A program made the position numbers and the translations under genes. Shown in pieces: positions 1 through 39,652 of a stretch of 39,652 bases of DNA. The DNA is from Parcubacteria group bacterium GW2011_GWA1_47_8. GTDB taxonomy: Bacteria > Patescibacteriota > Minisyncoccia > Phycocordibacterales > UBA1550. A model generated the notes under the pieces. That model searched no databases and was not told where the DNA came from. It saw only the letters and a list, made by a program, of their open reading frames with translations. Numbering within the stretch: the stretch's first letter is position 1; every line of letters starts with the position of its first letter. The stretch covers positions 1-39,652 of the forward strand of contig LCOP01000001.1 in NCBI GenBank assembly GCA_000996605.1, in the 5' to 3' direction.

Positions 1-2
1 TT

Positions 3-260
3 GAAGAAAAATTTACTTTTGTAGAGACCGCACCTGACTGCGGTTGTTTGGCATGGGTGTGGAAAAGTCAGGTTGCGGAGTTTCGTAATTCAAAGTATTT
101 TAAAACGCTCGCGAATGCGGGGCTTGCGGTGGCGCGGCTCGAGGAATGGCTCTCGCACCGCAAAAGCGAAAAAGGTCCACGCAAAGACGCGGAGGACCGC
201 GCGCGGATGGAGATACCCCTCTTTCTCTTTTTGGAAATCGAGAAGCATGCGGTAAGATAG
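3..260 (+). CDS. C-terminal part of an unknown protein
   Basis: This frame is open from the window edge to a TAG at 258-260, so the gene starts outside the window; 85 codons are visible. The visible part begins EEKFTFVETAPDCGCLAWVW and ends in a basic helix followed by a hydrophobic stretch (IPLFLFLEIEKHAVR). An internal TTG at 48 is a possible but unlikely start, since the frame continues upstream of it. I recognise no family. The stop lies 7 bases before the next start codon. Confidence 0.5.
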   Translation, partial: EEKFTFVETAPDCGCLAWVWKSQVAEFRNSKYFKTLANAGLAVARLEEWLSHRKSEKGPRKDAEDRARMEIPLFLFLEIEKHAVR

Positions 261-267
261 AGATAAC

Positions 268-1254
268 ATGCTCGCCAACCTCATTGGGTTCATTTTAGGC
301 TTTTTTGCGCTTGTGGGCGCAGGGCTTTTCTCGTATACATATCTCGAGCACACGATAGGTCCGCGGACGACAAGCGAGATTGTTTCTGTGCAGACGACGA
401 AGGCAACTACTACGCCGGTTCGCCCGGTAAGCACTACGACGAAAATACACACACCTGCGCTCAAGGTTGTGACGACGACGGTGGTAAAAAAAGTAAACAC
501 GGTAGCGACATCGACGAACGAACAAATTATTGCACCAGGACCACTTCGCAAGCCGGTGTCTGTTGTTTTGCAAACATCGGCAAGCACGCTTTCGTTAAAT
601 GGCGTACTTTTTTATACCAACAAAGCGCGCGCGGAGAACGCCGGGCTTCCGCCACTTGCGGAGAATGCCACGCTTGACCGCGATGCGCAGATGAAACTCG
701 ATGATATGTTTGCCAAGCAGTATTTTGCGCATGAGTCGCCGACAGGGGTGGGGCCGGGCGACTTGGCACGGAGTGTCGGATATACATTTATTGTCGTGGG
801 AGAGAATCTTGCGCTTGGGGATTTTGACGGCGATAAGGGGCTTGTCGACGCATGGATGGCGAGTCCGGGGCACCGTGCCAATATTTTGAATGCGCAGTAC
901 CAGGAGATTGGGATTGCGGTTGGCAAGGGAATGTACGAGGGGCGCGAGACGTGGCTTGCGGTGCAGAGCTTTGGCGTGCCGCTCTCGGCGTGTCCGGCGA
1001 TTGATACGGGGATGAAAGCTCAAATAACCACGAATAGCACCGAGATTGCAGCCATGCGCGCCGTACTCAATGATCAAAAAACGCAAATCGATGCGACACC
1101 CCAAAATGACCCCAACTATAATGAGTATGTAGCGAAGTTTAATGCGCTGGTGCCGATTTATAATGCGATGGTTGAAACAAATCGTGTGCTTGTTGCTACA
1201 TTCAATACACAAGTGCAGGCATTCAATGCGTGCGTGAATGCGGTGACGCATTGA
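268..1254 (+). CDS. Membrane-anchored CAP (SCP/PR1-like) domain protein
   Basis: This 328-residue protein has one N-terminal membrane segment or uncleaved signal (about 5-27), a Thr/Ser/Val-rich linker (about 34-105) typical of extracellular spacers, then a CAP domain (about 110-237). The CAP signature residues are visible: FAHES with H155, GEN with E179, and SPGHRANIL with H202. The tail (about 248-328) is helical and probably coiled, with Asn/Gln/Ala heptad-like spacing. In the YkwD-type bacterial family the CAP domain sits outside the cell; enzymatic activity is not established for most members. A possible -10 (TAAGAT, 253-258) lies close upstream and there is no good Shine-Dalgarno sequence. 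The family call is secure; the role, perhaps in surface or host contact, is unknown. Confidence 0.85.
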   Translation: MLANLIGFILGFFALVGAGLFSYTYLEHTIGPRTTSEIVSVQTTKATTTPVRPVSTTTKIHTPALKVVTTTVVKKVNTVATSTNEQIIAPGPLRKPVSVVLQTSASTLSLNGVLFYTNKARAENAGLPPLAENATLDRDAQMKLDDMFAKQYFAHESPTGVGPGDLARSVGYTFIVVGENLALGDFDGDKGLVDAWMASPGHRANILNAQYQEIGIAVGKGMYEGRETWLAVQSFGVPLSACPAIDTGMKAQITTNSTEIAAMRAVLNDQKTQIDATPQNDPNYNEYVAKFNALVPIYNAMVETNRVLVATFNTQVQAFNACVNAVTH

Positions 1255-1290
1255 AAATCGTCCGCGAATTACGAGAAGCGCTTTTCTTTA

Positions 1291-1299
1291 TGGTATTAT
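1291..1299 (+). promoter_or_regulatory. Extended -10 promoter of the exonuclease gene
   Basis: TGGTATTAT matches TGnTATAAT. Its last base is 7 nt before the ATG at 1306, which puts the expected transcription start on or next to the start codon. No clear -35 is seen. Confidence 0.5.
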
Positions 1300-1305
1300 A
1301 TCGCC

Positions 1306-2025
1306 ATGCCTACCCTTATTTTTGATATTGAAACCATTGGCGAGGATTTTGACACGCTTGATTCTGCGACGCAAGACACGCTCACACGCTGGATCAAAAA
1401 AGAATCCGGTGATGATGACAAGGGATACGAGCGCGCACTTGCCGACGTGAAGGACGGACTTGGGTTCTCGCCGCTCACGGGACGGATTGTTGCGATCGGT
1501 GTACTCGACGACGAACGCAACAAGGGCGCGGTGTATTTTGACGCGCCGAATGCGCGCGTCCCCATCTCCGACCTTGAAGAAAAGGGAATCAAATACAAAG
1601 TCCTCGGCGAAAAAGAAATGCTGGAGCATTTTTGGCGCGGTGTCGCCGAGTACGATGCATTCGTGAGCTTTAACGGACGCGGGTTTGACGTGCCGTTCCT
1701 CATGGTGCGCTCAGCGGTGCATGGTATTCGCCCGACCAAAGACCTCATGTCCAACCGCTATCTCGGAAGCCAAGACTATGAGTCCAAGCATATCGACCTC
1801 CTTGATCAGCTTACCTTTTACGGAGCGGTGCGTCGCAAAGGGAATTTGCATTTGTGGTGCCGCGCGTTCGGTATCGAAAGCCCTAAAGCCGCGGGCGTGA
1901 CGGGTGACGACGTGAAACGACTTTTTGCCGAAGGGAAATACGAAGATATCGCGCGCTACAATGCGGGCGACCTCCGTGCGACGCGTGATCTCTATCATCG
2001 TTGGCGGGATCACATGGCGTTTTAG
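1306..2025 (+). CDS. Predicted 3'-5' exonuclease, DNA polymerase B-like (DEDDy)
   Basis: This 239-residue protein has the RNase H-like exonuclease fold of the PolB-exo2 group. Motif I is FDIET (D7, E9), motif II is FNGRGFDVPFL (D128), and motif III is YNAGD (Y218, D222), the DEDDy arrangement. Family members are stand-alone proofreading or repair-type nucleases that remove nucleotides from DNA 3' ends; the substrate here is inferred. The start is the only Met before motif I. It sits 7 nt after an extended -10 (TGGTATTAT), so the message is probably leaderless. It is followed by a repeat-containing spacer and a RecB-like nuclease, so two DNA-processing genes are neighbours. Confidence 0.85.
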   Translation: MPTLIFDIETIGEDFDTLDSATQDTLTRWIKKESGDDDKGYERALADVKDGLGFSPLTGRIVAIGVLDDERNKGAVYFDAPNARVPISDLEEKGIKYKVLGEKEMLEHFWRGVAEYDAFVSFNGRGFDVPFLMVRSAVHGIRPTKDLMSNRYLGSQDYESKHIDLLDQLTFYGAVRRKGNLHLWCRAFGIESPKAAGVTGDDVKRLFAEGKYEDIARYNAGDLRATRDLYHRWRDHMAF

Positions 2026-2066
2026 GGAATAGAATTTAGAATTTTGAATGTGGAATATTGAATAGC
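2026..2066. repeat. Intergenic GAATATTG-type degenerate repeat, copy 1
   Basis: The stretch after the exonuclease stop is built from repeated GAAT units (AGAATTTAGAATTTTGAAT, then GTGGAATATTGAATAG). Related stretches lie at 2145-2177 in the opposite orientation and at 13427-13469. It has no coding capacity. Confidence 0.6.
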
Positions 2067-2144
2067 ACTCTAAATTTTCCAATTTGACCTCATAGTACTA
2101 AATCGGAGATTTTAAAATAATTAAATGGATGAATCGATTTTATT

Positions 2145-2177
2145 CGATATTCTACATTCCATCTTCAATATTCCACC
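2145..2177. repeat. Intergenic GAATATTG-type degenerate repeat, copy 2 (inverted)
   Basis: Read on the minus strand this is GGTGGAATATTGAAGATGGA followed by ATGTAGAATA, the same family as 2026-2066 and 13427-13469. Copies 1 and 2 face each other, so the spacer between the two nuclease genes could form a long imperfect stem. Confidence 0.6.
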
Positions 2178-2183
2178 CTCCCG

Positions 2184-2192
2184 TGCTACCAT
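2184..2192 (+). promoter_or_regulatory. Extended -10 promoter of the RecB-like nuclease gene
   Basis: TGCTACCAT fits the extended -10 pattern TGnTAnnnT and ends 7 nt before the ATG at 2199, predicting a leaderless transcript. Confidence 0.45.
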
Positions 2193-2198
2193 ACCTCT

Positions 2199-3008
2199 AT
2201 GTCCGACTTCTACAAACCGCACCGCAAGCCCGATTGGAACTACGGTGGTCCGCGCTGGCGCCTCTCTCGGTCAAAGATAGACCTCTTTGAACAGTGTCCG
2301 CGCTGTTTTTATATCGACAACAAGCTCGGTACGGCGCGTCCGTCGGGCTTTCCGTTCAATTTGAACAGCGCCGTCGACCATCTCCTCAAGAAAGAATTTG
2401 ACATTCATCGTGCGGGGAAAACCGCGCATCCGCTCATGAAACAGTACGGGGTGGATGCGGTGCCATTTGACCACGAAAAGATGGGTGTGTGGCGCGAGAA
2501 TTTTAAAGGAATTGACTACAAGCACGAGGCGACGGGATTTACGATTTCCGGTGCGGTGGATGATGTGTGGGTGAACCTGGCGGGTGAGCTTATTGTGGTT
2601 GACTACAAAGCAACAAGCAAGGACGAAGAGATTACGACGCTTGATGAGGATTGGCATATTGGCTACAAGAGGCAAATGGAAGTGTATCAGTGGCTCTTGC
2701 GCAGGAACGGATTTAAGGTTTCCGATACGGGGTACTTTGTGTACGCAAACGGCATCAAGGATAAAAAGGCGTTTGACGGCAAGCTTGAGTTTGATGTTAC
2801 GTTGATCGCATATACGGGGAATGATGCATGGGTTGAAAAAACAATTCTCGCCATTAAAAAGTGTCTCGACACGAATGAGATCCCCGAAGTCGGCGCGCAC
2901 TGTGACTATTGCACCTATCGCAAAGCCGCACGTGACGTGCAGACGGAGTTTCGCGCCGCACAGGCAAAGTCCGTGTCCGCAGGCAAGAAGGACGCACTTT
3001 TTGATTAG
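2199..3008 (+). CDS. PD-(D/E)XK nuclease, RecB/Cas4-like
   Basis: This 269-residue protein resembles the nuclease domain of RecB/AddB and Cas4 (PDDEXK_1 type). The active-site series is visible: GAVDD (D121), IVVDYKA (D135, K137) and the helix motif YKRQMEVYQW (Q159). Two Cys pairs bracket the domain, CPRC (C33, C36) and CDYC (C235, C238), as in family members that hold a [4Fe-4S] cluster; the cluster itself is inferred. The protein probably cuts single-stranded or end-processed DNA. No helicase or cas gene is adjacent, so it is not part of a visible CRISPR locus. Confidence 0.85.
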   Translation: MSDFYKPHRKPDWNYGGPRWRLSRSKIDLFEQCPRCFYIDNKLGTARPSGFPFNLNSAVDHLLKKEFDIHRAGKTAHPLMKQYGVDAVPFDHEKMGVWRENFKGIDYKHEATGFTISGAVDDVWVNLAGELIVVDYKATSKDEEITTLDEDWHIGYKRQMEVYQWLLRRNGFKVSDTGYFVYANGIKDKKAFDGKLEFDVTLIAYTGNDAWVEKTILAIKKCLDTNEIPEVGAHCDYCTYRKAARDVQTEFRAAQAKSVSAGKKDALFD

Positions 3009-3108
3009 TCTATCGATTATTTGTTATTGTTGTATGTTGGCTCTTCCAGAAGACGCTGGGAGGAAAAAGTAAATTAAAAGGGAGAATAAAGGATGAAACA
3101 TACCTTCA

Positions 3109-3585
3109 TTGCTGTATTCGGGCGGTCCGGTTTCAACGGCGACGGCATACCTTTTGAGAGAAGAGCGTAAAGAATGTAAGGTTACTCTCTTTATGTTTTC
3201 AGACCCAAGGGTTCCGGAATACGATATGGAAAAGGTGACCGCGGTCGCCGTGGCTCACGCCTTCGGAGCGGAACACGGCGTAAAGGGAATGCTCTATGGA
3301 GAGGAAAATGATGTGAATGTCCTCTTTGCGTATGTCGCGGCAGGGAAGTATGCCTATGATCATGGAATACACGATGTGGTATGGGCAGTGCACAAAGGAA
3401 ATTTCAAGAGGGTAAATGTGTATCTTGATACCCTTAACACCTTTATGCGAGCGGCAAGGTTTTATGTTGTCGTCCGTGCCTCGTTCGTCAATGACTCACG
3501 AGCGAGTATCCTCTCGCGAGGAGAACAAACGGGAGCCCCACTGCACCTTTTCAATCAGTTCGACGAAGAGAGCAAGGCGGCATAA
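3109..3585 (+). CDS. QueC-like PP-loop protein, apparent N-terminal frameshift
   Basis: The frame opens with YSGGPVSTATAYLL, a variant of the PP-loop (SGGxDS) of 7-cyano-7-deazaguanine synthase QueC and other ATP pyrophosphatases. It continues with a QueC-like order: a VTLFMF strand, a helix, then HDVVWAVHKG matching the family's IVIGVH region. At 158 residues it is shorter than QueC (about 220), and it lacks the C-terminal zinc-binding cysteines. The best start signal, GGGAG at 3080-3084 before ATG 3093, lies in another frame (MKHTFIAVFGRSG...), so a +1 shift near 3110-3120 is needed to join it to the PP-loop; otherwise the start is TTG 3109. The Asp of the PP-loop is replaced by Val. It may be a decayed or repurposed QueC relative, or there is an indel in the sequence. 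No other queuosine genes are nearby. Confidence 0.6.
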   Translation: MLYSGGPVSTATAYLLREERKECKVTLFMFSDPRVPEYDMEKVTAVAVAHAFGAEHGVKGMLYGEENDVNVLFAYVAAGKYAYDHGIHDVVWAVHKGNFKRVNVYLDTLNTFMRAARFYVVVRASFVNDSRASILSRGEQTGAPLHLFNQFDEESKAA

Positions 3586-3623
3586 TTCCCCACACAAAAA
3601 AAGACAATAGAAAATCTGGTAAG

Positions 3624-3658
3624 CCCCACTTTGCAGTATGCAGAGTGGGGTGTTTTTT
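3624..3658 (+). terminator. Rho-independent terminator after the QueC-like gene
   Basis: CCCCACTTTGC and GCAGAGTGGGG form a stem with one mismatch around AGTAT, followed by TGTTTTTT. Confidence 0.85.
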
Positions 3659-3714
3659 AAACCCATCAGCCTTTCAAATTCCTTCTTCGTATGCGACAAT
3701 GTGAGGAATACTTG

Positions 3715-3813
3715 TCCCGTTAGAAGTTTCGTCACAATCAGTCTTTACTTAAGATGGGAAAGTCGGTAGTATAATAGTATTTTAGGATTTCAATAATCGA
3801 ACTTCTAACGGGA
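3715..3813. promoter_or_regulatory. Promoter flanked by a 14-bp perfect inverted repeat
   Basis: TCCCGTTAGAAGTT at 3715-3728 recurs as its exact reverse complement at 3800-3813, ending on the A of the start codon. Between them lies TATAAT at 3770-3775, the likely -10, giving a transcript start near 3782. The right arm occupies the translation initiation region; the left arm lies upstream of the transcript. This suggests a DNA-level operator pair. Confidence 0.5.
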
Positions 3814-4661
3814 TGAAAAAAGAACATACCGCGTGGGTGATAAAAACATCGGGCGAGCGGGAGCCGTTTTCCTTGGCGAAGCTACGGCACTCGCTCCGTC
3901 GTGCGGGCGCCGACGAGGAAATCATCGAATCTGTCGTGTCGCATGTGCTTCCCGAGCTTCGCGACGGTTTGTCGACATCAGAAATCTATCGCCACGCATT
4001 CACCATCCTCAAGAAAAAGCGCTATGTGGTCGCGGCGCGGTATAGCCTCCGCCGTGCGGTGCTCAACCTCGGGCCGAGCGGATTCCCCTTCGAGAAGTTT
4101 ATTGCCGAGATTTTGAAAAAGAAAGGCTACCAAACAAAAACGGGCGTCGTCTTGCCGGGATTTTGCGTTACGCACGAAGTTGATGTGCTTGCAGAAAAGG
4201 ATGACCGACATATTTTCGTCGAGGCGAAGTTCCACAACCAGCTGGGGATCAAGAGTGATGTCAAAGTCGCGCTCTATGTGTACGCGCGGTTTCTTGATTT
4301 GCAAAAAGGGCATGATCATCGTGAGGATAAAACCCCCAAGATTCACGAGGGTTGGCTCGTCACCAACACAAAACTCACACATGATGCTATTGCGTACGCA
4401 CAGTGTGCGGGACTCAAGCTTATTGGCTGGGACTATCCGCACGAAGGGAATTTGCAAGACTTGATTATGGAAACCAAAGTTCACCCACTGACGTGCCTCA
4501 CGACGCTGAGTGCCTCCCATAAGACGAGTCTCTTGAATCAGGGAATCGTTATGTGTACGGATTTACAGAAGAAAAATCAAGAACTCAAAGCACTGGGCTT
4601 CTCTCCTGAAAAAATTGCCGGCGTGATGAGTGAAATTGACGCGGTGTGTCAGGAGTTTTAG
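3813..4661 (+). CDS. ATP-cone plus restriction-endonuclease-like (Mrr-type) protein
   Basis: This 282-residue protein begins with an ATP-cone (about 6-88), the nucleotide-sensing module known from ribonucleotide reductases and NrdR. A PD-(D/E)XK domain of the Mrr/restriction-endonuclease-like group follows (about 92-200). Catalytic residues are visible: HEVDVL (E122, D124) and FVEAK (E137, K139). The last about 80 residues contain a short helical region (TLSASHKTSLLNQGI) like a helix-hairpin-helix. The fusion occurs in several bacterial groups; its role is not established, but a nucleotide-gated nuclease is a fair inference. Expression is probably controlled through the inverted repeat around its promoter. 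Confidence 0.8.
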   Translation: MKKEHTAWVIKTSGEREPFSLAKLRHSLRRAGADEEIIESVVSHVLPELRDGLSTSEIYRHAFTILKKKRYVVAARYSLRRAVLNLGPSGFPFEKFIAEILKKKGYQTKTGVVLPGFCVTHEVDVLAEKDDRHIFVEAKFHNQLGIKSDVKVALYVYARFLDLQKGHDHREDKTPKIHEGWLVTNTKLTHDAIAYAQCAGLKLIGWDYPHEGNLQDLIMETKVHPLTCLTTLSASHKTSLLNQGIVMCTDLQKKNQELKALGFSPEKIAGVMSEIDAVCQEF

Positions 4662-4675
4662 TTTTTACACGTTTT

Positions 4676-4684
4676 TGATATACT
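4676..4684 (+). promoter_or_regulatory. Extended -10 promoter of mgtC
   Basis: TGATATACT, an extended -10, ends 10 nt before ATG 4694, leaving a leader of only about 3 nt. It lies just after the stop of the preceding gene. Confidence 0.5.
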
Positions 4685-4693
4685 TACATCACC

Positions 4694-5209
4694 ATGGAAT
4701 TCATCGACGCCCACACCACCGACATTATTTTGAAGCTCGTACTCGCGCTTTTGCTCGGCATGTTGATTGGTCTCGAGCGCTCTATCGCAGGCAAGACTGC
4801 GGGGATGCGGACGTACGGATTGGTTGCCTTGGGGGCGGCGCTTTTTTCCATCGTCGGTATCCTCGCTTCGGGCGGCTACGAATCGGCGGTGGCGCTTACC
4901 AACTCAACGCGTTTTGCGTCGCAGATTATCACCGGCATCGGGTTTATCGGCGCGGGGTTGGTTATATTTAAACAAGCGCGCGTGAGCGGGGTCACGACTG
5001 CCGCCGGTATTTGGATTGCGGCGGGGGTCGGCATGGCGGTCGGGTACGGGTTTTATACACTTGCTATTGCGGCGACGGTTCTCTCGCTTTTCTCGCTTAC
5101 GATATTGTGGTTCGTCGAGAATCGTCTGACGAAGTTTGTGCGTAGCTCGGTGTTCCCCGGACAGCAAAATGATACCCTGCACAAAGAGCTCGATGACCGT
5201 GAAGACTAA
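4694..5209 (+). CDS. mgtC: MgtC/SapB family membrane protein
   Basis: This 171-residue protein has four to five hydrophobic segments and the family hallmarks LLGMLIGLERS, KTAGMRTYGLV, ITGIGFIGAGLV and GVTTAAGIWIAAGVGMA. The C-terminus is short and charged, without the ACT-like domain of longer MgtC proteins. MgtC proteins sit in the inner membrane and are linked to growth under magnesium limitation and to control of ATP synthase in pathogens; the biochemical role here is unknown. A 30-residue membrane peptide gene follows after 14 bases, which recalls the mgtC-mgtR arrangement in Salmonella. Confidence 0.85.
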   Translation: MEFIDAHTTDIILKLVLALLLGMLIGLERSIAGKTAGMRTYGLVALGAALFSIVGILASGGYESAVALTNSTRFASQIITGIGFIGAGLVIFKQARVSGVTTAAGIWIAAGVGMAVGYGFYTLAIAATVLSLFSLTILWFVENRLTKFVRSSVFPGQQNDTLHKELDDRED

Positions 5210-5223
5210 TATATCAATATTTT

Positions 5224-5316
5224 ATGTCCTATATCATCCTTTTCGCATCACTCCTTCTTATCCTCGTCATCGCGAAAGACCTCCGTTCGTGCAAACGACA
5301 AAATAAGTGCAAATAA
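5224..5316 (+). CDS. Small single-span membrane peptide (30 aa)
   Basis: ATG 5224 to TAA 5316 encodes 30 residues: a hydrophobic helix (YIILFASLLLILVIA) followed by a basic tail with two cysteines (KDLRSCKRQNKCK). It sits 14 bases after mgtC and 3 bases before the EamA gene, as expected for a co-transcribed gene. Salmonella MgtR, also 30 residues and next to mgtC, promotes MgtC degradation; I see no clear sequence match, so the parallel is positional and structural only. Confidence 0.55.
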   Translation: MSYIILFASLLLILVIAKDLRSCKRQNKCK

Positions 5317-5319
5317 TCT

Positions 5320-5742
5320 ATGTGGCTTTTTTACGCATTTTTTTCAGCATTTACTGCGGCATTGGTCGCTATTTTTGCGAAGCTGGGGCTCAAAGACATT
5401 GATTCGACGCTCGCTACCACGGTGCGTGCGGTTATTATGGCGGTGTTTCTTGTTTCGTTTGCACTTGCCCTCAAGAAATTTGATGGGTTTACTGTGGCCT
5501 CATTCACGGGGCGCGAGTGGGTGCTCATTATTCTCTCGGGTATTGCGGGGGCGTTCTCTTGGCTATTCTACTTTTTTGCACTCAAGTCTGGGACCGCATC
5601 GCAAGTCGTCGCGATTGATAAATTAAGTGTGGTAATGGTTGTCATACTTGCGGTTGTCTTTCTCGGAGAAACGCTTACATGGAAGACGGGAATCGGTGCC
5701 GCGCTCATGACGGTTGGTGCGATTTTGATGGTGTTGACATAA
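5320..5742 (+). CDS. EamA-type transporter, single-domain (half-size)
   Basis: This 140-residue protein has five predicted membrane helices and one EamA (DMT superfamily) repeat. Family features include the N-terminal WLFYAFFSAFTAALVAIFAK, the central SGIAGAFSWLFYFFALKSG and the C-terminal FLGETLTWKTGIGAALMTVG. Full-length DMT exporters have two such repeats in about 300 residues; half-size forms are thought to work as dimers. The substrate cannot be told. It follows the 30-residue peptide gene with a 3-base gap. Confidence 0.8.
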   Translation: MWLFYAFFSAFTAALVAIFAKLGLKDIDSTLATTVRAVIMAVFLVSFALALKKFDGFTVASFTGREWVLIILSGIAGAFSWLFYFFALKSGTASQVVAIDKLSVVMVVILAVVFLGETLTWKTGIGAALMTVGAILMVLT

Positions 5743-5791
5743 GCCATTGTCGTTTTGTAAAGTAACATAGTTGTATTAAGATAAGTAAATT

Positions 5792-7567
5792 ATGGACTCA
5801 CGCGAAATTAGAAGTCGATTTTTGAAGTTTTTTGAGAAGCGGGGACACGCAGTCATTCCTTCGGCGCCACTTGTGCCCGAGAACGATCCATCCGTGCTTT
5901 TTAACACCGCTGGCATGCAGCCGCTCGTGCCATACCTCATGGGCGCGCCACATCCACAGGGTAAGCGTCTCGTGAACGCACAAAAATGCGTGCGCACGCA
6001 AGACATCGATGAAGTGGGGGACAATACGCACGACACCTTCTTTGAAATGCTCGGCAATTGGTCGCTTGGGGACTATTTCAAAGAAGACGCGATCAAGTGG
6101 AGCTATGAATTTTTGACGTCCAAAGAAGAAGGGCTTGGTCTCGACCCTAAGCGGCTTTATGTTACTGTATTCGAGGGTAACAACGACGCGCCGCGTGATA
6201 ATGAAGCGTTTGAGATTTGGAAAAAGTACGTTCCAGAGAACCGTATTTATTTCATGCCTGCAAAGTCCAACTGGTGGAGTCCGGGCGACAATGGTCCGTG
6301 CGGTCCCGATACGGAAATGTTTTATGATGTGACCGAGCGCGGCTTGGGCGACATGACCAAAGAAGAATACATGGCGGCGGATGATCGTCAAGATGTCGTC
6401 GAGATATGGAACGATGTTTTTATGGAATATGAGAAAGAGGGCGGCAAGGTTGTGGGAAAGCTTGCGAGTAAGAATGTTGATACCGGTTCGGGATTGGAGC
6501 GCGTGGTCATGATGGTGCAGGGTAAGAATAACATTTTTGATACGGATCTTTTTGTGTCGGTGATGGGGAAGATAAAAGAACTTGTCGGTGGTGAAATCCG
6601 CGACGTGCGGGCATCGCGGATCGTTGCTGACCATATTCGTACGGGGGTTATGATAATCGCCGATGGCGTGCGTCCGGCAAACACCGATCAGGGGTATATT
6701 TTGCGAAGGCTTCTTCGCCGCGCGGTGCGTTATGCCGACGTACTCGGTATCGGGCACAACATGCTTGCTGGACTCGTCCCGATCATTGCGGAGAAATATA
6801 CGGGTGTGTATGACAATGTTGCTGCGCAGGCGACATTCATCGCCGACGAGATTCGCAAAGAAGAAGAGAAGTTCAGGCAGATGCTTGAGCGGGGGATGAA
6901 AGAATTTGCTCACATAAGCAAGCGCGGGGGAGTTTCTGCCGTTGACGTATTTCAACTTTTTTCAACCTACGGGTTTCCTTTGGAAATGACCGAAGAGCTT
7001 GCAAAAGAGCAGGGGATTACGGTCGACCGCGCGGGGTTCGAAGCGGAGTTTAAAAAACATCAGGACCTTTCGCGTACGAGCACTGAAGGGAAGTTTAAGG
7101 GAGGTCTGGCAAACAACAGTGAAAAGACAACCGCACTTCATACGGCAACACACCTCATGCTCGCGGGCTTGCGCAAATATCTGGGCGATAGCGTGCACCA
7201 AGCGGGATCGAACATCACTGAGGAGCGCACGCGGTTTGACTTCACGTATCCGGAGAAAGTTCCGCGTGATGTGCTCGATAAAGTGGAAGCGTACGTGAAC
7301 GAAGCGATTGGCAAACACTCGATCGTGAAGATTGAGCAGATGAAAAAAGAAGACGCGAAAGCGGCGGGTGTCGAGGGGAGCTTTTGGGAGAAGTATCCGG
7401 ATGTGGTGAACGTGTATTCGGTCGTCGTTCCCGACAGCACCACCTACTCCCGCGAGCTCTGTGGTGGTCCGCACGTCGTGCAAACGGAGGGTATGGGAAA
7501 GTTTAAGATTGTCAAAGAAGAAGCTTCATCCGCCGGCATCCGCCGCATCAAAGCGGTGTTGGAATAA
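5792..7567 (+). CDS. alaS: Alanine--tRNA ligase, short form without C-Ala domain
   Basis: AlaRS charges tRNA-Ala. The class II catalytic core is clear: motif 1 region FKKRGH-like (FEKRGHAVIPSAPLVPEND), NTAGMQPLVPY, KCVRTQDIDEVG and motif 2 region THDTFFEMLGNWS, and motif 3 GSGLERVVM. The editing domain follows with both zinc/active-site pairs, HTATH (450-454) and CGGPH (C557, H561). At 591 residues it stops right after the editing domain; typical bacterial AlaRS (about 870 residues) carries a further C-Ala domain. The reading frame ends cleanly at TAA with no frame continuing the domain, so the short form looks native, as in other CPR genomes. A 10-bp inverted repeat (7575-7608) follows. Confidence 0.95.
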   Translation: MDSREIRSRFLKFFEKRGHAVIPSAPLVPENDPSVLFNTAGMQPLVPYLMGAPHPQGKRLVNAQKCVRTQDIDEVGDNTHDTFFEMLGNWSLGDYFKEDAIKWSYEFLTSKEEGLGLDPKRLYVTVFEGNNDAPRDNEAFEIWKKYVPENRIYFMPAKSNWWSPGDNGPCGPDTEMFYDVTERGLGDMTKEEYMAADDRQDVVEIWNDVFMEYEKEGGKVVGKLASKNVDTGSGLERVVMMVQGKNNIFDTDLFVSVMGKIKELVGGEIRDVRASRIVADHIRTGVMIIADGVRPANTDQGYILRRLLRRAVRYADVLGIGHNMLAGLVPIIAEKYTGVYDNVAAQATFIADEIRKEEEKFRQMLERGMKEFAHISKRGGVSAVDVFQLFSTYGFPLEMTEELAKEQGITVDRAGFEAEFKKHQDLSRTSTEGKFKGGLANNSEKTTALHTATHLMLAGLRKYLGDSVHQAGSNITEERTRFDFTYPEKVPRDVLDKVEAYVNEAIGKHSIVKIEQMKKEDAKAAGVEGSFWEKYPDVVNVYSVVVPDSTTYSRELCGGPHVVQTEGMGKFKIVKEEASSAGIRRIKAVLE

Positions 7568-7574
7568 ACTTGGG

Positions 7575-7608
7575 TTTACATAGGAAACATAGGAATTGCC
7601 TATGTAAA
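7575..7608. repeat. Inverted repeat after alaS
   Basis: TTTACATAGG (7575-7584) and CCTATGTAAA (7599-7608) form a perfect 10-bp stem with a 14-nt loop. No T-run follows, so it may be a weak terminator or an RNA 3'-end stabiliser. Confidence 0.5.
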
Positions 7609-7660
7609 TGGATGGTGTGGTGTAATACTATGACTGAAAAGTGGGTTTGGCGAGGTTAGT

Positions 7661-7692
7661 AAAAAGACGGCCGCAACATCCTTGTTGAGGCC
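7661..7692 (-). terminator. Terminator of the decayed minus-strand gene
   Basis: Read on the minus strand, GGCCTCAAC and GTTGCGGCC form a 9-position stem with one mismatch around AAGGAT, followed by GTCTTTTT. It lies 22 bases after the inferred stop at 7714. Confidence 0.65.
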
Positions 7693-7713
7693 GAGCACTG
7701 TTCTAGGCAGGTG

Positions 7714-8121
7714 CTAACCCTCACTCTGTTTTTTCTGAAGTTTTTCGAGCGCGTGAATCATCGTGGAGATTATCTCTCGCGCGATTTTCATTGCGGTATC
7801 CTCGGTCGCATTCCCCCTGATCCATCGTTCGTATCCCAATAAGACCATCTTGGAACCACGCGACCCGTTCGGCGATGGTACTCTCTGGCACTACAGAGTA
7901 TTTTGCAAGGGCGCAGTCTATCACTCCCCACGTCGGATAGCGATAGGCGGATGTTTCGTCCGTGTTGTGCGGAGGTCGAAGGGGGAGCTCATATTTTATC
8001 TCCTCAAGCAATCTCATGAGGCCGCCGCTGTTGTAACACGTTTTCCCGTCCTTTTGAAAGTGCGAGCTTTTTCCCCGCGTACATGCGCATCGGCACGATA
8101 AAGCGCTTGGAGCGCATTCAT
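7714..8121 (-). pseudogene. Decayed hypothetical gene with two frameshifts
   Basis: Three consecutive minus-strand frames join into one plausible protein of about 135 residues. It starts at ATG 8121 (MNALQALYRADAHVRG...), continues in a second frame through LMRLLEEIKYELPLRPP and RYPTWGVIDCALAKYSV, and ends in a third (LLGYERWIRGNATEDTAMKI, HALEKLQKKQSEG) at TAG 7714-7716. A rho-independent terminator lies just downstream on the same strand. Each segment looks protein-like, while the plus-strand reading of the region does not. I recognise no family. Either the gene is inactivated, or two indels are present in the sequence. Confidence 0.45.
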
Positions 8122-8250
8122 TAAATATTTACTACTCAGTGATCTGTGTTTTCTTGCTGGGGACATTTCCCACCTTCCTGCTCCAGGGGAGCGTTTGAGC
8201 CTAATGAGATACTACGTCAAGAATCCCGGGAAGTAAATACCTCAAAGCAT

Positions 8251-8279
8251 TTGCGTCGTTCCTCTCTTGGCGATATACT
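8251..8279 (+). promoter_or_regulatory. Promoter of the actin-like ATPase gene
   Basis: TTGCGT (8251-8256), a 17-bp spacer and TATACT (8274-8279) form a sigma70-type promoter. The -10 ends 8 nt before ATG 8287, so the transcript should begin at or within one base of the start codon. Confidence 0.6.
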
Positions 8280-8286
8280 ATAGGTA

Positions 8287-9468
8287 ATGAAATTCTCCTT
8301 TCTTCAAAAACAAAAGCAGAACAAATCACTGACACTTTTGATCGATATTGGTTCAGCGAGCGTGGGTGTTGCGCTTACAGAAATCCACGAGGGGAAGCCG
8401 CCACAAATTCATAAATCGGTTCGCGAGACCATCCCGTTCCATGACGTACTGTCTTCTCCGCGCTTTTTAATCGCGATGAATCACGCGCTCATGCGCGCCC
8501 TTGCCCGCGTCCAAGAGGAGACAAAAGAGTTTGGTGCACCAGTGCATATCGTATGTACTCTTGCCTCCCCGTGGTTTATTTTGAAAAGTCGCCACCTTCG
8601 CATCGAGCGCACGGTCGCGTTTGAAATCACTGAACGTACCCTCGCCGAGTTTCTTCTCGAAGATATAGAGAAACTCAAGGAGGAAATTAAAGACATTTTG
8701 CCCGCTCCACAAATAGAGATTATAGAAAAGCACGTCATTCGGGTGAAGTTGAACGGATATGAGGTCAAGAATCCGTACGCACAAAAGACAACCCATGCGG
8801 AGGTAGATGTCGTGACGGGAGTTTCTTCGAAGCGGGTCATCGAGAGTATCAAGCATGTCCTCGGCAGTTTTTTCCAAAACGAAACGATTCGTTTTGGCGC
8901 GTTTCCTGTCGCGGCGTTTAGTGCGATACGCGATGTTTTTCTCCATGAAGAGAGCTTCTTGTTCCTCGATATTACTGGAGAGGCAACCGACGTTTCTCTG
9001 GTGCGGGACAATCTCTTGATGGGAACTGTGTCGTTTCCGTACGGAAAAAACTTTTTTATTCGAAAACTATCCGCGGGGCTCCAAGCGCCGCAAGAAGATG
9101 CCGTATCGACATTTGCAATGTTTCTCTCCGGCACCTTGGATCAAAAGAAGCATGGGCGGGTGAAGGGGATTGTCGAAGCGAGTTCTGCAGAGTGGCTGGC
9201 GTCATTCGAAAATGCCCTCGGAGAACTTTCGAGAGAAGGGGCGCTTCCACATAAAATATTTTTTTCTTCAGATGATGACATCGCCAAAATATTTTCTAGT
9301 TTGATACAAGAGGCAAAATCAACCCTGCTTCGCGGAGAGAAATTTGAAGCACAATGCCTTGATCAATTTATTGTGGCGCGGTTTGTTTCTTTTGATACCG
9401 GGGTGGTACGGGATCCGTTCATTGTCATTGAGGCACTTTTTGCACAGAAGCTTTTTGTGCAAAAGTGA
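8287..9468 (+). CDS. Actin-like ATPase (FtsA/PilM-type fold)
   Basis: This 393-residue soluble protein shows the actin/HSP70 ATPase layout: a phosphate-1 loop LLIDIGSASVGVAL (D20-S25), an inserted middle domain (about 110-200), and a phosphate-2 loop LFLDITGEATDVSLV (D228). Conservation is too weak to assign a named gene. The next gene starts 22 bases downstream and encodes a bitopic membrane protein. A cytoplasmic actin-like ATPase followed by a bitopic partner is the PilM-PilN order of type IV pilus systems, so a membrane-assembly role is inferred. Start choice is fixed by the promoter and the first Met before the lysine-rich N-terminus. Confidence 0.65.
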   Translation: MKFSFLQKQKQNKSLTLLIDIGSASVGVALTEIHEGKPPQIHKSVRETIPFHDVLSSPRFLIAMNHALMRALARVQEETKEFGAPVHIVCTLASPWFILKSRHLRIERTVAFEITERTLAEFLLEDIEKLKEEIKDILPAPQIEIIEKHVIRVKLNGYEVKNPYAQKTTHAEVDVVTGVSSKRVIESIKHVLGSFFQNETIRFGAFPVAAFSAIRDVFLHEESFLFLDITGEATDVSLVRDNLLMGTVSFPYGKNFFIRKLSAGLQAPQEDAVSTFAMFLSGTLDQKKHGRVKGIVEASSAEWLASFENALGELSREGALPHKIFFSSDDDIAKIFSSLIQEAKSTLLRGEKFEAQCLDQFIVARFVSFDTGVVRDPFIVIEALFAQKLFVQK

Positions 9469-9474
9469 TATACT
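9466..9474 (+). promoter_or_regulatory. Extended -10 for the baseplate-J-like gene
   Basis: TGATATACT overlaps the stop codon of the preceding gene (TGA 9466-9468) and ends 17 nt before ATG 9491. This gives a short leader and allows expression apart from the upstream gene. Confidence 0.4.
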
Positions 9475-9490
9475 GAATATATTATTTATT

Positions 9491-10852
9491 ATGGATGGCA
9501 TTATACGAAAACCAAAAAATGAAGTCCTCGGACAGGATAATTCCGCTAAGCGTCCGCCGCTTATCCTTGAGTCTTCCTTGAAGCAAGGAACTCCGGTAAA
9601 AGGGCTTGAGCGTATCGAACAGAATCCTTTTTTTGACCGTATCAATATGAAGCCTCGAGGAGAGCCGCAGGCAGTGAAGACTACGTCCCCGAAACAGTCT
9701 CGTTCGTATGGATTATGGTGGGCGCTCGCGGTGACAGTGCTTCTCAGCGCGGGGTTTGCGGTCGCAACGTACTTCTCAAGCGCGACGATAGAGCTTGTGC
9801 CGCTTACCAAGAGTGCCAATCTTGACCATGAATTTACCGCAAGTCTCGTCCCTCTCTCTGGTGACCTCGGGTTTCAATTAGTGAGCCTCACCGAAGAGAC
9901 GTCAAAAGATATTCCCGCAACTGTCTCGAAAGATATCAAGCAGAAGGCTTCCGGTAAAGTCGCTATTTTCAATGCATATAGTACCAAAGAACAACGTTTG
10001 GTAAAAAATACTCGTCTCGAGTCGTCAGACCACAAGATATTTCGTATTGACGAATCAGTTGTTGTCCCGGGGGCAAAGATTGTCGGTGGCAAGGTTGTCA
10101 CGCCCGGGTCAGTCGAGGTGCTCGCGTATGCGGATGCCGCCGGCGAAGAGTATAATATCGGACTTGCAGACTTTACTATCCCCGGGCTCAAAGGTGACCC
10201 ACGGTATACAAAGTTCACCGCGCGGTCAAAGCCGGATTCGCCAATCAAAGGGGGATTTTCAGGTTCTGTAAAGGTCCCTACCGATGAAGCCGTCGCGGGA
10301 GCAGAGAAAGACCTGAGAGAAGAACTTAAAAAAAACGTGGTTGAAAAAGCGCGCGGACAAATTCCCGAGACTGCGGTATTTTTCCCCGGAAGCATGGTGC
10401 TTAAGTTCGAAGAAATTCCGCTCTCTCTTTCTATGTCATCAGGGGATACCGCACACCTCCGTATGCGCGCGATTGCTTCCGTTTTCTTTTTTGATAAAGA
10501 AATTCTTACGAAAAAAATTGCACAAGTGGCACTTCCTGAATTCAAAGACAATATGTTAACACTTTCAAATATTGCAACACTGGTATTTACATTCGGCACT
10601 TCTGTCGATACCGTAGTCCTTACTGATCTAAAAAATATCCGCTTTACCCTTGTGGGAACACCACTCTTTGTCGGGCAGATTGATACCCAGAAGATTGCCA
10701 GCGACCTTGCGGGCAAGGATAAGGCAACCGCAGGAAAGATCATCGCCGCCGATAGTAATGTGAAAAGCGCGAATACCGTCATTCGACCGCTTTGGAAAAC
10801 AACATTTCCTGCCGATCCCACAAAAATTTCAGTAAAGATTGTTGCGGAATGA
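9491..10852 (+). CDS. Bitopic protein with baseplate J-like extracellular domain
   Basis: From ATG 9491 this is a 453-residue protein. The open frame extends upstream into the preceding gene, but a -10 (TGATATACT, 9466-9474) and the ATG context favour 9491. A cytoplasmic N-terminus (about 1-73) precedes one membrane helix (about 74-95). The extracellular part includes a region (about 150-250) like the baseplate J/gp47 proteins annotated in CPR genomes: GKVAIFNAYSTKEQRLVKNT, then GSVEVLAYADAAGEEYNIG and FTIPGLKG. A long beta-rich C-terminal half follows. It probably forms a surface or envelope-spanning complex with the actin-like protein encoded just upstream; the identity of that machine is unknown. 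Confidence 0.7.
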   Translation: MDGIIRKPKNEVLGQDNSAKRPPLILESSLKQGTPVKGLERIEQNPFFDRINMKPRGEPQAVKTTSPKQSRSYGLWWALAVTVLLSAGFAVATYFSSATIELVPLTKSANLDHEFTASLVPLSGDLGFQLVSLTEETSKDIPATVSKDIKQKASGKVAIFNAYSTKEQRLVKNTRLESSDHKIFRIDESVVVPGAKIVGGKVVTPGSVEVLAYADAAGEEYNIGLADFTIPGLKGDPRYTKFTARSKPDSPIKGGFSGSVKVPTDEAVAGAEKDLREELKKNVVEKARGQIPETAVFFPGSMVLKFEEIPLSLSMSSGDTAHLRMRAIASVFFFDKEILTKKIAQVALPEFKDNMLTLSNIATLVFTFGTSVDTVVLTDLKNIRFTLVGTPLFVGQIDTQKIASDLAGKDKATAGKIIAADSNVKSANTVIRPLWKTTFPADPTKISVKIVAE

Positions 10853-10907
10853 TGCGAATATGGGTGGAGCAAGTATTTTCCAATCCCTAAATTACACCCA
10901 AATGGTA

Positions 10908-11300
10908 TCATACTTTGCTGTTAATTTCTCTGAATAATTTCTGTCTTTCGACAAAGACTTTTTGTGCGGTCTCGAAGTGAGTCATGCGTTTTGTTTCCGC
11001 GAGAAGTGTTTCTTTAGTGATTCCTTTCCGTAAATACTAGACCAGTCCTGCAATAGCAACCCGTGCAAACACCGCCAGAATTGTACCGAAACTTGCCGAG
11101 CGCAGTGTCCACCAACTCATACGTTCCTTCTTTATTGCTTGTGCTTTTAAATCTGACCGTATTCCCGAGTTTGATAAACTCGGCAAGTTGTTCCACACTT
11201 ACCAAATGGTCGTCTTTCATATCTATGGTATTCACCGCTTCGGGAGCTCTTTTGGGCTCCTTTTGCGTTGGAATCGTATCTCATTTAGGCGTGATTGTGT
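10908..11300 (-). pseudogene. Decayed hypothetical gene (frameshift and in-frame amber)
   Basis: A minus-strand protein of about 125 residues can be rebuilt. One frame gives VNTIDMKDDHLVSVEQLAEF and IKLGNTVR. After a shift near 11160, the next frame gives SDLKAQAIKKERMSWWTLRS and a hydrophobic helix (FGTILAVFARVAIAGLV). A TAG at 11037-11039 interrupts it, and the same frame continues as YLRKGITKETLLAETKRMTH and QKLFREINSKV to TGA at 10908-10910. Intact, it would be a small protein with one membrane segment and a basic helical tail. The family is unknown. A simpler reading is the intact frame 11014-11235 (73 residues) as a short hypothetical gene. Confidence 0.35.
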
Positions 11301-11319
11301 GTTGGAGAAGACAGATTCT

Positions 11320-11346
11320 TTGAAATTATACGATTTTATGTATAAT
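11320..11346 (+). promoter_or_regulatory. Candidate promoter of tRNA-Asp
   Basis: TTGAAA (11320-11325) and TATAAT (11341-11346) are separated by 15 bp, slightly short. The tRNA begins 81 bases after the -10. Confidence 0.4.
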
Positions 11347-11426
11347 TATAAGAGTCATCTTAAAAACAGTCTTTTTCTTGAGAAAAAGAAGAAGGTATTT
11401 GAAAAATACCATAAATTAAAAAATAT

Positions 11427-11500
11427 GCAGTCGTAGCTTAGCTGGTTAAAGCACCACCTTGTCACGGTGGGGACCGTGGGTTCAAATCCCATCGACTGCG
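11427..11500 (+). tRNA. tRNA-Asp (anticodon GTC)
   Basis: The acceptor stem GCAGTCG/CGACTGC, the anticodon stem CCACC/GGTGG with loop TTGTCAC (GTC at 11461-11463) and the T-arm GTGGG-TTCAAAT-CCCAT fold as a 74-nt tRNA. CCA is not encoded. A very strong hairpin begins at the last base. Confidence 0.93.
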
Positions 11501-11544
11501 CAATGCAAAACACCCCCGGAAATTCCGGGGGTGTTTTGCATTGC
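11500..11544. terminator. Perfect 22-bp stem terminator after tRNA-Asp
   Basis: GCAATGCAAAACACCCCCGG and its exact complement form 22-bp arms around a single A at 11522, with A-tract and T-tract symmetric inside the stem. It would stop transcription from either side and begins at the tRNA discriminator base. Confidence 0.8.
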
Positions 11545-11545
11545 A

Positions 11546-11574
11546 TTGAAAAAAATGCGCAAATAGTGTATCGT
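11546..11574 (+). promoter_or_regulatory. Candidate promoter of the tRNA-Thr pair
   Basis: TTGAAA (11546-11551), a 17-bp spacer and TATCGT (11569-11574) lie directly after the tRNA-Asp terminator, upstream of two tRNA-Thr genes. Confidence 0.35.
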
Positions 11575-11616
11575 GTCGGGGTGCTGGAAAAGTTTGAGGT
11601 TAAAGATATTAAGTCG

Positions 11617-11698
11617 TTATAGCTGTTTTGGTAAGTTTACCGCATCGTCACGCCGTGCTTATTGTAGCTGTTTTGGTAGGCTTACCGGGTTACCACGC
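11617..11698 (+). repeat. Two tandem copies of a tRNA-D-arm-like sequence
   Basis: The 37-nt stretches 11617-11653 and 11662-11698 align without gaps at about 78 percent identity (shared core TAGCTGTTTTGGTA, shared end CACGC). Both resemble the D-arm region of the following tRNA (TTGTAGCTCAGTTGGTAGAG). Neither completes a tRNA fold. Confidence 0.5.
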
Positions 11699-11735
11699 AG
11701 TTTATACAGAGCGAATATAGGGAAAGATTCACCTC

Positions 11736-11808
11736 GCCGTTGTAGCTCAGTTGGTAGAGCACGTTCTTGGTAAGAACGAGGTCTCCGGTTCAATCCCGGA
11801 CAACGGCT
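11736..11808 (+). tRNA. tRNA-Thr (anticodon GGT)
   Basis: The acceptor stem GCCGTTG/CAACGGC, D-arm TAGCTCAGTTGGTAGAGC, anticodon stem CGTTC/GAACG with loop TTGGTAA (GGT at 11769-11771) and T-arm CCGG-TTCAATC-CCGG give a standard 73-nt tRNA. Confidence 0.93.
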
Positions 11809-11836
11809 CACGCAAGTTTTTTGTAAGATTAATTAT

Positions 11837-11909
11837 GCCACCTTAGCTCAGTTGGTAGAGCATCTCACTCGTAACGAGAAGGTCCGCAGTTCGATTCTGC
11901 GAGGTGGCT
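11837..11909 (+). tRNA. tRNA-Thr (anticodon CGT)
   Basis: The acceptor stem GCCACCT/AGGTGGC, the anticodon arm TCTCA-CTCGTAA-CGAGA (one A-C mismatch next to the loop) and T-arm GCAG-TTCGATT-CTGC fold as tRNA with anticodon CGT. It lies 28 bases after tRNA-Thr(GGT), probably on one transcript. Confidence 0.92.
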
Positions 11910-11914
11910 CCAAA

Positions 11915-11962
11915 AAGAAAAAACACCAGATGATGTTCCTTGCGGATTATTATCTGGCGCTT
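11915..11962 (-). terminator. Terminator of the NUDIX gene
   Basis: On the minus strand CGCCAGAT and ATCTGGTG form a stem (one G-U pair) followed by a TTTTTT run near 11915-11922. The left arm overlaps the last codons of the NUDIX gene. Confidence 0.6.
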
Positions 11963-12432
11963 GATTGAATCTGCGGAATAACTTTGGGCGTGGTTTTTTT
12001 AAAAAGAATATTTTTGAAAATTTTTCTATGCGTAGGGAGAAAATCCACTAGCCCTAGTATTTCTCTCGGGGAGAGGAGCTTTGTTTCAAGGAGAGCATCC
12101 CCGTCTTTGATGAGACCCTTCGAGATTTCAATGAAATCTTCTACAATCGCGCCGTATATATAAAGAAAGTGGTTGCCCTTGTCTATCGGATCTAATAATT
12201 CACGCAGGCAGTTCTCTCCCACCACTTGTGATGTTTCTTCCCATAGTTCGCGTATTGCTGCTACTAGGGGCGATTCACCATGCTTGATATGCCCTGCGGG
12301 GAATTTCCATTTTGGCCGCAAGTGTTTTGTATTCTGCACCACGAGAACCTTGCCTTCTTTGTGATTGTACAAAATTATCAATACCGCGCCAGGGTCATCA
12401 TATGGGTCTCTATTTTTCACCGTTACCTCCAT
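11950..12432 (-). CDS. NUDIX hydrolase
   Basis: This 160-residue protein carries a NUDIX box at about 47-69: G47-x5-E53-x7-R61-E62-L-W-E65-E66, with Ser in place of the usual glycine after EET. The AGHIKHGES segment and the REL-x-EE metal-binding glutamates are intact, so hydrolysis of a nucleoside-diphosphate-linked substrate is likely; which one cannot be told. It is transcribed divergently from prfB with 104 bases between the starts, and faces the tRNA-Thr pair. Confidence 0.85.
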   Translation of the reverse strand: MEVTVKNRDPYDDPGAVLIILYNHKEGKVLVVQNTKHLRPKWKFPAGHIKHGESPLVAAIRELWEETSQVVGENCLRELLDPIDKGNHFLYIYGAIVEDFIEISKGLIKDGDALLETKLLSPREILGLVDFLPTHRKIFKNILFKKTTPKVIPQIQSSAR

Positions 12433-12521
12433 TTTTTACACATTGAAAGGTCAATTAATGACTAAAAAAAATTATGGCATATTTTGTATAAAAAAGCAAA
12501 TTTCTGCCACTCGGTCGCCTC

Positions 12522-12530
12522 TGCTATACT
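12522..12530 (+). promoter_or_regulatory. Extended -10 promoter of prfB
   Basis: TGCTATACT is a close match to the extended -10. It ends exactly 7 nt before ATG 12537, predicting a leaderless prfB message. Confidence 0.6.
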
Positions 12531-12536
12531 GGGGCA

Positions 12537-13424
12537 ATGCAAATGACGAAAGAGGATATCAATAGTAAAATCGCCGAACTTGAAGCGGCAATGGTGACCG
12601 CGGACTTTTGGTCCGACAAAGCGCGCGCGCAGGCGACGATCCGCGAAATCCACGAGCTCAAGGAAAAGCTCGCCGGCGTGGGTAAATATGATCGCGGCAA
12701 TGCCGTCATGACCATTTTCTCGGGGGCGGGGGGGGATGACGCCGAGGACTTTTCCAGTATGCTCCTCCGCATGTATACGAAATTTTTTGAAAAACACGGA
12801 TTCTCGTGGACAACGGTGCATGAAAACAAAAATGACCACGGCGGGTATCGCAACATCACACTCGAGATTCATGGCAAAAGCGTGTATGGCATGCTTAAAA
12901 ACGAATCCGGCGTGCACCGACTCGTACGCATCTCGCCGTTCAGTTCCAAAAAGTTGCGACACACGTCGTTTTCCATGGTGGAAGTTATCCCCGATTTCAA
13001 ATCGCATGGTGATGATATCGGGGTTTCTGATCGCGATATTCGGGTCGAGTTCAGCCGTTCTTCGGGGCCGGGCGGGCAGAATGTGAACAAGCGCGAGACG
13101 GCGGTGCGCGTCGTGCACATACCCACGGGGATTGCCGTGCATGTGGAGACCGAGCGTTCGCAGGAGCAAAATCGTGAGCGCGCGGTGCAAATCCTCAAAG
13201 GCAAGCTCTACAAAAAACGTGAAGAAGAGCGCAAGGCGGCGGAATCAGGAATGTACATTAGTAAAACAACCGACATCGAATGGGGAAATCAAATCCGCTC
13301 CTACGTCGTTCACCCCTACAAGATGGTCAAGGATCACCGCACGGGAGTAGAGACCGGAAACGTGGACGCCGTGCTCGAAGACGGGGAGATTGAGGCGTTC
13401 ATTGAAGCGGAGAGGGAATTGTAG
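12537..13424 (+). CDS. prfB: Peptide chain release factor 2, shortened N-terminal domain
   Basis: RF2 releases the peptide at UGA and UAA stops. GGQ at 179-181 (SSGPGGQNVNKRE) is the hydrolysis motif; SPF at 133-135 (RISPFSSKK) is the RF2 stop-codon anticodon-like tripeptide. At 295 residues it is about 70 shorter than E. coli RF2: only a short helical N-terminus (about 1-45) precedes the GAGGDDAEDF core, so most of domain 1 is missing. There is no in-frame UGA early in the gene and no sign of the programmed frameshift that controls prfB in many bacteria. A second Met (residue 3) could also start. Confidence 0.93.
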   Translation: MQMTKEDINSKIAELEAAMVTADFWSDKARAQATIREIHELKEKLAGVGKYDRGNAVMTIFSGAGGDDAEDFSSMLLRMYTKFFEKHGFSWTTVHENKNDHGGYRNITLEIHGKSVYGMLKNESGVHRLVRISPFSSKKLRHTSFSMVEVIPDFKSHGDDIGVSDRDIRVEFSRSSGPGGQNVNKRETAVRVVHIPTGIAVHVETERSQEQNRERAVQILKGKLYKKREEERKAAESGMYISKTTDIEWGNQIRSYVVHPYKMVKDHRTGVETGNVDAVLEDGEIEAFIEAEREL

Positions 13425-13426
13425 GG

Positions 13427-13469
13427 TAGAAAGTAGAATATGGAATATGGAATATTGAATTTTGAATAG
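13427..13469. repeat. Intergenic GAATATGG-type degenerate repeat, copy 3
   Basis: AGAAAGTAGAATATGGAATA and the following TGGAATATTGAATTTTGAAT repeat a GAATATG unit; same family as 2026-2066 and 2145-2177. A run of eight G follows at 13480-13487. Confidence 0.6.
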
Positions 13470-13507
13470 AAACACACACGGGGGGGGCGCGGCTTCGGAT
13501 AAGGGGA

Positions 13508-14188
13508 ATGATTTACTTCGACAATGTCTCAAAGGTCTATCCCGACGGAACCAGTGCGCTCGACGGGGTGACCTTTTCGGTCGACCAAGGAGAGTTTATT
13601 TCCATCGTGGGACACTCCGGTGCGGGAAAGACGACACTTATCAAACTTCTCTTGGGGGAAGAGCACCCCACGAGTGGGTCGGTTTCTTTTGATTCCGTCG
13701 ATATCCAAAAAGTTCGCGCTAAAGATATGCCCACTCTTCGACGCCGCATCGGTGTTATTTTTCAAAATTTTCGCTTATTGCCGACAAAGACCGCGTATGA
13801 AAATGTGGCGTTTGCCATGGAAGCGGCGGGCAAGACCGACGAAGAAATCGCCTCCGACGTGCCCCACGTGCTCGAGCTCGTCGATCTTTCCAAGAAAATG
13901 TGGAATTTCCCAAGGCAGCTCTCTGGCGGGGAGCTCCAGCGGGTCGCTATTGCGCGCGCAATCGTCAATCATCCGGATCTTATCATCGCCGATGAGCCGA
14001 CGGGGAATCTTGACCCGGTGAACACGTATGAAATCATACAAATCCTCAAAAAGATCAATGACATCGGAACGACCGTTATCTTGACGACACACAACAAAGG
14101 CGTGGTCGAGGCATTGGGAAAACGTGTCATTACCATGGATCACGGCAAGGTGGTCCGTGACGATGCTACGGGGAAGTACGCCTTGTAG
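13508..14188 (+). CDS. ftsE: Cell division ATP-binding protein FtsE
   Basis: This 226-residue ABC ATPase has Walker A GHSGAGKT (35-42), a Q-loop at Q86, signature LSGGE (138-142) and Walker B LIIADE (158-163). The size and the directly following ftsX fix the assignment. FtsE with FtsX forms the divisome complex that activates peptidoglycan hydrolases across the membrane. AAGGGG lies 1 nt before the ATG, which is short for a Shine-Dalgarno site. Confidence 0.95.
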   Translation: MIYFDNVSKVYPDGTSALDGVTFSVDQGEFISIVGHSGAGKTTLIKLLLGEEHPTSGSVSFDSVDIQKVRAKDMPTLRRRIGVIFQNFRLLPTKTAYENVAFAMEAAGKTDEEIASDVPHVLELVDLSKKMWNFPRQLSGGELQRVAIARAIVNHPDLIIADEPTGNLDPVNTYEIIQILKKINDIGTTVILTTHNKGVVEALGKRVITMDHGKVVRDDATGKYAL

Positions 14189-14217
14189 CCATGAGTATAT
14201 AGTCTGCGACGGTGATG

Positions 14218-14226
14218 TGATAGAAT
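14218..14226 (+). promoter_or_regulatory. Extended -10 upstream of ftsX
   Basis: TGATAGAAT fits TGnTAnnaT and lies 15 nt before ATG 14241, so ftsX may have its own start in addition to read-through from ftsE. Confidence 0.35.
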
Positions 14227-14240
14227 AAATAAAAATCATT

Positions 14241-15170
14241 ATGCTCTGGGTAAACACAAAAAGAATCATTAAAGCGGGGTTCATCAACTTTTGGCGAAAC
14301 GGCAGTGTTTCGCTCTCCGCGGTCTTTGTCATGGTTGTCGCCTTGTTCATGATTGGCTCGACATTTCTCCTAACCGCATTTTTGGGCACCGCCCTCAAGG
14401 ACCTCGAGAATAAAATAGATATTAATATTTATATTGCGGTCGGTACCAAGGAGTCCGAAATCATGGATCTCAAACAGCGCCTCGAGGGTTTGCCCGAGGT
14501 GGAGACTGTTTTGTATGTTACGCGCGAACAAGCACTCGAGAATTTTCGCGAGTTACATAAAGATGATCACCGAATCATTCAGGCGCTCGATGAAGTGGGT
14601 GATAATCCGCTCACTGCAATCCTTAATGTAAAAGCAGAGGAGCCTTCGCAATACGAAGGGATCTCTAATTTTTTACAAGGAAAGAGCGCGCTCGTTTCCG
14701 GAGCATCCTCAATCATTTCTAAGGTGAATTATAATGACAACAAGATTGCTATCGATCGTTTGTCGCGGCTTATCGAAGGGGTAAAAAAGCTCGGGAGCAT
14801 CATTACCGCGCTTCTCATCGGTATTTCGGTGCTCATCACATTCAATACGGTCAGACTCGCTATTTTTATCGCGCGGGATGAGATCAGCGTGATGCGTCTT
14901 GTGGGGGGCGGCAACCACTATATTCGTGGACCGTTCCTTGTCGAGGGGGTCATCTACGGCCTCGTGGCTGGACTACTCACGATGATCCTTTTTTATCCAG
15001 TCACATACTGGCTGAAGAATGTGACGCAGGGGTTCTATGGCGGAATTGATTTACTTCAGTATTTCGTCGCGAACTTCGTAGATATTTTTCTCATTACCGT
15101 ACTTACCGGTATGGTGCTCGGGGCGGTCTCGAGTTACCTAGCCGTCCGCAAGTATTTATCCGTCCATTAA
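14241..15170 (+). CDS. ftsX: Cell division protein FtsX
   Basis: This 309-residue protein has the FtsX layout: one N-terminal membrane helix (about 22-48), a periplasmic domain (about 55-175, INIYIAVGTKESEIMDLKQ..., the usual FtsX-ECD start), then three membrane helices around LGSIITALLIGISVLITFN, the VEGVIYGLVAGLLTMILF region and the C-terminal IFLITVLTGMVLGAVSSYLA. The loop ISVMRLVGGGNHYIRGPF is the conserved segment that contacts FtsE. It follows ftsE after 52 bases. Confidence 0.93.
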   Translation: MLWVNTKRIIKAGFINFWRNGSVSLSAVFVMVVALFMIGSTFLLTAFLGTALKDLENKIDINIYIAVGTKESEIMDLKQRLEGLPEVETVLYVTREQALENFRELHKDDHRIIQALDEVGDNPLTAILNVKAEEPSQYEGISNFLQGKSALVSGASSIISKVNYNDNKIAIDRLSRLIEGVKKLGSIITALLIGISVLITFNTVRLAIFIARDEISVMRLVGGGNHYIRGPFLVEGVIYGLVAGLLTMILFYPVTYWLKNVTQGFYGGIDLLQYFVANFVDIFLITVLTGMVLGAVSSYLAVRKYLSVH

Positions 15171-15198
15171 TCACGAGAGTTATCCGCATATCTTTGCC

Positions 15199-16854
15199 AT
15201 GAAGAAAAAATCGCGAAAATATATTTTTGTTGTAGGGGGGGTTATTTCCGGCGTCGGCAAGGGGATCACCGCATCGTCCATCGGCAAGATTCTGCAGGCG
15301 CACGGGTATTCGGTGACGGCGATAAAGATCGATCCGTACGTGAATGTCGACGCCGGCACCATGAACCCAACCGAGCACGGGGAAGTTTTTGTATTGAATG
15401 ACGGCGACGAGACAGATCAGGACATGGGGAACTATGAGCGCTTTTTGGGTATGTCGCTCTCGCGCGATAACTATATGACCACAGGGCGTGTGTACTTGTC
15501 GGTCATTGAGAAAGAGCGCGCGCTTGCGTACAATGGCCGGTGCGTCCAGGTGGTACCCCATATTCCATACGAGGTAATCGAGCGCATTGAGAGGGCAGGG
15601 GAAAAGGCGAACGCCGAGGTCGTGGTCATCGAAGTCGGCGGCACGGTTGGTGAATATGAGAACATTTTGTTTCTCGAGACCGCGCGCATGATGAAGATAA
15701 AAAATCCCGCCGATGTGCTCTTTGCTATCGTTTCGTACCTGCCGACACCGACGACGGTGGGTGAGATGAAGACCAAGCCGACCCAGCACGCGGTGCGCGC
15801 GCTCAACAGCGCCGCGATTCAACCTGACTTCATCATTGCGCGAAGCAATACTCCCATCGACACCAAACGCAAGGAAAAACTTGCGCTCTTTTGTAATGTG
15901 ACGCCCGAGAGTGTCATTTCCGCGCCCGATGTGGAGAGTGTCTACGATGTGCCTATTAATTTTGAAAAAGATGACCTTGGAGAAAAGATTTTGAAGAAAC
16001 TGGGACTTAAGTCGCACGGCAGGAACGGTCGCTGGCATGAGTGGGAGGGGTTTGTTCGTAAAGTGCATCGCGCCAAAGATACTGTCCGCATCGCCATCGT
16101 CGGCAAATATTTTGATACGGGGGATTTTATGTTTGCGGATTCGTACGTGTCGATCATCGAGGCAATTAAATACTCCGCGTACCATGCGGGCAAGAAGCCC
16201 GAGCTCGTGTGGCTCTCGGCGACGGAGTTTGAGGGGAAAAAATCATCGCTTGCCGAACTGAAAAAATTTGACGGCATTCTTGTGCCCGGTGGGTTCGGCT
16301 CGCGCGGTGTGGAGGGGAAACTCGCCGTCATCCGTTACGCACGTGAGCACAAGATTCCGTACTTCGGTATCTGTTATGGCATGCAACTTGCGGTTATCGA
16401 GTATGCGCGGAACGTACTGGGATTTAAAGACGCAAACTCGCGCGAGATCGACCCCAAGTCAAAACACATCGTCATCGACATCATGGAAGGACAAAAGGAA
16501 AATATCGAAAAAGGAAACCTCGGCGGGAGCATGCGTCTCGGTGCGTATGAGGCAAAACTTAAAAAGGGAACCATTGCACGCGGCGCGTATGGCGTAGACA
16601 CAATCATTGAGCGCCACCGTCACCGCTTTGAGGTTGCCCTTGAGTATGTAGAAGCGCTCGAGGCAAAAGGCCTCGTCTTCTCGGGGTGTTCCCCCGACGG
16701 CACACTCATGGAAATCGCGGAGCTTCCCAAATCCGAACACCCTTTTTTCCTCGGTACTCAATTTCACCCCGAATTCCAAGCACGCCCGCTCGACCCGCAC
16801 AAACTTTTTTCCGCATTTGTAAAGGCGGCGATAGAGCGGAAGAAAAAACGTTGA
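15199..16854 (+). CDS. pyrG: CTP synthase
   Basis: The enzyme converts UTP to CTP using glutamine or ammonia. The 551-residue protein has the synthetase domain (about 1-270): GVISGVGKGITASSIGKIL ATP loop, KIDPYVNVDAGTMNP, GEVFVLNDGDETDQDMGNYE, and IEVGGTVGEYE. The class I glutamine amidotransferase domain (about 295-545) has nucleophile C392 (FGICYGMQ) and H523/E525 (FHPEF). All catalytic elements are intact and the length is normal. It starts 28 bases after ftsX and is followed by a terminator. Confidence 0.97.
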   Translation: MKKKSRKYIFVVGGVISGVGKGITASSIGKILQAHGYSVTAIKIDPYVNVDAGTMNPTEHGEVFVLNDGDETDQDMGNYERFLGMSLSRDNYMTTGRVYLSVIEKERALAYNGRCVQVVPHIPYEVIERIERAGEKANAEVVVIEVGGTVGEYENILFLETARMMKIKNPADVLFAIVSYLPTPTTVGEMKTKPTQHAVRALNSAAIQPDFIIARSNTPIDTKRKEKLALFCNVTPESVISAPDVESVYDVPINFEKDDLGEKILKKLGLKSHGRNGRWHEWEGFVRKVHRAKDTVRIAIVGKYFDTGDFMFADSYVSIIEAIKYSAYHAGKKPELVWLSATEFEGKKSSLAELKKFDGILVPGGFGSRGVEGKLAVIRYAREHKIPYFGICYGMQLAVIEYARNVLGFKDANSREIDPKSKHIVIDIMEGQKENIEKGNLGGSMRLGAYEAKLKKGTIARGAYGVDTIIERHRHRFEVALEYVEALEAKGLVFSGCSPDGTLMEIAELPKSEHPFFLGTQFHPEFQARPLDPHKLFSAFVKAAIERKKKR

Positions 16855-16887
16855 CATTTTTTTAATACTGAATTATTGTACGAGAGG

Positions 16888-16917
16888 ATCCGCACAGGAG
16901 CGGATTTTGTTGTTTTG
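16888..16917 (+). terminator. Terminator after pyrG
   Basis: ATCCGC and GCGGAT pair around ACAGGA, followed by a T-rich stretch (TTTGTTGTTTT). Confidence 0.65.
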
Positions 16918-16951
16918 ATTTTTCAATTTTTTAGCCACAAGAAAGAAGAAG

Positions 16952-17080
16952 ATGAAAACCGGAGCATTGGTAGGGCGTACAAATCAAGGAGATAGGATAG
17001 ATCCTCAGTGGTTCATTTCCATGGTCAATGGAAGTTCCAGACTGGATGAAGACCGGAGTCCACCATCGGAGAACATCTAA
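16952..17080 (+). CDS. Short ORF overlapping the next one; possible frameshifted 5' part
   Basis: ATG 16952, after a purine-rich AAGAAAGAAGAAG, opens 42 codons (MKTGALVGRTNQGDR..., ending SPPSENI). The frame stops at TAA 17078-17080 inside the next ORF. The composition is protein-like and the start signal is better than that of the next ORF. The two may be one gene of about 115 residues split by a frameshift between 17028 and 17078. Confidence 0.3.
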   Translation: MKTGALVGRTNQGDRIDPQWFISMVNGSSRLDEDRSPPSENI

Positions 17081-17306
17081 AGCCCCACTGCACTCGTCGG
17101 GAAGAGCTCACCCCGTTTATTTTTACGGGATTGAGGATGGTCATGGTAAAACTCACTCTATGAAAAGCTCGTTTGATCTTCCTGCGGTATTCTGTGTCGA
17201 GAAGGACTCTCACAAGGATCGGACGTACAAAATCGTAGACGGCACGCCCAAGACAGACCTTCACGACGAGGATGACTACGAGATTATTCCTAATTTTGAA
17301 GACTGA
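17028..17306 (+). CDS. Hypothetical protein with acidic C-terminus (92 aa)
   Basis: This frame encodes 92 residues, with a well-formed second half (AHPVYFYGIEDGHGKTHSMK, then FDLPAVFCVEKDSHKDRTYK) and an acidic tail (DLHDEDDYEIIPNFED). The ATG at 17028 has no Shine-Dalgarno or promoter signal, so the true 5' end may lie in the overlapping frame from 16952. No family is recognised. A strong terminator follows at 17350. Confidence 0.5.
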   Translation: MEVPDWMKTGVHHRRTSKAPLHSSGRAHPVYFYGIEDGHGKTHSMKSSFDLPAVFCVEKDSHKDRTYKIVDGTPKTDLHDEDDYEIIPNFED

Positions 17307-17349
17307 GTTCCTGACTCAAAAAACTAAAAAGTATTGAAAGAAATTATGA

Positions 17350-17395
17350 ACGACTCGCCGGCAAGTATTCGCCCGCGGGTCGTTTTTCTTTTTGG
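17350..17395 (+). terminator. GC-rich terminator before tRNA-Gln
   Basis: The arms ACGACTCGCCGGC and GCCCGCGGGTCGT (imperfect, outer ACGAC/GTCGT exact) enclose AAGTATTC and are followed by TTTTTCTTTTT. Confidence 0.75.
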
Positions 17396-17413
17396 GTAGC
17401 AGTTTCGATTTTC

Positions 17414-17442
17414 TTGAAAATACCGCCCATTTTTGCTACTAT
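17414..17442 (+). promoter_or_regulatory. Promoter of tRNA-Gln
   Basis: TTGAAA (17414-17419), a 17-bp spacer ending in TGC (extended -10) and TACTAT (17437-17442). The expected start is about 36 bases before the tRNA. Confidence 0.6.
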
Positions 17443-17484
17443 CCGTAAGTGTTCGAAGGCTACCATAGTCTTTGGAGCATACCT

Positions 17485-17555
17485 TGCGAGATCATCTAGC
17501 GGTAGGATGCAGCTCTCTGAAAGCTGTCACCTTGGTTCGAATCCAAGTCTCGCAG
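17485..17555 (+). tRNA. tRNA-Gln (anticodon CTG)
   Basis: The acceptor stem TGCGAGA/TCTCGCA with discriminator G, the anticodon stem CAGCT/AGCTG with loop CTCTGAA (CTG) and the T-arm CTTGG-TTCGAAT-CCAAG fold as tRNA. U1-A72 and G73 are typical of tRNA-Gln. It is the last core-like gene before the accessory region. Confidence 0.9.
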
Positions 17556-17728
17556 CAGCCATGTGAGATAGACCGAGGCTTACATATCAACATATTTTAG
17601 AGTTCAAAAGTACGCACCCGTCATGGGCTCGAACTTTCCTCAAAAAAGTGAAGAGATGTAAAACTTCGATCGGAATCTCCAATTGGTACTATTCCGTAAA
17701 TTGCATACCTGCTGAGCGCAGTATTCAG
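17556..17728. other. Spacer between tRNA-Gln and the accessory region
   Basis: No gene is supported here. It is the expected place for a left junction of the inserted element, but I could not find a second copy of the tRNA 3' end in the window, so no attachment site is called. Confidence 0.3.
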
Positions 17729-17762
17729 AGCATAAAAGCACCCAACCGGGTGCTTTTATGCT
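17729..17762. terminator. Perfect 15-bp stem terminator, bidirectional
   Basis: AGCATAAAAGCACCC and GGGTGCTTTTATGCT pair perfectly around AACC, with A-tract and T-tract inside the stem. It isolates the tRNA side from the gene at 17793. Confidence 0.8.
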
Positions 17763-17776
17763 TATACGGTCAAAAA

Positions 17777-17785
17777 TGATAAAAT
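17777..17785 (+). promoter_or_regulatory. Extended -10 promoter of the gene at 17793
   Basis: TGATAAAAT ends 8 nt before ATG 17793, the same start-codon-proximal layout as at 1306, 2199, 8287 and 12537. Confidence 0.5.
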
Positions 17786-17792
17786 TGATTTT

Positions 17793-18551
17793 ATGGAATT
17801 CAAACAGTCTACTTTTGGCGACATCATAGAAAGTGAACGAGAAATGTTTTTGACCGCATCAGATCGCTATGGCGACTTTTTTATAAATGCTTCCGAGTTT
17901 AATGTACTACTAAACGAGTTTATTAAATCAGTTGATCCAGATCGATTTATATTTGCTATGTTTCTTTCGCAAATAAGGAAACACGCGACGCTCGCGTTGC
18001 TTTCCGCAGTACGTCTTCATCACGTGCAAACTTCAATGAACCTAAGACAGGTTCTTGAGGCGGGGTCGTGTGCGGCATATGCCATAGCAAATATTGGAAA
18101 AGAAGATTTTGCAGACTTTGATGAGAATGGCTTTTTGGATCCTTCTCAAAAACTCACGAATAAGAGATATAAGTGGCTCGAGGAGAACTTCCCAGCTGGG
18201 TCTACGGCTATCTTGAATATGAAGAAAACCATCAACAATTCTTCGGCACATGCGAATATTGTCTATGCACATAACAATTTTAGATTTGATGAAAAGACTG
18301 GGAAATTTTCTACACCATTTTTCGACATAGAGGACGAGTACTGGGTCAAAACGGATTTGTGGTCTATTGCTAATATAATTATGGGTTTGGTTGATCTGTT
18401 TTATGGAGTAAACAAAGATAGAAATGTTATCAAATTTATAGATGACTTTGTGCCACGATTGAAGGCTTTAGAAAAAGAGAATCATCAACTTAAGGCAATA
18501 ATGATGGGAACAGACCGATTCAAAAAGATTCAAGAAGCAAGTGGTCAGTAG
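17793..18551 (+). CDS. Hypothetical helical protein next to the recombinase
   Basis: This 252-residue, mostly helical protein has a central helix pair (HATLALLSAVRLHHVQTSMN, then LRQVLEAGSCAAYAIAN) and a SSAHANIVYA segment. It recalls, but does not clearly match, DUF5677/HEPN-like proteins in which a helical bundle precedes an xxxH motif; the arginine of a HEPN RX4-6H motif is not visible. The end is a short coil (LKALEKENHQLKAI). It converges on the recombinase gene with a 4-base gap between stops. The role is unknown; cargo of the element is a fair guess. Confidence 0.6.
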   Translation: MEFKQSTFGDIIESEREMFLTASDRYGDFFINASEFNVLLNEFIKSVDPDRFIFAMFLSQIRKHATLALLSAVRLHHVQTSMNLRQVLEAGSCAAYAIANIGKEDFADFDENGFLDPSQKLTNKRYKWLEENFPAGSTAILNMKKTINNSSAHANIVYAHNNFRFDEKTGKFSTPFFDIEDEYWVKTDLWSIANIIMGLVDLFYGVNKDRNVIKFIDDFVPRLKALEKENHQLKAIMMGTDRFKKIQEASGQ

Positions 18552-18555
18552 GCTG

Positions 18556-19905
18556 TTATTTGAGAAGCGATATCTGTTTTTCTTTGAGCACCAACTTGCT
18601 TCGCAGATGACTTAGCAACTCTCGCTTCTCGTATATAGATCGCTTTCGTAGAATGTGCTTCGCGTAGTTTCTGATGTCGATATCCTTGATTTTCACTTTC
18701 TCCATTACTTCTCGTCCAAGCACTGATTCTTGGAACTCATTGTGTTGCTCAATCTCGGCTTTAATCTTGTCTTTCATTCCGATCTCGTCGAGCGATACTA
18801 TGTCAAGGATGTTGGCGAGTTGTTCGACCAGATCCTCCTCTCGAATGTATCCGCATGGGCAGTTCTTGTCCTTGAATTTCGTGCATCCGTAGTACACATA
18901 CCTGTTTGTCGTCCCATCTTTGAGCTTCTTAAATTTCTCATCAGCCGTCACTCCCGATCCGCAGAGTCCGCAGGTAATCATCTTTGTGAAGGCAAACTCC
19001 TTGTCTTGGGCTCTCACTCCATAGTCATTCGTAATCTTGTTCTGTACTTGAGCGTATAAATCTTTGGTTATGATCGGATCATGCTTACCGACGTACCATT
19101 GTCCACCACCTTTCGGGTATTCAAACTCGCCATAGTAAAAAGTGCTTTTTAGAATTATGTAGACATTGCTCAGCGTGAGAGGTTTTCCATGTTTTGTCTT
19201 GAATCGTATATCCTCAGCTAGCCATTTGAATAGTTTTCGACCAGACCATCCATCATACGCAACTTTTTCGAACATTTGTTTGATCACGCCAGCTCGTTGT
19301 TCATCAAGAACCACTTCGCACTTTCTGTTTCTATCTGAATGACTCAGATATCCAGTCGGAGGCACTGATGGCCAGAGTCCCATCTCACACCGCGCCCGAA
19401 GTCCTCGCTTCACATTGACCATCTTGTTGTCATTCTCAAGTTTTGCTTGCGACCCAAGAATCATCAGGAGGAATTTCTCGTTCGGGTTGTTTGTGAACTT
19501 CTGTCCGTAGGTGCGTATCTCGTGGAGCAGTTTCTGATCCATCAGGTCTACCACCGATCCAAGGTCTCCGGCGTTTCTCGACAGGCGATCGGGTGCCCAT
19601 GTCAGAATGCCATTGAATTTACCTTGCCTGATTTCGTTGATTAGTTCGTTGTATACTGGCCTCTGCCCAACCTCTTTGGAAGAGTGCGACTCTCGCTTGA
19701 TCTCGACTATTTCAAGCCCCTCGCGCTCGGCGAGACTAATCATCTCCCTTACCTGCGACTCTATTGATAATGCTTGCTTGTCCTCTTGCTCCGTTGATTT
19801 ACGGGCATACAGACAGTACTTAATCGTTGGTGGGGTTACCTCTGGTGCCATCCCCATCGCTGGCTTTTGTGTTGTTTTTTCCATACAACACAAGGAATGA
19901 CGCAT
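18556..19905 (-). CDS. Large serine recombinase (site-specific integrase)
   Basis: This 449-residue protein has the N-terminal resolvase domain (about 28-170) with the catalytic Ser in YARKSTEQ (S37) and the arginine motif APDRLSRN. A recombinase domain follows (about 190-300, GLRARCEMGLWPSVPPTGYL), then a zinc ribbon (CGLCG ... CPCG) and a C-terminal coiled region (about 375-449). Such enzymes integrate and excise phages and mobile elements without host factors. A second Met at residue 8 is an alternative start; GAGAGG lies right before ATG 19905. It is the last gene of the minus-strand operon, 46 bases after the large terminase gene. Confidence 0.93.
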   Translation of the reverse strand: MRHSLCCMEKTTQKPAMGMAPEVTPPTIKYCLYARKSTEQEDKQALSIESQVREMISLAEREGLEIVEIKRESHSSKEVGQRPVYNELINEIRQGKFNGILTWAPDRLSRNAGDLGSVVDLMDQKLLHEIRTYGQKFTNNPNEKFLLMILGSQAKLENDNKMVNVKRGLRARCEMGLWPSVPPTGYLSHSDRNRKCEVVLDEQRAGVIKQMFEKVAYDGWSGRKLFKWLAEDIRFKTKHGKPLTLSNVYIILKSTFYYGEFEYPKGGGQWYVGKHDPIITKDLYAQVQNKITNDYGVRAQDKEFAFTKMITCGLCGSGVTADEKFKKLKDGTTNRYVYYGCTKFKDKNCPCGYIREEDLVEQLANILDIVSLDEIGMKDKIKAEIEQHNEFQESVLGREVMEKVKIKDIDIRNYAKHILRKRSIYEKRELLSHLRSKLVLKEKQISLLK

Positions 19906-19951
19906 ACCTCTCTAGGAGTCCAGAGCGTCCTAAACGCCCTAAGTTGGTAAC

Positions 19952-21490
19952 TTATGAGTCAGAATATGGTCTATTGCTCGCTGGAAACATACCCCTTTTC
20001 CTGAGAGGGGTCGGATTGTCTAACCATGCTGGTCTAGGAAAAGTACCAGCAGTTCCTCCTGACCTATTATTTTCAAGTGTCTTGACTACGAGATATGCAA
20101 AAGCGTCTGCAAGGTCATCATGCCTTTCTTTTCCAAACCCTAACAACTGCTGAATGAGTTCTTCGCATCCTGTGTGCGGGAAGAACACACGAGTGTCCTT
20201 CATCATGGGAGTTGCAAGACGCAAACGCGCCGCTTTATCGCTCCCTTTGGTCGGAGCGGCTTCGACATCATACTTGCTCTGTTCCAGAAGCTGGACGAGT
20301 GCTTTTTGATACGCCACATCCTCTATATAGAACTTCACACGCGAACACTTCTGCAGGTGGAGTGCATCCAAAGATTTGATGCGATCGACTTGAGCTGGAA
20401 ATGTGAGACGTTCATTTATGGGATGAGGCTGGATGTAAATTTTGAGGTTCTTTCCGTACCCATAGATATATCCAATGACCATGGCGGTATAGTCAGCGGA
20501 CTGTTTCTCACTAATCGCAAGATCAACCCCGATAGCTATCGTCTGGGGTTTACCACTCGGCAGGTCATCATAGCGATGTATCCATTCAGGGTGAACAACT
20601 CGCTCTGCGGTGGAAATGATCTTGAGTTCATATTCCCGATACCACGCGATATCATCCATAGTCTTTTCTTTTTCTTCCCTGATACTTTCTGGTGTCGGAT
20701 ATTTCCCCGGCCACAGAGGGTTTCCGTGTTCATCAATGATCGGATACTCACGATACGTTCCGTGCATTCGCTCCATGTCGCCATTTTCGATTTTCATCTG
20801 AAGGCGCTTCAATACCGAATCTTCGTGCAATAGGTTTCCTACTGCGATAATGCGAGTTCGCTTGTCTCCAGCTGGGATAATTTCACTTGTAAGCCAGTTA
20901 AAAACCTTGTCCCTGCCTTCTCGAGTTTTAACCGAGTTCGTATCTTCAATGTCGTCGAGAATAATGAGATCGGGACGATGCTCATCATGACGCATACCGC
21001 GAATGCTCTGCTCAGTTGAGCTGATCATGATCTTCACGTTCAGTCTTTTGATAATGAGAGCGGTCGCATTACCCAGGCTATTCTTTTCTTCTTCAAACGG
21101 CCCGAGGTCTTTCCGCAAAAGCTCGTTATTGAGGAGTTGATTTTTGATGTTTGAGAGATACTGTCGAGACTTCTGCTCGGTCTGTCCGCAGATCACTATA
21201 AACTTCCGCTGTTGCACGCCTAAAATCGACCACAGAACATACGCGGTAGTGATGATGGTCGATTTGGCAGATCCTCGGAACGCGACGATAACCGCGAGCT
21301 TGATCGCATCGTCTTCAAGAATGCGGAATATCTCCTCATGGAAAGGAGCTGTCTCGTATTCCATGTATCGATGGAAATAGATGGGAAAGAAATGCTCAAA
21401 ACTCTTTTGAACGACGTTCTTTCGCAGTACTTTATCAATGAGAATCTTCTCGAATAGATCCTCGACTCTATTTTTCTTTTTTCTTGCCAT
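19952..21490 (-). CDS. Phage terminase large subunit
   Basis: This 512-residue packaging motor has an ATPase domain with Walker A-like FRGSAKST, Walker B LIILDDIED and coupling region AVGNLLHEDS. The RNase H-like nuclease domain supplies acidic residues in GVDLAISEK, FYIEDVAYQ and HDDLADAFAYL. The tail (about 475-512) is Pro/Arg-rich. TerL proteins cut concatemeric phage DNA and pump it into procapsids, so its presence marks phage ancestry. Its start overlaps the end of the small-terminase-like gene by 23 bases. No portal or capsid gene follows, as it would in a complete phage. Confidence 0.93.
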   Translation of the reverse strand: MARKKKNRVEDLFEKILIDKVLRKNVVQKSFEHFFPIYFHRYMEYETAPFHEEIFRILEDDAIKLAVIVAFRGSAKSTIITTAYVLWSILGVQQRKFIVICGQTEQKSRQYLSNIKNQLLNNELLRKDLGPFEEEKNSLGNATALIIKRLNVKIMISSTEQSIRGMRHDEHRPDLIILDDIEDTNSVKTREGRDKVFNWLTSEIIPAGDKRTRIIAVGNLLHEDSVLKRLQMKIENGDMERMHGTYREYPIIDEHGNPLWPGKYPTPESIREEKEKTMDDIAWYREYELKIISTAERVVHPEWIHRYDDLPSGKPQTIAIGVDLAISEKQSADYTAMVIGYIYGYGKNLKIYIQPHPINERLTFPAQVDRIKSLDALHLQKCSRVKFYIEDVAYQKALVQLLEQSKYDVEAAPTKGSDKAARLRLATPMMKDTRVFFPHTGCEELIQQLLGFGKERHDDLADAFAYLVVKTLENNRSGGTAGTFPRPAWLDNPTPLRKRGMFPASNRPYSDS

Positions 21491-21893
21491 GGTTTCGAAG
21501 GGATGAAAGCTTCAATGCTTCCCGTATCAGTTTCTTTTGCTCCTTAGTGAGTGGTTCGTCTTTGCTTGATACTGAACCAGACAGCTCAAGCTTGTTGCTG
21601 TACCGAGAATTGTGAGTTGAGAGATACAATCGGATTGCCTCAATCTTTTTGTCTCCGATAAGAGAGAAGAGTTGGTTCTCGGCAATGTCAGACATAAACG
21701 TTCTGCCCTCAACAAGAGCTTCGTCGACCTTTTTTTCGAACTTTCCGCTTGCTTTGATCCATCGGTATACAGTTGCTCTGGCAATGCCAACTTTTTGGCA
21801 GGATGTCTCGATAGTTGGGGTACGCTTCAACTGTTCAAGGAATGCCTTTTTGAGTTTGTTCTGACGAGCTTTGATGGTGTCGCGCCTGCTCAT
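21468..21893 (-). CDS. Small-terminase-like HTH protein
   Basis: This 141-residue basic protein has an N-terminal helix-turn-helix (about 25-50, SCQKVGIARATVYRWIKAS), a middle helical part (FEKKVDEALVEGRTFMSDIA) and a Lys-rich tail. Size, HTH and position directly before terL fit a phage terminase small subunit, which recognises packaging sites; a plain DNA-binding regulator is the alternative. The start ATG overlaps the stop of the upstream methyltransferase by 4 bases (ATGA type). Confidence 0.7.
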   Translation of the reverse strand: MSRRDTIKARQNKLKKAFLEQLKRTPTIETSCQKVGIARATVYRWIKASGKFEKKVDEALVEGRTFMSDIAENQLFSLIGDKKIEAIRLYLSTHNSRYSNKLELSGSVSSKDEPLTKEQKKLIREALKLSSLRNHGKKKEK

Positions 21894-22648
21894 ATCTTTT
21901 TGGCTTTAAGCCCGGTTAACTTCTGGAATCGATCAATAATGGTCTGGCAATATTCTGGATCAAGTTCGACGCCGATGCAGACGCGCTTTGTCTGTTCACA
22001 CGCGAGCAATGCCGTACCTGATCCGAGGAAGCCGTCATACACCACATCTCCGATGCGTGTGCTGTTGAGAATTAGTCGACGAATGAGATCCAGCGGTTTG
22101 GTCGTCGGATGCATCTTGCTCTTGTTCGGTTTTGGGCAAACCAAGACACTCTTATCTTTTGACTTTAGAAACTCATGAACGCCGTACCAGCCGTACGCAA
22201 TAAGCTCGTGCTGGGGAGCATAATCCATGCGACCAATCACTGCGTGAGTTTTGACCCATATCAGAAGCTGTCCAAATTTGAGACCGGTCTCAAGCATTCC
22301 TTCACGAAGCGCAAAGACCATCTTGTCCGAGTTGAAGATATAGAAGCTATTTTTGCGCTCAAGGTGTGGAAGTACCGCCTCGATCCAGTCGCGGGTGAAC
22401 TTTCGGTACTCCTCATCGCTTTGGAGGTGGTCTCCCGCGATTACTTTGTTCTTCGCTAGCGTTTGGAAGCCCTCTTTGCTTTCGGTTACCGCAACGCCAT
22501 AAGGAGGATCAATTACTACCGCCTTGATTTTGCGTTTTCCAACTAGCTTGGCAACCATGTCCTTGTTGCGAGAATCTGCGCAGAGAAGGAGATGATTGCC
22601 AAGGCGAAATGCTTCTCCATATTTAATTAAGTTTGGTGACTTGTTCAT
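21890..22648 (-). CDS. DNA methyltransferase (DPPY, beta-class order)
   Basis: This 252-residue protein has motif IV DPPY early (VVIDPPYGVAV) and the SAM-binding motif I late (DGFLGSGTALLACEQ), the beta-class order of N6-adenine/N4-cytosine methylases. HPTTKPLDLIRRLI, typical of this group, is also present. No partner endonuclease is in this operon, so it is probably an orphan phage-type methylase that hides element DNA from restriction. It begins 26 bases inside the end of the ParB-methyltransferase gene. Confidence 0.9.
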   Translation of the reverse strand: MNKSPNLIKYGEAFRLGNHLLLCADSRNKDMVAKLVGKRKIKAVVIDPPYGVAVTESKEGFQTLAKNKVIAGDHLQSDEEYRKFTRDWIEAVLPHLERKNSFYIFNSDKMVFALREGMLETGLKFGQLLIWVKTHAVIGRMDYAPQHELIAYGWYGVHEFLKSKDKSVLVCPKPNKSKMHPTTKPLDLIRRLILNSTRIGDVVYDGFLGSGTALLACEQTKRVCIGVELDPEYCQTIIDRFQKLTGLKAKKI

Positions 22649-23900
22649 GTGAGATTTTCTTAAAGCGATTAATAATGACCTGACAAAATACTGGCTCCAT
22701 TTCGCAAAGGTACGCGGTCCGTTTAAGTTGTTCGCACGCCGAGAGGATGCTTCCTGATCCAGCCGTCAGATCAAGTACGACATCGCCAGGACGAGTGCAA
22801 CGGCGCAATGCCTTCTCGTGGAGAGTCGGGCTTTTTTGAGTCGGATGTTGATATTCAGAACTCGGCAATCGCTTCACGAGCCAGATATTGAAGAGGTCGA
22901 GTATGTCGTCGGTAAGGCGGTTGCCTGTGGTAACTTCTTTATTCTGAATCTCATTCAAGTTCTTGATCTTGTCGTTAAGCCAAGGACGGCCAACAGTTCC
23001 GTACACGCAAAATTCGGTTACCTTGTTGAATGCAACTTTTGGTGTGGGTGATTGATTGTCCTTAATCCAAATGCAAAGACGCTTGGAATCAATACCAAGC
23101 TCTCGATATGCTTTTTGGAATAACCACACATAGCGTTCGTCGCACCAGAACATCACGTGAGTGTCTGGCTTCGCTACCGATAGCGCATTCTGCATTACTG
23201 ACTTCACGAATGTCTCGTATTCCGCATCAGACTTGCTGTCGTTAGTGGTACCACCGTACTTGCCTTTGTTGCCGACACCCTTGTTGTATGAGAGGCCAAT
23301 GTTGAACGGCAAGTCATCATTGATGAGGTCTACTTTTACATTGCCCATCAACTTTTGAACGCTCTCAGTTTTGGTCGCGTCTGAACAAAGTAAACGATGA
23401 CGTCCAAGAGCGAAGTAGTCTCCGTGCTTGATGCCAGTATCCTTTGCTTTTTCAACCTCCTCATCCTCGTCGAATTCGTCGTCACTGATCTCTAGGTTGT
23501 CGTCATAAATATTAGACAAGTCGAGAGAATCAAAACCTGCCGTGAGAAGCTCTCCGAGGTCGAACTCAGCGGCGAGCTTCTCGAAGTCCCACGATCCACC
23601 CGAACGATTCGAGGTAAGGAGATAGTCACGGAACTCTGCTTCCGTGAGTGGTCTATTCGGCACCCGTACTTCAATTTCTTCTTCACCTCTACCAAGAAGG
23701 GAGAGCGCAAGTACCCTCTGGTTGCCAGCCACCAAGGTGCCGTCCGTGTTGATGCACGGAAGCTCGGCGACATTGAATTTCTTGAGACTGCGCTTCAACC
23801 CCTCAAGCTGGGTTTCTGATAGTGTGCGAGGATTCTTTTCGTAGCGAATAAGATCTTTCACTTTTCGGCGTTCCGTACGCCACTCTAATTTCTTTGCCAT
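22623..23900 (-). CDS. ParB-domain DNA methyltransferase with variant motif IV
   Basis: This 425-residue protein starts with a ParB/Srx-like domain (about 10-100; KNPRTLSETQLEGLKRSL, LVAGNQRVLAL), then an acidic linker (about 135-155), then a beta-class methyltransferase domain. Motif I is LDLTAGSGSILSACEQ. At the place of motif IV the protein reads NDDLPFNIG, so the usual DPPY/F is DLPF. ParB-methylase fusions are common in phages. If Leu for Pro is real, activity may be altered or lost. It is the first gene of the minus-strand operon, preceded by a hairpin that would act as a terminator or attenuator. Confidence 0.85.
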   Translation of the reverse strand: MAKKLEWRTERRKVKDLIRYEKNPRTLSETQLEGLKRSLKKFNVAELPCINTDGTLVAGNQRVLALSLLGRGEEEIEVRVPNRPLTEAEFRDYLLTSNRSGGSWDFEKLAAEFDLGELLTAGFDSLDLSNIYDDNLEISDDEFDEDEEVEKAKDTGIKHGDYFALGRHRLLCSDATKTESVQKLMGNVKVDLINDDLPFNIGLSYNKGVGNKGKYGGTTNDSKSDAEYETFVKSVMQNALSVAKPDTHVMFWCDERYVWLFQKAYRELGIDSKRLCIWIKDNQSPTPKVAFNKVTEFCVYGTVGRPWLNDKIKNLNEIQNKEVTTGNRLTDDILDLFNIWLVKRLPSSEYQHPTQKSPTLHEKALRRCTRPGDVVLDLTAGSGSILSACEQLKRTAYLCEMEPVFCQVIINRFKKISHEQVTKLN

Positions 23901-23937
23901 AGTTGTGTGATTAATAATTGATAATCAGTACAACAAA

Positions 23938-23962
23938 AACACCAACCGCAGTGGTTGGTGTT
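23938..23962 (-). terminator. Attenuator-like hairpin before the ParB-methyltransferase gene
   Basis: AACACCAACC and GGTTGGTGTT form a perfect 10-bp stem. On the minus strand a T-run (TTTTTGTTG) follows. It lies between any upstream minus-strand promoter and the start at 23900, so it could limit transcription of the phage operon. Confidence 0.55.
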
Positions 23963-24212
23963 AGTGCATAAGAAAAGGAGGCAGAGATACTTAACGAATG
24001 CAACAACAGCAACCGATTTGGTTGTATTGTTACCTTCGTCAAAGACCCCTTGATCAGAATTTAAAACTTCTGTCCGGCAAACTCCCTCGACTCATGAACG
24101 TGATAGACGTTCATCCGCGTATCTCAACGCGCATAAGGCAATACTTTATGTTTTCAATGTACTACATACAGTTTAGTACGCAGGGGGAAAATTGCAATAG
24201 ACTCTTAGGATC

Positions 24213-24234
24213 GTTGTCTACAGCTGTAGACAAC
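24213..24234. promoter_or_regulatory. 22-bp perfect palindrome, likely operator
   Basis: GTTGTCTACAG followed by its exact reverse complement. It lies 54 bases upstream of the extended -10 at 24288, with partial AGCTGTAG/CTACAGCT copies between. This suits a dimeric repressor, perhaps the HTH protein encoded at 25166. Confidence 0.6.
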
Positions 24235-24287
24235 CGAGCTACACAAATCTCCAAAAGTAAGCTGGAATGGAGCTGTAGCAATTTTTT

Positions 24288-24296
24288 TGCTATAAT
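24288..24296 (+). promoter_or_regulatory. Extended -10 promoter of the defence operon
   Basis: TGCTATAAT is a perfect extended -10. The expected start is near 24303, about 47 bases before ATG 24350. Confidence 0.65.
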
Positions 24297-24349
24297 TTAT
24301 TCACAGCTGAATATCAGTCGACCTAACCCCTTTGGAATCCCCAAAGGAT

Positions 24350-25117
24350 ATGGTCGCAAAGCCCGCTAGAGATCAAAGGACTCCCAGTCAGAGTCACTCT
24401 AGCGGGTCATATCGGGAAACCGGTATGGGTATGGCCGAAAGGTTGTATCGCAATGGCTGGGAGCCTTTTGATTATCTGAAGGTTTCCGTCGTTCAAAAAC
24501 CCGCTAGAGAACATATGTATAAAAGAATTCCCGTGAGTAAGCTCACGGGCACTGAACAATTTAAGAATGTAGGTTCCAAGAAATTCTCCGTGCAGGAGTT
24601 TTGGAGTTATGGATTTTCCAACCTCAACTCAAATGTCCTGCGAGGAGCACTCGCAGAATTTATCGTGGAGAACGCACTTCGGGGGAGTGAGCAAATAGAT
24701 GTTCGCAATCCATGGGGCGACTCAGACGTTATCGCGCCAGATGGAAAAAAGATTGAGGTGAAGTGTTGCTCGTATATTCAGGATTGGGATCAGAATGATT
24801 TTTCAAAAATCCTCTGGAGCGGGCTCAAAGCCAAGACCCTCTATTGGTCTTCAGCAGTTAGTGATTTCCCGAGAAGTCCTGCCGATTATAAATCGGATAT
24901 TTATGTACTCGCGCTTTTCAAACACCAAGACCACGCCACGCTCGATATCCTTGATATGAACCAGTGGTGTTTTTACGTACTTTCAAAAGACCGAATTAAA
25001 GAGTTATCCAAAAATGGGAATAGTATCTCGCTCATTCGCCTAGAAAAATTTGATATTACCCCAGTCGGCTTCACTGAAATCTCCAAAACGATAGCCGACA
25101 TTCCAGCTCTAAATTGA
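24350..25117 (+). CDS. PD-(D/E)XK restriction-endonuclease-like protein
   Basis: From ATG 24350 this is 255 residues; TTG 24332 and ATG 24425/24431 are alternative starts, and the first about 25 residues look weakly protein-like. The core resembles type II restriction enzymes: helix VLRGALAEFIVENAL (conserved Glu), then GDSDVIAPDGKKIEVKCCSY, a D-x(n)-ExK active site. Repeats of CCCGCTAGAG occur at 24362, 24397 (inverted) and 24500, the first two able to form a 10-bp stem over the early codons. As the first gene of the defence operon it may be an extra nuclease of the system or a separate restriction enzyme. Confidence 0.65.
   Translation: MVAKPARDQRTPSQSHSSGSYRETGMGMAERLYRNGWEPFDYLKVSVVQKPAREHMYKRIPVSKLTGTEQFKNVGSKKFSVQEFWSYGFSNLNSNVLRGALAEFIVENALRGSEQIDVRNPWGDSDVIAPDGKKIEVKCCSYIQDWDQNDFSKILWSGLKAKTLYWSSAVSDFPRSPADYKSDIYVLALFKHQDHATLDILDMNQWCFYVLSKDRIKELSKNGNSISLIRLEKFDITPVGFTEISKTIADIPALN
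24362..24509. repeat. Three CCCGCTAGAG copies (two direct, one inverted)
   Basis: CCCGCTAGAG at 24362-24371 and 24500-24509, and its exact complement at 24397-24406. A second hairpin, CCCGTGAG/CTCACGGG (24530-24549), follows. They could be mRNA structures controlling the start, or operator half-sites. Confidence 0.5.
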
Positions 25118-25165
25118 CCTTTCTTTTTGTCTCAAAATGGTGTAAACTAATGGTAAGTTAGCTTT

Positions 25166-25366
25166 ATGCCAACAAATCACGACAAAAACCTTTCCGCCCT
25201 CCCCGATATCCTGACACTCCAACAGGCGTGTGATGTTTTGAATTGCCATCCAAACACACTCCGCAGTTGGGACAACAAAGGTATTTTGAAGGCAATACGC
25301 TTTGGAGCACGGAGAGATCGTCGTTATCGTAAGGAGGATATTTTGAAAGTGCTCAATCAGAAATAA
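25166..25366 (+). CDS. Excisionase/MerR-like HTH regulator
   Basis: This 66-residue protein is a single winged helix-turn-helix of the excisionase/MerR type: LTLQQACDVLNCHPNTLRSW then NKGILKAIRFGARRDRRYRK, the usual wing followed by a basic patch. It starts 7 nt after a possible extended -10 (TGGTAAGTT, 25151-25159) and ends 4 bases before the SNF2 gene, so it is co-transcribed. It is probably the controller of the operon; the palindrome at 24213 is a candidate target. It could also be the recombination directionality factor of the serine integrase. Confidence 0.75.
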   Translation: MPTNHDKNLSALPDILTLQQACDVLNCHPNTLRSWDNKGILKAIRFGARRDRRYRKEDILKVLNQK

Positions 25367-25370
25367 AAAT

Positions 25371-28316
25371 ATGAAGATTACCGATCAACACGCTAAATAT
25401 TTTGCATACGAGCTGACGAAGCGTTGTTCTTCCAATAGTTTGGAGAAACTTTCCTCTACACTTTCAAACGCTCAAGTTGATCTGAACCCTCATCAGATTG
25501 AGGCGGCACTTTTTGCTTTCAGGTCACCGCTCTCAAAAGGTGCGATTTTAGCCGACGAGGTTGGACTTGGTAAAACTATTGAGGCAGGACTCGTTCTCTC
25601 TCAAAAATGGGCTGAGAGAAAGAGAAACATTCTTCTAATCGTTCCTTCAAGTTTACGAAAACAATGGAACGACGAGCTATCGGAGAAATTCTTTCTACCT
25701 TCAATAATTCTTGAAGCAAGATCTTTTAATCAATACATAAAAGATGGAAATCTGAATCCATTCAATCAGGAGGATAAAATCATCATCTGCTCATACCACT
25801 TTGCTCGTTCCAAGTCTCCATATATCAAACAAACAAAATGGGATTTGGCAGTAATAGATGAGGCACACCGCCTCCGTAATGTATATAAAACAAGCAATAA
25901 GATTGCGCGTGAAATTAAAGATGCGCTGACCGAAGTCCCCAAGATTCTACTTACCGCAACCCCACTTCAAAACTCCCTACTCGAACTCTACGGACTGGTG
26001 AGTATCATTGATGATCACGTGTTTGGTGATCTAAAAAGCTTTAAAGCAAATTATGCACGGGTTTCCCGCGAGCAAGATATTTACGAAAATGAGCTCGGTC
26101 TTGTTGAGCCAAAACAAGAAATGTTTGTCGATTTACGCAACCGCTTAAAGCCAGTCTGTATTCGTACACTTCGTCGCCAGGTACTGGAATATATCAACTA
26201 TACGGAACGAAAACCTATCACGCAGGATTACGTTCCTACCGAACAGGAAGTTGAGCTTTATGACGGAATGTCTGAGTATCTTCAGCGAACAAAACTATAC
26301 GCACTTCCTTTTAGTCAGCGCCAACTCATGACTCTTATTTTGCGAAAGCTTTTGGCATCGTCTTCTTTCGCTATCGCCAGCACTTTGGATAAATTGGTAT
26401 ATAAACTCGAACAGCTAATCGTAGATACAAAAGCAAAAATACCTACTCAAGATGGTGGCATCGCCGGTATCGAACAAAACTTTGAAGCTTTTGAGGAAAT
26501 GTCCGACGAGTGGATTGATGACGAGGAGGGTGAAGATGATAAAGAAGAGAAAGAACAGAAGGCTCTTACAGAGAAAGATATTGTGCTCATGGAGCAGGAA
26601 AAAGCCGATCTAGAAAGATTCCGTAATCTAGCACAGAAAATATATACGAACTCCAAAGGGGACGCTTTGCTTACTGCCCTCAAAAAAGGTTTTGAAATGA
26701 CCGCCGAGCTAGGTGCTAAAAAGAAAGCAATCATTTTTACTGAGTCCACTATTACACAACGATACCTAGCAGAAACTCTTCTGGGTAATAATGGTTACAA
26801 AGACAAAATCGTTTTGTTTAATGGTTCAAATAACGACGATAAATCAAAAGAGATATACAAAAACTGGCTCGCAAAAAATAAGGACACTGACAAAATAACA
26901 GGATCAAAGACAGCCGACACCCGAGCGGCACTCATCGAATATTTCAAAGACGAAGCAGAAATCATGATTGCGACCGAAGCGGGAGCTGAGGGCGTGAATC
27001 TGCAATTCTGTTCATTGGTTATTAACTACGACTTACCGTGGAATCCTCAACGAATTGAACAGCGTATAGGTCGTTGCCATCGTTACGGACAGAAGCATGA
27101 TGTTGTCGTAATCAACTTCGTAAACAGAAAGAACGCCGCAGACCAACGTGTCTATGAACTGTTAGATCAGAAGTTTAAATTGTTTAAGGGTGTATTCGGT
27201 GCAAGTGACGAAGTGCTAGGTTCTATTGAATCAGGTGTTGATTTTGAAAAGCGTATTGCGGGAATCTATCAGACATGCCGTACAGCCGATGATATCAATA
27301 CCGCCTTCGATAAGCTTCAGGAAGAGATGGACGAAAGTATACAGAGTAACTTATCTGATACACGTCAAAAACTTCTGGAAAACTTTGATGCTGAAGTTCA
27401 CGAAAAGCTTAAACTCAACCAAAGAGAGAGTCAGTCATACCTTGATACCTATGAACGCTGGCTGTGGGACGTTACTCGTTACTACTTGGGGGATAATGCT
27501 GACTTTGCCGAGCATGAGTATTCTTTTTCTCTCAAAGTAAATCCTTTTCAAAATGAGGACATAGATCCAGGTCCATACAAGATCGGTAAAAATGTGGAAG
27601 ACGCGCACGTCTATCGCCCCGGGCACTCCTTGGCACAAAGAATATTGAATGAGGTTAAAAACAAACAGATTGAGTCTGCTGAGATTGTTTTTGATTATTC
27701 AAATCACTCGTCTATTATTTCCGTACTAGAACCACTTGTCGGTAAACATGGAACCTTAAAAGTTTCTAACTACACTGTTGAGGCTTTTGAAAAGGAAGAT
27801 GCGGTTGTCGTGTCTGCGCTCGATAATAATGGAGAGCCTATTGAAAGAGACATAATTAAGAAACTATTCTCGCTTTCTGCTCAATCAGTTACACCTAAAG
27901 CGCTGTCACCTGAAGAGTCCACGAAGCTAGATGAGCTTGAGCAACAAACTATCTCTATAATTTCTGGGCAGATCGCAGAAAGAAACAGTGAGTTTTTTGA
28001 TGACGAAGTAGATAAACTCGATAACTGGTCAGATGATGTAAAGAAAGGTCTCGAGCTTGATCTAAGGAAGCTTGATATTGATATCAAGACAGCCAAAACA
28101 AATGCCAAAAAAATTGTTAATCTTGAGGAGAAGCTCAAGGCTCAGCGGGAAATCAAGGATTCCGAGAAAAAACGTAATGAGATGCGTAGAAAGTTATATG
28201 AGGCACAGGACGAGGTAGAGATTAAAAAAGAAAAGTTACTGGAAGGAATAGAAGCTCAGCTAAAGCAGAAGTCACAGATAGAAACATTATTTACAATCAG
28301 CTGGAAAATCATTTAA
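25371..28316 (+). CDS. SNF2-family (RapA-like) helicase of a defence operon
   Basis: This 981-residue protein is a Swi2/Snf2 DNA translocase. Lobe 1 has Walker A DEVGLGKT (65-69 for GLGKT), DEAH at 163-166 and LTATPLQN. Lobe 2 has MIATEAGAEGVNLQ and the arginine-finger motif QRIGRCHRYGQ. An acidic insert (DEEGEDDKEEKEQ, about residue 380-395) lies between lobes, and the last about 130 residues are a predicted coiled coil. No nuclease motif is seen. SNF2 helicases occur in DISARM class 2 and other defence systems, but DrmA/DrmB are absent here. The Mod gene starts 5 bases after its stop. Confidence 0.88.
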   Translation: MKITDQHAKYFAYELTKRCSSNSLEKLSSTLSNAQVDLNPHQIEAALFAFRSPLSKGAILADEVGLGKTIEAGLVLSQKWAERKRNILLIVPSSLRKQWNDELSEKFFLPSIILEARSFNQYIKDGNLNPFNQEDKIIICSYHFARSKSPYIKQTKWDLAVIDEAHRLRNVYKTSNKIAREIKDALTEVPKILLTATPLQNSLLELYGLVSIIDDHVFGDLKSFKANYARVSREQDIYENELGLVEPKQEMFVDLRNRLKPVCIRTLRRQVLEYINYTERKPITQDYVPTEQEVELYDGMSEYLQRTKLYALPFSQRQLMTLILRKLLASSSFAIASTLDKLVYKLEQLIVDTKAKIPTQDGGIAGIEQNFEAFEEMSDEWIDDEEGEDDKEEKEQKALTEKDIVLMEQEKADLERFRNLAQKIYTNSKGDALLTALKKGFEMTAELGAKKKAIIFTESTITQRYLAETLLGNNGYKDKIVLFNGSNNDDKSKEIYKNWLAKNKDTDKITGSKTADTRAALIEYFKDEAEIMIATEAGAEGVNLQFCSLVINYDLPWNPQRIEQRIGRCHRYGQKHDVVVINFVNRKNAADQRVYELLDQKFKLFKGVFGASDEVLGSIESGVDFEKRIAGIYQTCRTADDINTAFDKLQEEMDESIQSNLSDTRQKLLENFDAEVHEKLKLNQRESQSYLDTYERWLWDVTRYYLGDNADFAEHEYSFSLKVNPFQNEDIDPGPYKIGKNVEDAHVYRPGHSLAQRILNEVKNKQIESAEIVFDYSNHSSIISVLEPLVGKHGTLKVSNYTVEAFEKEDAVVVSALDNNGEPIERDIIKKLFSLSAQSVTPKALSPEESTKLDELEQQTISIISGQIAERNSEFFDDEVDKLDNWSDDVKKGLELDLRKLDIDIKTAKTNAKKIVNLEEKLKAQREIKDSEKKRNEMRRKLYEAQDEVEIKKEKLLEGIEAQLKQKSQIETLFTISWKII

Positions 28317-28321
28317 CAATT

Positions 28322-29983
28322 ATGAGCAATAACAAACAAAAACTAGAGCTTACATGGATCGGGAAAAACAATCCCGAGTATGATATTGCCAATATTGAAC
28401 CGCGCATTTTAGAAGAGCGGACTGATTTATCGTATGGCGACAAAGATACCGAGAATATGATTATTCACGGTGATAACCTCCTGGCTCTTAAAGCTCTTCT
28501 ACCAGAATACGAAGGTAAGGTGAAATGTATTTATATTGATCCACCATACAATACTGGTAATGCTTTTGAGCATTACGACGACAGTGTTGAGCATTCCACA
28601 TGGCTCTCACTTATGAAGCCGAGGCTTGAATTGCTAAGGGCCCTTTTGGGTGACGATGGAAGTATTTGGATTTCAATAGATGAAAAGGAAGCCCATTACC
28701 TAAAAGTGTTGTGCGATGAAGTTTTTGGAAGAAATAATTTTATTATTCAAACAACAATTAAAAGGGGTTCGGCAACAGGTCATAAAGCAATTAACCCCAC
28801 CCCTGTTCAGGTTTGCGACCTAATGTTGTGTTATGCAAAAAGCAAAGAAAATTGGATTTATAAGCCAGTTTATCAAGAGCGAGATTATGACAAAGCATAC
28901 TCTCAGTATATTGAAAACTATGAAGAGGGTTTTGAAAACTGGAAATTTGTTTCACTTAAGGAAATTCTTAAAAAAGATAATCTTAAAATAGAGACGGCAT
29001 TAAAAAACTTTCCCGAGCGCATTATAAGATTTGCGCAACCAGATTATAAGGGAGTTGGGCAAGAAACAAGGGATTATATCGATCTTTCTAAAAAAGAACC
29101 GAGTAAGATACACAAACAATCCAGAGAGGGCTACCCAGATATTTATTTGATAAATGGAAACAGAATTTTGTTTTACAAAGACAAGATGAAAGAAATAAAT
29201 GGGTCATTTGTGACGGCAGAACTTGTAACTAATCTTTGGACTGATATGAACTATCAAGGAATTGCAAGCGAAGGAGACGTGGTATTCCTAAAAAGTAAAA
29301 AACCAGAGCTTCAAATAAAAAGGATTTTAGAAATGTCTACTCAATCAGGAGATACCGTTCTCGACTCATTCCTTGGTTCTGGAACAACTTCAGCCGCCGC
29401 CCACAAAATGAATAGAAAATATATAGGTATTGAAATGGGAGAACATGCTTACACACATGTACACAAAAGGATGAAAAATGTTGTAGACGGCATTGATCAA
29501 AGTGGAATAAGCAAAGCTATGAAATGGCAAGGTGGGGGTGGATTTAAGTTTTATGAACTTGCGCCAAGTTTCGTAGTGATTGATGAATTTGGTAATCCGG
29601 TGATTGATAGCTACTACAATGACACTAAGCTCATCCGCGCGATGTGTAAGCTAACCAACTACACGTTTGCCCCAAGCCCTGCTGTCTACTGGAAGCACGG
29701 TAAAGGCCAAGGCAACAATAGTATTTATGTAACAACCCAGATGCTTTCTGTGGCAATGGTTCAACAGATTGTGAGTCATCTTGGTGCAAACGAGACACTC
29801 CTCATCTGTCCAAAGAAATTTGAACCTGGATGTGAGAAGGTAGATAACCGTATCACTATCAAAAAGATACCGCAGTCAATTTTGAAGGCGTGCCAATTTG
29901 GAAAGAAAGAATACCTGCTTCCTATCAAAGAACGAGCGATGGAAGAAGTTGACGAAGACGAAGTTGATTCTGACGAAAACTAA
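28322..29983 (+). CDS. Type III-like Mod DNA methyltransferase
   Basis: This 553-residue protein has motif IV DPPY at 73-76 (IYIDPPYNTG) before motif I (DSFLGSGTTSAA, 348-359), the beta-class order. It also has the NMIIHGDNLLALKAL and WLSLMKPRLELLR segments typical of type III Mod and related adenine methylases. The middle (about 150-330) is the variable target-recognition part. The C-terminal about 150 residues are an extra domain with an acidic tail (MEEVDEDEVDSDEN). It should methylate adenine at a short asymmetric site and protect self DNA. It is followed after 1 base by the Res gene. Confidence 0.92.
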   Translation: MSNNKQKLELTWIGKNNPEYDIANIEPRILEERTDLSYGDKDTENMIIHGDNLLALKALLPEYEGKVKCIYIDPPYNTGNAFEHYDDSVEHSTWLSLMKPRLELLRALLGDDGSIWISIDEKEAHYLKVLCDEVFGRNNFIIQTTIKRGSATGHKAINPTPVQVCDLMLCYAKSKENWIYKPVYQERDYDKAYSQYIENYEEGFENWKFVSLKEILKKDNLKIETALKNFPERIIRFAQPDYKGVGQETRDYIDLSKKEPSKIHKQSREGYPDIYLINGNRILFYKDKMKEINGSFVTAELVTNLWTDMNYQGIASEGDVVFLKSKKPELQIKRILEMSTQSGDTVLDSFLGSGTTSAAAHKMNRKYIGIEMGEHAYTHVHKRMKNVVDGIDQSGISKAMKWQGGGGFKFYELAPSFVVIDEFGNPVIDSYYNDTKLIRAMCKLTNYTFAPSPAVYWKHGKGQGNNSIYVTTQMLSVAMVQQIVSHLGANETLLICPKKFEPGCEKVDNRITIKKIPQSILKACQFGKKEYLLPIKERAMEEVDEDEVDSDEN

Positions 29984-29984
29984 T

Positions 29985-32795
29985 ATGTCTACTTTTATGA
30001 ACCGAGAACAAGCCCTGCAATACATAACAAACGCAATGAGTTTGCGAGATCCTCAAGAAAAAAGCTTGGTGTTTTTTGCTGACTACCTAGAAGGAGATGC
30101 TGGCAAAAAGGTATTGGCGAGAATGAAGAAAGAAAATCGTGGAAGCGTCGAGGATATTGAGGCTTCGACCAAAGAGTACTCTCAAGCAATACCCGACCTG
30201 AGACAGTTTCAATCTTTCGAACGAACCTTCCCTGCATATACCTTTGCACTGGCTACTGGTGTGGGCAAAACTCGTCTTATGGGTGCCTTTGTAGCGTATC
30301 TCTACCTTGTTTACGGTATACAGCATTTTATGATCGTTGCCCCGGGCAATACCATCTATCGCAAGTTGGTAGATGATTTCAGCAAAGCCAACAATCCCAA
30401 GTATGTTTTTCGAGGAATTGAAGAGCTTACGACTTCGAATGTAAAAGTTATCACCAAGGACAACTATGCCCAAAGCCAGATGGCGCAACTTTTTGCAAAC
30501 AAGATAGAAATTAACATTTTCAATATTCAGCAATTTGCGCAAAAGGATATAGAGAAAGAAAAAGGTATTACCAAGTTTAGTGAAATGCTCGGGGAATCAT
30601 ATTTTGAATATCTTAGTTCTCTCGATGATCTTGTTGTATTGATGGATGAATCGCACCACTACCATGCCGATGCGGCAATGGGTTCGCTTGACCGTATAAA
30701 CCCTTTGTTTGGACTTGAATTTACTGCTACGCCCTATCTTGCTCCGACGAGTACAAAGAAAGGCACGGGGCTTATTCTCAAGAAAAATATCTTCTACGCA
30801 TATAATCTTGGAAATGCTATTCGGGACGGGTATGTAAAAGATCCGTGGGTAGGCACAGAAGCCGATGTTGATTTTGGCCAGTGGGATGCGGAGTCCATAG
30901 AAACCGATGCTCGTAAACTACAGCTCGCCGCCTTTTTTCATGAACGCACGAAAGTTGCTTTGAAAGAATACGCTATTGAAAACAATAGACATGAAGTAAA
31001 GCCCGTCATGCTTGTTGTGGCAAAGGATACTGCCCACGCGAGTGCATTGCGTATGTTGATTGATAGCGAACAGTTTAGAGGTGGTGCGTATAAGGGCAAG
31101 GTAATCGAAGTTCATACAAAAACAAAAGGCGACGAAGCGGATGAGACAATTGAAAAGCTTATATCACTTGAACACCCAGATAACATCGTGGAAATTGTCA
31201 TCCATGTAAATATGCTCAAGGAGGGGTGGGATGTTGCTAATATTTATACGATTGCACCAATAAGGTCTTCGGTGGCACAAATTTTAACTGAGCAAACAAT
31301 TGGTCGCGGACTTCGCCTGCCCTACGGAGAAAAGACGGGAAATAAAAATGTTGATCGTGTAATGATTGTTGCCCATGACAATTACGCAAAAGTGATTGAG
31401 GAGGCACAACACTCCAAGCTTATTCAGCCGTCAAACATTGAAAGCATTTCGACTGATGACACAAAGGTGGTAAGAGAAGTTATTGAAGTGCAATCTGTTT
31501 TTGTCACTAATATTCAAGAGCAAATCAAAGCGAGCGGAAGTCTCATGCAGGAAATTGAAGCGCAGGCAACAAAAGCAGTTAATGCTGTCATGTCGGAGGA
31601 CACTCCAGAAGATGTGAAGATAGCGACAATACAAAACAAAGTGCGGGAGATAGTCGAGATAACAGCGAAAAATGAAGCGGTAAAAATGGGTTCTGTCGAG
31701 GTTGGAAGTACCGCATACGAAGAAGGGTCTTTGTTTAATATTTTGAGTGAACCTGCAAAGAAAGAGCTTGAAGATATTGGGCGTGTTTCGAGACAAACCA
31801 TCGAGGTTCGTAACATTCCTATTCCTAGGTTAATGCTTACGCCTCATTACGGTGAACTCACGATTGATAATTTTGACTTAGATATAACAAAATTAAGTAA
31901 ATTTGCTACGGACGCCTCGATTCTTGAACAGGCGTTACAAGGAAAGGAAGAGAAGGACTTATTCGGCGTAGCTTATCAAGGTCATCGCGAGACTGAGCTC
32001 ACTCGTGTTTCAAGTCTCGGTGAAGGCCGTGCGCAAAGCCCAGAAAATACTATCATCTCAGCTCTCCTTGATTTTCCACTTGTTGATTACGATGAGCAGA
32101 GAGAATTATTGCTCAAACTTTCAAATCAGGCGGTTGCATACTACAAGTCATTTGTTAGCGATACAAGCGCACTCAAAATGATGGTGGAAAATAATTTTCG
32201 CCAGATTGCCAAAGAGATATACGATCAGATATTAACCCACAAAGAGTTTAAGTCTGAGAGTTATTTGGAGTCTAGTATTCGTGAGCCAAAACCGTACTTG
32301 GAGCAATACAATATTTCACGAAGCTTCGATGAGAAGCCTGTTACTTTGGAATCTCAACTTGATCGTTTCTCAAGAGATAAAATCTATACAGGATTTAGCA
32401 AAGCGTGTCACTCAATGTACAGATTCGATTCTTCGGATGAAGTACGGATGGCGTACCTTCTTGATAAAGAACCGTCGGTAGAAGATTGGCTTCGCCCCGC
32501 TCCAAATCAATTTGAAGGACTCTACTGGCGTGATGCGGAGGGAAACTCACAACACCGTTATGAGCCAGATTTCGTAGTGGAGTTCAAGAATGAAATTGTG
32601 ATGATTGAAGTTAAGCCAGGTGTAGAAGCAAAAAACCTAGACGTACAAGAGAAAAAGAAAACCGCTGATAAGTATTGCGAGCTTGTTTCAAAGAATGTTG
32701 GCAAATACGGGATCACCAAGCCGTGGCGGTATGTCATTACCCCTACGGAAAAAATCACTGTTAGTTCTACAGTGGAAGGGTTATTAAAGCTATGA
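29985..32795 (+). CDS. Type III-like Res helicase-nuclease
   Basis: Start at ATG 29985 (the frame is open further upstream but overlaps Mod); 936 residues. The SF2 helicase core has Walker A ATGVGKT (TGVGKT 91-96), DESH (221-224), EFTATP and the motif V/VI region NMLKEGWDVANIY and QTIGRGLRLP. The C-terminal nuclease is of the PD-(D/E)XK type: PDF (D862) and MIEVKPG (E875, K877). This is the normal Res layout, so with Mod it could form a complete type III restriction enzyme. The SNF2 partner is additional to the textbook type III system. Confidence 0.92.
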   Translation: MSTFMNREQALQYITNAMSLRDPQEKSLVFFADYLEGDAGKKVLARMKKENRGSVEDIEASTKEYSQAIPDLRQFQSFERTFPAYTFALATGVGKTRLMGAFVAYLYLVYGIQHFMIVAPGNTIYRKLVDDFSKANNPKYVFRGIEELTTSNVKVITKDNYAQSQMAQLFANKIEINIFNIQQFAQKDIEKEKGITKFSEMLGESYFEYLSSLDDLVVLMDESHHYHADAAMGSLDRINPLFGLEFTATPYLAPTSTKKGTGLILKKNIFYAYNLGNAIRDGYVKDPWVGTEADVDFGQWDAESIETDARKLQLAAFFHERTKVALKEYAIENNRHEVKPVMLVVAKDTAHASALRMLIDSEQFRGGAYKGKVIEVHTKTKGDEADETIEKLISLEHPDNIVEIVIHVNMLKEGWDVANIYTIAPIRSSVAQILTEQTIGRGLRLPYGEKTGNKNVDRVMIVAHDNYAKVIEEAQHSKLIQPSNIESISTDDTKVVREVIEVQSVFVTNIQEQIKASGSLMQEIEAQATKAVNAVMSEDTPEDVKIATIQNKVREIVEITAKNEAVKMGSVEVGSTAYEEGSLFNILSEPAKKELEDIGRVSRQTIEVRNIPIPRLMLTPHYGELTIDNFDLDITKLSKFATDASILEQALQGKEEKDLFGVAYQGHRETELTRVSSLGEGRAQSPENTIISALLDFPLVDYDEQRELLLKLSNQAVAYYKSFVSDTSALKMMVENNFRQIAKEIYDQILTHKEFKSESYLESSIREPKPYLEQYNISRSFDEKPVTLESQLDRFSRDKIYTGFSKACHSMYRFDSSDEVRMAYLLDKEPSVEDWLRPAPNQFEGLYWRDAEGNSQHRYEPDFVVEFKNEIVMIEVKPGVEAKNLDVQEKKKTADKYCELVSKNVGKYGITKPWRYVITPTEKITVSSTVEGLLKL

Positions 32796-32826
32796 TCAAA
32801 AATATACTCACAACATTGGGCACCTA

Positions 32827-35358
32827 ATGGTTATGAATTACTTAAAATTAAAAATTAAGAACTATTTATATCGCTCCAAATCTTTTTGGACTACAAAGAA
32901 ATGGTTTGAGGATAAACCGATATTTTCATTGTGGAAAGGAGTGTATCGTAGTCGCTATGAGTTCAATAGGTTTAGGGATTATAAAGATATTCTTACACCC
33001 ACTCTCGTCTCTTTTGGAACAGCGGTTTTGTATTCTGTATTTATAATTTTTATTCTAGAGCTTGGTAACCATTATTACCCGACGGGTTTAAAATACGATA
33101 AAGAAGCAGTTGACACCTTTCTGTCTGTTATAGCGAGTATTTCCGGTGTATTTCTGGGTTTGTATTTTACTGCCATATCTGGCATTGCTAGTAGCTACCT
33201 TTTGCGCGCACCTCAAAATGTTAAACAATTTTTTCTTACAGAACCCAGAGGACAACAGTATGTTAGAACTATAGAAATCACAGGAATCGTTAGTGTTTTT
33301 TATATTGTTTTTAAGTCATTCGGATATCAGATTCATCCAATAGGTTTGGCATTTCTATCCCTACTTGTAGCATACATAATTATTAGGTTTTGGCAGGTTG
33401 GAACAAATGTTTTTTATTCACTGGAGCCACAATTTGCGTTGACCTGGATTACCAGAGACATATTTTTTTCTACAAAAAGTATTGCCCCACCAGGTTTACA
33501 GTGGAATAAGTCAGCAATACAAAATCACCACAGGGTAATGGTCTCAGGAAAGTTTGCTTTGATAAAAAACTTGATTCATTTCGGCAAGTCAGAGATGAGG
33601 GTATCTGATGAGCAGTTGGTGGCAGCTATGGGATATATCGGTGGCCTATTGGTTTCTTATGCAGATTTCAAAAAAAAGATTCCCACTAGTAGCTACTGGT
33701 TTGAAACAAAAAATGAATTTCAAGACTGGACGCTCGCGGGATCATCGCAAATTGCTATTGCGTTGAGTACAGGAACCCCCCTTCAACCTAAAAATGTTCG
33801 GAATTACACGTGGTATGAACAAGAAGCTTTAAATATTGCTGTTCAAATTTTTGAATCCTTCTCAGATGCTAGAAAAATACTCTCAAGTGCTCGAGGTCTT
33901 GATATATTAGTTGAAGTTGTGGAGGTTTATGCACAAGATTTTGATGTAAAAGGAGCAGAACTATTGTTTAAGAAAATTAAGGTTGTTAGCGACCATCTCT
34001 ACACAATACAGGCAAATAATACTCAACAGCAGTTGTTTAAGGAGCAACTATCGTTTGTAGATGCCCAAGGAAGACTTGCGATATCAGCAATGTTGGGATT
34101 GATGAAGTATCTCGACAGTCACTCTTGTGAAGACATAGCAAAACGTATCGCTGGGATTGACTGGTTAGCTGATAAGAACATCTATCTCACAGGTCTACCT
34201 GGCGCAATGCTACCCCGACTCGAGTCCTTGTCTAATGATTTACGAAATGAGAAGGAGATTGAAGGAAACTTGATTTCTGCAGATTGGTATATAAAAACGT
34301 ATTGCTTTCAGCAGTATCTTTTCTCCTTGCAGGGTTACTTCAACTTTATAAAATCACTCCACTCCGACCATTTTCAATCAAGCCTCGATAGATTGTTATC
34401 CGCGCAGCAATTACCGCTTGCGGTGCATCTGATTCAAAGGTGGAAAGAATTTTCGGCAAAATATCGAAGAATGATATTTGACCTGAAAAAACACATAGAT
34501 TGTTCTAATTCACATCGTTTATTAGGAGACCTTCCTTGGATTGAGTTTGATTTTGAAAAGGAGAAGCAGGTTGCTTTGGATCGAGAGAAAGATGTAACGG
34601 ATAAAATGATTCAGCTCTTACCACAATTGAAAACTCTCGCTACTGGTGACGATCTGCCTGACTACTTTGGCCAAGCTCTCACAGAGGGCGTACAGGCTTG
34701 TTATGAAGCTTGTGAGGATAACGACCATGAGAGATTGGGAAAGATCCTTCCTGCAGTTTTTGATGCATCTTTAGTAGCTTACGACAGATTGCGTGAAAAG
34801 GTGAAAGATTGGAGCCAAATTGATAGTAAATTGATATTTTCAAGTGAACCGTTGGAAAATCTCTTTGAAATCAGCGGATACGCAAAACTCTATTCTGAGC
34901 TATATCAAAACCCCGAACTTTGGAGCGTGGTCGAGCGTTTATGGAATATATATTTTCAAGCTGTTGATGCCAAACAAGTGATTCAATTTATCGCTACAAT
35001 GAGTAGCTATCGAGATGGTGTCTTCCAGATAATGCCACAAGCTATGTTAAGAAGTAACTGGCAGATTGGTTTTGAACATAAATTGAGAGAACGTGGCATA
35101 CCGGTGTTTCCAGATAGTGGGAGTTATGATTCCGTAAATGGACGCAGACAGCCAACTCACACAAGTCCTGTAATACGAGTTCTTGAGCGGTCAGGTGGTT
35201 TAAGATTGATGGCTTCGGCAAGAGACATTTTCTTTGCTACGTATTTATCAAGTCTCCCTGCTGCGGAAGGAATAGAGCTTCCCGACAGACACAACTTCAA
35301 GGAATCAATTCAAGAGGAATCGCAAAATCCTAACCAAGAAATAGATGAAGATGAATAA
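32827..35358 (+). CDS. Membrane-anchored defence-island protein, unknown family (843 aa)
   Basis: Three to four membrane helices lie near the N-terminus: about 59-80 (LVSFGTAVLYSVFIIFILEL), 95-117 (FLSVIASISGVFLGLYFTAI), about 155-171 and 175-195. The segment ISGVFLGLYFTAISGIASSY recalls the membrane part of DUF2254 proteins. The remaining about 640 residues are soluble and mainly helical, with no motif I recognise. It lies 31 bases after the Res gene on the same strand and overlaps the next gene by 14 bases, so both are made together. Within a defence operon a membrane anchor suggests a sensor or an effector acting at the membrane; this is inference. Confidence 0.65.
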   Translation: MVMNYLKLKIKNYLYRSKSFWTTKKWFEDKPIFSLWKGVYRSRYEFNRFRDYKDILTPTLVSFGTAVLYSVFIIFILELGNHYYPTGLKYDKEAVDTFLSVIASISGVFLGLYFTAISGIASSYLLRAPQNVKQFFLTEPRGQQYVRTIEITGIVSVFYIVFKSFGYQIHPIGLAFLSLLVAYIIIRFWQVGTNVFYSLEPQFALTWITRDIFFSTKSIAPPGLQWNKSAIQNHHRVMVSGKFALIKNLIHFGKSEMRVSDEQLVAAMGYIGGLLVSYADFKKKIPTSSYWFETKNEFQDWTLAGSSQIAIALSTGTPLQPKNVRNYTWYEQEALNIAVQIFESFSDARKILSSARGLDILVEVVEVYAQDFDVKGAELLFKKIKVVSDHLYTIQANNTQQQLFKEQLSFVDAQGRLAISAMLGLMKYLDSHSCEDIAKRIAGIDWLADKNIYLTGLPGAMLPRLESLSNDLRNEKEIEGNLISADWYIKTYCFQQYLFSLQGYFNFIKSLHSDHFQSSLDRLLSAQQLPLAVHLIQRWKEFSAKYRRMIFDLKKHIDCSNSHRLLGDLPWIEFDFEKEKQVALDREKDVTDKMIQLLPQLKTLATGDDLPDYFGQALTEGVQACYEACEDNDHERLGKILPAVFDASLVAYDRLREKVKDWSQIDSKLIFSSEPLENLFEISGYAKLYSELYQNPELWSVVERLWNIYFQAVDAKQVIQFIATMSSYRDGVFQIMPQAMLRSNWQIGFEHKLRERGIPVFPDSGSYDSVNGRRQPTHTSPVIRVLERSGGLRLMASARDIFFATYLSSLPAAEGIELPDRHNFKESIQEESQNPNQEIDEDE

Positions 35359-36391
35359 CTTTATTAAAAAATCCAAAGAATTTATAAAGTCTTTCTTAAA
35401 AGACCCACTCTTTTTGAATAGATGGGAAGAGTCATGGTACTCTCGTCGCCGTGATGATAATCAGTTGTCAGTAAGAATTTCTGGACGTCATAGAAGAAAA
35501 GCCTATCCATATTACGGAGATTCCCATCTGTTTGTTGAAGATATGTACACGGGAATTATGCCCTTTATGATTTACAAGGGGGAAAGAGAAAAATATCCAG
35601 CAAGAATTGAACCAGCTACTACAACTCAAAAACAGAGGATAATTGCTAGCGGTATTTCCCAGCGAGATCACACATTCTTTTTAGAAGACGCAATATGTGA
35701 ATTTGTTAGAACAACTGCCCACATTCTTTTTTCTGATGGCGTAGCGTTTTACGAGATTGTCTACAAGAAAAATGAGGTGGGCGAAATTGAGAGTTTTGAA
35801 TTTGAGTTATTACAACCTTTTTACCTGTTCCGTTTTTGGAAAAACTATTACCAAGTTGTACCGTGGTGGGAAGCAAAAGAATCTCGCATACGTGCCCAGA
35901 TAGTAAAAATACCCGCTGAAAAGATTCTGCGCATTGATTTTCCAAAGCGATACGGAGGAAAACGAAAGATCTACTCTTTGCTAAAGCGTTTGTATCAATT
36001 AAGTAAAGAATTGATACCTGAATTTCAAATGCAGGCTATGGGTAAGAATGAGAATATCGGCTTTAATCTAGATGAGTTTAGTAAGGCAAAATATTTGGAG
36101 ATTGCAAAACTTACCACCCAGTATGGGTGGAACCAGCGTCAGCGTTCAGATAAATATATTACTGAGTATTATTCAATGATCCGTTTTCTACGTGAAAAAA
36201 AACTAGAAGCAACTATTAGAACCCATATTATTGCATCTCTAAACGAAGTTCTTAATCGTCCTCCTTTAAATCTCAACGCTACGATAATTATTGAGAACTT
36301 GTTTTCTGTTGAAAAGGTTGGGGAGCAAGAAAGGCTCTTAGAAAAAGGAAATGTTAAGTTTATGGATCTTTTTAATTCACTCAAAATTTAA
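35345..36391 (+). CDS. Partner of the membrane protein, portal-like features (348 aa)
   Basis: This 348-residue protein starts inside the end of the membrane-protein gene (ATG 35345 or 35351). It has a basic N-terminus (NNFIKKSKEFIKSFLKD), then an alpha/beta part with LEDAICEFVRTTAHILFSDG, VAFYEIVYKKNEVGEIESFE and VKIPAEKILRIDFPKR. That order (helix, GxAxYEI strand, P-region, IPAEKILRI) resembles phage portal proteins, but the length is short and no other head gene is near. It may be an adapted portal-like fold or unrelated. Obligate overlap with the 843-aa gene marks the two as a functional pair. Confidence 0.55.
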   Translation: MKMNNFIKKSKEFIKSFLKDPLFLNRWEESWYSRRRDDNQLSVRISGRHRRKAYPYYGDSHLFVEDMYTGIMPFMIYKGEREKYPARIEPATTTQKQRIIASGISQRDHTFFLEDAICEFVRTTAHILFSDGVAFYEIVYKKNEVGEIESFEFELLQPFYLFRFWKNYYQVVPWWEAKESRIRAQIVKIPAEKILRIDFPKRYGGKRKIYSLLKRLYQLSKELIPEFQMQAMGKNENIGFNLDEFSKAKYLEIAKLTTQYGWNQRQRSDKYITEYYSMIRFLREKKLEATIRTHIIASLNEVLNRPPLNLNATIIIENLFSVEKVGEQERLLEKGNVKFMDLFNSLKI

Positions 36392-36414
36392 TCGTTACTA
36401 ATATCAAACCATAT

Positions 36415-37119
36415 ATGCGTAACGAAAAAATCAACTCAAAGATTGTCACTCTCTGGAATAAGTATTTTCAGAATGACCAAGATGTATACGCTCCGCTTTT
36501 CTACGATGAATTTAAGAAGGGCGGTTTGCTGTTTGTCGGCATGAATCCGTCTTTCAGTGCAAGAGGATTTAAGACGATTCTTCAGAATACAGAATATAAA
36601 GACATGGATCCCGATACATTCTTCAAATGGAGCAACATATCTTCCAATCCTAAGTTGATAGATGACTGCATCAAAGTAGAAAACTACGCATACCAAAACT
36701 ACTCGCTGTACTTCGGTCGTCCTGTTGAAATAGCCAAGAATGTTGGCCTCGATTGGCAACACATTGATCTCTTTCTCTACAAAGAAACGTCGCAGACTGA
36801 TTTCATGAATCGTGTCCGAAGCAAGGGTGTTTTGAACGAGTTTGGTATGGATCAGATAAAATTGTTTGAGGACATTTTAGTTCAAATTGAACCTCGCTGT
36901 GTCGTGGTCAGCAATGCGACTGGCTCGGAAATACTACGCGAATATATAAAGAGTGATCTTTCGTGGGATGCAGAGCGGGGCTTTCACTGGTTCACAAGAG
37001 GAGGCAAGAAAATTCCAATGTTCTTCTCCTCAATGCTGAGCGGACAACGTGCCCTTGATCGCTGGTCATACGAGCGACTTGTGTGGCACATAGGGCAAGC
37101 GGTGAATATCTCAAAATAG
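36415..37119 (+). CDS. Uracil-DNA-glycosylase-fold protein
   Basis: This 234-residue protein has the UDG-superfamily order: motif A LLFVGMNPSFSARG (GMNPS 42-46), a middle strand CVVVSNATGSEILREY and a late loop MFFSSMLSGQRALDRW, in the place of the HPS-type minor-groove loop. The Asn in GMNP matches the TDG/MUG-like catalytic arrangement rather than the GQDPY of family 1. Such enzymes excise uracil or modified bases; UDG-fold proteins are also known in anti-phage defence against modified phage DNA. Its place between the defence genes and a HEPN-like protein suggests base-directed defence. The next gene follows after 2 bases. Confidence 0.65.
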   Translation: MRNEKINSKIVTLWNKYFQNDQDVYAPLFYDEFKKGGLLFVGMNPSFSARGFKTILQNTEYKDMDPDTFFKWSNISSNPKLIDDCIKVENYAYQNYSLYFGRPVEIAKNVGLDWQHIDLFLYKETSQTDFMNRVRSKGVLNEFGMDQIKLFEDILVQIEPRCVVVSNATGSEILREYIKSDLSWDAERGFHWFTRGGKKIPMFFSSMLSGQRALDRWSYERLVWHIGQAVNISK

Positions 37120-37121
37120 AT

Positions 37122-38267
37122 ATGGAAGATACCCTAGATACAGCAAAAAATGAGAAGCTCGCGGCGATATTTTCTAAATTAGAAAAACCCACTACTTCAG
37201 ATTGGATGTTGGGTCATGAGTATTCATTTACCAAAGTAAGTATTTCGACTTCAGTACCGGAGGCATATTTACTGAAGCACGTTTTCGCTGATAGTTTGGG
37301 TTTCCCCTGTGACTACATGCCGATGGAAAAAGTTTTGTGGGAAATCTGCTTCATAATAAATGGAATTCTATGTAAGGTTGTAAGTCATAAATTCGGGCAT
37401 CGCTTATACATAGGTTCTGCTGATGAGGATACCGTTTCAAAGACCACAGACTATCTTGTTGGAATATTTAATTCTGCGACAGCCTTCCTCTCTACGCTTC
37501 TTAAGGATTACGCAGACATAGAAATAAAGAAAGGCAATGTCAGTATTGATAACCAGTATTCTAGCTTACGAGCTACATATGACTATTTCAGGGATGAAGC
37601 AAAGAAAAAACGAGCTGAGAAAGTGGAGATTACTCCGAAGGAATCGGCCAATCAATTACTACCAGGATGGAACGCTGAGATGGAAAAATTGAGACATGCC
37701 TCCTATCTTGACCAAGGAGCATACTTTGCCTTTTTCGGATTACTCGAACACGTACTAGTTCTCTTTTTGGCATTTAATGATTTTGATCCAAAAACAGAGC
37801 ATCTAAAAGAATTCATTTTTCGTCCCTGGGCTGACAAGTATAAACGGGCATTTAATTTAAGATCTGACAAAGAGGCAGATCGTCACTACCAGTTACTTAT
37901 TGCTATTTCAAGAAAATATAGGAATCCTCAGGCACACGGGATGTTTAATAAAGAAGGCAGAAGCATGGCTTTCTTTTTAGAGGGTACAGGTTTATTGTCG
38001 GCACATTTTTCAAATGAGGAGAGTAATATTCCTCAATGGGTTCGTGGTGATGGAAAGGAGCTTGAGGAGTTGGGTGATTTTCTTTTATGGCTTGAAGGTC
38101 ATACTACATACAAAGTTCCAATGCAGATTATTAAGGGAGGTCTCAGGATACATTTTTCAGAAGAAGGTCGGCAAATATACAAAGATTTAATGAACGACGG
38201 CGATGCATCAGAATTTGTGGAGCATGAAAATCTGATAGCTGATGATCATGGGAATATGGATTGGTGA
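37122..38267 (+). CDS. Protein with C-terminal HEPN-like RX4H motif
   Basis: Start at ATG 37122, 2 bases after the UDG-like gene (the frame is open 39 bases further upstream inside that gene); 381 residues. The C-terminal half is helical with LEHVLVLFLAFNDF and SRKYRNPQAHGMF, in which R267-N-P-Q-A-H272 fits the RX4-6H motif of HEPN ribonucleases. The N-terminal part (about 1-180) is mixed alpha/beta without recognised motifs. HEPN domains in defence operons often cut RNA when triggered; that role here is inferred. It is the last gene of the plus-strand operon. Confidence 0.55.
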   Translation: MEDTLDTAKNEKLAAIFSKLEKPTTSDWMLGHEYSFTKVSISTSVPEAYLLKHVFADSLGFPCDYMPMEKVLWEICFIINGILCKVVSHKFGHRLYIGSADEDTVSKTTDYLVGIFNSATAFLSTLLKDYADIEIKKGNVSIDNQYSSLRATYDYFRDEAKKKRAEKVEITPKESANQLLPGWNAEMEKLRHASYLDQGAYFAFFGLLEHVLVLFLAFNDFDPKTEHLKEFIFRPWADKYKRAFNLRSDKEADRHYQLLIAISRKYRNPQAHGMFNKEGRSMAFFLEGTGLLSAHFSNEESNIPQWVRGDGKELEELGDFLLWLEGHTTYKVPMQIIKGGLRIHFSEEGRQIYKDLMNDGDASEFVEHENLIADDHGNMDW

Positions 38268-38306
38268 TATAAAGTATCCAAAATAAAAACAATACCAAGT
38301 TTTTAC

Positions 38307-38633
38307 TTACTCGCGTCTCCCAAGCTCTTTACCGAGTGGCCCTTCAATTAGTTCAGTGATGGTACCTACCAAACGAGGCCACGGCATAATACCTCTATAC
38401 CAAAGAAGCATGTTATCTGTCCTAAGTCGGAGAAGCTTCAGGAACTTCTGCCAAGTAAACCCTAGAGGCTTTAACTCATACTTCCATTGGCCCCAGAGGT
38501 ACTTTGGGAGCTGATTACCTGCCCAGACGACATAAGAGTCCCAGTCAATCGTGGGATCGCTAAAGGTGGTATTTTTTAGCTCTTGCATCCAAGCTTTTAC
38601 CTCCTTAGGTTCTGGTGGGGTAGTTATCTTCAT
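38307..38633 (-). CDS. Small hypothetical protein (108 aa)
   Basis: This 108-residue protein has KAWMQELKNTTFSDPTIDWD and a Trp-rich middle (YLWGQWKYELKPLGFTWQKF), then LRLRTDNMLLWYRGIMP. No family is recognised. It has a textbook promoter on the minus strand (TTGACT, 16 bp, TATACT) whose -10 ends 7 nt before the ATG, so it is surely expressed and probably leaderless. It converges on the end of the defence operon. Confidence 0.65.
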   Translation of the reverse strand: MKITTPPEPKEVKAWMQELKNTTFSDPTIDWDSYVVWAGNQLPKYLWGQWKYELKPLGFTWQKFLKLLRLRTDNMLLWYRGIMPWPRLVGTITELIEGPLGKELGRRE

Positions 38634-38639
38634 ACCCCA

Positions 38640-38667
38640 AGTATATAGGGTATGAAGCAGAAGTCAA
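38640..38667 (-). promoter_or_regulatory. Consensus-like leaderless promoter
   Basis: On the minus strand: TTGACT (38667-38662), a 16-bp spacer, TATACT (38645-38640), then ATG at 38633, 7 nt on. It is the clearest full promoter with start-codon-proximal -10 in the window. Confidence 0.7.
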
Positions 38668-38894
38668 TAAAGTCAAACTCATTGTAAATGAGACAGTGAC
38701 CGAGACGGGTGTTTTGTGTCTCATTTGTAACATTCACAAAAACACCCCACAGACCGAGACGGCTCGTCTAAGGAGTAGAAGGGATGCTAAAATGTTCTTA
38801 CAAGGCCTCACCCCACGTATTTGAGACCGCGACAGTCAGTCCGCGGTAAAGTTTGTTGCATTTTATTGTGTAATAATCTTTGAAATAAATGGCT

Positions 38895-38924
38895 CCTGAC
38901 CCTATTTCGGACTGACCCTATTTC
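38895..38924. repeat. Two copies of CTGACCCTATTTCG
   Basis: Exact 14-bp direct repeats at 38895-38908 and 38911-38924, preceded by GGCTCC. The sequence resembles short repeats found beside REP-associated (Y1) transposases; no transposase is in the window, so it may be a relic. Confidence 0.45.
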
Positions 38925-39011
38925 GTGAGAAAAATCCCAAGTTGGAATTTGCGACATATTTGGCAGTGATAGCGGGGAAGTAAAATAAAACTTTCTTTGC
39001 GTTAGTATTGG

Positions 39012-39020
39012 TGGTAAACT
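39012..39020 (+). promoter_or_regulatory. Extended -10 promoter of the gene at 39028
   Basis: TGGTAAACT ends 8 nt before ATG 39028, again the leaderless layout. Confidence 0.5.
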
Positions 39021-39027
39021 AAAGATT

Positions 39028-39600
39028 ATGGAAAAAATCTCTGTGCTTCAGAATCAACCGAACATAGAAAAAGAGGTACGAATTGAAACAGTTGAACGGC
39101 AGGAATGTGTTGTTTTTATTGATGCTATAAAAAAAGATACTATTGATACGTTCCCTTTTTTATCAGAAGAAGAAAGAGATACTTTTTCAAAAAAACTGGA
39201 CTTATTAAGTGAAAATAACGAAGTTATCTCTAGTCCTGTTATTTTAATAGGACGCCTCCGTTCAATAATTGCTACTTTAAATAACAGTCATACAAAATTA
39301 GAAGAAGATGTAAAAGAAAAACAGTACTGGCTTGAGAACCCAATACGGTACAAAGCTGGTACATTTTGGGTAGATATAGAAAGTGGAACTTTTGAAGTCG
39401 TTAGTTTAAACGGTGTTTCAATCACTAATCTGGTCACAGAAAAGAGAAAAGAAATAGGAGGTGGTACGGATGACTGGCAAATTAATCTAGCCTTGGGAGC
39501 TATCATGACTTCGAAAAATGAATCTGGTGTTACTGTTGAGATAAAAAACAAGAACGGTAAAACTCGTTTCCCTGCGGTCTCTGCCGCAGGGACATTGTAG
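39028..39600 (+). CDS. Hypothetical protein (190 aa)
   Basis: This 190-residue protein has an acidic helical first half (FLSEEERDTFSKKLDLLSEN, IGRLRSIIATLNNSHTKLEE) and a beta-rich second half (AGTFWVDIESGTFEVVSLNG). It has no signal peptide or membrane segment, and I recognise no family. The last codons contain a GC-rich hairpin (CCTGCGG/CCGCAGG, 39571-39590). Codon use is AT-rich, unlike the left part of the window. Confidence 0.65.
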   Translation: MEKISVLQNQPNIEKEVRIETVERQECVVFIDAIKKDTIDTFPFLSEEERDTFSKKLDLLSENNEVISSPVILIGRLRSIIATLNNSHTKLEEDVKEKQYWLENPIRYKAGTFWVDIESGTFEVVSLNGVSITNLVTEKRKEIGGGTDDWQINLALGAIMTSKNESGVTVEIKNKNGKTRFPAVSAAGTL

Positions 39601-39606
39601 GAAAGT

Positions 39607-39627
39607 CTGAAAACCCTCGGTTTTCAG
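39607..39627. terminator. Symmetric terminator hairpin
   Basis: CTGAAAACC and GGTTTTCAG pair perfectly around CTC just after the stop at 39600; the T-run is inside the stem. Confidence 0.5.
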
Positions 39628-39640
39628 GTATACTGAGCCC

Positions 39641-39652
39641 ATGACACAAAAA
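39641..39652 (+). CDS. First codons of a gene cut by the window end
   Basis: ATG 39641 lies 7 nt after TATACT (39629-39634), the start layout used by other genes here. Only MTQK can be read. Confidence 0.4.

Follow-up and report, generated by a model that had tools for sequence, protein, structure and literature searches.

The last two genes of a cargo region in this 39,652-nucleotide stretch of DNA (hereafter the window) lie almost end to end, the first encoding a DNA glycosylase-like protein and the second a HEPN-like protein, which raises the question of whether they work together. The sequence-only reading held that they do, and that a glycosylase linked to an RNase effector would be a new combination in defence. 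We instead favour the explanation that these are two independent anti-phage cargo genes that are adjacent by chance, within the defence island of an integrative phage-like Paceibacteria element.

Reading of the sequence locates the two genes and their candidate motifs as follows:

36415..37119, + strand: gene 1 (P0001), 234 aa, ATG at 36415 to TAG at 37119; UDG-superfamily DNA glycosylase-like protein
36538..36552, + strand: gene 1, motif A-like G42-M-N44-P45-S46, conserved in relatives
36766..36768, + strand: gene 1, D118, candidate base-recognition residue; an acid in 12/12 aligned rows and at a strand end in the model
37027..37044, + strand: gene 1, late loop S205-S-M-L-S-G210, a candidate for insertion into DNA; the model is of low confidence at 209-214
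37122..38267, + strand: gene 2 (P0002), 381 aa, ATG at 37122 and stop at 38267; HEPN-like protein, unnamed family
37920..37937, + strand: gene 2, R267-N-P-Q-A-H272, HEPN-type Rx4H, followed by G273; R, N, H, and G invariant in aligned relatives

Both open reading frames, their strand and the 2-base spacing are thus as first described, and so are GMNPS (residues 42-46) and SSMLSG (205-210) in gene 1 and the numbering of R267-NPQA-H272 in gene 2; the Asn of GMNPS is also present, but it is residue 44 rather than 45 as previously numbered. The junction reads TAG-AT-ATG, and because this short gap falls within a single same-strand gene run, the two genes are probably co-transcribed here. The motifs differ in how often they arise by chance. 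Specifically, GxNP[S/G] appears in 0.07% of gene 1 shuffles, and the stricter RN-x3-H in 2.4% of gene 2 shuffles, while RX4H appears in 43% of the latter and 18 times in the ~11,000 aa of window proteins. RX4H alone is therefore at chance level, and the case for the motifs of both genes rests on their conservation in relatives.

Coupling was assessed by searching every reading frame at the other gene 1 loci with a gene 2 profile, and by the reverse search. Gene 2 is found at none of the 10 other gene 1 loci (L015/L031, L016/L038, L017/L033, L018, L019, L004, L032, L034, L035, and L036/L037), a count drawn from finite sampled collections in which some loci are cut by contig ends, near which a partner could be hidden. 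Gene 1 is likewise found at none of the 12 other gene 2 loci (by record, L005-L014, L021, and L039), of which nearer 8 are independent, given that L010, L012, L014, and L039 are near-identical copies of a P2-like prophage and L007/L008 are close. The same holds genome-wide, with gene 2 absent from all 7 other genomes carrying gene 1, and gene 1 absent from the sole other genome of the order that carries gene 2. The co-occurrence analysis proposed by the sequence-only reading thus returns no pair outside this locus, either side by side or elsewhere within one genome. This is the outcome that the sequence-only reading itself named as refuting, and it leaves the glycosylase-RNase combination unsupported. 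Among the open-access papers searched, we also found none that joins a DNA glycosylase and a HEPN protein in phage defence. As relatives of the two genes never occur together elsewhere, the genes are most likely independent cargo.

The element that carries them includes the following genes:

18556..19905, - strand: large serine integrase of the host element (PHROG integrase, 2.2e-66; Resolvase, Recombinase)
19952..23900, - strand: terminase large and small subunits, DNA methylase, and ParB-methylase, a phage-like core that recurs beside other gene 1 homologues
25371-28316, + strand: SNF2 helicase, DrmD-like (profile-library matches)
28322-29983, + strand: type III Mod (profile-library match), resembling a gene beside the gene 2 relative in L005
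29985 (probable start) to 32795, + strand: type III Res (profile-library match), also resembling a gene beside the gene 2 relative in L005
32827..36391, + strand: two genes, of 843 aa and 348 aa, just upstream of gene 1; no library match

The cargo spans 24332-38267, behind the integrase, terminase subunits, methylase, and ParB-methylase, and includes a same-strand run of the DrmD-like SNF2 helicase, Mod, Res, and the two library-unmatched genes, with gene 1 and gene 2 last. The G+C content of this cargo run is 0.38-0.43, compared with about 0.45-0.52 before the element, and no capsid genes were recognised in the element (18556-23900 plus cargo). It may carry defence genes in the manner of a phage satellite. 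Its core also recurs with differing defence cargo in L017/L033, L018, L036/L037, and L038. The unassigned protein encoded at the start of the plus-strand cargo (24332-25117) is 68% identical to that of L016:1608-2354, and in L037 the start of a homologue adjoins the integrase. Further along, a DrmD-like SNF2 helicase placed directly 5' of a type III Mod-Res pair (25371-32795) is an unusual three-gene restriction arrangement; the 843 aa protein has hydrophobic N-terminal stretches, and its gene overlaps that of the 348 aa protein by 14 bases.

The UDG fold of gene 1 that had been read from its sequence, an alpha/beta/alpha fold, is supported by structure prediction and by fold matches. An AlphaFold2 model built from six aligned sequences reaches a pLDDT of 78.7 and a pTM of 0.78, and its first 45 PDB matches in Foldseek are all enzymes of the UDG superfamily, including TDG, MUG, family 4, UdgX, and SMUG1, with probabilities mostly of 0.9-1.0 and a best E of only 2.5e-3. 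The viral models of BFVD give two matches with E under 1e-3, including a protein annotated as a phage UDG (2.5e-4). Searches with the sequence, by comparison, produced no match above cut-off in Pfam (including UDG), NCBIfam, PADLOC, PHROGs, or the PDB, and the gene 1 profile does not match 28 Paceibacteria UDGs significantly (hhalign, E 0.068); in the best local match, the gene 1 strand IEPRCVVVSNA aligns with the strand INPKLIVFLGRHA of the Paceibacteria UDGs. As such, the UDG assignment is based on the fold match.

N44, P45, and S46 are invariant in the 11/11 family members that cover the site, and residue 118, at the end of the strand WQHIDLF (modelled strand 114-119), is D in every row except that of one genome (G491), which has E. 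The motif B loop, FSSMLSG, is kept in the Paceibacteria clade, while Bacteroidota relatives read FSVHLQYK and lack SSMLSG, so the latter was dropped as a universal motif of the family.

Relatives of gene 1 were drawn from genome contigs, from 297 genomes of the order, and from plasmids. We find five loci in genome contigs, 28-91% identical to gene 1, one relative on a Runella plasmid, and copies in 8/297 genomes of the order, the window's own genome included. Viral contigs yielded no gene 1 relative, and phage records yielded no relative of either gene. Gene 1 is not the housekeeping enzyme, since a different contig of the genome encodes a PF03167 UDG of its own; a PF03167 UDG is present in 81/89 genomes of the order. 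Gene 1 sits among defence genes, as Brig-type glycosylases do, and the neighbours of its relatives vary between loci. For example, relatives lie near Hachiman HamA/HamB in L017, near a type II RM, a helicase, and an Mrr-like type IV gene in L015, near an Mrr-like gene in L034, and near an AAA ATPase of the PDC-S06 type in L016. Terminase, methyltransferase, and ParB-methyltransferase genes of the same element are found near relatives in L017/L033, L018, L034, L036/L037, and L038. With the same terminase and methylase genes flanking relatives amid varied defence neighbours, gene 1 is recurrent cargo of a Paceibacteria element.

Published descriptions of Brig1 and Brig3 allow a comparison with gene 1. 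All are linked by UDG-superfamily membership and by location in defence islands. Brig1 requires Y121 and E147, the latter replacing N82 of S. tokodaii UDG (PMC11078745), while Brig3 depends on N50, E55, W100, and D127, and its N225 is inserted into the DNA (PMC13160076). The N50-P51 motif of Brig3 is matched by N44-P45 in gene 1, and D118, judging by the published positions and its invariance, is a candidate counterpart of the essential pocket acids E147 and D127; the late DNA-inserting loop of the Brig type also has a candidate equivalent. The hosts differ, with gene 1 in Paceibacteria and Bacteroidota and Brig1 homologues mostly in Actinobacteria (PMC11078745), and no partner resembling BapA of Brig3 was recognised for gene 1. 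Gene 1 also shares its predicted fold with TDG/MUG, family 4, UdgX, and SMUG1 enzymes, and its GxNP motif with MUG/TDG and SMUG1. It differs from these repair enzymes in lacking a significant sequence match, in its acid at 118, and in being rare and mobile.

For gene 2, motif conservation and architecture make a HEPN-type RNase likely, but the fold itself is putative. HEPN proteins are defined by Rx4-6H with a polar residue after the R (PMC3710099), a definition that R267-N268 and H272 fit. All 11 aligned family members, most of them only 19-28% identical to gene 2, keep R267, N268, H272, and G273, which are also present in L020; the segment before the motif has a helical pattern shared across relatives. 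The structure model is poor (pLDDT 48) and a fold search with it uninformative. Profile matches are weak as well: the segment aligns in register with an ApeA-like HEPN protein (hhalign, E 0.0024, compared with 0.22-0.67 for gene 1 controls), two family members reach E ~0.04 against the Csx1 HEPN profile, and DUF4145 is not matched significantly (E 0.14). No match above cut-off was obtained in Pfam, PADLOC, NCBIfam, PHROGs, or a PDB sequence search. Gene 2 resembles ApeA-like and Csx1-like HEPN proteins in its Rx4H with Asn after Arg and in its helical context (PMC3710099), as well as in links to R-M systems, phages, and plasmids; it differs from them in an N-terminal alpha/beta part and a C-terminal extension ending in NMDW. 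From these sequence features, it probably represents a HEPN family that is unnamed in the four profile libraries searched.

Plasmids of Erythrobacteraceae, Variovorax, Sinorhizobium, Rhizobium, and Nocardia carry relatives of gene 2, and others come from five viral contigs, one other Paceibacteria genome, and 11/5426 E. coli genomes, with WP_032248694.1 of NZ_CP010237 as an E. coli example. In the P2-like prophages of E. coli, the relative has gpA (replication endonuclease) on one side and the portal gene on the other, which places it exactly in the gpA-gpQ interval, a known defence hotspot (PMC9122126); the window copy belongs to a Paceibacteria element instead. A TIR-domain gene follows ~300 bases after the relative in these prophages (L010:9450-10262 and L039:7471-8271). 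On the Erythrobacteraceae plasmid (L005), the relative comes after a type III Mod-Res pair and an antitoxin-like gene of the Xre/MbcA type. Its overlap with this Xre/MbcA/ParS antitoxin-like gene (L005:7522-9062) suggests a toxin-antitoxin-type pairing of the family in Erythrobacteraceae. Most relatives have no adjoining R-M gene. Gene 2 is thus a defence candidate of wide distribution, found mostly on its own, that came to lie next to gene 1 here.

Several other explanations of the locus were weighed. In a true two-gene system, gene 1 would sense or excise a modified base, and DNA in the abasic or modified state would then trigger the gene 2 RNase, leading to abortive infection. The shared strand and tight spacing fit such a system, both protein types are plausible parts of a defence, and the Brig3-BapA operon demonstrates that glycosylases can have operon partners (PMC13160076). 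Set against this are the missing partner at every other locus and in the other genomes searched, and the locus-by-locus change in gene 1 neighbours, and we regard such a system as very improbable. A sensor-effector operon in this lineage alone, with base excision on modified phage DNA activating or licensing the gene 2 HEPN RNase, seems to us equally improbable. For gene 1, the main alternative is ordinary repair, i.e. a uracil- or mismatch-type base-excision repair enzyme acquired by the element with no defence role. The nearest folds are indeed those of repair glycosylases (TDG, MUG, family 4 UDG, and SMUG1), and phages carry UDGs too; however, the host already has its PF03167 UDG, gene 1 is rare and found among restriction and Hachiman genes, and position 118, if it is equivalent, has an acid where Asn is usual. 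We consider the repair role unlikely and give a moderate preference to gene 1 as stand-alone, Brig-like base-excision immunity.

The remaining alternatives concern gene 2. PrrC is a toxin released on inactivation of its partner type Ic R-M system, and gene 2 could similarly be a regulated toxin of the upstream SNF2-Mod-Res genes, with gene 1 an unrelated insertion between them. The L005 Mod, behind which a relative lies, is 36% identical to the window Mod, and HEPN genes are commonly associated with R-M systems (PMC3710099). Yet solitary relatives predominate, three genes separate Res from gene 2 in the window, and in L005 nothing matches the DrmD-like helicase and the Res is only distantly related to that of the window, which makes a regulated toxin of this kind rather improbable. 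A reading in which gene 2 is not HEPN at all, and RN-x3-HG is conserved within a different helical fold, is also unlikely. The poor model and the lack of significant Pfam, PADLOC, and PDB matches would agree with another fold, but the polar N that follows R, the invariant R and H, the helix-rich segment, and the in-register ApeA-like match all point to HEPN. We find it quite likely, from the sequence of the family, that gene 2 is a HEPN RNase acting alone or as a back-up of the neighbouring R-M system.

For the enzymatic activities, targets, and regulation of these two probably independent genes, we infer the following. Gene 1 would act on incoming phage DNA by flipping a modified base into a pocket around N44-P45 and D118, pushing the late loop into the duplex, and cutting the glycosidic bond, which would leave abasic sites that block replication. 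If acid 118 serves in base recognition, as its proposed counterparts do in Brig1 and Brig3, it hints at a target of the modified cytosine type. Gene 2 would be a metal-independent HEPN RNase with R267, N268, and H272 as its active site, and may act alone or as a second line freed upon inactivation of the adjacent SNF2-Mod-Res restriction system.

The absence of a link between gene 1 and gene 2 removes a wrong system-level hypothesis. If gene 2 is an RNase, a library-unnamed HEPN family in the E. coli P2 defence hotspot becomes easily testable in a laboratory strain. If gene 1 works as proposed, the acid at 118 directly predicts its substrate class, and base-excision immunity against modified phage DNA would extend to the ultra-small Paceibacteria and their mobile elements.
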